Shown: positions 1 through 64,000 of the stretch, piece after piece | How the letters are laid out: every line of letters starts with the position of its first letter | Numbering within the stretch: position 1 is the stretch's first letter | DNA from: Paragorgia papillata | Lineage: Eukaryota; Cnidaria; Anthozoa; Scleralcyonacea; Coralliidae | Assembly (NCBI GenBank): GCA_035771165.1 | Contig: JAWNZC010000218.1 | Coordinates: 434,001-498,000, forward strand | Length of the DNA: 64,000 bases | Direction: 5' to 3' | The notes under the pieces: model-generated | Databases searched by the model: none | Seen by the model: only the letters and a program-made list of their open reading frames with translations | What the model was told of the DNA's origin: nothing | Made by a program: the position numbers and the translations under genes

Positions 1-1260
1 CCGCGCCGCAATTTGTTTATCACTCGCCTGCGTTTTTCATGGGTCTAAGCCACTCTGGCGACTTATACCAAATTAAAGAGCATGAAATTCTGTACAACAT
101 ATGTAAATTTCAAAAAAATCGTATAGAATAGCGGCTGAGATAATTGTGTTTATATCTGAGGTAATCTGAAATATGAAACGGAACTCCCGTCAGTCGTATT
201 AATTACGCTGCGCCGCAATTTGTTTAACGCTCGCCTGCGTTTTTCATGGGTCTGTGCCACTCTGGCGACTTATACCGAATCAAAGAGCATGAAATTCTGT
301 ACAACATATGTAAATTTCAAAAAAATCGTATAGAATAGCGGCTGAGATAATTGTGTTTATATCTGAGGTAATCTGAAATATGCAACGCAACCCCCGTCAG
401 TCGTATTAATGACGCCGCGCGCAATTTGTTTAATGCTCGCCTGCGTCGTTCAAGGGTTTGTGCCACTCTGGCGACTTATAACAAATTAAAGAGCATGAAA
501 TTCTGTACAACATATGTAAATTTCAAAAAAATCGTATACAATAGCGGCTGAGATAATTGCGTTTATATCTGATGTAATCTGAAATATGGAACGCAACTCC
601 CGTCAGTCGTATTAATAACGCCGCGCCGCAATTTGTTTATCGCTCGCCTGCGTTTTTCATGGGTCTGTGCCACTCTGGCGACTTATACCGAATCAAAGAG
701 CATGAAATTCTGTACAACATATGTAAATTTCAAAAACATCGTATAGAATAGCGGCTGAGATAATTGTGTTTATATCTGAGGTAATCTGAAATATGCAACG
801 CAACCCCCGTCAGTCGTATTAATGACGCCGTGCGCAATTTGTTTAATGCTTGCCTGCGTCGTTCAAGGGTTTGTGCCACTCTGGCGACTTATAACAAATT
901 AAAGAGCATGAAATTCTGTACAACATATGTAAATTTCAAAAAAATCGTATAGAATAGCGGCTGAGATAATTGCGTTTATATCTGATGTAATCTGAAATAT
1001 GCAACGCAACCCCCTTTAGTCGTATTAATAACGCCGCGGCGCAATTTGTTTAATGCTTGCCTGCGTCGTTCAAGGGTTTGTGCCACTCTGGCGACTTATA
1101 ACAAATTAAAGAGCATGAAATTCTGTACAACATATGTAAATTTCAAAAACATCGTATAGAATAGCGGCTGAGATAATTGCGTTTATATGTGAGGTAATCT
1201 GAAATATGCAACGCAACCCCCGTCAGTCGTATTAATAACGCCGCGCCGCAATTTGTTTAT

Positions 1261-3330
1261 CACTCGCCTGCGTTTTTCATGGGTCTGTGCCACTCTGGCG
1301 ACTTATACCAAATTAAAGAGCATGAAATTCTGTACAACATATGTAAATTTCAAAAAAATCGTATAGAATAGCGGCTGAGATAATTGTGTTTATATCTGAG
1401 GTAATCTGAAATATGAAACGGAACTCCCGTCAGTCGTATTAATTACGCCGCCGCGCCGCAATTTGTTTAACGCTCGCCTGCGTTTTTCATGGGTCTGTGC
1501 CACTCTGGCGACTTATACCGAATCAAAGAGCATGAAATTCTGTACAACATATGTAAATTTCAAAAAAATCGTATAGAATAGCGGCTGAGATAATTGTGTT
1601 TATATCTGAGGTAATCTGAAATATGCAACGCAACCCCCGTCAGTCGTATTAATGACGCCGCGCGCAATTTGTTTAATGCTTGCCTGCGTCGTTCAAGGGT
1701 TTGTGCCACTCTGGCGACTTATAACAAATTAAAGAGCATGAAATTCTGTACAACATATGTAAATTTCAAAAAAATCGTATAGAATAGCGGCTGAGATAAT
1801 TGTGTTTATATCTGAGGTAATCTGAAATATGCAACGCAACTCCCGTCAGTCGTATTAATAACGCCGCGCCGCAATTTGTTTAACGCTCGCCTGCGTTTTT
1901 CATGGGTCTGTGCCACTCTGGCGACTTATACCAAATCAAAGAGCATGAAATTCTGTACAACATATGTAAATTTCAAAAAAATCGTATAGAATAGCGGCTG
2001 AGATAATTGTGTTTATATCTGAGGTAATCTGAAATATGCAACGCAACCCCCGTCAGTCGTATTAATGACGCCGCGCGCAATTTGTTTAATGCTTGCCTGC
2101 GTCGTTCAAGGGTTTGTGCCACTCTGGCGACTTATAACAAACTAAAGAGCATGAAATTCTGTACAACATATGTAAATTTCAAAAAAAATCGTATAGAATA
2201 GCGGCTGAGATAATTGCGTTTATATCTGATGTAATCTGAAATATGCAACGCAACCCCCGTTAGTCGTATTAATAACGCCGCGGCGCAATTTGTTTAATGC
2301 TTGCCTGCGTCGTTCAAGGGTTTGTGCCACTCTGGCGACTTATAACAAATTAAAGAGCATGAAATTCTGTACAACATATGTAAATTTCAAAAAAATCGTA
2401 TAGAATAGCGGCTGAGATAATTGTGTTTATATCTGAGGTAATCTGAAATATGCAACGCAACCCCCGTCAGTCGTATTAATGACGCCGCGCGCAATTTGTT
2501 TAATGCTCGCCTGCGTCGTTCAAGGGTTTGTGCCACTCTGGCGACTTATAACAAATTAAAGAGCATGAAATTCTGTACAACATATGTAAATTTCAAAAAA
2601 ATCGTATAGAATAGCGGCTGAGATAATTGCGTTTATATCTGATGTAATCTGAAATATGGAACGCAACTCCCGTCAGTCGTATTAATAACGCCGCGCCGCA
2701 ATTTGTTTATCGCTCGCGTGCGTTTTTCATGGGTCTGTGCCACTCTGGCGACTTATACCGAATCAAAGAGCATGAAATTCTGTACAACATATGTAAATTT
2801 CAAAAACATCGTATAGAATAGCGGCTGAGATAATTGTGTTTATATCTGAGGTAATCTGAAATATGCAACGCAACCCCCGTCAGTCGTATTAATGACGCCG
2901 TGCGCAATTTGTTTAATGCTTGCCTGCGTCGTTCAAGGGTTTGTGCCACTCTGGCGACTTATAACAAATTAAAGAGCATGAAATTCTGTACAACATATGT
3001 AAATTTCAAAAAAATCGTATAGAATAGCGGCTGAGATAATTGCGTTTATATCTGATGTAATCTGAAATATGCAACGCAACCCCCTTTAGTCGTATTAATA
3101 ACGCCGCGGCGCAATTTGTTTAATGCTTGCCTGCGTCGTTCAAGGGTTTGTGCCACTCTGGCGACTTATAACAAATTAAAGAGCATGAAATTCTGTACAA
3201 CATATGTAAATTTCAAAAACATCGTATAGAATAGCGGCTGAGATAATTGCGTTTATATGTGAGGTAATCTGAAATATGCAACGCAACCCCCGTCAGTCGT
3301 ATTAATAACGCCGCGCCGCAATTTGTTTAT
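1261..3330 (+). repeat. Higher-order repeat unit, 10 monomers (~2,070 bp)
   Basis: The monomer variant with TTTATCACTCGCCTG marks the phase at 21, 1261, 3331 and 5397. The spacing 1261 to 3331 to 5397 is 2,070 and 2,066 bp, that is ten monomers, and monomer types follow in the same order. The stretch 21-1260 is the same unit with four internal monomers missing. The copy that starts at 5397 departs from the pattern near 6560, where GTTTATATCTCAGG appears. From there the order of variants becomes irregular. Confidence 0.85.
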
Positions 3331-5396
3331 CACTCGCCTGCGTTTTTCATGGGTCTGTGCCACTCTGGCGACTTATACCAAATTAAAGAGCATGAAATTC
3401 TGTACAACATATGTAAATTTCAAAAAAATCGTATAGAATAGCGGCTGAGATAATTGTGTTTATATCTGAGGTAATCTGAAATATGAAACGGAACTCCCGT
3501 CAGTCGTATTAATTACGCCGCGCCGCAATTTGTTTAACGCTCGCCTGCGTTTTTCATGGGTCTGTGCCACTCTGGCGACTTATACCGAATCAAAGAGCAT
3601 GAAATTCTGTACAACATATGTAAATTTCAAAAAAATCGTATAGAATAGCGGCTGAGATAATTGTGTTTATATCTGAGGTAATCTGAAATATGCAACGCAA
3701 CCCCCGTCAGTCGTATTAATGACGCCGCGCGCAATTTGTTTAATGCTTGCCTGCGTCGTTCAAGGGTTTGTGCCACTCTGGCGACTTATAACAAATTAAA
3801 GAGCATGAAATTCTGTACAACATATGTAAATTTCAAAAAAATCGTATAGAATAGCGGCTGAGATAATTGTGTTTATATCTGAGGTAATCTGAAATATGCA
3901 ACGCAACTCCCGTCAGTCGTATTAATAACGCCGCGCCGCAATTTGTTTAACGCTCGCCTGCGTTTTTCATGGGTCTGTGCCACTCTGGCGACTTATACCA
4001 AATCAAAGAGCATGAAATTCTGTACAACATATGTAAATTTCAAAAAAATCGTATAGAATAGCGGCTGAGATAATTGTGTTTATATCTGAGGTAATCTGAA
4101 ATATGCAACGCAACCCCCGTCAGTCGTATTAATGACGCCGCGCGCAATTTGTTTAATGCTTGCCTGCGTCGTTCAAGGGTTTGTGCCACTCTGGCGACTT
4201 ATAACAAACTAAAGAGCATGAAATTCTGTACAACATATGTAAATTTCAAAAAAATCGTATAGAATAGCGGCTGAGATAATTGCGTTTATATCTGATGTAA
4301 TCTGAAATATGCAACGCAACCCCCGTTAGTCGTATTAATAACGCCGCGGCGCAATTTGTTTAATGCTTGCCTGCGTCGTTCAAGGGTTTGTGCCACTCTG
4401 GCGACTTATAACAAATTAAAGAGCATGAAATTCTGTACAACATATGTAAATTTCAAAAAAATCGTATAGAATAGCGGCTGAGATAATTGTGTTTATATCT
4501 GAGGTAATCTGAAATATGCAACGCAACCCCCGTCAGTCGTATTAATGACGCCGCGCGCAATTTGTTTAATGCTCGCCTGCGTCGTTCAAGGGTTTGTGCC
4601 ACTCTGGCGACTTATAACAAATTAAAGAGCATGAAATTCTGTACAACATATGTAAATTTCAAAAAAATCGTATAGAATAGCGGCTGAGATAATTGCGTTT
4701 ATATCTGATGTAATCTGAAATATGGAACGCAACTCCCGTCAGTCGTATTAATAACGCCGCGCCGCAATTTGTTTATCGCTCGCCTGCGTTTTTCATGGGT
4801 CTGTGCCACTCTGGCGACTTATACCGAATCAAAGAGCATGAAATTCTGTACAACATATGTAAATTTCAAAAACATCGTATAGAATAGCGGCTGAGATAAT
4901 TGTGTTTATATCTGAGGTAATCTGAAATATGCAACGCAACCCCCGTCAGTCGTATTAATGACGCCGTGCGCAATTTGTTTAATGCTTGCCTGCGTCGTTC
5001 AAGGGTTTGTGCCACTCTGGCGACTTATAACAAATTAAAGAGCATGAAATTCTGTACAACATATGTAAATTTCAAAAAAATCGTATAGAATAGCGGCTGA
5101 GATAATTGCGTTTATATCTGATGTAATCTGAAATATGCAACGCAACCCCCTTTAGTCGTATTAATAACGCCGCGGCGCAATTTGTTTAATGCTTGCCTGC
5201 GTCGTTCAAGGGTTTGTGCCACTCTGGCGACTTATAACAAATTAAAGAGCATGAAATTCTGTACAACATATGTAAATTTCAAAAACATCGTATAGAATAG
5301 CGGCTGAGATAATTGCGTTTATATGTGAGGTAATCTGAAATATGCAACGCAACCCCCGTCAGTCGTATTAATAACGCCGCGCCGCAATTTGTTTAT
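3331..5396 (+). repeat. Higher-order repeat unit, second complete copy
   Basis: This copy has the same order of ten monomer variants as 1261-3330, including the rare CGGAACTCC, CCCCCTTTAGTCG and TATATGTGAGG variants. It differs by only a few bases, which fits unequal exchange of whole blocks. Confidence 0.85.
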
Positions 5397-8300
5397 CACT
5401 CGCCTGCGTTTTTCATGGGTCTGTGCCACTCTGGCGACTTATACCAAATTAAAGAGCATGAAATTCTGTACAACATATGTAAATTTCAAAAAAATCGTAT
5501 AGAATAGCGGCTGAGATAATTGTGTTTATATCTGAGGTAATCTGAAATATGAAACGGAACTCCCGTCAGTCGTATTAATTACGCCGCGCCGCAATTTGTT
5601 TAACGCTCGCCTGCGTTTTTCATGGGTCTGTGCCACTCTGGCGACTTATACCGAATCAAAGAGCATGAAATTCTGTACAACATATGTAAATTTCAAAAAA
5701 ATCGTATAGAATAGCGGCTGAGATAATTGTGTTTATATCTGAGGTAATCTGAAATATGCAACGCAACCCCCGTCAGTCGTATTAATGACGCCGCGCGCAA
5801 TTTGTTTAATGCTTGCCTGCGTCGTTCAAGGGTTTGTGCCACTCTGGCGACTTATAACAAATTAAAGAGCATGAAATTCTGTACAACATATGTAAATTTC
5901 AAAAAAATCGTATAGAATAGCGGCTGAGATAATTGTGTTTATATCTGAGGTAATCTGAAATATGCAACGCAACTCCCGTCAGTCGTATTAATAACGCCGC
6001 GCCGCAATTTGTTTAACGCTCGCCTGCGTTTTTCATGGGTCTGTGCCACTCTGGCGACTTATACCAAATCAAAGAGCATGAAATTCTGTACAACATATGT
6101 AAATTTCAAAAAAATCGTATAGAATAGCGGCTGAGATAATTGTGTTTATATCTGAGGTAATCTGAAATATGCAACGCAACCCCCGTCAGTCGTATTAATG
6201 ACGCCGCGCGCAATTTGTTTAATGCTTGCCTGCGTCGTTCAAGGGTTTGTGCCACTCTGGCGACTTATAACAAACTAAAGAGCATGAAATTCTGTACAAC
6301 ATATGTAAATTTCAAAAAAATCGTATAGAATAGCGGCTGAGATAATTGCGTTTATATCTGATGTAATCTGAAATATGCAACGCAACCCCCGTTAGTCGTA
6401 TTAATAACGCCGCGGCGCAATTTGTTTAATGCTTGCCTGCGTCGTTCAAGGGTTTGTGCCACTCTGGCGACTTATAACAAATTAAAGAGCATGAAATTCT
6501 GTACAACATATGTAAATTTCAAAAAAATCGTATAGAATAGCGGCTGAGATAATTGCGTTTATATCTCAGGTAATCTGAAATATGCAACGCAACCCCCGTC
6601 AGTCGTATTAATGACGCCGCGCGCAATTTCTTTAATGCTTGCCTGCGTCGTTCAAGGGTTTGTGCCACTCTGGCGACTTATAACAAATTAAAGAGCATGA
6701 AATTCTGTACAACATATGTAAATTTCAAAAAAAATCGTATAGAATAGCGGCTGAGATAATTGCGTTTATATCTGATGTAATCTGAAATATGCAACGCAAC
6801 TCCCGTCAGTCGTATTAATAACGCCGCGCCGCAATTTGTTTATCGCTCGCCTGCGTTTTTCATGGGTCTGTGCCACTCTGGCGACTTATACCGAATCAAA
6901 GAGCATGAAATTCTGTACAACATATGTAAATTTCAAAAAAATCGTATAGAATAGCGGCTGAGATAATTGTGTTTATATCTGAGGTAATCTGAAATATGAA
7001 ACGGAACTCCCGTCAGTCGTATTAATTACGCCGCGCCGCAATTTGTTTAACGCTCGCCTGCGTTTTTCATGGGTCTGTGCCGCTCTGGCGACTTATACCA
7101 AATCAAAGAGCATGAAATTCTGTACAACATATGTAAATTTCAAAAAAATCGTATAGAATAGCGGCTGAGATAATTGCGTTTATATCTGATGTAATCTGAA
7201 ATATGCAACGCAACCCCCGTTAGTCGTATTAATAACGCCGCGGCGCAATTTGTTTAATGCTTGCCTGCGTCGTTCAAGGGTTTGTGCCACTCTGGCGACT
7301 TATAACAAATTAAAGAGCATGAAATTCTGTACAACATATGTAAATTTCAAAAAAATCGTATAGAATAGCGGCTGAGATAATTGCGTTTATATCTGATGTA
7401 ATCTGAAATATGCAACGCAACCCCCGTTAGTCGTTATTAATAACGCCGCGGCGAAATTTGTTTAATGCTTGCCTGCGTCGTTCAAGGGTCTGTGCCACTC
7501 TGGCGACTTATACCAAATTAAAGAGCATGAAATTCTGTACAACATATGTAAATTTCAAAAAAATCGTATAGAATAGCGCCTGAGATAATTGTGTTTATAT
7601 CTGATGTAATCTGAAATATGCAACGCAACCCCCGTTAGTCGTATTAATAACGCGGCGGCGCAATTTGTTTAACGCTCGCCTGCGTCATTCAAGGGTTTGT
7701 GCCACTCTGGCGACTTATACCAAATTAATGAGCATGAAATTCTGTACAACATATGTAAATTTCAAAAAAATCGTATAGAATAGCGGCTGAGATAATTGCG
7801 TTTATATCTGATGTAATCTGAAATATGCAACGCAACCCCCGTTAGTCGTATTAATAACGCCGCGGCGCAATTTGTTTAATGCTTGCCTGCGTCGTTCAAG
7901 GGTTTGTGCCACTCTGGCGACTTATAACAAATTAAAGAGCATGAAATTCTGTACAACATATGTAAATTTCAAAAAAATCGTATAGAATAGCGGCTGAGAT
8001 AATTGCGTTTATATCTCAGGTAATCTGAAATATGCAACGCAACCCCCGTCAGTCGTATTAATGACGCCGCGCGCAATTTCTTTAATGCTTGCCTGCGTCG
8101 TTCAAGGGTTTGTGCCACTCTGGCGACTTATAACAAATTAAAGAGCATGAAATTCTGTACAACATATGTAAATTTCAAAAAAATCGTATAGAATAGCGGC
8201 TGAGATAATTGCGTTTATATCTGATGTAATCTGAAATATGCAACGCAACTCCCGTCAGTCGTATTAATAACGCCGCGCCGCAATTTGTTTATCGCTCGCC

Positions 8301-11300
8301 TGCGTTTTTCATGGGTCTGTGCCACTCTGGCGACTTATACCGAATCAAAGAGCATGAAATTCTGTACAACATATGTAAATTTCAAAAAAATCGTATAGAA
8401 TAGCGGCTGAGATAATTGTGTTTATATCTGAGGTAATCTGAAATATGAAACGGAACTCCCGTCAGTCGTATTAATTACGCCGCGCCGCAATTTGTTTAAC
8501 GCTCGCCTGCGTTTTTCATGGGTCTGTGCCGCTCTGGCGACTTATACCAAATCAAAGAGCATGAAATTCTGTACAACATATGTAAATTTCAAAAAAATCG
8601 TATAGAATAGCGGCTGAGATAATTGCGTTTATATCTGATGTAATCTGAAATATGCAACGCAACCCCCGTTAGTCGTATTAATAACGCCGCGGCGCAATTT
8701 GTTTAATGCTTGCCTGCGTCGTTCAAGGGTTTGTGCCACTCTGGCGACTTATAACAAATTAAAGAGCATGAAATTCTGTACAACATATGTAAATTTCAAA
8801 AAAATCGTATAGAATAGCGGCTGAGATAATTGCGTTTATATCTCAGGTAATCTGAAATATGCAACGCAACCCCCGTCAGTCGTATTAATGACGCCGCGCG
8901 CAATTTCTTTAATGCTTGCCTGCGTCGTTCAAGGGTTTGTGCCACTCTGGCGACTTATAACAAATTAAAGAGCATGAAATTCTGTACAACATATGTAAAT
9001 TTCAAAAAAATCGTATAGAATAGCGGCTGAGATAATTGCGTTTATATCTGATGTAATCTGAAATATGCAACGCAACTCCCGTCAGTCGTATTAATAACGC
9101 CGCGCCGCAATTTGTTTATCGCTCGCCTGCGTTTTTCATGGGTCTGTGCCACTCTGGCGACTTATACCGAATCAAAGAGCATGAAATTCTGTACAACATA
9201 TGTAAATTTCAAAAAAATCGTATAGAATAGCGGCTGAGATAATTGTGTTTATATCTGAGGTAATCTGAAATATGAAACGGAACTCCCGTCAGTCGTATTA
9301 ATTACGCCGCGCCGCAATTTGTTTAACGCTCGCCTGCGTTTTTCATGGGTCTGTGCCACTCTGGCGACTTATACCAAATCAAAGAGCATGAAATTCTGTA
9401 CAACATATGTAAATTTCAAAAAAATCGTATAGAATAGCGGCTGAGATAATTGTGTTTATATCTGAGGTAATCTGAAATATGAAACGGAACTCCCGTCAGT
9501 CGTATTAATTACGCCGCGCCGCAATTTGTTTAACGCTCGCCTGCGTTTTTCATGGGTCTGTGCCACTCTGGCGACTTATACCAAATCAAAGAGCATGAAA
9601 TTCTGTACAACATATGTAAATTTCAAAAAAATCGTATAGAATAGCGGCTGAGATAATTGCGTTTATATCTGATGTAATCTGAAATATGCAACGCAACCCC
9701 CGTTAGTCGTATTAATAACGCCGCGGCGCAATTTGTTTAATGCTTGCCTGCGTCGTTCAAGGGTTTGTGCCACTCTGGCGACTTATAACAAATTAAAGAG
9801 CATGAAATTCTGTACAACATATGTAAATTTCAAAAAAATCGTATAGAATAGCGGCTGAGATAATTGCGTTTATATCTCAGGTAATCTGAAATATGCAACG
9901 CAACCCCCGTCAGTCGTATTAATGACGCCGCGCGCGCAATTTCTTTAATGCTTGCCTGCGTCGTTCAAGGGTTTGTGCCACTCTGGCGACTTATAACAAA
10001 TTAAAGAGCATGAAATTCTGTACAACATATGTAAATTTCAAAAAAATCGTATAGAATAGCGGCTGAGATAATTGTGTTTATATCTGAGGTAATCTGAAAT
10101 ATGAAACGGAACTCCCGTCAGTCGTATTAATTACGCCGCGCCGCAATTTGTTTAACGCTCGCCTGCGTTTTTCATGGGTCTGTGCCACTCTGGCGACTTA
10201 TACCAAATCAAAGAGCATGAAATTCTGTACAACATATGTAAATTTCAAAAAAATCGTATAGAATAGCGGCTGAGATAATTGTGTTTATATCTGAGGTAAT
10301 CTGAAATATGAAACGGAACTCCCGTCAGTCGTATTAATTACGCCGCGCCGCAATTTGTTTAACGCTCGCCTGCGTTTTTCATGGGTCTGTGCCACTCTGG
10401 CGACTTATACCAAATCAAAGAGCATGAAATTCTGTACAACATATGTAAATTTCAAAAAAATCGTATAGAATAGCGGCTGAGATAATTGTGTTTATATCTG
10501 AGGTAATCTGAAATATGCAACGCAACCCCCGTCAGTCGTATTAATGACGCCGCGCGCAATTTGTTTAATGCTTGCCTGCGTCGTTCAAGGGTTTGTGCCA
10601 CTCTGGCGACTTATAACAAATTAAAGAGCATGAAATTCTGTACAACATATGTAAATTTCAAAAAAATCGTATAGAATAGCGGCTGAGATAATTGTGTTTA
10701 TATCTGAGGTAATCTGAAATATGCAACGCAACCCCCGTCAGTCGTATTAATGACGCCGCGCGCAATTTGTTTAATGCTTGCCTGCGTCGTTCAAGGGTTT
10801 GTGCCACTCTGGCGACTTATAACAAATTAAAGAGCATGAAATTCTGTACAACATATGTAAATTTCAAAAAAATCGTATAGAATAGCGGCTGAGATAATTG
10901 TGTTTATATCTGAGGTAATCTGAAATATGCAACGCAACCCCCGTCAGTCGTATTAATGACGCCGCGCGCAATTTGTTTAATGCTTGCCTGCGTCGTTCAA
11001 GGGTTTGTGCCACTCTGGCGACTTATAACAAATTAAAGAGCATGAAATTCTGTAGAACATATGTAAATTTCAAAAAAATCGTATAGAATAGCGGCTGAGA
11101 TAATTGCGTTTATATCTGATGTAATCTGAAATATGCAACGCAACCCCGTTAGTCGTATTAATAATGCCGCGGCGCAATTTGTTTAATGCTTGCCTGCGTC
11201 GTTCAAGGGTTTGTGCCACTCTGGCGACTTATAACAAATTAAAGAGCATGAAATTCTGTACAACATATGTAAATTTCAAAAAAATCGTATAGAATAGCGG

Positions 11301-13439
11301 CTGAGATAATTGCGTTTATATCTGATGTAATCTGAAATATGCAACGCAACCCCCGTTAGTCGTATTAATAACGCCGCGGCGCAATTTGTTTAGTGCTTGC
11401 CTGCGTCGTTCAAGGGCTTGTGCCACTCTGGCGACTTATAACAAACTAAAGAGCATGAAATTCTGTACAACATATGTAAATTTCAAAAAAATCGTATAGA
11501 ATAGCGGCTGAGATAATTGCGTTTATATCTCAGGTAATCTGAAATATGCAACGCAACCCCCGTCAGTCGTATTAATGACGCCGCGCGCAATTTCTTTAAT
11601 GCTTGCCTGCGTCGTTCAAGGGTTTGTGCCACTCTGGCGACTTATAACAAATTAAAGAGCATGAAATTCTGTACAACATATGTAAATTTCAAAAAAATCG
11701 TATAGAATAGCGGCTGAGATAATTGCGTTTATATCTGATGTAATCTGAAATATGCAACGCAACTCCCGTCAGTCGTATTAATAACGCCGCGCCGCAATTT
11801 GTTTATCGCTCGCCTGCGTTTTTCATGGGTCTGTGCCACTCTGGCGACTTATACCGAATCAAAGAGCATGAAATTCTGTACAACATATGTAAATTTCAAA
11901 AAAATCGTATAGAATAGCGGCTGAGATAATTGTGTTTATATCTGAGGTAATCTGAAATATGCAACGCAACCCCCGTCAGTCGTATTAATGACGCCGCGCG
12001 CAATTTGTTTAATGCTTGCCTGCGTCGTTCAAGGGTTTGTGCCACTCTGGCGACTTATAACAAACTAAAGAGCATGAAATTCTGTACAACATATGTAAAT
12101 TTCAAAAAAATCGTATAGAATAGCGGCTGAGATAATTGCGTTTATATCTGATGTAATCTGAAATATGCAACGCAACCCCCGTTAGTCGTATTAATAACGC
12201 CGCGGCGCAATTTGTTTAATGCTTGCCTGCGTCGTTCAAGGGTTTGTGCCACTCTGGCGACTTATAACAAATTAAAGAGCATGAAATTCTGTACAACATA
12301 TGTAAATTTCAAAAAAATCGTATAGAATAGCGGCTGAGATAATTGCGTTTATATCTCAGGTAATCTGAAATATGCAACGCAACCCCCGTCAGTCGTATTA
12401 ATGACGCCGCGCGCAATTTCTTTAATGCTTGCCTGCGTCGTTCAAGGGTTTGTGCCACTCTGGCGACTTATAACAAATTAAAGAGCATGAAATTCTGTAC
12501 AACATATGTAAATTTCAAAAAAATCGTATAGAATAGCGGCTGAGATAATTGTGTTTATATCTGAGGTAATCTGAAATATGCAACGCAACCCCCGTCAGTC
12601 GTATTAATGACGCCGCGCGCAATTTGTTTAATGCTTGCCTGCGTCGTTCAAGGGTTTGTGCCACTCTGGCGACTTATAACAAACTAAAGAGCATGAAATT
12701 CTGTACAACATATGTAAATTTCAAAAAAATCGTATAGAATAGCGGCTGAGATAATTGCGTTTATATCTGATGTAATCTGAAATATGCAACGCAACCCCCG
12801 TTAGTCGTATTAATAACGCCGCGGCGCAATTTGTTTAATGCTTGCCTGCGTCGTTCAAGGGTTTGTGCCACTCTGGCGACTTATAACAAATTAAAGAGCA
12901 TGAAATTCTGTACAACATATGTAAATTTCAAAAAAATCGTATAGAATAGCGGCTGAGATAATTGCGTTTATATCTCAGGTAATCTGAAATATGCAACGCA
13001 ACCCCCGTCAGTCGTATTAATGACGCCGCGCGCAATTTCTTTAATGCTTGCCTGCGTCGTTCAAGGGTTTGTGCCACTCTGGCGACTTATAACAAATTAA
13101 AGAGCATGAAATTCTGTACAACATATGTAAATTTCAAAAAAATCGTATAGAATAGCGGCTGAGATAATTGCGTTTATATCTGATGTAATCTGAAATATGC
13201 AACGCAACTCCCGTCAGTCGTATTAATAACGCCGCGCCGCAATTTGTTTATCGCTCGCCTGCGTTTTTCATGGGTCTGTGCCACTCTGGCGACTTATACC
13301 GAATCAAAGAGCATGAAATTCTGTACAACATATGTAAATTTCAAAAAAATCGTATAGAATAGCGGCTGAGATAATTGTGTTTATATCTGAGGTAATCTGA
13401 AATATGAAACGGAACTCCCGTCAGTCGTATTAATTACGC

Positions 13440-15150
13440 CGCGCCGCAATTTGTTTAACGCTCGCCTGCGTTTTTCATGGGTCTGTGCCACTCTGGCGAC
13501 TTATACCAAATCAAAGAGCATGAAATTCTGTACAACATATGTAAATTTCAAAAAAATCGTATAGAATAGCGGCTGAGATAATTGTGTTTATATCTGAGGT
13601 AATCTGAAATATGAAACGGAACTCCCGTCAGTCGTATTAATTACGCCGCGCCGCAATTTGTTTAACGCTCGCCTGCGTTTTTCATGGGTCTGTGCCACTC
13701 TGGCGACTTATACCAAATCAAAGAGCATGAAATTCTGTACAACATATGTAAATTTCAAAAAAATCGTATAGAATAGCGGCTGAGATAATTGTGTTTATAT
13801 CTGAGGTAATCTGAAATATGCAACGCAACCCCCGTCAGTCGTATTAATGACGCCGCGCGCAATTTGTTTAATGCTTGCCTGCGTCGTTCAAGGGTTTGTG
13901 CCACTCTGGCGACTTATAACAAATTAAAGAGCATGAAATTCTGTACAACATATGTAAATTTCAAAAAAATCGTATAGAATAGCGGCTGAGATAATTGTGT
14001 TTATATCTGAGGTAATCTGAAATATGCAACGCAACCCCCGTCAGTCGTATTAATGACGCCGCGCGCAATTTGTTTAATGCTTGCCTGCGTCGTTCAAGGG
14101 TTTGTGCCACTCTGGCGACTTATAACAAATTAAAGAGCATGAAATTCTGTACAACATATGTAAATTTCAAAAAAATCGTATAGAATAGCGGCTGAGATAA
14201 TTGTGTTTATATCTGAGGTAATCTGAAATATGCAACGCAACCCCCGTCAGTCGTATTAATGACGCCGCGCGCAATTTGTTTAATGCTTGCCTGCGTCGTT
14301 CAAGGGTTTGTGCCACTCTGGCGACTTATAACAAATTAAAGAGCATGAAATTCTGTACAACATATGTAAATTTCAAAAAAATCGTATAGAAATAGCGGCT
14401 GAGATAATTGCGTTTATATCTGATGTAATCTGAAATATGCAACGCAACCCCGTTAGTCGTATTAATAATGCCGCGGCGCAATTTGTTTAATGCTTGCCTG
14501 CGTCGTTCAAGGGTTTGTGCCACTCTGGCGACTTATAACAAATTAAAGAGCATGAAATTCTGTACAACATATGTAAATTTCAAAAAAATCGTATAGAATA
14601 GCGGCTGAGATAATTGCGTTTATATCTGATGTAATCTGAAATATGCAACGCAACCCCCGTTAGTCGTATTAATAACGCCGCGGCGCAATTTGTTTAGTGC
14701 TTGCCTGCGTCGTTCAAGGGTTTGTGCCACTCTGGCGACTTATAACAAACTAAAGAGCATGAAATTCTGTACAACATATGTAAATTTCAAAAAAATCGTA
14801 TAGAATAGCGGCTGAGATAATTGCGTTTATATCTCAGGTAATCTGAAATATGCAACGCAACCCCCGTCAGTCGTATTAATGACGCCGCGCGCAATTTCTT
14901 TAATGCTTGCCTGCGTCGTTCAAGGGTTTGTGCCACTCTGGCGACTTATAACAAATTAAAGAGCATGAAATTCTGTACAACATATGTAAATTTCAAAAAA
15001 ATCGTATAGAATAGCGGCTGAGATAATTGCGTTTATATCTGATGTAATCTGAAATATGCAACGCAACTCCCGTCAGTCGTATTAATAACGCCGCGCCGCA
15101 ATTTGTTTATCGCTCGCCTGCGTTTTTCATGGGTCTGTGCCACTCTGGCG
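13440..15150 (+). repeat. Long-range duplicate of 10140-11850 inside the satellite
   Basis: Rare marks recur in the same order about 3,303 bp (16 monomers) apart: ATAATGCCGCGGCG at 11163 and 14467, the shortened CAACCCCGTTAG just before each, and GTTTAGTGCTTGCC after each. A second, longer block duplication therefore shaped the right half of the array. Confidence 0.7.
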
Positions 15151-15203
15151 ACTTATACCAAATCAAAGAGCATGAAATTCTGTACAACATATGTAAATTT
15201 GAA

Positions 15204-15384
15204 GAAATCCTATCGTATAGCGCCTGAGAAAATTGTGTTTTTGTATGATATTCTGCAATAGCGACCACCTGATGAATATGGAGATAACTTCGCAATAACA
15301 GCGATAATTGAATCGACGGCTGAATCGAAGGCCGAATCGAAGGCTGTGAATCGAAGGCTGAATGTGGTGCATACTTCACAGTGG
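15204..15384 (+). mobile_element. Right terminal module of a satellite-bearing transposon
   Basis: The last monomer breaks at 15203 into a unique stretch. It holds a 10-bp minisatellite (repeated GGCTGAATCGAA words) and ends in GGTGCATACTTCACAGTGG. The same module ends the second satellite block at 50930-51020, and its reverse complement begins that block at 45747. The module is therefore a terminal inverted repeat, and the 15-kb array is probably the right arm of an element whose left end lies outside the window. Confidence 0.75.
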
Positions 15385-15387
15385 TTC

Positions 15388-16841
15388 CCAGCTATACTTC
15401 CTACTATTACCGCAATTATTAATACGTACGTCCTTCGATTCATCGACGTTTCCGAGTGCTTGGAAGACAGCAGTTATGCCTCTCGTAAAACAAGATGATC
15501 ACGAACAAGCGACTAATAATAGACCCATTTCATTATTACCAGTTCTGTCCAAGGTCTGTGAAAGAATCGCTCATAATCAGTTCACTGCTTACCTCATCCC
15601 TAGAGAGAGACTAACAACAAAACAAAGCCGGAACAAAAAATGGCATTCAACAGAAACTTCATTAATCCACACAACTGATGCAATTCTTAAAGGCATTGAC
15701 AACAAAAAACTTTCAGCCTTTGTTTTCCTTGATATGAGCAAAGCATTTGACAGCATAAACCATGAGATATTACTGGCTAAATTACAAGATGTGAGCGCTT
15801 CCTCTCCTGTTCTTCATTGGTTTCGTAGTTATCTTACAAACAGACAACAAGTTGTACGCATTCATTCGGTGGTTTCTGACCATTGCCCGTCGTTTGCGGT
15901 GTACCACAAGGCAGTATTTTGGGGCCCTTATTTTTTTACTGTCTATCTATGTTAACGATCTACCGTCGGTTCCACAGAATTGCTATGTAGACGACACTAA
16001 ACTCTATGCTTCGTTTCGCCTGGAGGATTGTCAATATACTGCGACAGAGATGAACTGTGATTTGGTCAGAGTGCGTAATTGGTGTTTTAACAACCATTTA
16101 TTATTAAACCCCGAAAAGACAAAGTTAATGGTATTTGGTAGTCGTCAAATGAGATCTAGAATGCCAGATTTCCGTCTGTCTTTACTGGGAAGAGACATCG
16201 TCTCTTCACTAATAATTAAGGACCTTGGAGTGACGTTCGATCCAGAAATGTCGTTCGATGATCACATAATGAACACAGATTCAACCTGTATGTCGCGTAT
16301 TGGACAAATTAACCGCGTTAAACATGCCTTTGACAAACAAACTTTAATTACGGTGATCAATGCCCTAGTTTTTAGCAAGTTGTATTATTGTTGCAACGTT
16401 TGTTGCAACGTTTGGTCCAATACAACGGACAAAAATCTGCACAAATTACAAGCCGTACAAAATTTCGCCTGTCGAATCACTAGTGGATCGAAAAAGTTCG
16501 ATCATATTGCTCCTCTTCTAAAGGAATTACACTGGTTTCCAGTCAAAACCCAACTTTATTATCGCCAGGCAGTGATGACATTTAAATGTATGACCGGATG
16601 TGCCCCTAACTATCTTGTCTCACAATTTATTAAGAGGGGAGACGTCAGTAAACGTAATACAAGAAGTTCTCAGCAACTCAATATTCCACTCTTCCGAACA
16701 GCTTCGGGTCAAAGAACTTTTTATTATAGATCAGTGACGTTATGGAACGATTTTAAAAATGACCTCAAGTTATGTAGTTCAGTTGATGTATTTAAACGTT
16801 TATTAAGGCGTGATTTGTTCATGAGATTTTTAAATAACTAG
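15388..16841 (+). pseudogene. Non-LTR retrotransposon reverse transcriptase, 5'-truncated and frameshifted
   Basis: This is a decayed CR1/L2-type reverse transcriptase. Readable parts in order are NRPISLLPVLSKVCERI (fingers), FLDMSKAFDSINH (motif A), GVPQGSILGPL near 15895, a YVDD catalytic box near 15990 and the thumb/C-terminal region to a stop at 16841. The reading frame changes twice between about 15870 and 15960, so no intact protein can be made. The endonuclease half is missing: coding sequence starts abruptly beside the satellite terminus at 15384. The satellite element therefore either inserted into this retroelement or cut it off. A (ATTCA)n tail at 16971-16990 marks the 3' end, as expected for CR1/L2-like elements. 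Confidence 0.85.
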
Positions 16842-16970
16842 GAGTTAATATATTCATATGCTCCTATGTATATTTTAGTTCGTATATTTTTACTTAATTT
16901 TAATCAAATTACCATTATAATATTGTAATTCATGTTTCTGAAAAGCCCCTTTTGGGGAGCAACATTAAAT

Positions 16971-16990
16971 ATTCAATTCAATTCAATTCA
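16971..16990 (+). repeat. (ATTCA)n 3' tail of the non-LTR fragment
   Basis: Four pentamer units follow the GC-rich 3' end (AGCCCCTTTTGGGGAGC, a short hairpin at 16944-16960). Short 3' tandem repeats of this kind are typical of CR1/L2/RTE-like retroposons. Confidence 0.8.
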
Positions 16991-17425
16991 TACCGTAAAG
17001 TTCCCCGAGTAACGATGTTGTTACTTTTGGATTTAGCAGCCATTCATATCGCTACTTTCGGGGGGGGGGGGGGTCGTTACTTTCGGATGGTAAAAATGCG
17101 TATCTAACGTTTCATAATTAACTCGAATTGTGTATAAATATTAAAGTTAAACATGAGACAATGTAATACATTTATTTCGTATCTTGTTAAAAAACAACAA
17201 GTTGACTTTTGTTTGAAATCATTACTTTCGGGGGGGTCGCTACTTTCGGGGGTATCGTTATTTTCGGGATTTATTAGCAAACACTGAATTTTATCATTAC
17301 TTTCGGGGGTCGCTACTTTCGCGTTTTATCCCCCAATCCGCGTTTTATCCCCTAATCCGCGTTTTATCCCCCAATCCGCCATTCCGCCAATCCGGATCCG
17401 CGTTTTATCCTAACCCGGAGAAAAC
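16991..17425 (+). repeat. Detached fragment of the large inverted-repeat element's arm
   Basis: The stretch repeats the minisatellite blocks found in both arms of the 24338-39800 element. It has TACCGTAAAGTTCCC, several TTACTTTCGGGGG / CGCTACTTTCGGGGG units, GGGATTTATTAGCAAACACTG, then CGTTTTATCCCCCAATCCG units ending in GCCAATCCGGATCCGCG. Order and orientation match the right arm at 35880-35948 plus 39336-39580. No gene is visible. Confidence 0.75.
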
Positions 17426-17480
17426 CAGTGATAATTAATTTTCGTAAATTTACAGTTAAAACTAAAGCTGTCCACCCACA

Positions 17481-17655
17481 TGAATGCTGCTGTTCCAAGA
17501 TTATTTTGAACTGAGCATTCTTCCTAACTACCGCCATGCTGCTGTTTCAAGATGATTTTGAACTGAACATTCTTCCTATCTACTGTCATGCTGCTGTTTC
17601 AAGATGATTTTGAACTGAACATTCTTCCTAACTACCGTCATGATGCTAAGATGAT
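17481..17655 (+). repeat. 57-bp tandem repeat, about three units
   Basis: Units share CATGCTGCTGTTTCAAGATG and TTTTGAACTGAACATTCTTCC and end in CTAACTACCG. The last unit is degenerate. I recognise no function. Confidence 0.8.
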
Positions 17656-18042
17656 TTTGATTTTTAAACTAAACACTTGTAGCTGTATGTCCTGGAAGTT
17701 TTCTTGATAAAAAAAGGCGGTGCCTGATTAATTATTTTAACTGTCTTATACAGAGAAAAATAATTTGTCAAGCGTCTACTTTGCATATAATATCCCTAAA
17801 TTTGAGAAGTGTGGCGGGTAAGTACATATAAGAGGGGGAAATTGCACCAAGGTGCTGGTATGTTGATTAATTTACATATTATTATCATATTGTGTTCAAT
17901 TGTGTTGTCAATATTATTTTTTGTGTTGCAATATTGCCATTTATTATCGTTTTTGGCCACTTTTTCCTTGCGAAATTTGAATTGTCATTGCTACGGAATA
18001 ACATGGTAAGTGCAGGAAATGGCGTTTCCGAGGTTTCAAATT
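17656..18042. other. AT-rich spacer, nothing recognised
   Basis: Only short, compositionally unconvincing open frames occur here. I see no inverted repeats or RNA-like structure. Confidence 0.5.
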
Positions 18043-19173
18043 TCAAAATTTCCTCCAGCCAAAATCTGACTCCAATATGTCCAACATAATTCCATGATCA
18101 ATAGTGTCAAAGGCAGCACTCAAATCCAAAAGCACTAGAAGCGTTACTTCCTGTTGATCCATGTTCATGAGAATGTCGTTTTGAACTTTTAAAAGAGCAG
18201 TTTCGGTGGAATAAAATTGGCGATATGACGATTCATTGGCAGGAAGAGGGGCATTGTCAGTACATTGCTTAAATAACTGACTAACAACCGCTTTTTCCGT
18301 AGACTTGGACACAAACGATAAATTACTAACCGGTCTAAAGTTTTCAAAAACTACATCAAGGCCAATTTTTTTCAGGAGCGGCGCAAGAAGAGCGACTTTC
18401 CATGTATCTGAGACATGTCCTTCATGTAGTGACAAGTTGATCATTTTCATAATGACAGGTGTTAATTCGTTGGCACATAATTTCAGCAACCATGTTGGAA
18501 TTGGATCTAACTTGCAAGATGCATTCGACGAATTCATAATTATGTCATGGACATCTTTTTCAGAAAGAAGCGCAAATGTTTCTAACTTGAATTCAGGTGA
18601 ACGGTATTCTACAGATGGTGGATTCACTGTGATGTTATCAATGTCATCCAAAATTAATTCAATCTTTTGACAGAAGTATTTACCAAACTCATCCGCCAGT
18701 TGGCACGAATCATCATGTGGAGGCAGAGGGTGAGAGGGTTCACCTGACGTACTTTACAAAGTGAAGACACAACTTTAAACAGTTTTCTTGAATTGCCCGA
18801 ACATTGATCAATGAGCTCGGAATAGTGTTTGTACTTAGGATTGTTCAGTTTGGCAGAATATTTGTTACAAATGCTGCGATAAGCATCTCTATCCCTTCGG
18901 CGTTTTGATTTCAACATCTTTTTCTCTAATTTTCTTCATTTAGCCTTTAGGTGTTTAAGCTCTTCGTTGAACCATGGTACTCTTGGTCTGATCACAACAA
19001 CCTTTCTTTGCTGAGGAGCATGTTTTTTCTAGGATGCGTGACAACGTCACATCATAGCACTCCACCAAATCATCCAGGCTGGACCAAGGTACACTACACA
19101 AATTAGATGAAGTAATATCAGTTTTGAAAGCCTCGAGATTGATTTGTTTCATCTTTCGAACTGAATTTCCTTA
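18043..19173 (-). pseudogene. Non-LTR retrotransposon no. 2, linker and N-terminal RT part
   Basis: Reading leftwards, an interrupted protein covers the region after the endonuclease (19152-18955 and 18917-18654). It continues into the reverse transcriptase up to motif A, LLDLSAAFDTIDHG near 18100, with FRPVSNLSFVSKSTEKAV upstream of it. Frames change near 18940 and 18655. Everything beyond motif A is absent: homology stops at about 18046. The 5' side ends exactly at the ISL2EU-like insertion (19176), and the same protein resumes at 23873. The pieces at 39990-39801, 24337-23874 and 19173-18043 are one retroelement in a single orientation, split by two later insertions. Confidence 0.8.
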
Positions 19174-19175
19174 AT

Positions 19176-19441
19176 AGATAATTTCACGGTTTCCGCCGCC
19201 ATTTTGTCGGGTAGGCAAGAATTTTGAGGCGTGGTTACCAAGCCCTATACAAATCATTGTTGTTTGGCGTCTTCGAGAGTGTGTTGGCCTGCGATTTTGC
19301 CGACATTTTCAAATTTTGTCTACTTTTGGAGAGGAAAAGTACCAAAAGATAAAGGTAAGTACATTTTCTATCATTAGGGTGATTTTTATGTATGTAGGAT
19401 GCGAATTAACTGAATTCTGGCCATGGGAATCTTGTAGATTG
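19176..19441 (+). repeat. Left terminal inverted repeat with leader exon
   Basis: It starts AGATAATTTCACGG, carries GCCATTTTGTCGGGTAGGC, and runs to GAATCTTGTAGATTG. It matches the reverse complement of 23605-23871 with only scattered differences. Near 19352 it contains AAAGGTAAGT, a good splice donor. The acceptor TTGTTGTAG lies at about 19569, just before the transposase start at 19579. The repeat thus seems to supply promoter, leader exon and donor. Confidence 0.8.
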
Positions 19442-19578
19442 TCTTCACATCGTTAATTATGCTATAAATATTAGCATAACAATTGGAGCAAAGCTTATAA
19501 TGAAGAAACTTTAAACATTGCCAACTGCATAAAGTTTAAATAGTTAAAATTTGATTTTGTTGTTGTAGTGCACCACCA

Positions 19579-21000
19579 ATGCCCAAAAATGCGCATTGTT
19601 GCGTTGGGGGATGTGACAATGATGAAAGATACCCTGAAAAGTGGAAAGTTAGATCCAATGATGGGTCAATGAACTTCTACAAATTTACCAAGCACCCCAG
19701 TAAAAGGCCAATATGGATTGAAAACATAATTAAAGGGCGTGATAATCTCAGTCCAGGGAGTGGAACATTTGTTTGTGCAAATCACTTTGTTGATGGTAAA
19801 CCAACCAGGGAAAACCCAAACCCTACCCTCTTCCTTACCCCTAGAGGCAACAAGTATGACAGTACCCCAACAAAAAGAAAGCGACCTGGTGGAAGGATAT
19901 CTGAAGGGAATAACCCTGGGACAAGTGGAGAGGGTACTGTGAAAGAGATGGAAGAAATAGAGCATTGTGAAGAAGTGGAGGATCCACCAGAAGTTGACAG
20001 CCCTGACTATCTATTTGAAGAGGTAATCCGAAAAGGAATGGTACACTTTTACACTGGATTGCCAAACCCAGAAACATTTAAATTCCTTCATGATCAACTA
20101 CGACCCAAAGCAGTAAATATGAATTACTGGAAGGGAGATATGCAAGTGCAAAAGGAAAAGCCATCCATGAATACAAGACGCAGGCTATCTGATTTATTTG
20201 AGGTATTTGAGAGTGCTGGTATGGAGCCACACCCAATTAAACCAGGTCCCAAAAGAAAGTTAGTGCTTGACGATGAGTTGCTGCTGACTGTGATGAGACT
20301 TAGGCTGGGTCTTCTTGTAGATGACTTGGCCTTTAGATTTAAAATCTCACGTGCCCTTGTGTCACAAATATTCGCAACGTGGGTTCACTTAATGGCAAAG
20401 GAGTTAAACTGGCTAATAATGTGGCCAAGCAAGGGGCAAGTACGTCGACAACTGCCAGAGTCCTTTAGACGAGCATATCCTAATGTCAGATGCATCATTG
20501 ACTGTACTGAGGTATTTACGGAAACCCCTAGTGCATTGGATATCCAGGCTGCTCTATGGTCAGACTACAAACACCATACCGCAATGAAATTTTTGGTTGC
20601 AATCACACCAAATGGTGCCCCATCATTTGTGTCTCCATGCTATGGAGGGCGAGCAACTGACAAATTTATTGTTCAAGATTGTGGGGTTTTTAAAATGCTT
20701 GAACCCTTTGACCAAATCATGGCAGACCGAGGATTTAAAATTAGAGAGGAACTTATGTTATATCAAGCACATTTATGTATTCCACCCAGTTCAAGAGTTG
20801 GCATGCAAATGGTTTCAGAACAGGTGAAAGAAACATCAAGAATTGGCAATATCAGGATATATGTTGAACAAGCTATTGGTCGGCTAAAGTACTATAACAT
20901 CATCAAGCATGAACTCCCATTAAACTGCCTTCCACTATGTGATGATATTGTTTGTGTTGTTGCTGCACTTACCTGCCTCCAAAATCCACTTTGTAGCTGA
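19579..21000 (+). CDS. THAP-domain DDE transposase (ISL2EU-like)
   Basis: This is an intact 473-residue protein expected to bind the element ends in the nucleus and catalyse cut-and-paste transposition. Residues 1-90 form a THAP zinc finger: CVGGCDND, a conserved W, then CANHFVDG and NPNPT (C2CH pattern). A basic, acidic-rich linker follows. At about 235-275 lies a helix-turn-helix (LLVDDLAFRFKISRALVSQIF), then a DDE_Tnp_4-type RNase H fold. Its likely catalytic residues are D in IIDCTE, D in IMADRGF and E in YVEQAIGRLK. The start is the first ATG after the presumed leader intron acceptor. No stop or frameshift is present, unlike its neighbours, so this copy could still be functional or is young. 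A Harbinger-type or Kolobok assignment is less likely given the YqaJ partner and AT duplication. Confidence 0.9.
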   Translation: MPKNAHCCVGGCDNDERYPEKWKVRSNDGSMNFYKFTKHPSKRPIWIENIIKGRDNLSPGSGTFVCANHFVDGKPTRENPNPTLFLTPRGNKYDSTPTKRKRPGGRISEGNNPGTSGEGTVKEMEEIEHCEEVEDPPEVDSPDYLFEEVIRKGMVHFYTGLPNPETFKFLHDQLRPKAVNMNYWKGDMQVQKEKPSMNTRRRLSDLFEVFESAGMEPHPIKPGPKRKLVLDDELLLTVMRLRLGLLVDDLAFRFKISRALVSQIFATWVHLMAKELNWLIMWPSKGQVRRQLPESFRRAYPNVRCIIDCTEVFTETPSALDIQAALWSDYKHHTAMKFLVAITPNGAPSFVSPCYGGRATDKFIVQDCGVFKMLEPFDQIMADRGFKIREELMLYQAHLCIPPSSRVGMQMVSEQVKETSRIGNIRIYVEQAIGRLKYYNIIKHELPLNCLPLCDDIVCVVAALTCLQNPLCS

Positions 21001-21114
21001 ACTGAAAAAGTGGATACTGTAGCTACTATATCTTTTGTTTGCAAATTATTTAATTCATTCCTTCAAAATTTTATTCAATATCTATATATTTTTATATGTA
21101 CTAAAGACACATTA

Positions 21115-21214
21115 TTAACCCATTCCTGCCTAGACAGCTCTTATCATTTTTCTCTGGCTAACGCTTGATAATTTTACTTGCCAAGGGGAGGCGGTCTAGG
21201 CAGGAACAGGTTAA
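21115..21214. mobile_element. Short palindromic MITE, TTAACC...GGTTAA
   Basis: A 100-bp inverted-repeat unit: TTAACCCATTCCTGCCTAG at the left pairs with CTAGGCAGGAACAGGTTAA at the right. It lies between the two convergent ISL2EU genes, and related ends occur near 52449 and 61799. Confidence 0.65.
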
Positions 21215-21345
21215 CTTTTATCTATTACAATTCCCAGTACCTACTGTATTATAAAATTTGTTATTTTATTTACATTATCAATATCTAATGTCAACATTTA
21301 CAGTATTAACAGTATTTGAACGGTTACTTTGCTTATGAATCAATA

Positions 21346-23247
21346 TTAATAATCAATAGATGTCGTACATCCTTGACAAAACCACTCTTCAGTTTCTCCA
21401 ACATTTGTCACATTTGCACAATTAAAGTGGAACATTGCTCCACAAATATCACAACAAACACTATTTTCATTTGATTCAGGCCGGAGCTCTTCACATTCAA
21501 AAATAACTTTGTCACATAATGAACAAAAGAAAATTGACTGCATATTAAGCAGTACCTTTACCATGTAAGACTTAAAAAATAACTCTAAATTCTGTAATAA
21601 ATGTGTCCAGAATGCCAAATCACACTGGATTAAGTCAACATGAATACCCTTTGTAGTCCAAACCACAAAAAAGGTTCTGGACATTCCAGTGGTGCTCATT
21701 TGCCCAGTGACTTGAAAGTAGTACTTGTGGCTTCTTTTTAGTGGAATTTTTCCATTGACACATTCAAGAAAGTTTGTTTCATTCCACTTCTCTTCCACAG
21801 CATGCTCCCGGATACCAAAAGGACATTTAATTTCTACACATGCTGGTTGACAACACCCACATGTCATAAGACCATCAGGGCTTGCACCGATGTAAGGCTT
21901 ATCTTTCAACACCCAAAGCCCAGACTTTTTCATTATACAGTTTTGGTGCAGGGAAAGGGCAAAAGCATGAAATTACCGAAAAGCTTGATCCTCCTTATCT
22001 CTACCCCATTTGATTGCTGGAAGGTGATCAATGGATGGACTGCCAAATACAAGATTAGCCACCATCTGTGTTGTTTTGGGCCTAACAGGCCCCCTATTTC
22101 TTGAGATGGAATCAATTTTGGTACTTACATCTTTAAAGTTGGATGATGGTATTCTTCCTTTTCTCTGGGCTAACCAGGAAGGGGATTTTCCTTGCTGTCT
22201 TGTTGCCTTCTCAATACTTTGTACTTCACTTTCTTTGAGGGGTAGAATCTCCATAAAACCACTTATTATATCTTGATCTGACTGACTTCCATTTAGAGAC
22301 TGCAGGTATTTGTCTGCTCTGTCAGTAATCTTTAATAGCCAAACTTCCTCAAACAAATCATCAGATTCTGTGGAATAGAACAACTGTGCAGTTGGTCGTA
22401 TCTTCCTGTATTCTGCCAAGAACATATTTTTCTGCTTGTCAGTCACCACTTGCTGGCCTTCTTTACGAGGATCAAAGACCTTCCAGGATTCAGAAATTAT
22501 TCCAGCAGGAACAGTCCTGTCCTTTGTTTTTTTGTCTTTCCGAATGACCATATCCATAATTCTACCAGGCTGGACATCCTTTCTGGTTGAGACATTCCAG
22601 CCACATGGGACTGAAGTACATGCTGGATCATTATAACCAGCATGTGATGGATACTCTAACTTGTACAGCATGGCAATCATGTGGTTACAAGTAGCACTTG
22701 TACCTGCAATACATGTGCACCAGCCACACAGGATAGTCCCATCTTTTTTAAACGCAACCCATACCTCTCGTGGTTCATTTCGAATATGTTGTGATGGTGT
22801 GACATTGCACTTTAATACACACTTGCTGTTGTTGTTGTCAGAGTACATGACAGCTCCCACAAAGTTACTCATCCAGTATGAGAAAGCTTTTTGATCCTTA
22901 TACTTGCCAATATATTCTGAATGAAACTCCTTGTTGGCAAGGATATAGGCAAAAACTTTCCCAAGGTCCACAGATGGCCACTTAGTCACATCATCAATCC
23001 ATGTTTGGGTACTTCTGGGGTCTTCTAACCCATGCTTTTGTAAACGCCCTTGATACTCGGCATGTAGTTTAGTATTATGCTCTTCTTGAGAAAGCTTGAC
23101 TGGTAGTTTAAGCTCAAAGGCAGAAAATGCCCTTGCCACCAGTTCAATCTTTCTACCAGAAGTAGACAATCCCCTTAGACTCAGAAAGTCCTTAAGGGTG
23201 CCCACTGTCAAGGTGTTGAAATCATCATATCCCTCCATAATAAACAA
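21346..23247 (-). pseudogene. SAP-SWIM-YqaJ nuclease-PHD protein, one in-frame stop
   Basis: This is the second gene of the ISL2EU-like element. Domains in order: a SAP motif (residues about 12-42, LKDFLSLRGLSTSGRKIELV) for DNA binding; a SWIM zinc finger (CGWCTCIAG then CNHM, about 172-190); and a YqaJ/lambda-exonuclease-type nuclease starting at WLAQRKGRIPSSNF and IKWGRDKEDQAF. After a TAA stop at about 21972 the same frame continues with IGASPDGL and VEIKCP, which hold the metal-binding D and E-x-K. A C-terminal PHD-like finger follows (CSLC, CCDIC, FHFNC, WFCQGC). The lesion looks like a single nonsense change in an otherwise open frame. A small intron starting at the GTAATT is possible but would remove conserved-looking sequence. 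The leader exon and donor lie in the right inverted repeat; an acceptor CTGTAG is at about 23260. Confidence 0.8.
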
Positions 23248-23604
23248 CTAGGAACCTACAGACAAATAGGTGGATAAAAAGAGTAAATATAAATCATATC
23301 ATGCCAACAACAGGTAAAAAACATTCCAGAAATTTCCACTCGCGAGATTTGTTTGCTTGACCATTTTATGACTTTTAAGTCATGACTTTTAAGCCTTAAA
23401 AGCCTTAATATATGTGACTCATTCCTTCAGAATTTCATGAATGAAAGCGCAATTGTTTTGATCTGACAATCAATGTATCCAATCAAAAAAGACACAGAAA
23501 GCAAGTACATCTTATCTTTTGGAAGATTCTGCAACAATTGCGGCTGAAAAAAAAGTAAATTTACCACTGTGCTCCCCACGTGTTTATTTAGCAAAATAAT
23601 CAAA

Positions 23605-23871
23605 CAATCTACAAGATTCCCATGGCCAGAATTCAGTTAATTCGCATCCTACATACATAACAATCACTCTAATGATAGAAAATGTACTTACCCTTTATCT
23701 TTTGGTACTTTTCCTCTCCAAAAGTAGACAAAATTTAAAAATTTCCGCAAAATCGCAACCCAATACACACTCGAGGACGCCAAACAACAATGATTTGTAT
23801 GGGGCTTGGTAACCGCACCTCAAAATTCTTGCCTACCCGACAAAATGGCGGCGGAAACCGTGAAATGGTCT
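23605..23871 (-). repeat. Right terminal inverted repeat with leader exon
   Basis: This is the mirror image of 19176-19441. On the minus strand it offers AAGGGTAAGT near 23690 as splice donor for the YqaJ gene. The two repeats therefore drive two convergent genes from near-identical leaders. 23248-23604 is that gene's leader intron plus untranslated sequence, with nothing else recognised. Confidence 0.8.
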
Positions 23872-23873
23872 AT

Positions 23874-24337
23874 TGTGAGGTTAGGACGAGGAATGGATAG
23901 ACTGCATTCAATGAAGCAGTGGTCAGATCATTGGACGCTCTCGAAATCAAAAGATCCAATATGTGATCGGACATGCGAGTTGGAACCATAACATCTTGTA
24001 TAAGGCCAAATGTTTCCAACAAATTAATAAATTTCTTGGCATCACCGTCTGATGAATCATCAAGATGAAAATTGAAATCTCCAGTGATTAGCAGTACTTC
24101 AGAGCACATAACAATGCTCTCAAGAAAGGTAGAATACACTTGGAGAAAACAGGGTGAGCCTGGGAATACGGCGGACGGTAGACAGCGATAATTTTGATAG
24201 TACGATTGGTTCCAATAAAGTTCCATTCAGAAAATTCGAATGACCGTTTTTCACCGCCATCAACTAAAGAAAATTTAAAATTGTTATTGAACATGACACC
24301 AGTAACACCACCTATTCTGTCGGATTGTCTTGGAAAG
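23874..24337 (-). pseudogene. Non-LTR retrotransposon no. 2, C-terminal endonuclease part
   Basis: On the minus strand this is the second half of an APE-type endonuclease. GGVTGVMFNNNFKF and KIIAVYRPPYSQ are followed, after a frameshift near 24140, by VLLITGDFNFHLDD (the GDFN motif). SDHILDLLISRAS and finally DHCFIECSLSIPRPNLTI then read up to the ISL2EU boundary. The N-terminal endonuclease part lies 15.5 kb away at 39990-39801. Removing the large element joins the two in frame (SLKS to FPRQSD). Confidence 0.8.
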
Positions 24338-24540
24338 CGGCATCTCTATTTAACGGAATCAACGGAATCTGCTGGAAATTTGGTTAATCGCTTACTAACA
24401 AACGGTTAATAAAATACATTTATTTACGTTTATTAGCTGAGACTGAAACTGATCTGTCGTCGATACTTCAAGTAAGGTTATTGGATTAGACATATTACGT
24501 ACATATATACGCGTAATTGTTGAAAGAGATTTTATATTTT
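24338..24540 (+). repeat. Outer terminal repeat of the large element, left
   Basis: It matches the reverse complement of 39585-39800 throughout, for example TTAATCGCTTACTAACAAAC and GATACTTCAAGTAAGG. The right copy has extra ATTCCGTYG nonamers. Confidence 0.85.
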
Positions 24541-25103
24541 TGATTGCTATGATTGCGCAAATATACGTGTCTCATTTTAAATTTACTAAGTGTTAAGTCG
24601 GACACAACCTGTGGGTTGATTAACAGAAAAAGATTTTCGATTTTTAATTAAGGATCATAGCAAAACCACCTTTTGAAGCTTGGTTAAATGTAAATAAAAC
24701 AATCAGGGGTCTTCATTTATAAAGATATATATATACAAGTTCTCTCTGTCTGTTGAACTCATTCTTTGAATCATAAACACAGGTATTACATTTAGCGTTT
24801 TCCGCAAGTAGAAGGTATACTATTGCGTCATGATTGCACAAATGCAACAAATAAATTTTGTAATAAAATTTTGTAGACAAATTTACTAAGAATGAGTTCA
24901 ACAGACAGAGCACTTGTGTATTTATAAATGAAGACCCCTGATTTTTTTATTTACATTTAACCAAGCTTCAAAAGGTTGTTTTGCTATGATCCTTAGTTAA
25001 AAATCGAAAATCTTTTTCTGTTAACCAAGCCACAGCTTGTGTCCGACTTACCACTTAGTAAATTTAGAGTGAGACACGTATATTTACGCAATCATAGCAA
25101 TCA
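24541..25103. mobile_element. 563-bp palindromic MITE in the left arm
   Basis: The ends TGATTGCTATGATTGCG and CGCAATCATAGCAATCA are perfect inverted copies, and the inverted similarity continues inward for more than 200 bp (GGTCTTCATTTATAAA / TTTATAAATGAAGACC). The matching site in the right arm (near 39580) lacks this insert and reads TATTTTTGATTGGGTTAGG. It acts as a paralogous empty site. Confidence 0.8.
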
Positions 25104-25520
25104 AAAAGGGTTAGGATAAAACGCGGATCCGGATTGGCGGAATGGCGAAATGGGGGATAAAACGCGGATTGGGGGATAAAACGCGGATTGGGGATAAAAC
25201 GTGGATTGGGGATAAAACGCGGATTGGGGATAAAACGTGGATTGGGGATAAAACGTGGATTGGGGATAAAACGTGGATTGGGGATAAAACGCGGATTGGG
25301 GGATAAAACTCGGATTCGAGGTGCATATACCGTAAAGTTCCCAAAGTAACGACCCCCCCCGGAAGTAACGAACCCCCCGGAAGTAGCGCCCCGAAAGTAA
25401 TTATAAAATTCAATGTTTGCTAATAAATCCCGAAAATAACGATACCCCCGAAAGTAGCGACCCCCCCAAAAAGTAACGCCCCCCCGAAAGTAACGCCCCC
25501 CCCCCCGAAAGTAACGACAT
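25104..25520 (-). repeat. Minisatellite blocks of the left arm
   Basis: About nine 19-20-bp units of GATAAAACGCGGATTGGGG lie at 25115-25320. They are followed by C-rich units of the CCCCCCGAAAGTAACG type at 25345-25520. Both blocks recur inverted at 39336-39580 and 35880-35948. Confidence 0.85.
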
Positions 25521-25892
25521 CGTTAATATATACATATACATATATATATATATACAGACAGGAGGCGACGCCGAGTGCCTGTCATTTACCGATTTATCCA
25601 CCATCTGGGCCGGAATGGCGGTAAAAGTGTTAGACATTGGTGTTAAAACTGACTTAAAACCAAACAATAAGCATGTTTTGTTTCCATTGACCATGTATTA
25701 GCCACTTCATCCTTAATATAGCAAGAAGGGCTATCTTTAAAATAGAGAACTGGGAATCGGGAAATGATATTGACAATAATGAGCCCTTGTTCTATAATCA
25801 CTCAATATTGATTATTGAACTTGCTTCTTGCCGAGTTTCGATCTCCCGTCGGTCGATCTGTTGTCGCCCATGTTGTAATTTTCGGCCCTTTG
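25521..25892. repeat. Inner part of the left arm, no gene
   Basis: An AT microsatellite (25527-25554) is followed by a unique stretch from CAGACAGGAGGCGACGCC to GTTGTAATTTTCGGCCC. The stretch is repeated in reverse at 35236-35580 with few differences. Inverted similarity ends near 25892. Confidence 0.8.
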
Positions 25893-26212
25893 ACTGTAGC
25901 GAACCGTTGGAGTTTTGATAGTTTGTAAAATGTTAATTTAGACAAAAACAGTAGCGCAATAATATAGTTTTGGCGACGCACATGTTTTTAAGTCAAGCTG
26001 TAACGAACCGTAGCGCAATAATGAACTCAGAATCTTACAATCACAGCGGCAAATACCATGTTTCTGACCAATTATAATCAAGGAGTTGGAAAAAATGTAT
26101 AATAATAGCAAATAGTAGCGCAATAATAAATATGCTTACCTACTATTTAGTAGCGCAAAAATATATATTTTGGCAGCGCGCATGTTTTTATGGTATATTA
26201 AGATAATCTTTC
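25893..26212. repeat. TAGCGCAATAAT repeats, no gene
   Basis: Several copies of GTAGCGCAATAAT and TTTTGGCRRCGCRCATGTTTTTA occur in this AT-rich stretch between arm and core. No coding potential is convincing. Confidence 0.6.
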
Positions 26213-26516
26213 GAAAGCACAGCAGTAGTGATACCCCCCATATGGCGGATTCATAATTAATTAGGTAAATTGAATTTTTAATGAGCTTCGTCAATATCCT
26301 CCTCAGGCTCCTTTGAGACCTCCTAACCCTAGTCTTCCGGAACCCCCTAACCCTAGATGTTACTCAACCCCCCAGGTATTCACTACGTCATTCCCGATTG
26401 GTCTCCGACTGATTTCCATAGGCAAAATACCGTCGAGTTGTTTCTTATAAGTACTAAAGTACGGTGTGTGTATATACACTTTACCCAAACAGTGCGTACG
26501 GTAAACGTTTGACAAA
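26213..26516 (+). promoter_or_regulatory. Upstream block of the Bcl-2-like gene / inner inverted repeat
   Basis: The block holds GATACCCCCCAT, CTCAGGCTCCTTTG, TAACCCTAG words, CACTACGTCATTCCC, TCTCCGACTGATTTCC and CAAACAGTGCGTACGG just before the ATG at 26517. The same string in reverse runs from 32315 to 32760, and parts recur upstream of the decayed copies. It looks like a promoter that has been duplicated with its gene; the TACGTCA core resembles an ATF/CREB site. Confidence 0.55.
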
Positions 26517-26894
26517 ATGGATATTGTTTACGATGAACTATGGAAAAATAACGTTGATATCGATAAAGACACTCTGTCGTATTATCTTAAACATTGTCTA
26601 GAAGAACATCGAGTACTATTCGACAGTATCAGTGAACAAATACCCAGAATATGTCTTCAACACGTTTATGAAGAGATGAACCCCAACAATTTTGGTCGAA
26701 TTATCGCTTATCTAACCCTAGTGTATAGAGTAAACGAATCCTTGGATGAAGAATCAATTCGAGAAGCCGTCAGGAGAACGATCAATGATTTAAAATGTAT
26801 TGACTTGTCTAAATACAGACGAATTATTATTAGTTCTCCACGGTTGCTAGGGTACCTTCTACTCAGACTGATATTTGCATATTTCCAGGTGTAA
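26517..26894 (+). CDS. Short Bcl-2-like protein (putative)
   Basis: A 125-residue open frame after a repeated promoter block. Residues about 55-75 read NPNNFGRIIAYLTLVYRV, which resembles the BH1 motif of Bcl-2 proteins (N-W/F-G-R-I-x-A-hydrophobic). Around it are predicted amphipathic helices, and the end is a hydrophobic helix (LLGYLLLRLIFAYFQV) that could be the last core helix or a membrane tail. If the assignment holds, the role would be to block mitochondrial apoptosis, as small viral Bcl-2 homologues do. The protein is short for the family and lacks a clear BH2 tryptophan, so the call rests on one motif and overall helix content. Three decayed copies of the gene (27585, 28380 and inverted at 32040) lie in the same core. 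Confidence 0.45.
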   Translation: MDIVYDELWKNNVDIDKDTLSYYLKHCLEEHRVLFDSISEQIPRICLQHVYEEMNPNNFGRIIAYLTLVYRVNESLDEESIREAVRRTINDLKCIDLSKYRRIIISSPRLLGYLLLRLIFAYFQV

Positions 26895-27584
26895 AACCTC
26901 ATTAGGAGGTCATTAAAAGGTCATTAGTATTTTAAACAAAAGAACGAGTCTGGGCGAGTCCGGGCGACGTCCTAGGGGTCATTAAGGAGATTAAGCGCTT
27001 AGGCAAGTCTAGGCGAGAAGGTCATTAACAGTGTTACCATAGCAAGACAGCGTCGCGTCCTTCATTCGTCTCAGGCTCCTTTGGGACCCTCTACTGTTAC
27101 TCAACCCCCCGTATAATACGTCATAATCGATAGCTCTCCGACTAATTCCCGAAGATCGTCATTTCATTTATGCGCTTTACCTTACTGATCGACAGTCAGC
27201 AGTTGTGGGGCATGTTATAATATTCAAACAGAATAAGTCATCCTAGAATCATTGCTTGCTAAACCCTTGTTTATAAGTGAAGAATTCGTGAGAAGATAGA
27301 ATGAGGAATCACTTTAAGCCGTATATAAGAAGAACTTAAGATAGTGTGAGGAATCAATTCGAAAAGCCGTGAGCTAAGGGGTTTAAAACGTATTAACACT
27401 AGCACATAGTAATGAAAAGCTTATATATGAATATTATATTAGATATTTGGTTATCAAAAGGCATTCGACTTATACTCCTTATAAGTAATAGTAATTACCT
27501 TTTCATTTATACACTTAACTCAAACGCCAGTTAGCACTTGTGGGACATGTAAGGATACAGAGCATGCGTACAGTAAACTTTAAC
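26895..27584. other. Spacer with repeated 3' and promoter blocks
   Basis: After the Bcl-2-like gene come GGTCATTA words, GGCAAGTCTAGGCGAG, then CTCAGGCTCCTTTGGGACC (27070) and CTCAACCCCCCGTATAATACGTCATAATCGATAGCTCTCCG (27097-27137, in parts). These are the same modules that bound the other gene copies. No intact gene is present. Confidence 0.6.
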
Positions 27585-28160
27585 AAAATAGACGTTCTTT
27601 ACAAGGAACGAGAGAGAAATTGACAGAGACACTTTATATTTTTTATCTGAAACCTTGTTTGGAGGAATATAGAGAGTTTGGAGCAATTTAAATGTCTGAA
27701 TCTGCTAAGATAACTTAACTCGAATATTATCTGAATAAGTTATGAATATTATATTAGGGTTAGAACCTAAATGGTCAACCACAGTAAGTCATCCTAGAAT
27801 CATTGCTAACTAAACCCTTGTTTATGAGTGAAGGAAGATAGAATGAAGAATCACTTTGAGAAGCTGAACTTAAGATACGTACGAATCAATCTGAAAAGCC
27901 GTGAGCTCAGAAAAAACGTATTGGCACATAGCAATAAAAAGCTTATATATGAATATTATATTAGATATTTGGTTCGCTTTTATGGTGTTTATACGTATAG
28001 GAACTGTATGGAGCTAAAAAGAGTCGCCTTGAATGGTAGCGGATCGTTATTATAAACTTAGAAGAACATTATTCGACAGCATATTTGACCAAGCACTTTG
28101 AAAAATTACAGAGATTGGTTAAATAATTCGTCGCTATGATTTAGTATGTTATAAGATTCT
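27585..28160 (+). pseudogene. Decayed second copy of the Bcl-2-like gene
   Basis: ACAAAATAGACGTTC...ACAAGGAACGAGAGAG matches the start of the 26517 gene with substitutions and deletions, and GACACTTTATATTTTTTATC matches its second segment. The ATG is changed to ATAG-type sequence and frames are broken. Fragments such as CTTAAGATACGTACGAATCAATC and CATTATTCGACAGCATATTTG recur further on. Confidence 0.55.
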
Positions 28161-28379
28161 CGCACGTGCAGAACACAAAAGGGAAAAGTCATTAAAGTTA
28201 CTAATGGCTAAAACATAACCGGCTTTCACATAAGTAGAATATTTAATTCATTTTAGGGGGCGATCATGAGCTTTGGGGGATAATAAGGGTATTCATGCAT
28301 GGGCAAGTTTAGGCGAGGCGTTGGTGTAACCATGGAGAATGTACAGCGTCGTCTCATAAGGCAGAATTCAAAATATTCA

Positions 28380-28760
28380 GCTTAAGATATTTATTTCTTG
28401 GTCCAAAAAATCAAAGCATAGTCGAAAGTGTTATCGTATTTGAAGAAAACACAGTTAATCAACCTGTTGTAGACAGTCCTGTTGTTAGTTTGGCAAGCGA
28501 AGAGAGTGTAAATGATTCTAGCTTTCCCCTAACCTTAGCTGGATAGAGTAAATGATACCTTGAATGAAGAAACCGTTCGGTAAACTGTTTGCAAGACATT
28601 GAAACAATTTCTTCAGAGGGGTTTTCCAAAATATAAACTGGCAGGGGTTAAACGGCTGACTCGGCTATTTTATTAACGTCGTCAAGCAGCCTGTTAACTA
28701 ATGTTGCTAAGGTTGATATTTGCATATTTATCCTGAGTGCACGTGCAGGAGACAAAAGAA
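28380..28760 (+). pseudogene. Decayed third copy of the Bcl-2-like gene
   Basis: GATACCTTGAATGAAGAAACCGTTCGG parallels AATCCTTGGATGAAGAATC of the intact copy, and GCTAAGGTTGATATTTGCATATTTATCC parallels its 3' end (CTCAGACTGATATTTGCATATTTCC). Downstream, as after the intact gene, come GTGCATGAATAA and GGCAGAGCTGTAACCATAG words. Stops in all frames. Confidence 0.55.
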
Positions 28761-28929
28761 AAAACTCATCAAGGGTATTAGGGGGATTAAGTGCATGAAT
28801 AAAACAATGAGACTTGTTCGGGCAGAGCTGTAACCATAGAAATGTACATGCGACTCACCGTAGAGAATAAGTAATTCAAAGCGTTTGGCTTAAAATAATT
28901 TATTGAGAAATATATCTTTACTCTTGGTT

Positions 28930-29220
28930 TATTCAATCTCAGGCTCCTTTGGGACCCCCTAACCCTAATCTCATTAGTATACATTTTATATAGCGGCGCG
29001 TTACGTCATTAGCGCCTAACCCTAGTGTTCCGGAACCCCCTGGTTTTCACTACGTCATACCGACTTATTATTTATGCACTAGCTTTCATCCAACCCCCCG
29101 TGTAATAATACGTCATAACCGATAGCTCTCCGACTGATTCCCGAAGTTACGTCATTATCAAAAGGCACTGGGCTTATATAAGTATAGCAACCAACTTTCA
29201 TTTATACACTTACGATTAAA
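28930..29220 (+). promoter_or_regulatory. Repeated promoter-like block with TACGTCAT motifs
   Basis: CTCAGGCTCCTTTGGGACC and CCTAACCCTAAT are followed by four TTACGTCAT/TACGTCATA words (29003, 29052, 29110, 29143), ACCGATAGCTCTCCGACTG and a TATA-like CTTATATAAG near 29173. The block resembles 26290-26500 and 27070-27200. The gene downstream on the plus strand is not preserved; the RING gene approaches from the other side. Confidence 0.5.
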
Positions 29221-29365
29221 TTTAGATTCCATACACTGAACTTAACATTTAAGCGATGTGTTGATTAAAATATAGGGACATATATTATGTTTAACTCGAG
29301 TAAAGTTTGTCTTCTTTCGAAACATTTGGTGGCTCTTAAAAGAGCCGAGGTTGTTTGCTTTGTGG

Positions 29366-30019
29366 TTAAACTCCAATCCAATGGCAACCACACCACGTTG
29401 GCTGTCCGCAAATCATCATGAATGGTACAGCGATATCCACGATCACCGAACGTAATTCGTTTACACATGTTTTGTGTATGGTCGATCGACAACATGATGT
29501 CTCCACCAGTTCCGGGCCACTCTGCTTCTCTCTGAAACAGAGGAAACAGAATCTCGCATCATCGAAAACCGTTCGGCAGTACGCACAACGTGCGATGCCA
29601 TTCTCGAACAATGAGGTGTTCATCCACTCGCTGAAACATCTTGAGTGTATGAAATGCTGGCAGCATGGAGTTGTGATTGCGCATCGCTCTTCCCTTTTGA
29701 TTTCCACCAGGCATATATGGCAGTCTTCAAATTCCCTGCTGGACCTTTCGGCAGATGCCAAGAACCCAAACAGGTGAAAATATTTTGTAGGAAGGACTGA
29801 ATCAGGCGATGGCAGTACTGCAACTTGTTCCATCTTGAATTGAATGCTGTATGTGATTCTACTTGTTTTTCGCCGAGGGTTTTGAAAGCCTGGCGAATGG
29901 TAAAAACAGAGAAAACAATTTGAGATGTTCCGACACATAATAAGGTATTCTCTCATTGTATAGGGAGTTTCGGTGAATGAATAACGAGGCATTTCACTAA
30001 AGTAATTTCCTAAGCGCAA
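29366..30019 (-). CDS. RING-H2 finger protein, putative E3 ubiquitin ligase
   Basis: A 217-residue open frame; a second possible start (MEQVAVL) lies 63 residues in, at about 29831. Residues about 95-150 hold a RING-H2 pattern: CHIC, then CCQHFIHSRC, then CAYC. This is followed by a second cysteine-rich segment (CFLC...CCRSTIHKTC) that repeats the layout. RING fingers recruit E2 enzymes and drive ubiquitin transfer; viruses often use them to redirect host proteins to degradation. The gene faces the Bcl-2-like copies across a promoter-rich stretch. The frame is uninterrupted while everything around is decayed, so it may be under selection or recent. I cannot name an orthologue. Confidence 0.65.
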   Translation of the reverse strand: MRLGNYFSEMPRYSFTETPYTMREYLIMCRNISNCFLCFYHSPGFQNPRRKTSRITYSIQFKMEQVAVLPSPDSVLPTKYFHLFGFLASAERSSREFEDCHICLVEIKREERCAITTPCCQHFIHSRCFSEWMNTSLFENGIARCAYCRTVFDDARFCFLCFREKQSGPELVETSCCRSTIHKTCVNELRSVIVDIAVPFMMICGQPTWCGCHWIGV

Positions 30020-30117
30020 TGTGTTTTGTTGCTATTTACTAGCTTCAAATTTGCCGCTCTTTTAAATTAACTGAATTCCGTAATTGACCAAGCTTTAAGA
30101 ACACGTCGCACCCAAAA

Positions 30118-30126
30118 AAAAAAAAA

Positions 30127-30172
<46 letters not shown>
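30118..30172. repeat. A-rich and (AT)n microsatellite
   Basis: An A-tract with interspersed T is followed by about 20 AT dinucleotides. Short (AT)n and (GT)n runs also occur at 30336-30381. Confidence 0.9.
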
Positions 30173-30179
<7 letters not shown>

Positions 30180-30684
30180 GCCAGTAAATCCATCCAGGTC
30201 TATAATTCCTACTATGTTTTCTATCTTATCCGCTGATGTTTCTGGTTTCCTTTCCTTGGTGAAATATATTCTGAACAATATAGATCACCGAGAGATTCCT
30301 ATGATGACTTCCTTTGGTAATATCGATTTACATGCATATATATATATATAACAGCTAATTAGATTATGTGTGTGTGTGTGTTTCAGAACGTATACGCCAA
30401 CTCTATCGATTAAACCCCCGCGACCAAACAATTATGCACGCCCTAAATCTATGATTGATGTCAATATTTGTAGAAACTTATCAAAATACTATATTTTTAA
30501 TACTAAACATATAATTTAGAGCTTGCATTACCACACACCGACTCCTCACTCTTTTTATGCAATATTTTGCTATAATATAACTCAACAACACCTTTTATAC
30601 GAGAGTTGATAAGCGGAGGCTTCCACATTTAACCTGTACCAAAGGAATATCAGAAAGACATGCACATTATTTGTAATTACTTTA
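30173..30684. other. AT-rich spacer, nothing recognised
   Basis: No coding signal, RNA or inverted repeat beyond the short microsatellites could be supported. Confidence 0.5.
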
Positions 30685-30909
30685 TTGAACTTCAGCATAG
30701 TACAGAAACACGACGTTATGTGTGATATGGTGTACCTTGGTGTTATTTGTGATGTAGCTGATCCAGTTTCTGTAAATATTCCATTTAAGATTGTACGAGA
30801 TAGAAATGAAAAGAGTGTTTTAACTAGGAGCGAGAGTAAAGATTATAGGGCTGTATATAACAAACGAGTAATTGTAGATAATTTTGACACTTTACCTTAT
30901 GGATTTTAA
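30685..30909 (+). CDS. Small open frame, unknown
   Basis: About 74 residues, opening at a TTG codon, with a first ATG at about 30718 (MCDMVYLGVICDVADPV). The amino-acid mix is protein-like (balanced charged and hydrophobic residues, no low-complexity run), and it ends 120 bp before the tRNA-like gene. CAGCATAGTACAG just upstream could be a splice acceptor, making this the last exon of something longer. I do not recognise the family. Confidence 0.25.
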   Translation: MNFSIVQKHDVMCDMVYLGVICDVADPVSVNIPFKIVRDRNEKSVLTRSESKDYRAVYNKRVIVDNFDTLPYGF

Positions 30910-31029
30910 AAATAGATTTTTAACTTTGCATGTCTGTAAATAATTTTAAAATTTTTGTGTATGATTGTAAATTGAAATTACATCTTTTATCAGCACTACC
31001 TGTTGTCTTGTTTTGAAGAAAAATAATTG

Positions 31030-31101
31030 CCAGGTGTGGGATTCGAACCCACGTCTTCTGGGACTTTAAACCCAGCGCCTTAACCATTCGGCCACCCTCG
31101 C
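31030..31101 (-). tRNA. tRNA-like gene, possibly Leu(UAA), imperfect
   Basis: On the minus strand, TGGCCGAATGGTTAAGGCG is a good D arm (A box). GTGGGTTCGAATCCCAC is a perfect T arm (B box). CTGGG and CCCAG form an anticodon stem around TTTAAAGT, giving UAA if the loop is read conventionally. The loop is one base too long, the Leu/Ser-type long variable arm is missing (AAGAC only), and two acceptor-stem pairs mismatch. It may be a pseudogene, a SINE head or a viral tRNA. Both internal promoter boxes are intact. Confidence 0.55.
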
Positions 31102-31161
31102 GCTTACATTCAAGGTTCCATATTTTCTCTTTATAAAAAATTGGATCATGGGGTTCCTTGC

Positions 31162-31841
31162 GGGAGCAGAAAGGGTACATGTTGTATTATTCAAACGGGG
31201 CGAATATAAAACTCACGAGTTTACTCACGAGTTACTCACGAGTTACTCATTTACTCATGAGTAACTTACGAGTTACTCATTTACTCATGAGTAACTCACG
31301 AGTTACTCATTTACTCATGAGTTACTCATGAGTTACTCATGAGTTACTCATTTACTCACGAGTTACTCATGAGTAACTCATGAGTTACTCATTTACTCAT
31401 GAGTAACTCGTGAGTAACTCGTGAGTAAATGAGTAACTCATGAGTTACTCATGAGTAAATTAGCAACTCGTGAGTAACTCGTGAGTTACTCATTTACTCA
31501 CGAGTTACTCACGAGTTACTCATTTACTCATGAGTAACTTACGAGTTACTCATTTACTCATGAGTAACTCACGAGTTACTCATTTACTCATGAGTTACTC
31601 CTGAGTTACTCATGAGTTACTCATTTACTCACGAGTTACTCATGAGTTACTCATGAGTTACTCATTTACTCATGAGTAACTCATGATTTACTCATGAATC
31701 CTAAGATTGAATCATTAAAGCATAAGATTGAATCATTGAATCCTAAGATTGAATCATTGAATCATTGAATCCCAAGACTGAATCCTAAGGGTTTTATATT
31801 CGCCCCGTTTGAATAATACAACATGTACCCTTTCTGCTCCC
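31162..31841. mobile_element. TIR element filled with a palindromic minisatellite
   Basis: The ends are about 50-bp inverted copies: GGGAGCAGAAAGGGTACATG at 31162 and its complement at 31822-31841, with AACGGGGCGAATATAAAAC inside. Between them lie about 480 bp of ACTCATGAGT / ACTCACGAGT / TTACTCATTT units, then GAATCCTAAGATTGAATC units. ACTCATGAGT is itself a palindrome. The structure mirrors the satellite-filled element at 45747-51020 on a smaller scale. Flanking duplication is unclear. Confidence 0.8.
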
Positions 31842-32039
31842 TGTCCTTTAATGATCGCTAATTAGTTTCTAATGGTTTGGCTTATGCAAATATCACACTT
31901 AGTAACAACGCTTTCAAAGTAATAAATCGCTTTGCCTTTATATATATTTTTTTTTTCACGACTTCTCGAAGTGATTCCTCACTCTATATTCTCGATTTCC
32001 TCGCTTATAAACAAGGGTTTAGTCAACAATGATTCTAGA
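31842..32039. other. AT-rich spacer of the core
   Basis: Contains fragments shared with 27230-27300 in reverse (AACAAGGGTTTAG, TGATTCTAG), further traces of the duplicated gene units. No gene. Confidence 0.5.
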
Positions 32040-32315
32040 AAGATTTACTCTGTTCAGGTTCTAATATAATATTCATAGCTTATTCAAATAATATTCGAGC
32101 TAAGTTATCTCAGCCGATTCAGACATTTAAACTGTTCAAATCATCTCTTCGTAAATAACACTCAGATTACTCGGCAAGCTATCTACAGTGATTTGGTCGT
32201 TTACACTATCGTACAGATCTTGGTGTTCTTCTAGAAGAGTTTTAATGTGAAAAGACAGAGTGTCTTTATCGATATCAACGTTATTTCTTTCTAGTTCATC
32301 GTAAATAATATCCAT
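32040..32315 (-). pseudogene. Decayed inverted copy of the Bcl-2-like gene
   Basis: Read on the minus strand, it begins with ATGGATATTATTTACGATG and continues to GATATCGATAAAGACACTC, nearly identical to the start of the 26517 gene. It then degenerates and ends with GATGATTTGAACAG and GTCTGAATCGGC, fragments also seen in the second copy. It lies in the right inner inverted repeat. Confidence 0.65.
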
Positions 32316-32790
32316 CTTGTCAAACGTTTACCGTACGCACTGTTGGGGTAAAGTGTATATATATACAACACCGTACTTTAGTACTTATAAGAAACAACTC
32401 GACGGTATTTTGCCTAGGGGAATCAGTCGGAGACCAAACGGGTATGACGTAGTGAAAACCAGGGGATTGAGTAACAGCTAGGGTTTAGGGGGGGAAAGTT
32501 AGGGTTAGGAAGTCCCAAAGGAACCTGAGAAAAAATTATGTAAGCATAAATAATGTTAGGGTTTGGAGGACCCAAAGGAGCCTGATACATAATGACGTAA
32601 TGAGATTAGGGTTAGAGGGTCCCAAAGGAGCCTGAGAAATAATGACTTATGCATAATAGGGTTAGAGGGTCCCACAGGAGCCTGAGAATGAATAAATAAT
32701 AAGTTGAATATTTAATGAGGCGGCATCCCTTTGTACTCCATAGTGGGGGGTATTACTACTCACAGCTACTTTCCCAGCACTAATAAACAC
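32316..32790 (-). promoter_or_regulatory. Right inner inverted repeat, promoter-like block
   Basis: This is the mirror of 26213-26516: CAAACGTTTACCGTACGCAC, AACTCGACGGTATTTTGCC, TATGACGTAGTG, then four copies of TCCCAAAGGAGCCTGA-type words, and GGGGGGTATTACTACTC near 32740. The left copy has one CTCAGGCTCCTTT word, so this end has gained extra units. Confidence 0.6.
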
Positions 32791-33439
32791 ATATTGCGCC
32801 CACCGTTTTCTCTTCACTTACTCCGTTCTGCAAGTGTTAACTTGGCAATTCATCAGCTTTTATACATGTTTTTCTCAGTTTTACTGGTCTAAAGATCTGA
32901 ACTGTGAACTCAATGTATGTGCATTCTGAAACTACCTCAATACAGTGTTCTTGGATAACGTTTGTCTTTCTTATAGTAGTTGCTAAGTCATATAAAACTA
33001 CACTAAACGCGTAAAGCAGCTCTTAGTGATAAAGAGCTTTCGTTAAAACGTATTTCATACAACAGTATTGGCAGTTTCGAAATTGTCGCCCTTGCCTACG
33101 TGGCACTAAATATTTTTGATATCTCTAACACAGCCTATAAAGAAATAACGATGCAAATTGGCGATTTAAACTCATTTACGCCCTGATTGTCGGTACCCTT
33201 TCTGTGGGCAATCTGGACGGAAACAGCCTTCGGTCTGAACGTCTTGTGGAGAGTACTGACAATGAACAATTGACTGATATTTTATATGTCCTTTGACTGT
33301 TATCAAATAAGCAGGGCCAACGTCTCTTGCCAGCATGTAGCGGTATATCAACTGATCGAGGGAGCATACATTTGCTGGTATCGTTTTGAAATATGTCACT
33401 ATTTGGAGGTTTGGCATCGACGTCTTCAACCAAAGAATG
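32791..33439. other. Core segment without recognised gene
   Basis: Two overlapping minus-strand frames of 85-93 codons (33172-33453) have no family features and start at arbitrary codons. I see no repeat or RNA structure. Confidence 0.4.
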
Positions 33440-33551
33440 TTCACCAAGAACAATTCTTGCGTTCGGAGATTTGCCTCGCTATTCGTTCAAAGAACTCGTA
33501 AACAAAGATGAGATTGGACATGGAGGTTATGCTTCGGTTTTGAAGTATGAG
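33440..33551 (+). pseudogene. Fragment resembling a protein-kinase glycine-rich loop
   Basis: A plus-strand frame reads FGDLPRYSFKELVNKDEIGH and then GGYASVLKYE before a TGA. IGHGGYASV fits the G-x-G-x-x-x-V ATP-binding loop, preceded by a typical short lead-in. It is cut at about 33540 by a MITE, and no lysine or catalytic loop follows. Possibly an exon remnant captured by the element. Confidence 0.3.
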
Positions 33552-33688
33552 TAATCAATAGGTCGATTTATGAAATTCTGTAGAACGAAATTTTTTAAAA
33601 ATTAACAAACGTGATTTTTCCGGGGGAAAAAAATTATTCGTTCTACAGATTTTTTTAAAAATCGGCCTATTGATTATTCATACTTCAA
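33540..33688. mobile_element. 149-bp palindromic MITE
   Basis: TTGAAGTATGAGTAATCAAT at the left pairs with ATTGATTATTCATACTTCAA at the right, and inverted similarity continues through TCTGTAGAACGAA / TTCGTTCTACAGA to a central spacer of about 40 bp. Confidence 0.85.
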
Positions 33689-35235
33689 GAAAAGTTTTAA
33701 TGAAAATAAATTGGGGGTTACCAAAGTTTTATTCGAATTAAATTAGTTTGAAGGATAATTGGCAGCCATTTTGAAACGTCATTGTTGCCATAGCAACAAC
33801 TGTTGGTATTTATTTGGTAACAGTTTTTGATTGTCAGACTGTTTAATTATGCATAACATTTAGTTTTATTCTTTTTCCGAATTGTTTACGTACATGTTTT
33901 GGACTCTCAAACTTGTATTTTCCATTTTTCAAGAAACTGTATAGAGCCACCTTAAATACATTATTGGTAGTTCGCCACCTTTGCGCTTTTTTATATTGAG
34001 ATCTCACTCTTTTGGATGGAAATGAGTATCAATTACATATACATGCATCGCACGTATTACGATTTCTATCTCCCCAATATTTTTATGGGTGACTATAATA
34101 ACCCATCGGTTTGTTGTAAATTAGCATTGAGATAAATTGATTAGGTTAATTTAGTTTAAAGTATGTAACCGTATAAATAAAACAATATTACCATACTATA
34201 TATACTATATACCATAAGAAATGTGATGAAAATCACATTGTTTGCTCAAAGATCAGTTTTCCACAACAATCGTTTACAGCAATGTAGCGTTTTCTTTTGT
34301 CTGCAAGCCATTAGTTTTGCATGCAGGATTTACACAAGCCCAAAGAAATCGCTACGTTTCGGTTGAAGTGGAAAACTGCATATTCAATATTTCAGTTTCA
34401 GTCCACTTCAACCGGAGCAAGGGGTTTTGACCGAAACAAACATCAGTGCTCCTCTTTCACAGTATCGGCAGCTTACCACCGTTTTACATTTGGTATTAAA
34501 TAATTATCCTCCTATTATAACGATGTTATATTTCTATGAGTAATAATATTAGCTAGATTATAGAAGACCCGTCCACTTTCACGACTTCCGTTTGTTAATC
34601 CTCGTTGAACATTGACAAATTGCCCAAAAATCACCTAATAGAATTGCTTCGTTCTTTGAAGTCACTCATCCAATTTGATAAAGAACAACATATTTGTGCG
34701 ATTTCATCTTTATACGTGCATTCGATTTCGAGCGCTTGTTCCGTTTTTTCGCTTTTCACATCAAAAAGACTAATTAAACCTTTATATAAACCCAGGAGGT
34801 TTCCTATGGACGAGTAAAATACTAAAGGCACTCTTGGGCATTAAAGGGTTAAACTGCCTTTTGAGCAGCATTTAAATAGCAACTCGCCGTGGTCTGTTTC
34901 GTAATATATTACCAGAGACGTTTCAAGTAATGCATTGCCGAATTCTTTACTCGAAGAAGAATAACACATCTTCTGTTGTATTGTATTTTTGATACACAAT
35001 ATTAAACTGTCACTGGACGCTCAACAGTGAACAAACCAACCTGAAATTCAACGCTTTTTATATTTAAACAGTCAACAATCAACGAACGTACCGGATATAC
35101 AGTACACGCGAATATTGCGCACGTCTTTTTGATGGCTATAAACTATTCAAAGTGAAGAACAACATTTAGTAAAACACTTCAGTCTACGTTTTAATACAGT
35201 CTACGCTGTATTATTTCTCGAAGGATTATCTACAG
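33689..35235. other. AT-rich core segment, no gene
   Basis: Only short frames of 60-70 codons without family features. A 13-bp perfect stem, CGGTTGAAGTGGA at about 34357 and TCCACTTCAACCG at about 34402, has a spacer of roughly 32 bp. Nothing else is supported. Confidence 0.5.
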
Positions 35236-35571
35236 CCACAGGGCCGAAAATTACAACATGGGCGAAAACAGATCGACCGACGGGAGATCGAAACTCGGCA
35301 AGAAGCAAGTTCAATAATCAATATTGATTGATTATAGAACAAGGGCTCATTATTGTCAATATCATTTCCCGATTCCCAGTTCCCTATCTTAAACGATAGC
35401 CCTTCTTGCTATATTAAGGACGAAGTGGCTAATACATGGTCAATGGAAACAAAACATGCTTATTTTTTGGTTTTAAGTCAGTTTTAACACCAATGTCTAA
35501 CACTTTTACCGCCATTCCGGCCCAGATGGTGGATAAATCGGTAAATGACAGGCACTCGGCTTCGCCTCGTG

Positions 35572-35609
<38 letters not shown>

Positions 35610-35668
35610 TGAGTTATGGTTCACGAAATGTTAGAGAGTGCTCAATACCATATAGATAGAGCAAAATA
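35236..35668 (-). repeat. Right arm of the large element, inner part
   Basis: Inverted copy of 25554-25892 (GGGCCGAAAATTACAAC through GAGGCGAAGCCGAGTGCC), followed by an (AT)n run at 35577-35606 and a short unique stretch. Confidence 0.85.
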
Positions 35669-35804
35669 CAAAGTATAAAGTATAGTTTTACCTTAAAGTC
35701 TTCGCTACCAGAGGTTTCACCCTAAACGGGAGTCGCCTGATGATCCCGTTTAGGGTGAAACCTCTGGTAGCGAAGACTTTAAGGTAAAACTATACTTTAT
35801 ACTT

Positions 35805-35806
<2 letters not shown>
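35669..35806. mobile_element. Near-perfect 138-bp hairpin (63-bp arms)
   Basis: CAAAGTATAAAGTATAG through TTTAGGGT-type sequence pairs base for base with its reverse complement, around a 12-base loop (GTCGCCTGATGA). The unit is bounded on the right by an AT run. It is absent from the left arm, so it inserted or formed after arm duplication. Confidence 0.9.
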
Positions 35807-35855
<49 letters not shown>

Positions 35856-35948
35856 GTATATGTATATGTATATATTAACGATGTCGTTACTTTCGGGGGG
35901 GGGCGTTACTTTCGGGGGGGGTCGCTACTTTCGGGGGTATCGTTATTT
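35807..35948 (-). repeat. (AT)n / (TATATG)n and TTACTTTCGGGGG minisatellite
   Basis: Right-arm counterpart of 25440-25550. It is cut at 35948 by the 3' end of a retrotransposon and resumes at 39336 (GATTTATTAGCAAACACTG). Confidence 0.85.
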
Positions 35949-38900
35949 TAAGTTTAAGTTTAAGTTTAATAGAATTCGTCACATAAGACAACGTGGCAGG
36001 AGAAGGTAAACAGGACTAATGTCCCAATTGGTGTACCTCCCCTTGTTACAAAGACACATAAAATATATCACAAGGTTTACAAAAATACGCCTAGTAGATT
36101 ACATGAAGAAGTTATTAATAAGTGAATGATGATTTATGGCGGCTGGTACATAGAAATTTTGTCAAAATGGAATGAAGTGATAGACTTTTTAAATAGATGT
36201 AAGCTGGTAATTTGCTTAAAATCCCTAGGTAAATTGTTCCATAGGGCTACTGTTCTGGGGAAAAAAGAAAACTTGAAATAATTTTGTCTATGTTGGGAAG
36301 TTATACAGAAATTATTTGGATCAGAATTTCGGGTATTATATCGAATAGTAACTGGAGAGAAATATTTATTAGCGTTGAAATCCACTAAACCAGAGATAAT
36401 TTTAAAGAACAACAGTAAGTCACTTGCTTCTCTTCTATATTGAAGGGGAAGCATCTTTAGTTCGAGGAGTCTGTCAGTGTATGACTTCGCAGGGTAGTTT
36501 AAAATGAATTTTGTGGCTCTTCTTTGGACGTTTTCGAGCAGTCGACGGTGCTTTAATGTGTAGGGTGACCATACATTTGAACAATATTCAAGTTTGGGTC
36601 GGACCAAGGAATAATACAGAAGTTTTCTGGTGTTGATATCATTAAGGTCTCGACCACAAACACGCTTGACAAGCCCTAAGGTCTTGTTAGCCTTGCTGAC
36701 AATCGCTTCAATGTGTTTTGTCCATTGGAGATCGTGTGATACTGTAATGCCTAGATCTGAAGTGTAAGATACACATTCAAGTTCCTGGTGTCCAAGTTGA
36801 TATCGTGATAAAGCTGAAGTACTTGACCTTTTCCTAGACATGCAGATGGCTTTGCATTTATCGGCATTAAATGCCATCTTCCAGTTACTGCTCCACTCTA
36901 GTAGACGTGTAAGATCTTGCTGCAGCAGACACCGGGAACTTGCGGAGACAATAGGTCTATATACTTTTGTGTCATCTGCGAAAAGAGCAATATTTGAGCC
37001 GTTTTCAAGGTAATCAGGCATGTCGTTGACATATACAAGAAATAGCAACGGCCCGAGTAAAGAGCCTTGTGGAACTCCGGAGGTAACAGGTAACCAATCA
37101 GATGTTGCCCCATTCAGAACAACACGTTGGTATCTGTGCGTTAAGTAGCTTTTAAACCAGGATAGCAGTTGCCCTGAGATGCCAAACTGATGCAATTTAT
37201 ACAGTAGGAGATTGTGAGAAACCCTATCGAACGCTTTGGAGAGGTCAAGATGGATTACATCCACTTCCTTTCCGCTAGAAACTAGGTCAAGTATATTATG
37301 GTAAACTTTCAGGAACTGGGTGACTGTTGAACGTCCCTTCAGGAATCCATGTTGTAGGCGATAGAGGTGCGGTGATATGTGTGGGCAACAATAGTTGAAG
37401 ACGCATCTCTCAAGAACCTTAGAAATGACGCACAGGAGCGAAATTGGTCGATAGTTCGCAACAAGAAGGCGGTCGTCTTTTTTATACACTGGCGTGACAT
37501 TTGCTTTTTTCCAGTTAGTCGGAACAGATCCTGAAGAGAGTGAAAGGTTGAATAGGCGACATAGGGATGGAGCAATCTCCCTAGCTGTAAATTTCAGCAA
37601 GGTGCCGGGAATTTCGTCAGGCCCAGTAGCTTTCTTGGGATCTAAGTTCATTAGGACTTCTAGGACTTCATTGGTGGAAAGTTGAATTGATGTCAGCTGT
37701 TCTCTTGTAAACGGCTCAGGAAAGTCAGGGGAGAAGAGCGGCGATTCAGCGGCAGGGGTAAAAACAGAGTGGAAAAACAAGTTGAATAAATCAGCCTTTT
37801 GCTTTTCGTCAACTATAAGCCGTTAACCATCTCTCAGAAAGTTTGGTGGAGTATTATTAGTCGTTGAGAGCTTGACAAAGGACCAAAAGCGTTTTGGATT
37901 ATCAGATAGTGATTCCTTCATCTTGGTAGTGTGGTCTTTACGTTTCTTGGCAATCAACGATTTTGTTTGTCGACGAATTTCTTTAAACTTATGCAAATCC
38001 CTCTCTAGACCAGATTTGTGTGCTTTCTTCCTTTGTTTGTCCTTCTTTTTTATGACAGACAAAAGCTCTTTATCAATCCATGGATGGTGAAATACATTAG
38101 GCGATTTACATTTTGGCACATGATCATCAACAGCACTTAGAAACATGTCACACCAATTCGTCAGTGATGCATTAACATCATTCTCAATGAAGCACATGTC
38201 CCATGGGGCATGTCTAAGTGTCTCGTCTAAGCTTTCCCAATTGACTCTCTTATAGTTGTAGGTAATACGCTTAGTAATTGGCTTTTTTTAAATCTTGAGA
38301 TCTAGATCAAATCGAATAATCCTGTGGTCTGAGGTTAATATATCTTCGGAGACATGGGTATTGTGTAGTTTCTCAGGAAAGTTTGTCAGAACCAAATCTA
38401 GAATGTTGTGGTTCCAGGTCGGGGTATTAATTGTCTGCCACAGAAAGTTGTCTTTAATAACTTTTGTAAAGTAATTGTGAAGTTGGTCATTTGATGTAGC
38501 TGTCCCAGTACTCCAGTCGATGTTAGGTAAATTGAAATCCCCACAAATAAGCAAACGGTCAAATTTAGCTCTCGATACCAGACGAAGTGATTTTTTGAAT
38601 TCTTTAAGATAGGATAAATCAGAGTTCGGCGGTCTGTAAAAGACAACGGCTAAAAATTTACGCCTTGAGTCTGGACGAATCTCACAAATTAGCATCTCAG
38701 CATTTCCTTCTAGGTCTTTCCGTCTAAAGCTCTGTATATTATTTCTCACTGCAAGCAATACTCCCCCTCCGGTTCGATTCTCTCTGTCCCGTCTATAGAT
38801 GGTAAAGTCCGGGCCCGGTAAGAGTTCGCTGTTTAAGATGTTCGGTTTTAGCCAAGTCTCACATAGGAACATCAGGTCCGTTCCAGTAGAAAGAATCTGA

Positions 38901-39335
38901 AGTTCGGCCGTTTTGGTGACAATGCTTCTCGGGTTCATGTACAAGCATGAAATCCTTGAACAATAAGACGTACGATTTTCCGAATTTGTAGTTGGAAGGT
39001 AATGAGGACCTGGCAACGGATGCACGTCTCCGCTAAGTTTGATTTCAAGGAGCTGAGGGTTAAAAGAAGCTGTACAATTTGCGTAATAATTTAGTCTTCT
39101 CTTTAAGAACCTTGAACGGCTCATACAGCACGACACGTTGTTTGTCAAGTGAGATGACAGACCATTGTAGAATATGTGTCCAATAGGCGACTGAAGACTT
39201 GATAGATTGTCGTAACTCCATGACGATGATAAATTGGCAAGAGATGAACCAAAGTAAACAATAAATGAACCAAGAAGAATGATATAAAGCGGAGCCAACA
39301 ATTTGACGTCCGCCATTATGAAATGTTTTGGATTT
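35949..39335 (-). mobile_element. CR1/L2-like non-LTR retrotransposon, nearly complete
   Basis: The 3' tail is (AAACTT)n on the coding strand (35949-35967). The coding region runs from a start at 39316 to a stop near 36134, and the 5' leader is only about 20 bases. It is inserted in the right arm of the large element: the arm reads GGGGTATCGTTATTTT before it and ATTTATTAGCAAACACTG after it, as in the uninterrupted left arm. Confidence 0.88.
36134..39316 (-). pseudogene. Retrotransposon polyprotein: APE endonuclease and RT, two lesions
   Basis: A single ORF2-type protein. The N-terminus has a hydrophobic stretch (LYIILLGSFIVYFGSSL). The endonuclease follows: YMNPRSI, LCETWLKPN, VFYRPPNSDL, ICGDFNLPNIDW and SDHRIIRFDL. 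After a one-base shift in an A-tract at about 38285 the linker continues (HHPWIDKELL, KRFWSFVK) to a TAA at about 37823. The reverse transcriptase then runs on in frame: FRPISLLCVISKVLER-type fingers, HLDLSKAFDRVSH, SGVPQGSLLGPLLFLVYVND and the catalytic FADDTKVY. A thumb domain and a C-terminal region ending in LHLFKKSITSFHFDK follow. Two lesions only, so it is the youngest retroelement here. Confidence 0.9.
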
Positions 39336-39584
39336 ATTAGCAAACACTGAATTTTATAATTACTTTCGAGGCGCTACTTCCGGGGGGGTCGTTACTTTGG
39401 GAACTTTACGGTATATGCACCTCCAATCCGCGTTTTATCCCCCAATCTGCGTTTTATCCCCAATCCGCGTTTTATCCCCTAATCCGCGTTTTATCCCCCA
39501 ATCCGCGTTTTATCCCCAATCCGCGTTTTATCCCCCAATCCGCCATTCCGCCAATCCGGATCCGCGTTTTATCCTAACCCAATC
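39336..39584 (+). repeat. Minisatellite blocks of the right arm
   Basis: TTACTTTCGAGGCGCTACTTCC-type units, TACGGTATATGCACCTCC, then about seven CGTTTTATCCCCCAATCCG units. Inverted relative to 25104-25430. Confidence 0.85.
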
Positions 39585-39800
39585 AAAAATATAAAATCTC
39601 TTTCAACAATTACGCGTATATGTAATATGTCCAATCCAATAACCTTACTTGAAGTATCGACGAAAGATCAGTTTCAGTCTCAGCTAATAAACGTAAATAA
39701 ATGTATTTTATTAACCGTTTGTTAGTAAGCGATTAACCAAATTTCCGGCAGATTCTGTTGATTCCGTCGATTCCGTTGATTCCGTTAAATAGAGATGCCG
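39585..39800 (-). repeat. Outer terminal repeat of the large element, right
   Basis: Inverted copy of 24338-24540 ending in AATAGAGATGCCG. Contains three ATTCCGTYG nonamers where the left copy has fewer. Confidence 0.85.
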
Positions 39801-39984
39801 TTATTAAGCTTTTAAGAGAGTAACCAGGCGGTCCAGGCGGAGATAGCCCCGCTATACTAACAGTATCTTTTAACCAAGTCTCGGTTATAACGCACACATC
39901 AATCTTCCTACCCACAACATGATCGACGATGTTCGCAGTCTTGTTTTTTACAGATCTTGCATTGACATTGGCAAAACGTAATAA

Positions 39985-39990
<6 letters not shown>
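39801..39990 (-). pseudogene. Non-LTR retrotransposon no. 2, N-terminal endonuclease part
   Basis: On the minus strand: FANVNARSVKNKT, then VDHVVGRKIDVCVITETWLK (the ET-W-L endonuclease signature), then PPGYSLKSL up to the insertion point of the large element. The next residues of the same protein are at 24337. An AT microsatellite replaces the 5' end at 39989. Confidence 0.8.
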
Positions 39991-40028
<38 letters not shown>

Positions 40029-41130
40029 CAATCTACAGACACGGTGTTCCGCTGTACAACAGCTCATCAGTGTAGCTTGGAACAATCTGAATGAATTTCA
40101 TCAATTACTTATACACATGGGATCGTCGGTGACAACCGCATGTGGGACAGCATCGGTGAAGTACATTCAGATAGCGTGAAGTGAGCATGGGCCCAGAGTG
40201 CTCAAACTTCCACAAGGGTAGTGAGCGTTGCATTATCGCTAATAGGTACCCACGGCAACTTCACAGAGTGCTCAACAACACCGAAGTGAAGGAGCGTACA
40301 TAGTTCAATCTACAGACACGGTGTTTCGCTGTACAACAGCTCATCAGTGTAGCTTGGAACAATCTGAATGAATTTCATCAATTACTTATACACATGGGAT
40401 CGTCGGTGACAACCGCATGTGGGACAGCATCGGTGAAGTACATTCAGATAGCGTGAAGTGAGCATGGGCCCAGAGTGCTCAAACTTCCACAAGGGTAGTG
40501 AGCGTTGCATTATCGCTATTAGGGAGTTTACGAACTACGACGACGACGGCAGTGGACAACGCGATATAAATTTTGGTATTTAAAAGAAAACACGGTTGAA
40601 TAACTTCCCTGTTTGCTCTTAAAGCTTATTTTATGACTTTTAAAACGTTCGACAACTCGTAAAATGATTGCATTGAAAGTGTTGAAGGCATTCATAAGCA
40701 ACAGCCTTCATCTGTCCATGACTTCACGTCGTCATGAAGACGTGAAAATGCACTCAACGGCGTTGTAAACATAACGAGGACGACTTAAAGATTTCTCTTG
40801 GGACTGCAAATTATTCATTTTCTTTCTTTTAAAGGAAGAATTATTTTGTTTGAATGGCCGCGTCGTCGAGGTTGCCGTCGTAGATCGTAAACTCCCTAAT
40901 AGGTACCCACGGCAACTTCACAGAGTCCTCAACAACACCGAAGTGAAGGAGCGTACATAGTTCAATCTACAAACACGGTGTTTCGCTGTACAACAGCTCA
41001 TCAGTGTAGCTTGGAACAATCTGAATGAATTTCATCAATTACTTATACACATGCGATCGTCGGTGACAACCGCATGTGGGACAGTATTGGTGAAGTACAT
41101 TCAGATAGCGTGAAGTGCGCATGGGCCCAG
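39988..41130 (+). repeat. 277-bp tandem repeat, three copies, with AT run
   Basis: After an (AT)n run at 39988-40024, AGTTCAATCTACARACACGG starts copies at 40025, 40302 and 40959. The interval 40302-40959 exceeds 277 bp by the length of one inserted MITE. The third copy is cut at about 41130 by another AT run. No gene is visible. Confidence 0.9.
40520..40898. mobile_element. 379-bp MITE in the second tandem copy
   Basis: Ends TAGGGAGTTTACGAACTACG and GTAGATCGTAAACTCCCTA. The uninterrupted first copy reads ATCGCTAATAGGTACCC at this point, giving the empty site and a TA or TAA-like duplication. Confidence 0.85.
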
Positions 41131-41136
41131 TACATA

Positions 41137-41247
<111 letters not shown>

Positions 41248-41287
41248 ATTTGATTTATGTTTGAAAGGTTTTGTCTTGCAGTTCCAG

Positions 41288-44200
41288 CAGTGGCGTAGCT
41301 AGAGTCGCAGGGACGTTTGTCGGAAAATCCTTGTTGTCCGTCGGAAAATTTGGGTGGTTGGGACTTGGGAAAGTTGTTGATCGTAACAAATAGTTTTGCC
41401 GTGTTGACATATATTAGAGCATATGATACATAAATGATAAAATGTCGGATTTTGTGACTTGTTATAAAGCTGCGAAAAAACAGTTTCCGTTCAACAACAA
41501 GGGAATTAGTTCTCGTTGTATTATCTGTCAACTCTTTCCAGATGAAATACAATGATGAAATACGATAGTGGTGGGACTCGTAACGCTGGCACTTAGTCTC
41601 TTAAGTTCAACATCTTATATTTCTCACACGATCTTTTAAAGTCTATAATCTATATAGCGCTAAACGGAGTTGGAGTACCTTCATTTAATTACTTTCATTA
41701 TTCATATAAGTTCCTAACGACGAAATATACCGGTAACTCGGTAAGTAGTAACTTTAATAATAATGTGATATCAATACTATACTTTTATTTGTTTATAACT
41801 TTAAACTTTGTCTGTTTGTCAATTGACATATTAAACCGCGTCATTTACTGTGGATTTTCAATTCAGTTTCACATTTCTCTGCCCGAAATGGCGCTAGAGT
41901 CTGAGAGTAGATATGTAGAATAATCTAATTGCGTAATGCAGCGTAACAGATGGGCTTACATGCATGAGCCTTACACAAAACTCAACAGTGGAAAAGTTTC
42001 AGTTATTAATCATACCATACCGATTGGGGCTTTGGGGCAATGAGGCCATGTGGTTCAATTTCAATGAATTAATATATCTGTAAATGCGCGGTATTGTTGT
42101 AAATTTTAATTCATCATAATTATTCATTGTATACAGCAATCAGCAATCGTATTCGTGCCAATCGATACTCGCCATTCATCTCAGTCAGAAATCAGAATGT
42201 TTAGTAAAAAAGCCAAATGCCAAAAGGTAGAATGCTGCATATGCGGTGTAACCTTTGACAGTGACTATAAAAAAAAAACACAATGAGAAATACCACAGTG
42301 AAATAATAGCCGCTCATAGGCATATTCCGTACAGGGTGGCTGGGGCGCCAGAAAATCCATTTGCGTTCGCACGGAAAACAAAGCCAAGCGCTACTTCAAC
42401 ATCCACAACGTCTCCCTTGAACCAAGTCCTGCCCGTTCTGGATAACTCCACGATAACAGCAATTTCCCAAACCATTGAAGACAATTCATCAGAATGTACC
42501 ACAAGCCACTCTTCAGCAGCTCCTAGCACGTGTGAGTTAGCGAATCAACCCGACGCTCCTACTGCAGAGCCAAGAGAAGAGGAAGAAAGCGACGATAGTG
42601 GTGAAGCCGAAAGCGACGATAGTGGTGAAGCCGAAAGCGAAGGTATGCAATCTTCCGTCGAACATCCTGAAGGCCCTGAAAGTGAAATTAAGGTGTGGAT
42701 CAGGTCACTAAGGAACTACCCTACAGATCCTGCAAACTTTCGAAACATTCAAATAAACGCTGAGGTTCGAGCTGAAATTGTGCGGTACGGCCCATCTAAG
42801 TCTGAAAACGTTGTATTTCCTAAGGATACGAATGATCGAAGTTTTCAGCAGTCCTGGTATACGAAAAACCACGTCCCTCGCGATTGGTTGGTGTATTCCA
42901 TTAAGGAAGATGCAATGTTTTGTTTTTGTTGTTGGCTTTTCCCCTGCAAGTCATATCAAGGCTACGAGAATAACTGGAGTGAAGTCGGGGTGAAGAATTT
43001 CAAAAAGGGATTAGAGAAAGTCGTCAACCACGAAAATTCCAAGCTCCACTGCATCAGCTTTGCACGCTGGAAATCGTTCCAGACTCGACTATATACTGGG
43101 AAAACAATTGATGCCCAACTTCAAGAGCAACTAAATAAAGAAAGGGAGAAAACACTGCAAGTTCTTGACCGCATTTTTTCTGCCACACTATTTTTGGCTC
43201 TTCAAGGAATATCGTTTCGTGGTCATCGGTTCGAAAATCGAGAAGATCTCATGACCGAATTTGGAAATAGTGGCAATTACCTGGAGCTGCTCAAATTGAT
43301 AGCCAAACACGACCCTGTTATGTCCTCCCATCTGGCTAGCAAGAAATCAAGAGCCAAGTACACCTCTCCACAGATTCAAAATGAAATAATAGATGCCATT
43401 GCCACAGTCATCAGAGAAAGAATTATTTCAGAAGTACTTGCTGCCAAGTATTTTTGTGTAATTCTTGATACTACTCCTGATATTAGTCACATCGACCAGT
43501 TAGCTTTTTCCCTGAGATATGTATTGGAAGGAAAACCTGTTGAGCGTTTTCTTTGTTTTGACGAAATGGAAGGATCAAAGGCTGTAGATTTTCTGCATAA
43601 ATTCCTCCAGCTTTTAGCCCAATTTAACCTTGATTCTAAGTTTATTAGAGGTCAAGCAATGGATGGCTGTTCAACAATGTCTGGCATTCGCGGAGGATTA
43701 CAAGCTTTGGTTCGCGAAGTTACTCCATCTGCACTATATGTACACTGCATGGCGCATCGGTTAAATCTTACGCTAGTTTTGACGGCAACGAGCTGTGTAC
43801 CTGCAAAGTCTTTCTTCGGACTGCTTTTCTACAGTTTTCTACAGTTTTTTCGCTGCCAGTCCAAGGAGAACTGCACAGCTGCACAAATATCAAGGACGGG
43901 CACAACGACGATCTGAGATGCCAAAGTCTCTTTCAGACACGCGGTGGGCAGCAAGAGCAAATTCTGTAGAACATGTGAAGGACAACTTTGATTGTTATCT
44001 CGATGCTCTAGAAGTACTAATGGCACAAAACCAACTTGACACACGTGGTCTCGCTGATGTGCATGGTCTGATAAATGGACTTAGAAGCTTTGAATTTGTT
44101 TTCATGCTCTATTTTTGGTTTGAGATCCTAGTGATAACGAAAGCCGCAACAGACAAAGTTCAAGGCCCCTTCATGAACATTGGTGTATCGTGCCAATTGA

Positions 44201-45286
44201 TTGAAGCATGCATTCAGCAATTTTCGAGCATGCGAGCTAATGACGACCACTTTGAAGATACCATCGCAAAAGCAACGGCCCGTTCCAATGGTCTTGACTT
44301 TCCAACGGAGTTTAAAAGCAGAAGACGCCGACGAAGGAGAGCATTTCCTGACGAAGCTCGTGAAACCGATGCTGATAATCCTGCAAAAGATAGTTTTAAA
44401 ATCGACGTCTATAATGTTGTTTTAGACACTATCATCACAGACCTCAAGACACGTTTCAATGATACAGCAGTTGGCATTCTTAAGGCCTTTTGTTGTATTT
44501 CACCAGTTACGTTCCTTAGCCAGAACGAATCAGACGTCCCTGCCGAATCAAGTTTACAGCAACTGAGCATTTTATGCCAATTTTACTCTGACGACCTTTC
44601 TTCAAGTGAAATGGTGGTGCTTGAGTACAAGAACGTGCATGCTCTTCTCAATGCCTGGGAGTTTGGAGAAGGCGAAGCTGTTCCAAGGGATGCTGAAGAC
44701 CTTTTATTATTTTTAATGAAGCACAACTTGACGGCTCAATTTGAGAATATTGTAACGCTTTTGAAACTCTGCCTCACCTTACCCGTTTCATCAGCACATG
44801 ATGAAAGAGCGTTCAGCTGCTTGAAGCGTGTTAAGACGTACTTGAGAAGCACGATGTCCGAAAAGCGACCCTCAAACCTCGCATGCATCTCAATAAATCG
44901 CGAACTTGTTTCATCAATTTCTGTTAGAGAACTTCAAAAACCATTTTTAAATTCGAAAACCAGAAGACAATTTCAATGACTTAGGTGGACAAATTGTATC
45001 TCTCTAGTAATCTACAGTCATATGTATGCATGCACTACAGATACAATTCTACATGATTGTAGAATTTAAAACAGAAAATTTGTAAATACGTTTGCTAATT
45101 CAGTATATAGGTACTGTACTACTAATAGGTAAAAAAGTACGACTAATTTCTTAATGAATGGATGAATGAAACGTGTTTATGGCAACGCCTGGATTTGACA
45201 ACATCCATATGACCACGCCCATTTTCCGGAAAATTTGGATGCCTGCCCCCCCCCCCACTAAAACACCCTAGCTACCTACGCCACTG
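41288..45286 (+). mobile_element. hAT transposon, 4.0 kb
   Basis: Perfect 8-bp target duplication AGTTCCAG at 41280-41287 and 45287-45294. The ends CAGTGGCGTAGCTAG and CTAGCTACCTACGCCACTG are inverted, with a small gap. It encodes one hAT-type transposase. The non-coding flanks 41300-42190 and 44980-45280 show no other genes. Confidence 0.92.
42197..44979 (+). pseudogene. hAT transposase with N-terminal zinc fingers, two frameshifts
   Basis: The start at 42197 gives a C2H2/BED-like finger (CCICGVTFDSDYKKK). A slip in the A-run at 42270-42279 moves the frame, after which HNEKYHSE completes the finger. A Ser/Asp-rich linker with a duplicated ESDDSGEA follows. Next is a TTF-type zinc finger (FCFCCWLFPC, NHENSKLHC) and DUF4371/RNase H sequence: FCVILDTTPDISHIDQL holds the first catalytic D, and CMAHRLNLTL follows. 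A 10-bp tandem duplication (TTTTCTACAG twice, about 43835-43855) causes the second frameshift. The rest carries an insertion domain and the hAT C-terminal dimerisation region (SSAHDERAFSCLKRVKTYLR). It resembles ZMYM/'TTF-type' hAT proteins. Not translatable as one protein now. Confidence 0.88.
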
Positions 45287-45294
45287 AGTTCCAG

Positions 45295-45450
45295 ACTGCT
45301 AAGAGTGGGAATTTAAATATAAGAAAATTATAAAAAATATGTATTATTCTTTATTAGTATAAATACACAGGTGATTATAGAAAATCGCGCGCGCTGATTG
45401 GTCCAGTTACTTCGGATTAATTCTCGATAATCACCTGGCGTTCATCCAAA
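45295..45450. promoter_or_regulatory. Short inverted repeat before a small open frame
   Basis: CAGGTGATTAT near 45370 and ATAATCACCTG near 45428 are perfect 11-bp inverted copies around GCGCGCGCTGATTGGTCC, a GC-rich stretch with a CCAAT-box complement. It could be a small MITE or promoter remnant. Confidence 0.35.
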
Positions 45451-45657
45451 ATGGCCGCCAGCCAAGTTGTCAATGCGACAGACGAGGAAATTAACAATTT
45501 TAAAGAAAATGTTGTTCCTAAAAGTACAAAATATGTATTTATACTAAAACAATTGTTAAATAATAAAATTAAAGTTAAAGAGTTAAGACTTAAAGGTCAA
45601 CTCAAGGCAAATTATTTTCCCGGCTTGTTATATGCGTCAAAGTATGGAGAATACTAA
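45451..45657 (+). CDS. Truncated open frame, possible exon-1 relic
   Basis: 68 codons starting MAASQVVNATDEEINNF. The first 30 residues resemble the N-terminal start common to cnidarian DUF3504/Crypton-related proteins (…EEEINNFxENVxPKSTKY…, from memory). After KSTKY the sequence is unrelated and lysine/leucine rich. Probably an exon-1 relic read into following sequence. Confidence 0.25.
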   Translation: MAASQVVNATDEEINNFKENVVPKSTKYVFILKQLLNNKIKVKELRLKGQLKANYFPGLLYASKYGEY

Positions 45658-45746
45658 TATGATGATAAAAATTTGAAGCAAACCGTACTTTTTGTTGATT
45701 TCTGAATTTCTTACGAAGTATTCTAAAAAAAGCCGTGGTGTATAAA

Positions 45747-46455
45747 CCACTGTGAAGTATGCACCACATTCAGCCTTCGATTCAGCCTTCGATTCGTCCT
45801 TCGATTCAGCCGTCGATTCAATTATCGCATATTATGGCGAAGTTATCTCCATATTCATCAGGTGGTCGCTATTACAGAATATCATACAAAAACACAATTT
45901 TCTCACGCCCTATTCTCTACGATTTTTTTAAATTTACATATGTTGTACAGAATTTCAAGCTCTTTAGTCTGGTATAAGTCTCCAGAGTGGCACAGACCCA
46001 TGAACGACGCAGGCGAGCTTTAAACAAATTGCCGCGCGCCGTCATTATTACGACAGACGGGGGTTGTTTTCCGTAATTTCCGATTACCTCAGATATAAAC
46101 ACAATTTTCTCAGGCGCTATTTTATACGATTTTTTTTAATTTACATATGTTGTACAGAATTTCGTGCTCTTTAATCTGGTATAAGTCTCCAGAGTGGCAC
46201 AGACCCATGAACGACGCAGACGAGCTTTAAACAAATTGCGGCGCGCCGTCATTAATACGACTGACGGAGGTTGTTTTGCATCTTTCAGATTACCTCAGAT
46301 GTAAACACAATTTTCTCAGGTGCTATTCTATACGATTTTTTTTTATTTACATATGTTGTACAGAATTTCATGCTCTTTAATCTAGTATAAGTCTCCAGAG
46401 TGGCACAGACCCATGAACAACTCAGACGAGCTTTAAACAAATTGCGGCGCCTGTT
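45747..46455 (-). repeat. Left arm: terminal module and inverted satellite monomers
   Basis: TTCGATTCAGCC minisatellite units and GGCGAAGTTATCTCCATATTC, then monomers with phase word GGTATAAGTCTCC at 45971, 46177 and 46384 (206-207 bp). They are opposite in orientation to the 1-15203 array. Confidence 0.88.
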
Positions 46456-47133
46456 CAATTTCCGCCGTTCATGGGTCTGTGCCACTCTGGTGACTTGTAC
46501 TAGATTAAAGAGCATGAAATTCTGTACAACATATGTAAATTTAAAAAAATCGTATAGAATAGCGCGTGAGAGAATTGTGTTTATATCTAAGGTAATCTGA
46601 AAGATGCAAAACAACCTCCGTCAGTCGTATTAATGACGGCGCGCCGCAATTTGTTTAAAGCTCTCCTGACTCCTGCGTCGTTCATGGGTCTGTGCCACTC
46701 TGGAGACTTATACTAGATTAAAGAGCATGAAATTCTGTACAACATATGTAAATTAAAAAAAATCATATAGAATAGCACCTGAGAAAATTGTGTTTACATC
46801 TGAGGTAATCTGAAAGATGCAAAACAACCTCCGTCAGTCGTATTAATGACGGCGCGCCGCAATTTGTTTAAAGCTCGCCTGCGTCGTTCATGGGTCTGTG
46901 TCACTCTGGAGACTTATACCAGATTAAAGAGCATGAAATTCTGTACAACATATGTAAATTTAAAAAAATCGTATAGAATAGCGCCTGAGAAAATTGTGTT
47001 TATATCTGAGGTAATCTGAAATACACAAAACAACCCCCGTCAGTCGTATTAATGACGCCGTGCGGCAATTTGTTTAAAGCTCGCCTGCGTCGTTCATGGG
47101 TCTGTGCCACTCTGCCACTCTAGAGACTTATAT
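46456..47133 (+). repeat. Right arm: satellite monomers in array orientation
   Basis: TTCATGGGTCTGTG starts units near 46467, 46681, 46887 and 47093. Orientation flips at about 46450-46460, making a long palindrome with the left arm. The last unit is interrupted at 47134 by the composite element and resumes at 50847. Confidence 0.88.
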
Positions 47134-47135
47134 TA

Positions 47136-47415
47136 CAATCGGGAGCAAATGACTTGAGACAACTTTCGCAAATGGAGTTAATTTGATTCGCTTAGCGGAA
47201 AATCGACCTTCCAAGTTTGGCGACCCCCTCCCATATCAATGTTGACCAAGTAAAATAATGCAATTTGCAGGACACAGGTATAATAGGTGCACAACATTGA
47301 ATGGGGGGAAGGGGGGAATTATGAAGAAAAGCGAAGTTTTTTTTTAGTCAATTGTTGGATATGTAAATTTTTAGCAAAAATCTCTGAAGCGTCTCAACCA
47401 TTTTGCTCCCGATTG
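47136..47415. mobile_element. Left end cassette (MITE-like)
   Basis: 280 bp with about 25-bp inverted ends (ACAATCGGGAGCAAATGAC; complement at 47390-47415). Nearly identical to 50561-50844 throughout, including GGCGACCCCCTCCC and GGGGGGAAGGGGGGAATTATG. No coding potential. Confidence 0.9.
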
Positions 47416-47577
47416 TCCGAATAAACAAACCAGTGCCAATATTTCATAACGACTATCCTAATGCCCTTGTCAGCTTTTTCCTAATAAATATTAAACGTCC
47501 AAACCTTTTTAGTCCATTTTGCCTCACAAAAAGAGTTGTTGCCAAATTTGACACGCTATTTGTTAGATTTTCTGCAT

Positions 47578-48918
47578 ATGGGCGTGGCGTCCACAACAAA
47601 TGTATCGGCCCCGCACATAAGACAAGTCTACCTAATTACGTATAGTCAGGCAAATATTGAAAATTTTCCAACAAGAAGATCGTTTGCAGAATGCGTTGTC
47701 GAGGCCTTTAACGTAACAGGCGCTGGTGTTATACAGTGGGCATGCTGCAGGGTGGAACACAGGGACAAAGGTGAACATTATCATCTGGCAGTAAAGTTAG
47801 AAAGAATACGACGATGGTCAGCTGTGAAAACGTTGTTATAGGAGAAGTATGGTATATCGGTTCACTTTTCCAACACACACAATAATAATTACAGTGCTTG
47901 GAAATACGTTACGAAAGAAGATGAAGAGGTTTTACAGAGTGCAAATCATCCGAATTTATGGAATTCCAAGCCACCAAGAACAGATAAGGCATGTGAAAAG
48001 AGATGTAGCACTGGTAAGACGCGGAGTTCAGCCAACGCAACAGAAGAAGCACCATTGAAACAAACAAAAAGAAAGCGTCTATCGGCCTTTGAATTATCAA
48101 AGATAATTTTAGAGAGAGGAATAAAAACGAGGACCGAATTACTAGCGCTTGCACAAGAGCAGAACGAAGAAGGGAAAACGGACATCGCTGAATTCGTGGT
48201 GAACCGAGGTGCGAGAGTTGTTGCGGGAGTCATTGATGCGGCATGGGGGATGAAACACGCCAAGGATACATTGGAGCGCTCCCAGAAAAGCAGAATGGAA
48301 ATTCTAGAAGAGGTACTTGCCGAAGAATGTGCTGCTGGCTGTAATGGAAACTGGTATTACTCCGCCCATGAAACCTTAGAGAAGAATGGCATTAAAAAAT
48401 CGACCTTCGCGAACGCAGTATTAAATCTTCTTGATAAAGGGCGGGGGAAATACAGAAATATTATGATTGTTGGCCCCACTAACTGTGGTAAAACGTTTAT
48501 GCTAAACCCGCTCAATAAGGTATTCCGTACCTTTTGCAACCCAGCAACAACGACGTTCGCCTGGGTGGGTGCAGAAAAGGCCGAGTGTATCTTTCTCAAC
48601 GACTTCCTGGGGTCGCCCCAAGTAATTTCCTGGCACGATTTTCTACTTATGCTGGAGGGCCAACAAGTACATCTTCCCGCTCCAAAAACCCACTACGCCA
48701 ACGATCTTGTATTCGATACGGATACTCCGATCTTCGCAACTGGTAAACGTACAATGGTTTACATTAAGAACGGATGTATTGACGAAAAAGAAACCGAGAT
48801 GATGTCGGTGCGATGGAAGGTGTTTTATTTTAACAACCAATTCAACGAAGGCGAACAGCGCGATATTCCAGTGTGTGGAAAATGCTTTGCAGCATTTCTT
48901 TTAAACTCTAAAGACTAA
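47578..48918 (+). pseudogene. HUH endonuclease-SF3 helicase Rep (virus-like), one amber stop
   Basis: 446 codons from the ATG at 47578, open except a TAG at codon 88 (47839-47841). HUH motifs: VYLITYSQA (codons 17-25, motif I), HYH at 67-69 (motif II, metal ligands) and YVTK at 110-113 (motif III; Y110 would nick DNA). The C-terminal half is a superfamily 3 helicase: GPTNCGKT Walker A at 299-306, CIFLNDF (Walker B-like) at 337-343, and PIFATGK in the motif C position, where T/S and N are usual. Such proteins start rolling-circle or rolling-hairpin replication in CRESS-DNA viruses and parvoviruses. The lack of other lesions implies recent loss or readthrough. Its position between two transposon end cassettes suggests capture. 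Family members in cnidarian genomes are known to me only as uncharacterised proteins. Confidence 0.85.
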
Positions 48919-48967
48919 CATTGTTAAGCCGAGACTGATGTAACAACTGCTGTTTATATATGATGTA

Positions 48968-49047
48968 CGGTTAACGATTTACACCAGTGATTATAATACG
49001 TGTTAATTTGATTCATAATTTATGTTGGGTGTAAACCGTAAATCGTT
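48968..49047. other. Imperfect stem-loop between Rep and transposase
   Basis: CGGTTAACGATTTACACCA at 48968-48986 matches the reverse complement of GTGTAAACCGTAAATCGTTGG near 49029-49049, apart from a 7-base extra segment. The stems enclose a loop of about 40 AT-rich bases. It lies in the gap between the convergent ends of the two genes; it could be a shared terminator or a remnant replication origin. Confidence 0.4.
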
Positions 49048-49259
49048 GGCCGCAGTTCATTTACATATTCACGAAAAATACAGTAAAACAATTTTCGGTT
49101 AACTTATTATAGGCGAACAAGTTATTTCCCAATCATGCCCCACTCTTCTTTCCCCTTACACAAACATACATATAGACAAAAGCAGATTTATTTAGTCATT
49201 TGACACTTGTTTATTTACTTACAAATTTATTCCATTCAGTTACATCTCAGAACTAGCGA

Positions 49260-50355
49260 TCAGAACCTAGTGCGACCTCCGTTGTTTTTAATAATGTGAT
49301 TTATATTTGCGGGCATACTTGAAATTATTTTGTTAATTAAGGTTTTATCAAGCGCTTTAAATGTATTTTCGATTCTTTGGGCATACTGCTCGACCGACTC
49401 GTACGTTATTTTTTTCTCTGTTGCTTGCTTTTTAAGGTTACGCTTTACCAAGTGAAATACATTTTCTATTGGGTTTAAGTCAGGACTTCGCGGTAGTATA
49501 GAGAACAGCTTCGCCGAAATTGTTTTTAAAGGCACTCCTGGCAGCCCCACTGTTCTGGCTTGGGTCTCCGTCCTGTATAAACATACGGCTATGGGAACGA
49601 TTTGATAACCGAAAAATTCCATGGAAATGCTCCAAGATAATGTTTTTAAAACATTCTCCATTTAGATGCTCGTATTGATGACAAAATATCACGCCTTCTC
49701 CGTAAGAAATAGCTACAAAAAATTTCACGGTTCTCCCTCCCGAGCCCACATGAGATCCTTTTGACGTACATCCTGGCGCAAGCCCTTCGCTTGGCTTTCG
49801 CCAAATACGACTTACAGGAGCAATGGAATCGCTGTATGGATTATATTTGTGAACAAAGCTTACACCCTCCAGATAGAAGCATACGTCGTCTGTCCAAAAC
49901 GTTTTCGGTTTCGTCTTTTCCATTGTTTTAGCGAACTTCAATCGTTTAACTAAATCCTTAGAAGTTAGCAGGCCTTTCTTGCGCGACACGAGAAACTGGT
50001 ACCCCAACCGATTCAGTGTACGTCGACCTGTCCATATAGAAATTCGGGAAGAATCAATTCCAGACTCAGCTAAAATTCTAGAGCATGATACAGTCCCGTC
50101 GGTATGACGTAACTTCAAAAGTGTTCGTTTTATTTGTCTTTCATCTTTCTCTGAAAGCTTTCGGCGGCGTCCAGTGGATTTCTTCCTTTTGACACGTTGA
50201 GCTCCATTTACAATTCTATACACCGAAGCTCTTGAAATATTGCATTTCTTGGCGATGTCGCTTGCAGATAATAGTGTATATTCATTAAGTAATTTTACTT
50301 CAGCCTTAACTTCAGGTCTCGTTTCAGCGTAAAAAAACCATTTAGTAGGTTTATT
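49260..50355 (-). pseudogene. Tc1/mariner transposase, one frameshift
   Basis: The N-terminal helix-turn-helix (SASDIAKKCNISRASVYRIV) is followed by a GRRRK hook-like basic motif (TGRRRKLSEKD) and a second HTH. The catalytic core has FWTDDVCF (first D) and MFIQDGDPSQNS (second D). After a one-base shift near 49510 it continues with SPDLNPIEN (E). Spacing between second D and E is about 35 residues, typical of the superfamily. The open frame extends upstream of the helix-turn-helix without an ATG, so the start is lost or lies in another exon. TA duplication at the element ends fits this enzyme. 50356-50560 has no gene. Confidence 0.88.
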
Positions 50356-50560
50356 TCATGCAGTCTTTGCAGTCGCAGATTTCATCTGATACGCGGTGAC
50401 GTAATAAGCGATTTTTTAAACTGATGATAATTAATTAATAATTAATTGATGACGTCATCATCATCGTCATCACACTCAACAAGGAACCTGCATTCATAGT
50501 ATAGTGTTTGGACTGGGTTAAGATGTTTTTCTATAAAAGAATAAAGATTGTAATTTCAGA

Positions 50561-50844
50561 CAATCGGGAGCAAAATGACTTGAGACAACTTTCGCAAATG
50601 GAGTTAATTTGATTCACTTAGCGTTAAATTGACCTTCCAAGTTTGGCGACCCCCCTCCCCCATATCAATGTTGACCAAGTAAAATAATGCAATTTGCAGG
50701 ACACATGTATAATAGGTGCACAACATTGAATGGGGGGAAGGGGGGAATTATGAAGAAAAGCGAAGGTTTTTTTTAGTCAATTGTTGGATATGTAAATTTT
50801 TAGCAAAAATCTCTGAAGCGTCTCAACCATTTTGCTCCCGATTG
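50561..50844. mobile_element. Right end cassette (MITE-like)
   Basis: 284 bp, the direct-orientation partner of 47136-47415, with perfect CAATCGGGAGCAAAATG and CATTTTGCTCCCGATTG ends. TA follows at 50845-50846, after which satellite sequence resumes. Confidence 0.9.
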
Positions 50845-50846
50845 TA

Positions 50847-51020
50847 GATTAAAGAGCATGAAATTTTGTACAACATATGTAAATTTAAAAAAATCGTATA
50901 AAATAATGCCTGAGAAAATTTTGTTTTTGTATGATATTCTGCAATAGCGACCACCTGAATCGAAGGCCGAATCGAAGGCTGAATCGAAGGCTGAATGTGG
51001 TGCATACTTCACAGTGGTGT
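50847..51020 (+). repeat. Rest of the satellite monomer and right terminal module
   Basis: GATTAAAGAGCATGAAATTTTG continues the monomer cut at 47133. TTTTTGTATGATATTCTGC, four GAATCGAAGGC units and GGTGCATACTTCACAGTGG then end the element, exactly as at 15204-15384. Confidence 0.88.
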
Positions 51021-51028
51021 TGTATAAA

Positions 51029-51275
51029 GAGTCTGGCAATAGCAAGTTTGTGACGTAAACAGACGAACCTGGACGATTGAAATCATAAAAGCTGATTTAT
51101 AACGAATATAGCTTGTGCAAGTTTCGAACCGCACATGTATTAAAATATTTGACACTTTTTTAGTGTGTTTACTTTAATGTAAATAATGGACAGTAAAATC
51201 TTTCCTCCGTTTACATCACACACTACCTAGTGCCAGACTGTTTATACAACACGGTTTTTTCGTCTGTTTTTGCTG
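51029..51275. mobile_element. Right part of the host MITE of the satellite element
   Basis: GAGTCTGGCA after the TGTATAAA copy pairs, together with AAAAAAAGCCGTGGTGTATAAA at 45725-45746, with TGCCAGACTGTTTATACAAC and ACGGTTTTTTC at about 51234-51266. So the satellite element sits in one inverted end of an older small element, and the opposite end shows the empty-site sequence. Confidence 0.65.
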
Positions 51276-52448
51276 TATACGCTATCGTAAAGTTAAACAC
51301 ACAAAAAAAACTCTGAGCTCCAAGCAGGTCGCGAACCCACAAAGCAAATGGCTTACGTAAAATAAACAAAAACGCTTACGTGATTCTGGTTGTTAAATTG
51401 TTTTTGTTTATATGACGTGAGCCAACACGATGTTGGCATTTGCTCTGATGAAGACCTGAGTCAACAAGTCGAAAGTTCAGCAATAAATAATAAACGTGGT
51501 GTTCTTGCTTATATTACAATAAAAATTACTGTAATAATTAATGTGGAAATTCAATAAAATATAAAATAATGGAATAATTACTTAAAAATACTTTCACGAG
51601 TGGGTTCTGATCTCAATGTTGTTTTTCTGCTGTTGGTCTATATTTAGAAGTTAACTAATGACAAATATTTCTTAGCTTTCTTCAGAAAGATCGTGTTAAA
51701 TGTCAATTGTTTCGGCGCAAAGCAGCGTTTTATCGACTCTCTCAGGGCATCATATGGAGGAGGAACATTCCTATTGGGTCAACAAGTGACTGGAGCTATA
51801 ATTCAGCTCTATGCGAAGTACCTCAAAGATCGGTGAATGTAAAAGGCGGAATGGCTCTGCGGAATGGCATGCGGAATGGATTGCGGAATGACTTGCGGGA
51901 TGAAAAATAATTTAAAAATAATAAAAAATACCGCGTTATGTGATAACGCGGGCTCAATAAGGAAACTATAGTTTAATTTCATTTTAAATATTTCTGATTA
52001 GTTCTTGTCTCGATTTGAATCATTTGATTCTATTATTTATTGAAATTAACGTATTTATCTTTGTCTCAATGGTTTATTTATTTATTTATTTATTTATTTA
52101 TTTGCTTTGCCACAACATATCACTTATCAACCTCGATCTGTATTCGTTTGACAACTTTCACAATTGACCTATTCACATGTGCAAGTTGGCACCTGTACAG
52201 TGGTGCTATTTAGGATACCGTAGTTACTAGTTCAAACATCCCAAAGTGCTTGGTTGGGTACATATGAAGTATTCTGTGAAGTAATAATTCATATATTTGC
52301 TTGAATATCCAAAGCACTTGAGGGAGGGGGGTTTTGGACAAGGTTTTCATGATTCATAGCACTTGGGTCTAGTCCGTTTATCAAAAAGTTTCAAGTTGTT
52401 GAGCAACATCATTCAACTATTTAACTAACTAATTAATAGTTATTTACT
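51276..52448. other. AT-rich spacer with small repeats
   Basis: Five TGCGGAATGRY units lie at 51849-51903. A perfect 9-bp stem CCGCGTTAT-GTG-ATAACGCGG is at 51931-51951, and a (TTTA)n run at 52072-52101. A 67-codon frame at 51707-51910 ends in the TGCGGAATG units and has no family features. Confidence 0.55.
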
Positions 52449-52549
52449 TAACCCTTTATAGCCCAAGACCTTCCCATATGCTGAATAAAATCGTCTGGCG
52501 TTAGCCAGAATAAAATTCTTAAAAGTGGCCAATGGACTATAAAGAGTTA
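52449..52549. mobile_element. Short MITE, TTAACCCTTTATAG ends
   Basis: TTAACCCTTTATAGCCCA at the left and GGACTATAAAGAGTTAA at the right are inverted. It shares GGCGTTAGCCAGA-type internal sequence with 21115-21214 (GGCTAACGCTTG). Confidence 0.6.
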
Positions 52550-52842
52550 ACAGTTAACATGGGGTAGGCTAGCAACTCTGCAACTGCAGTTTTGAAGCAT
52601 TTTGCTACGGAATGGATTTGCTACTGCTTAACATCAAATTCACAAGTACAAAAAGATGGAAATGAAAAGATTAAAAAAGCACAGCCAGGACTATACATAA
52701 TTTATATTTAAATACTCTAACTCTTTGGCCAATTAATATTTTTACAAGCTTCCAAACTTTTGCAGTCTGGTAACCAAAAGCTTTTAAAAATATCAATTGG
52801 CCATAGAACATTTAAATTCTATTATATAGCATAATGTAGCTG

Positions 52843-53220
52843 CAGGGGTGGATTAAAGGGGGGCCTGACTGGGCTGCAGCCCAGGGCCCCCCCCCCCCAA
52901 AATAGTTCATAACACATTTTTAGAGCAAAATAAAATTTCTTATACTTTAAATAGAATCTTGTATGGCTAGGTATCTCAGTATATCTGTCTGGCCTTCAGC
53001 ATATAGCCTATGTACAGTACCAGATTAATCATATGGCAAAAGTAGCATATGCCGTGGGCCCCAAGCTTTCTGTGGCCCCGGCACTTTCTGATTGCGCAAT
53101 TTTTAGTTCTGCACTTGCTTTCTAGAAAGTGTTGGGCCCCAGGGCTCGAGACTCATGGGGTGTTCAAGGGGCCCCATGTTGAAAATATGCCTGGGGGCCC
53201 ACACAGCCTTAATCCAGCCC
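52843..53220. mobile_element. GC-rich hAT-type MITE
   Basis: 8-bp duplication TGTAGCTG at 52835-52842 and 53221-53228. Ends CAGGGGTGGATTAA and TTAATCCAGCCC. Internal C-runs and GGGGCCC words; no coding potential. Confidence 0.85.
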
Positions 53221-53228
53221 TGTAGCTG

Positions 53229-54458
53229 GCTTTATTAGTGATGCATGCATAATATATACATGAACAGTCGTACAAGCAATACAATAAGAATTTAATTTAT
53301 AAACAGTTCTGTTGAATACTGTACAACACAACAAGGCTCAGAATTGTGACCAAGACAATAACATTTCTAGCAAATAGCCAAATAAGTGCGTAATATTGAT
53401 GTCTGTTTATGAAATATTTATTTTCCATTTATATCACTTCAAGATGCCATTGCTAAGCAGTACCAGCAATAAACTTCAGCTCACACTGCTTGGTGAAGGA
53501 GTGGCCATGTTGTATTGGATATACTAACTTGAGCTGAAGGTGAGAAGTTGTTTGTCTGATACAACACAGTCTGATGAGGCTATTGTAAAGTTGTAAACTG
53601 CTTGTGATACAATTGGATGTAAACGTTTGTATTCATTGATAAGGACAGGAATGATTTTGTATCAGATGTACAACTGGTGATATTAAACATTCATTCTTTT
53701 TGTGTTTTCTTCATGAATTATTAATATTACAACCGCATAAACTTATACCAGTGGATTGTTACTCCTAGAGCCGTGAGCGATGTAAGAGTGGCTGTATTAG
53801 CAGGTAATGGGGAAGTGTCTGATAAAAACAGATACTAATATTATGCACATGGTTGCCTGTCTAGTGTATTGTACATCCTTTATATTCATATTAAACCACA
53901 ACACACATAACTGTTCAACATAACTGTTCAACATAATAGCAACTCATATTTACTCTACAGTATTTAGACTGGAGGGTGGGCAACTGTCCATGGTGGTATT
54001 GATAGGTAATATCTCAAAAACCTATTTTATTGATCTCTGGAATTTGATGACCTTTTCAAAAATTATGTGGGTTATCTTTCAGAAAATTGGCTTAAAATGT
54101 GAATTTGGGATAAATTGTTGCTGCATGTCTACAGTATGAACTGAGGCAATGCACATGTAACCGAAATTGATCATCAAATTATGAAAAAAGCTCATTAAAC
54201 TTTCAAACATGAACATTTTTTTATGATTCAACATCTAATCTTACCTAATTTTTAATTATCATGACTTTTAATTTTTGGTTAGGAGGACATACTTACAGTT
54301 ACATGTGCTTATTGTAAGTGGGCAGTCGCACATTCATGTATGCCAAGTAGTTTTTGAGATATTGCATGACTGAACTTTTATCCACCCCAGTAAAAAAAAA
54401 AAGAAAAAAAAAAGCCCAGTCTGAATTTAGTCAATACTGTACTGGAAAAGAAATGAAC
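53229..54458. other. AT-rich spacer, nothing recognised
   Basis: Short frames only; no inverted repeats, RNA genes or family features could be supported. Confidence 0.5.
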
Positions 54459-54891
54459 TTAAGATAAAAATAAGTGTAGATCAATAACCAGCTTTAGCTT
54501 GTGCTCCTCAGTGAGTGCATTCTTTACCTCTGAAGCATTGACCATTGCAGCCTCGAAGTAAGGGTGTCGGTTCAACACACATGTTTTTCTTGCATGATAG
54601 TAATGTGCTCTCTCTTTAATGGCTGTGTACATGACTGGTTGGTAAGGGTTTCCAGTTGGATACTGGTATCTTTCCATGTGTTTCAGTATCATATTATCAG
54701 CTCGCTTTACAATTCCACCACTACAACCAGCACACTTTCTAACATTCCCATGGTGGAATTGCAAGATGAATGGATTTCTGTTGTGATATGGTTCTACAGT
54801 GAATGGAGTACATGGTCGTGTTTGCTGGGGCAAGGATTGCTGTGTTGCTTTGTGAAATGGTTGCATTGGTGTTGCACTTTGTATATTATGC

Positions 54892-55300
54892 ATTGTAGGT
54901 GTACCTTGTACAGTATACATTGTAGGTGTACCTTGTACAGTATGCATTGTAGGTGTACCTTGTACAGTATGCATTGTAGGTGTACCTTGTACAGTATGCA
55001 TTGTAGGTGTACCTTGTACAGTATGCATTGTAGGTGTACCTTGTACAGTATGCATTGTAGGTGTACCTTGTACAGTATGCATTGTAGGTGTACCTTGTAC
55101 AGTATGCATTGTAGGTGTACCTTGTACAGTATGCATTGTAGGTGTACCTTGTACAGTATGCATTGTAGGTGTACCGTGTACAGTATGCATTGTAGGTGTA
55201 CCGTGTACAGTATGCATTGTAGGTGTACCTTGTACAGTATGCATTGTAGGTGTACCTTGTACAGTATGCATTGTAGGTGTACCTTGTACAGTATGCATTC
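54892..55300 (-). repeat. 27-bp coding minisatellite, about 15 units
   Basis: Units of GGTACACCTACAATGCATAC plus 7 bases encode TMHTVQGTP. Two units have H for Q and one has Y for H. Lengths stay at 27 bp, so the frame is kept. Confidence 0.9.
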
Positions 55301-56312
55301 TAGGTGTTTGTATAGTATGCACTGGTGGTCTACCTTGTGTAGTATGCACTGGTGTTGCACTCATTTGTATAGTGGGCACTACTGGCTGTGGTTGGATAGC
55401 TGACACTGTTTGAATGGTGGTTGTTTTCATGGCTGACACTTGTTGGATGTTTTCTTTTGTTTGGGTGGTTGACGATTGTGGCACAGTTTGTGCTGAATGC
55501 AAAAACCGGTCCTGGCTGCATTGCTTGAGTGGATTTTGTGGTTATGTTTACAGAAACAGTATTGGGACCACAGCAAGGAATCTGGAGGCGATCAACATAG
55601 TTTGTGGGTAGTTCCTTTGAAGCACGCTTTGACTTCTGTTTCCTTGGAGCCCTTTCTCCCTTCTTTCCTCTTCCATTTGGCATGCCTTGATTAGCCACTT
55701 GAGAAAATTCGGATTTTCCTTTTTCTTAGTGTACCATGCCAAGAACTTTCTCAGAATGGATTTCCTTTCTGCAACTGCCACACAATGAGAGCATATTGGA
55801 ATGCGGTCATATTGTGGGCAGCCACAGCACTTGACTTCTCCACTTGCAAGTGGGATGACTACATGTGGTTTGGATGGGTCTTGGGCACTAGCAACTACAA
55901 AACCATGTTTATTTCCAGGACAAGCCATGATAGAATCACCAGCACTTAAAAGGTTTCTGTGCTTTTGTCCACATATGCTTCAGCTCTTCTAAAGGGACAC
56001 TCTGGATTCCACTTTCAGAAGCTGATATTGACATACGTTGAAACTCGTCTGGTGTTGGAGGGACATTGTACTGACCTTGTTCACGAGAAGCATCGTTCAA
56101 AATGGCCTAAACAAAATAGAAGACACGACAAAAAGACACCAAAAATTGATCAATTTAAGGAAAGATTGATCAATATGTATTTACACAATTAAATTGATTT
56201 ATCAGTAGTATTTTTAGGGAATAGTCTAAAACTGCCTTTAAGTATGTTAAAGTACGATTCATTGGCAATCCCCAATGTCTGTATGTCCCCAGACAGATAT
56301 TAAAATTAAGAC

Positions 56313-56531
56313 CGTGCATAATTGACCGTACCAAAAAAGATGGCGTCTTGTACATTTAACCACAATCCTTTGCGCACATTAAATACTGTTTCTTGTAGAA
56401 TAATCGGAAGATAGGGTTATCTATTTTAGCATGATAAACAATGTTTAGTTGTTATTTGAGCTGATTTAAGGTCGAAAAGCATTATGGTTAAATGTACCGT
56501 CGCCATCTTTTTCGGTACCGTCAATTGTGCA
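56313..56531. mobile_element. MITE in an intron of the MULE-like gene
   Basis: TTGACCGTACCAAAAAAGAT with ACATTTAACCACAAT on the left pairs with ATTATGGTTAAATGT and ATCTTTTTCGGTACCGTCAA on the right, giving arms of about 55 bp. The spacer is about 100 bp. Confidence 0.8.
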
Positions 56532-57104
56532 AGGGGTCTGTGACGTATGCGCACTTACTATTCACGCAGAAACCTTTCTTTCACAAGTAAAGAATGAAAG
56601 TAAAGATTTAAACAATTAACACAAGAGAACAATACAGTATTAAACATGATATAACTGAGTTTATTACCCTTTTTGTTGCCAGGAGGACCTCCTAAGTATG
56701 AATTAACTTATTTGGTAAGCAACAACAAAGTATCTGAAAGCTGTGTATATACTGTCATGTAAACTTTATGGTTAATTGAGTATTTCAATTTAAATCATGT
56801 ACAGTACAGTACGTTTCATGAACCTTTAAATCCCATGCACATCCTTGTGTGCACATCCCTCATTTTTTTTCTGCGAACACACCAAAATTTTCTGCAAATT
56901 TGCGTAGTATATTTGTTTAACATCGAGTTGTGGTGTCATTTTGAGCAGAGTGCGGAAGCCGGAAATTTCCTGCGAGAGCGGCGTTCGCGTGCCTTTTAAA
57001 CTCCTGGTTCATTGTATGAAATTTTACCATTTTTTGTGATTTTTTTCCTTTCACCAAGTATGCATGCAGTATGTATAGTAAAGTACAAACTGGTATATGT
57101 TTAC
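56532..57104. other. Rest of the intron, nothing recognised
   Basis: Intronic sequence between the acceptor-side MITE and the donor at 57104. No gene or repeat supported. Confidence 0.5.
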
Positions 57105-58861
57105 CTTGTTGAAACGTCTAATGGCAGCCAAGCGTTGTTCTTTTGACATGTCCCTGAATACTGTTGAACTTACTGCTAGGTGCTGATACTCTGGGATCAG
57201 TTTATATGGACCAACTCCCAAAACTGCATCATCTACATCCATTTGACGCTGTGCCACAAGGTTTCTCAGCTCTGCAGTGGCCTCACTCAGATCCAGCTGT
57301 TTTCCTCCTTTTGACTCCTTACACCACTTTTGACACAGCTTGTTCGTGGACTCATTGCCATTGTTGTAGAAGTAGTCAGGTGGTGAACCAATTTGGCATT
57401 GCTCCCTCAAAGGACGCAACAAACAGTCTTTAATTACTTCAGCAGCATAGCGTCTAAACCAGTTAACAAACTGTAAACCCGTTTGGATGAGCTAGAGCCC
57501 ATTTCTCTTCAACAAGTTTAAGTTTGTTTTCAAAGTCAGAGGCATTAACTGCGTCAGCAAGTCCAAAGAACTGCGACCCGGCCTCCCTTGCTCCAAAAAT
57601 GTCTAGCAGAATTTCTCTTCTGATTATTTTGGGAATACCAAAACTCCCCAGGGCCGACTCAATGTTGTCTTCCAAATGCTTCTTACATCTCATATGTACA
57701 GCAAAGATGAATTGATCGGAAAATACCTTTGCTACGTTGAGTTCACCGTCTGTCCCAAACGATAGCAGTCCAGATAGGTTTGGATTCAAATTCACCATAG
57801 TGGATGTCAGTCGTTTGTACGAGGATTCCAGTTTTTCTCATGTGAAAGAGGATGGGTCTTATCATAACTGGGTGTTTTCCAGTCACCTTGTCAACAATCA
57901 TGAGGTGTCTGTAGGTGGTGAGGGTATAGCAAAACTTTCCTATGTTAAATGATGGGTCCACCCCCAACACAGAGAAATGCTGGGAGTTTGCAGCAGAAGC
58001 GTTCAATGTCCATGAGTTGCTGTTGTGTGGAACAAACTATCTCCGGTTCTGGAGCGCAAACGTACCTCTCTAACAAAGGCTGTACTCGAGTCACTTTGCT
58101 GTTCCTTACATTGCAGCAGAACTGCAAAAAGAGATCGAAAATGATTTTGAAAATCAGTTGCCCTACTTTCTTGCTTGGATTGGGGCTGTTTAGAGAGTCC
58201 TTCGAAAGTTATTAGCTTGCATTGGATCTCTTGGTGCAGCTGAAGTAGATGGCAAGTCCAAGATGTTTCCAACAGCTGTCTTAGTTTCATGGTAAGCACG
58301 TTTGGGTTCCATGGTTGATACGGCAACTCGTAACTTGTCTTTTGTGCTTTCCCGTGTTTTTGTAAATGGCATCTTGTTTTTTGTAGCATTTCCATGTGGG
58401 ACTGGTTTAACAACATGCTTATCACCATCAAACCAATATTGGACCATCACACGTTTGAATATCTGCCCATCAACATCTGCAGAATACAAAAGTGAATCAC
58501 GTAAATATATAATAATATCATTATCAGCTATTTATTTTGTACATGTATGCTTCACAACAATGACATATTTTCCTACTCTGAAAATAAATAAAAATTGCCT
58601 TAATAGCATTAACCATACAACGGCAGAAATTATAATACCGGTATATTTATTGCATTTAATTAGGGAGTGCAGCAACATATGAATGCACCTGGATGTACAC
58701 TACTCCTCTTATTAAACTATACTCTGACTTACCCAAAATACTGTCAATTCGTTTCTTGTAATCTGGAGAAGACTTGTGGTAGAAGTATTTCCTTTTTAAC
58801 ACGATTTGTCCTTGCTTTTTTTTTGTTGTAATCATCTTTGTAACAGCTTGAGATGGAGTCA

Positions 58862-59552
58862 CTGAAAAAATACAAAAGATTGAGTATCAGACCTTCACCG
58901 GTCTAATTTAGCATTTCTTACTGAAGATGCCCTGCTTTGCACCACTTCCTGTCATGACAATAAATGTTGTTACTGGTATTCTTCCAATGAGATTAAAACC
59001 AGGACCCACTTAAAAGCCTTTCCATCCCAGAAAATTTTCGAACTCTTTGGTCTTCTGAAAAAGGATTTTCTGTATTTTGGTGGAACTACTTTATTCTCAT
59101 ATTATCCACGAGATTTTGATTTGGCATTAAAGTCACTTGGATATTCCAAATGATTTCATGCTCAGAATCTAATATGGCTTTTGCACATGCAAAATGTGCC
59201 TGATTCAAACACAGGAAAAGGTACATGTACTTCTTCTATACATGTAGGTTTAAAATTAATTACATACATAATATGAAGCATAATGAACATTGGAAATAGC
59301 ATTTCCAAGACCTAAGAATTGAGGCTAATTAAGCATGTATGATGGTGCACAGTTGTGGGATTTATGCAATTTGTCTAATGTATGGCACAATCAGAAATTA
59401 ATCCATTTTTAGCTGAAAAATATATTATGCAGTGTATATAAGGCCAGCAAGATATTAGTCAGGACAGAATTAAGAAATTGTTTGTAAACATTAATTACCG
59501 GTAAACAATATACTGTATATGAAGAGGCTCTGAATTGTTTAACTAAACTTAC
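58862..59552. other. Intron of the MULE-like gene
   Basis: Bounded by the donor at 59552 (GGTAAGT on the minus strand) and the acceptor TTTTTTCAG at 58862. No other feature seen. Confidence 0.5.
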
Positions 59553-59870
59553 CCATTAACCTTGTAAAAATCAGATGCCACTTTATTTGATCTCCAAACT
59601 CCAAGATCGTCTGCTTTCAAATCATCTACATGTTCAAGTGATGAATGGTCCACCATGAAAACTACATTATCTTGTACATTAGTCGGCACAATTGAACACA
59701 TGTAATTTGACTTCTTTCTGTGAGAAGAATGTGGTGTACAATATCCATAGCTGAAAAGGAATTCCCTCTTGACTCTTGCCTGAAAACAGGCAAGGATAAA
59801 TTTCCATTATAATAGTTTATTTCCTCATCAGAATTACAATTGTCTTCAGGGAGCCGGTTGTATAAAACTC

Positions 59871-59915
59871 TTAACTAGGATTTAACTACCCGTCGAGTAG
59901 TTAAATCCTAGTTAA
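59871..59915. other. Perfect 19-bp stem in the Harbinger end
   Basis: TTAACTAGGATTTAACTAC and GTAGTTAAATCCTAGTTAA flank a 7-base loop. TAGTTAA-type words recur to 60030 and may be transposase or Myb-partner binding sites. Confidence 0.75.
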
Positions 59916-60686
59916 CATTAACCATGTAGTTAAGTCGGTTGTATAAAACTGTAGTTAGCATTAACTATAGTTAAAACGTAGTTAAAGTTAACGATGCTCC
60001 CAGAGTATAGTTAAATTTCCCAAAATCTAGTTAAACATGGCGGTTTTGCGTAGAGATGTTATTTACGATGTAGAAAATGTTCAAAGACATCGCTTACCAC
60101 GAGTTTTTCAATCGCTATATCCCTTTCGAAGGCATATCCGACGAAGAGCTACGAATGCGATATCGGTTTTGGCAAAGATTCAATCCAATTTATTGCGGCA
60201 TTGATTGAAAATGAGGTGAAACCAATAACAAAAAGAAATCATGCCATTTCCACTGAGGAGCAAGTCTTGATTACTCTTCGCTTTTTTGCCTCCGGAAGTT
60301 TTCTCCAGGTTATAGGAGATACGTTTGGATGCGATAAAGGAACAGTTTCCAGAATTGTGAGAAGAGTGTCCCTTGCACTGGCAGCAAAACACGAAACATT
60401 TATTGTATTCCCAACAACAAACGAAGAGAAACAGCGAGTACGCTCTGGCATGTACGAATTTGCGGGTTTTCCCTGCATCATTGGATGTATCGATTGCACG
60501 CATGTCCGAATTCAGTCCCCCAGCAACAACGAACCAAACTACGTTAACCGGAAAGGGTACCACAGCGTAAATGTACAAATAGTTTGTGATGATAAAGGTT
60601 AGTTGAAAATTGTTTGTTCAATGTGTATGGGTGATTTGATTATTTTGATTTGATTTTAATTATTTATTTATTGATGCAATATGTAT

Positions 60687-60886
60687 CCGGTACCATCGAG
60701 GGGGGGGGGGGGCTAGGGGTAGGTGGGGTAATTATCCCGGGGCCCAGGCCATAAGGAACCCACACAAAAATCAGTATATGAAGATATATCACATAACTTA
60801 CTGCTGGGGCCCAGTGAAACCTTGGTAAAAATATCAGAGGGGGGCTGCAAATGACCAGGGACCTGTTCTGGCTCTCGACAGCCCTG
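60687..60886. mobile_element. GC-rich hAT-type MITE in intron 1
   Basis: TATGTAT flanks both sides (60680-60686 and 60887-60893). The right end CAGCCCTG and internal GGGGCCCAG resemble the element at 52843. The left end is degenerate. Confidence 0.65.
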
Positions 60887-61798
60887 TATGTATTAGTTGG
60901 CCATTTCCCTCCACCCAACACTATCATGTCAACAACTCTATTGTATTATGAATTTTGAAATCAGTGTGTAAAACAGCATTTCTGTTTTATGGACATTTTT
61001 TTTCATTCAAATTTATTTTGCTTTCACATGAAACTAAAATAGAAAGTATCCTAGACATTAGAGTCACCTAAGTGGGTGTGATAAGAACAAGCTAGTGTTA
61101 AACAAAATCCTATCCTCATTGGGTCATTATTTGGTTTTATATTTACTTTAATTTCTAAGTTAAAATATTTGTTTTATTCAGTTATTTATAAATAAATTTA
61201 AATATCTGTTTTTGTTTGGAAAATTTAAGGTAAATTAACAAATGTTGTAGCCAAGTGGCCTGGGTCATGTCACGATTCATTTATTTTCCGTACTTCGGCA
61301 CTTGGGAGAAGTCTGGAAGAAGGCCCTCACTCACTTGATGAAGGCATTTTGTTGGGTGACAGTGGTTATGCACTCCGTCCATTTCTCATGACACCTTACC
61401 TTAATCCTGTTGGACGTCACCAAAGGCGGTTTAACACTGCACAAAGGCGCACAAGATGTTTGGTGGAAAGGGTCATAGGGATATGGAAAAGAAGATTCCA
61501 TATCCTGCATTCAGAGATAAGGTATAATAGTGTAAATTGTTGCTTGCCAAGCCTATTATTTAAAAAATGTATTGATAATACAATGCTTCATTACATGCAC
61601 AGTGATATGAAGCACCACAAACATAATTAATATAATCTGAAAAACCATCTCAATGGCTAAATGTAAAAAATACAATTAGGCATGTAAAACTGGAGATCAT
61701 CAGCACAGTATATAACAATCTTCTATACATATCTATTACAACAATATAATTTCATTTTTAACAATAAGTGTATATTATCGACAGTTATTCACTCAATT

Positions 61799-61857
61799 AA
61801 CCCATTACTGCCTACTGCCTAGGCAGTAAAAATGACCAGCCTAGGCAGTACTTGGTT
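61799..61857. mobile_element. Small palindromic relic, TTAACCCATTACTGCC
   Basis: The start resembles 21115-21214. ACTGCCTAGGCAGT is a perfect palindrome, and CCTAGGCAGT repeats after 14 bases. Confidence 0.45.
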
Positions 61858-61886
61858 ACTGTAAGTGTAAGTCTAGAAGGTAATTC

Positions 61887-62063
61887 ATGTTATTTACCAA
61901 ATATATTGGTCTGTACTGGGAAAATTTGCCCTTAGTCTTGACTGTACAGAAGACTTTCTTAGTCTTGACTGTACAGAAGACTTTGGTCTAATTGGTCTTG
62001 GTCCCTAGTCTAGATTTGGGCAACTTTTCCCAGTATGGACCAACTATGTTTGGTAAATAACAT
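61887..62063. mobile_element. 177-bp MITE in intron 2
   Basis: ATGTTATTTACCAAATATAT / TGTACTGGGAAAA on the left are inverted copies of TTTTCCCAGTATGGACCAA / TGGTAAATAACAT on the right. Inside is a 30-bp direct duplication (TTAGTCTTGACTGTACAGAA twice). Confidence 0.85.
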
Positions 62064-62466
62064 ATAACACACATTTACATTTAGGATGTGGCCAGAACGG
62101 GTCTGTGCTATTATCATGGCATGTGGAGTTCTACACAACATTGCCATTGAAAGGCACGAACCAGAGCCACCACCTGAACTGGAAGAGGAGCAAGATGAAG
62201 AATATGATGGAGTGGAAGGTGATGGTAGAGCTGTTTAGGGAATATATGGCCCAAACCTTCTTTGCATAGATCCTAAACTTTTTTTAATATGATACACAGC
62301 CAGTACAAGAGAAAGCACTACACAAAAAATACTAAACTTTACTAAACTTTAAAGGAATTAGTATGTAACATTTTTCATCAATACATGCAAAAGCTTGTGG
62401 AAGTATAAAACAATTTAAAAATGTAAAAAAAAGCAAAACAATTTTTAATAATTACTATTATTACCA

Positions 62467-63826
62467 TTAATAAGCAGGAGAAGTAGAAACCATATGCAAA
62501 TGGATCACCAAGACCTTCATGAAGCTGGTTTTTTCAGAACCCTTATCTGTAGCTCCAACTTTCTTTTTTGGAGAGTCAGATTTTCTTTTCTCCATGGCAA
62601 TCTTTTCTATCTCCATGGAAAGGACTTCTTTATGGAGCTCTTGTACATCCTTACGTACTTCAGCCTGTGTTGGAGGGCGTTTTCGCATATTTTTCACCAC
62701 TGAACATTTTTTCTCCAAAATAGCCACTTGGTACCAGTACCTCTGATTCAGACACTGTATTGACTCTGTTGTGTATTGTTGTCTGCAGAAGGCAAATATC
62801 TGTGTATAAATGATAAGCTAATCATATGTTAATACAGGTACAACTATGTCAAGTGTTCCTACTTGGGAATACCTAAACTTGAAAGGAATTCCCATTGATT
62901 TATACCTTGCCTGCAGAGTATGCTAAAGGTTGACCCTAACCCTAACCCTGAGGCAGCACTTCACTTGCGATTATAGGTAACTTCTGGTATTAATAATAGT
63001 TCTATTTTCTACTGTAAATGCACATATTAAATATAGACAAACATAACTTACCTTTTATATCATCCGTGTTTATGGTAAGCAATTCAACTTCATTGTCATT
63101 GGTTGTCTCTTTCTTCCTCATCATCGTCACTTATCGACTCTGAAAGAAAAATATCATTTACAGTTTATACATTAAAAGGAAAGCAAAAAAACTAACAGTA
63201 AGCTTAAATTAATTCACACTCGAATAATTCGCAAAATATCCTTTGTTGATTATTAAATTGGTGTCCTACTGTCCTTGACAGTTCGTTCAGTCAATCAGTC
63301 CTGATTCCTCTGCTCCACATGTAATTTCTATAGATATTTCTAGTCTTGTTTTTAGCTAAACCATCTCTTTATTGTTTTAATATTCATATTTTAAAGTTCT
63401 CGTTGGAGCCATGCTATGCCACTTGGGGACGAGGCACTTTTCAGGCGGTTTATTCAGGCGTCTCTGTTTAGGTGTAATAAGGGTTAAAAATTTTGTTTAC
63501 GGGTTTCACTTACGTTCACATGACTGTTCATGGTCAACCTAATTAATCATTTGGCGTATTTTTTAATTTATAATATTTGAAAAACACGATGCAACACTAT
63601 AAAATTGGTGGAAGAAATGACTGGTAATGGTACGCCTTGACCACGAAACAAGGTTTTGGCGCGAAAATTTGACTACCATACAGTTGAGTTGTACTTTAGA
63701 TACAGGACATACAGCTAAACTCAACACTTCCAAGTCTTTCTCTACCAATTCAACGATAAGGGAACACTCAGATGCAGAAAAATTGTGTTTTCTTTTTTTG
63801 TTTGGTGTAACCTCCGCATCAGACAT
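62467..63826 (-). CDS. Myb/SANT-like Harbinger partner protein, spliced
   Basis: The first exon (63826 leftwards) reads TPNKKRKHNFSASECSLIVE, the start of a Myb/SANT-like domain. A middle exon with acidic residues lies at about 63140-63055 (donor GGTAAG, acceptor CTTTCAG). The last exon (62727-62467) has TQAEVRKDVQELHKEVL, a charged coiled-coil-like helix. In Harbinger elements the Myb-like protein carries the transposase into the nucleus and binds the ends. Exact exon borders are uncertain and one frame change may be present. The nearby GACCCTAACCCTAACCC at 62933-62949 is a short telomere-like stretch in an intron. Confidence 0.45.
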
Positions 63827-64000
63827 TTTGCACTCGCATCTAACTACATGTAGTCAATGAGTTGTTAATAGCATGATGGGTAAAATAAATTTTTATACTA
63901 TATAAAAGTGGTGTTGCCACTTGCCAGAGTGTTTTAACTGGGCAACAGATCACTTTTATCTGGGAGGATACTGGTAATTTAATGTTACTTAAAGGATATA

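What the first reader, a model, noticed from the sequence alone, without database searches (positions are those of the whole stretch)
47136..50844. Composite transposon carrying a virus-type HUH-SF3 Rep next to a Tc1/mariner transposase
Two direct copies of a 280-bp MITE-like cassette bracket a 3.1-kb payload with both genes. The satellite monomer on either side rejoins perfectly around a TA duplication, so the unit moved as one. This is the eukaryotic counterpart of a bacterial composite transposon. It joins a cut-and-paste enzyme with a replication initiator, which could allow an excised circle to be copied by rolling circle and then reinserted. I know of no described family with this exact pairing, though I cannot search.
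Basis: partly seen in the sequence, partly recalled or inferred. Interest (0 to 1): 0.9.

Follow-up and report, generated by a model that had tools for sequence, protein, structure and literature searches.

The report
Jumping gene with virus-type replicator
This 3.7-kb stretch of a likely coral or anemone genome is a damaged copy of a repeated mobile element that carries a cut-and-paste transposase and a virus-type replication gene between two near-identical hairpin cassettes, and its relatives form tandem arrays that copying as a circle before insertion would explain.

Summary
Window 47136-50844 is a 3,709-bp unit: cassette, HUH-SF3 Rep, convergent Tc1/mariner transposase, cassette, with TA on both sides. 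The same 618-Mb genome holds five independent full copies (six with a haplotig), all with TA outside and the same non-TA inner junctions. Other families, with Reps 47-58% identical, keep the pairing: 25 of 55 Rep places have a listed transposase within 3 kb (0.06 expected), 23 convergent. Three arrays read are head-to-tail; two have one cassette in nearly every unit. One Rep-only array of about 19 units (46 kb; ten read) sits at a single TA of a dispersed repeat. In three of five copies both cassettes share private variants, as if born from one cassette. Ten of ten compared cassettes share a hairpin stem; its pattern occurs 1,956 times genome-wide, the reversed control twice. I infer transposase-driven insertion of cassette-bounded units and likely Rep-driven rolling-circle copying of a one-cassette circle. 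Unequal crossing-over is the main rival; a transposase-only tandem dimer counts against a need for Rep. The architecture is known from KolobokP; the Tc1/mariner-Rep pairing was not found in ten literature searches.

The parts
47134..47135 (.). TA target duplication, left
   Evidence: sequence; TA at both ends of all six copies
47136..47415 (+). left cassette (long terminal direct repeat) with its own inverted ends CAATCGGGAGC...GCTCCCGATTG
   Evidence: DNA fold z -4.57
47237..47299 (+). hairpin core CAATGTTG...CAACATTG of the left cassette
   Evidence: 0 expected in shuffles
47416..50560 (+). internal region; edges TCCGAA...TTTCAGA conserved in all six copies
47587..48918 (+). Rep: HUH nuclease plus SF3 helicase; homologous to residues 35-477 of P0001 (91%), one in-frame stop, N-terminal part absent
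49260..50334 (-). Tc1/mariner transposase, frameshifted; 94% and 91% identical to P0121 in its two parts
50561..50844 (+). right cassette (long terminal direct repeat)
   Evidence: DNA fold z -7.18
50666..50728 (+). hairpin core CAATGTTG...CAACATTG of the right cassette
50845..50846 (.). TA target duplication, right
   Evidence: sequence

Best explanation
This is one damaged copy of a repeated composite-like Tc1/mariner transposon, cassette-Rep-transposase-cassette flanked by TA, whose transposase likely inserts cassette-bounded units and whose HUH-SF3 Rep would copy a one-cassette circle by rolling circle. Steps shown: the unit recurs at five independent sites with TA outside and fixed inner junctions; the Rep-transposase pair recurs in other families; in two arrays read, units carry one cassette each (a unit without it seen once in each), and both these arrays have TA at each outer end; where a cassette is missing a short footprint-like junction is left. 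Steps inferred: (1) Rep nicks in or near a cassette and releases a circle of internal region plus one cassette; (2) rolling circle makes head-to-tail multimers; (3) the transposase takes any stretch that starts and ends with a cassette and inserts it at TA, so both cassettes of a new copy descend from one; (4) cassettes also excise alone.
For: Six cassette-Rep-transposase-cassette copies, two of them one insertion on haplotigs. 25 of 55 Rep places have a listed transposase within 3 kb, 0.06 expected, 23 convergent; both lists are truncated. The Rep model matches AAV Rep68 (E 1.9e-07), geminivirus and circovirus Rep domains; PF23343 matches in 13 of 26 relatives. The transposase profile matches Sleeping Beauty (E 7.9e-16). 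Tandem arrays: C406 about 3.48 kb and C80 4.04 kb with both genes, C10 2.42 kb with Rep only in the units tested. The C10 array starts and ends with a cassette next to TA; the joined flank matches 40 of 40 scored uninterrupted places (345 candidates) at 98-99%. C80 has TA at both ends. In three of five copies both cassettes share variants absent from the other four: 5 columns (3 substitutions, 2 one-base gaps), reached by 2 of 120 re-pairings; the true pairing alone has the smallest summed distance of 120; no fixed left/right difference. Ten of ten cassettes compared, from nine elements, share the hairpin stem; 1,956 places against 2 control. Synonymous sites are saturated in 26 of 28 Rep pairs and 9 of 10 transposase pairs while dN is 0.2-0.7, so both genes were kept by selection.
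Against: No circular molecule or nicking was observed. C269 holds a transposase-only tandem dimer whose cassettes carry the same hairpin motif, one arm changed in the right one, so neither multimers nor hairpin depend on Rep in cis. KolobokP forms multimers without any Rep. Gene conversion could also make the two cassettes of a copy alike; two of the five shared columns (both in C128) also show the same state in half-copies or solos left out of the test. In C10 one variant is shared by neighbouring units 8-10, a hint of stepwise growth. C406 inner junctions have no cassette at all, so that array did not arise from cassette-bearing circles unless the cassette was lost first. Repeated words that could be Rep-binding iterons are clear in only one family (two loci); they are not seen in the window. 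Rep and transposase distances are not fully parallel between families.
Confidence: 0.6

Rival explanations
1. The element moves by transposase only, and its multimers likely arise after insertion by unequal crossing-over or break-induced recombination between the direct cassettes, as proposed for KolobokP; Rep would act only by nicking the cassette to provoke recombination.
For: KolobokP has the same multimers and no Rep. A transposase-only dimer exists at C269. Array ends keep one TA pair, as expected if a single insertion grew in place. One C10 variant is shared by neighbouring units.
Against: A Rep-only unit with an open Rep frame reached about 19 near-identical copies. Hairpin places also lie at tandem spacings of 1.2-1.75 kb, too short for both genes, on five contigs among the first 50 places listed (coordinates only, not read). 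Rep keeps a nuclease and helicase under selection. Among gap-free columns of ten C10 units 28 substitutions are private to one unit and 1 is shared.
Confidence: 0.3
2. These are remnants of a CRESS-type ssDNA virus or plasmid that took up a Tc1/mariner transposon, so that the arrays are integrated viral concatemers rather than transposons.
For: Rep has the fold of viral Reps, and arrays of circle-sized units look like replication concatemers.
Against: No ORF of 110 aa or more other than the two genes lies in the internal region. Three scans of viral contigs and one search of phage records confirmed no relative. The composite copies and the two arrays with both ends read sit at TA with transposon ends.
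Confidence: 0.06
3. Chance nesting: two unrelated MITEs happen to lie on either side of a Rep fragment and a transposase.
For: None beyond the single window.
Against: The same order with the same junctions recurs at five independent sites, and the gene pair recurs in other families.
Confidence: 0.01

Closest known systems
KolobokP (Kojima and Bao 2022, PMC9587614; abstract, found passages and sections 7 and 15 read)
   Same: Internal region between long terminal direct repeats that have their own inverted ends; solo repeats; (LTDR-INT)n-LTDR and LTDR-(INT)n-LTDR multimers; a transposase plus a second DNA-cutting enzyme.
   Different: Transposase is Kolobok-type with target duplications of 3-5 bp and the partner is a His-Me homing nuclease. 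Here the transposase is Tc1/mariner, the target is TA, the partner is an HUH-SF3 Rep, cassettes read are about 250-285 bp with a shared hairpin (C269, transposase only, about 205 bp), and one array holds about 19 units.
Tc1/mariner transposons
   Same: DDE transposase related to Sleeping Beauty, TA duplication, ends starting CA, small excision-like footprints.
   Different: Ordinary members have one gene and simple inverted ends (recalled); here the ends are direct cassettes and a Rep gene is added.
CRESS-DNA virus and parvovirus Reps
   Same: HUH nuclease with HxH and YxxK motifs and an SF3 helicase (motif names recalled).
   Different: No capsid gene; lies in transposons with TA ends.
Teratorn (PMC10175614; search listing with start of abstract only)
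   Same: A DNA transposon (piggyBac-like) fused with another mobile replicon.
   Different: 180 kb long; the partner is a herpesvirus (recalled), not a Rep element of 3.7 kb.
Helitrons and Replitrons (recalled)
   Same: HUH enzyme in a eukaryotic mobile element.
   Different: They have no DDE transposase and no TA-flanked inverted ends; the Helitron helicase is Pif1-type, here SF3.

Membership tests
Tc1/mariner superfamily | transposase with HTH and DDE_3 domains of this superfamily | tested here: met
   HTH_Tnp_Tc3_2 E 8e-06 and DDE_3 E 6.6e-05 for the broken pieces, both below curated cut-offs; all 21 relatives used in the profile list PF13358 and 20 of 21 list PF01498; profile matches Sleeping Beauty 7.9e-16 and Mos1
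Tc1/mariner superfamily | TA target-site duplication | tested here: met
   six of six composite copies, C10 and C80 arrays, joined C10 flanks match uninterrupted repeats
Tc1/mariner superfamily | 34 residues between the second and third acidic residues (DD34E) | tested here: met
   counted by eye in P0121; the window copy is frameshifted there
Tc1/mariner superfamily | this transposase cuts at these cassette ends | not testable with these tools
   only footprint-like junctions CATG, CTG and AGTG where a cassette is missing
KolobokP | long terminal direct repeats with own inverted ends around an internal region, solos, multimers | tested here: met
KolobokP | Kolobok-type transposase and TSD of 3-5 bp | tested here: not met
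   Tc1/mariner transposase and TA
KolobokP | His-Me finger nuclease | tested here: not met
   the second gene is HUH-SF3 Rep
CRESS-type Rep protein | HUH nuclease plus SF3 helicase | tested here: met
   model mean pLDDT 71, HUH part about 90, part of the helicase below 50
CRESS-DNA virus | capsid gene | tested here: not met
   no ORF of 110 aa or more besides the two genes in the internal region
CRESS-DNA virus | free circular genome copied by rolling circle | not testable with these tools
   no reads available
Helitron | Rep joined to Pif1-type helicase, no inverted ends | tested here: not met
   helicase matches Parvo_NS1 and PPV_E1_C in some members and AAV Rep and E1 folds; inverted ends present
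bacterial-type composite transposon | flanking cassettes are insertion sequences that encode transposase | tested here: not met
   no transposase match in the cassettes; the transposase lies inside

The most novel reading that the evidence does not exclude
A replicon-transposon hybrid: a virus-type Rep copies one-cassette circles by rolling circle, a Tc1/mariner transposase returns the resulting monomers or multimers to the chromosome at TA, and the shared hairpin cassette lets Rep-less and transposase-less units ride along, so that a DNA transposon becomes a generator of tandem satellite arrays across a genome.
Probability: 0.45. Interest if true: 0.93.

Novelty: new variant of a known kind. 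Interest (0 to 1): 0.83.

Why it matters
Cut-and-paste transposons gain copies only indirectly. An element that owns both a transposase and a rolling-circle initiator could copy itself outside the chromosome and re-enter, joining virus-like replication with transposition. The same cassette would explain monomers, solo cassettes and TA-flanked multimers, so it makes the origin of some tandem arrays directly testable. The group looks abundant in this genome, with 1,956 hairpin places, so it is not a curiosity of one locus.

Tried and rejected
Contig-length coincidence between Rep and transposase protein hits as a linkage test: 4 shared lengths, 1.4 expected, P 0.053, so not used (one transposase row was missed when copying, 119 of 120). 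A third protein search from a distant Rep added no shared contig length by eye.

Relatives in viral contigs, in the bacterial and archaeal genome collection and in phage records: none confirmed.

The weak hairpin between the 3' ends of Rep and transposase in the window as an origin: DNA fold z -0.13, rejected. Iterons: window 194 of 200 shuffles reach the observed count; C406 and C121, one family, 0 of 200; Rep-only C10 3 of 200; C80 4 of 200, for an AT-rich word. Sequence-only comparison of the Rep with solved structures: two weak unrelated matches and none; the fold search was needed.

Hairpin as a Rep-specific origin: weakened, because transposase-only C269 cassettes carry it too. The hairpin is not without exceptions: the exact arm pair was not found in L046, L048 and L049, nor in one cassette each of L035 and L068.

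dN/dS could not be given as a number between most families because synonymous sites are saturated; it is 0.39 and 0.65 in two close Rep pairs and 0.22 in one transposase pair.
Full report
What is there. The window lies in a 618-Mb genome in 473 contigs. The host is likely a cnidarian: named relatives of the Rep come from Acropora, Porites and Actinostola; the species was not identified. The unit at 47136-50844 is 3,709 bp. Two direct cassettes of 280 and 284 bp differ by 6 of 280 aligned bases. Each has its own inverted ends. Between them lie a Rep gene and, convergent to it, a Tc1/mariner transposase. A TA stands on each side, and the joined flanks run into the surrounding 207-bp satellite with an 8-bp extra stretch and small changes.

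The two proteins. The Rep family has an HxH motif, a YxxK motif and an SF3 helicase with invariant residues over 26 relatives (motif names recalled). Pfam REP_ORF2-G2P matches 13 of 26, Parvo_NS1 7 and PPV_E1_C 6 at E 0.01. An AlphaFold model (mean pLDDT 71, pTM 0.46, HUH part about 90) finds AAV Rep68, geminivirus, circovirus and papillomavirus E1 structures. The transposase profile finds Sleeping Beauty and Mos1. Both families are large: 794 and 199 database hits, 120 of each listed.

It is a family. The cassette gives 37 matches in the genome. I examined 24 regions: the window, 20 fetched regions and three search loci. Six hold cassette-Rep-transposase-cassette. One of these, on C362, has the same satellite flanks as the window and is taken as its haplotig, so there are five independent insertions. 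All six have TA outside. All six have the inner edges GATT(G/A)TCCGAA and TTTCAGACAATC, so the inner edges are part of the element and not decayed TA sites. Two solo cassettes with TA on both sides and no match to the internal region were seen (L041, and L050 at 79%). The rest are truncated, rearranged or otherwise flanked copies. The window copy and its haplotig lack about 215-218 bp that hold the Rep N-terminus in the four other copies. An open Rep frame and an open transposase frame persist among the copies.

Decay. Cassette divergence predicts 3.3 changes at 142 family-conserved positions (97% level) of the two window genes and 1.1 stops; 6 changes and one stop are seen. At the 90% level 12 of 212 positions are changed against 5.0 expected, but family members themselves vary there (medians 2.2% and 2.7%), and P0001 has 3 changes at the 94 strict Rep positions. 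The fit to a unit that arrived with working genes and like cassettes is therefore only rough.

One cassette per birth. Over the five independent copies, 5 alignment columns carry a variant shared by both cassettes of one copy and absent from the other four copies: one in the window, one in C72, three in C128; 3 are substitutions and 2 one-base gaps. Only 2 of 120 re-pairings of left and right reach 5, and 2 of 120 reach the 3 substitutions. The summed left-right distance (29, permutation mean 34.8) is lowest for the true pairing alone. No column separates lefts from rights, and no variant is shared by two lefts only or two rights only. Left out of this test were the haplotig C362, the half-copies C140 and C67, the two solos and the outermost columns; two of the three C128 columns show the same state in some of these half-copies or solos. 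The two cassettes of a copy thus tend to descend from one, as in LTR elements. A one-cassette intermediate explains this; gene conversion is the alternative.

Other families. The Rep query gave 89 matches (89 of 1,062 candidates scored) in 55 places. The transposase query gave 115 matches (113 of 1,019 candidates scored) in 60 places. 25 of 55 Rep places have a listed transposase within 3 kb, against 0.06 expected, and 23 are convergent; 25 of 60 transposase places have a listed Rep within 3 kb. Both lists are truncated: the C80 array is not counted as linked although its sequence holds both genes, so 25 is a lower bound, but how many of the other 30 lack a transposase is unknown. Rep-only C10 is one that does.

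Tandem arrays. C406 (period about 3.47-3.48 kb, 99.4-99.5% alike) and C80 (4.04 kb, 99.9%) repeat Rep plus transposase head to tail. C10 repeats a 2.42-kb unit with Rep and no transposase match (99.97%). Further arrays are seen from coordinates, for example C78, C322, C321, C324, C270. C80 and C10 units carry one cassette of 253-266 bp. C121 is a single copy, cassette-Rep-transposase-cassette with TA on both sides, of the C406 family. In C406 itself the left end has a cassette next to TA, while the three inner junctions in L051 are TTTTCAGA-CATG-TCTGAA. One C80 junction reads CTG and one C10 junction AGTG where a cassette is missing. These look like Tc1/mariner excision footprints (inference). 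Spacings of 4,003 and 3,730 in C324, and 3,730 and 3,446 in C321, differ by about one cassette.

Array ends. The C10 array starts TA|CAATCCTGGCC and ends CCAGGATTG|TA, from 335881 to 381976, about 19 units by length; I read ten units and both ends. Its joined flank with one TA, 199 bases, matches 40 of 40 scored places (345 candidates) over its full length at 98-99%. So the array sits at one TA of a dispersed repeat whose other copies are uninterrupted. C80 has TA at both ends. In ten units of C10, among gap-free columns, 28 substitutions are private to one unit and 1 is shared; one further column is shared by units 8-10. This fits a burst but does not exclude recent crossing-over.

Hairpin. 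Ten of ten cassettes compared, from nine elements, have the arms CAATGTTG and CAACATTG with a C-run before and a G-run after, loops of 41-77 bases, and fold better than shuffles (z -3.9 to -11, base-composition shuffles; dinucleotide shuffles z -4.57 and -7.18 for the window cassettes). Whole cassettes of different elements are 0.57-0.67 identical by global alignment (background not measured), except window-L050 0.82, C80-C245 0.74 and the two cassettes of C121 0.98. In an exact scan some degraded cassettes lack the full pair (L046, L048, L049, one each in L035 and L068). The pattern TCAATGTTGN{25,55}CAACATTGA occurs 1,956 times in the genome, the reversed control 2 times. Of the 50 places listed, the first on contigs C1-C10, 32 have another within 4.5 kb, often at spacings of 1.2-1.75 kb, too short for both genes; I did not read them. 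C269 has a transposase-only dimer between cassettes with the same motif, one arm changed in the right cassette. The hairpin is thus a common cis element of the group, and its reader, Rep or transposase, is not settled.

Selection. Synonymous differences are saturated in 26 of 28 Rep pairs and 9 of 10 transposase pairs, while dN in those pairs is 0.2-0.7. Both genes have been kept working.

How it likely works. Shown: recurrence, pairing, TA, cassettes, multimers, one cassette per unit in two arrays, cassette loss with footprint-like junctions. Inferred: Rep releases and copies a one-cassette circle; the transposase uses any two cassette ends to insert monomers or multimers. The strongest single argument is the Rep-only array, where the transposase is gone but an open Rep frame and the cassette stay. 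The strongest counter-arguments are the transposase-only dimer and KolobokP, which multimerise without Rep in cis. Supply in trans would reconcile the former, but that is untested.

Known kinds. KolobokP has the same architecture with other enzymes, so the architecture is not new. Ten searches of an open-access library, of which I saw the listings, showed no paper describing a Tc1/mariner element with a Rep; most subscription papers and the Repbase reports are not in that library.

Noticed in passing
window 1-15240 and 45890-47114: Long 207-bp satellite array (73.7 copies) and a shorter one that switches orientation near 46450-46466; the element is inserted in the latter.
   Followed up: no
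window 15309-15363, 45768-45820, 50955-50996: A 12-bp repeat (TGAATCGAAGGC and its complement) lies next to the satellite stretches each time, as if satellite and 12-mer belong to one larger repeat.
   Followed up: no
window 19579-23247: An ORF that reads like a THAP-DDE transposase beside ORFs that read like a YqaJ-type nuclease, perhaps an ISL2EU-type element (recognised from memory in the translations, not tested).
   Followed up: no
window 36134-39343 and 15362-16841: ORFs that read like non-LTR reverse transcriptase and endonuclease (from memory, not tested).
   Followed up: no
L029:1501-1574 and L030:1501-1574: A 74-bp piece that is just the hairpin core lies beside a Rep fragment at two places with the same surroundings.
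   Followed up: partly
L043, L044, L045 (C88): Three 260-bp cassettes with the same flanks and no TA, 26-30 kb apart, probably carried in a larger duplication.
   Followed up: no
L051:3693-4177 and L054:3123-3602: Eight copies of GTAAAGTG in both orientations between the 3' ends of Rep and transposase (0 of 200 shuffles), like Rep-binding iterons.
   Followed up: partly
G000 C1 4.214-4.239 Mb, C4 309-321 kb, C5 387-391 kb, C6 1.916-1.920 Mb: Hairpin places at tandem spacings of about 1.63-1.73 kb, too short for both genes; not read.
   Followed up: no
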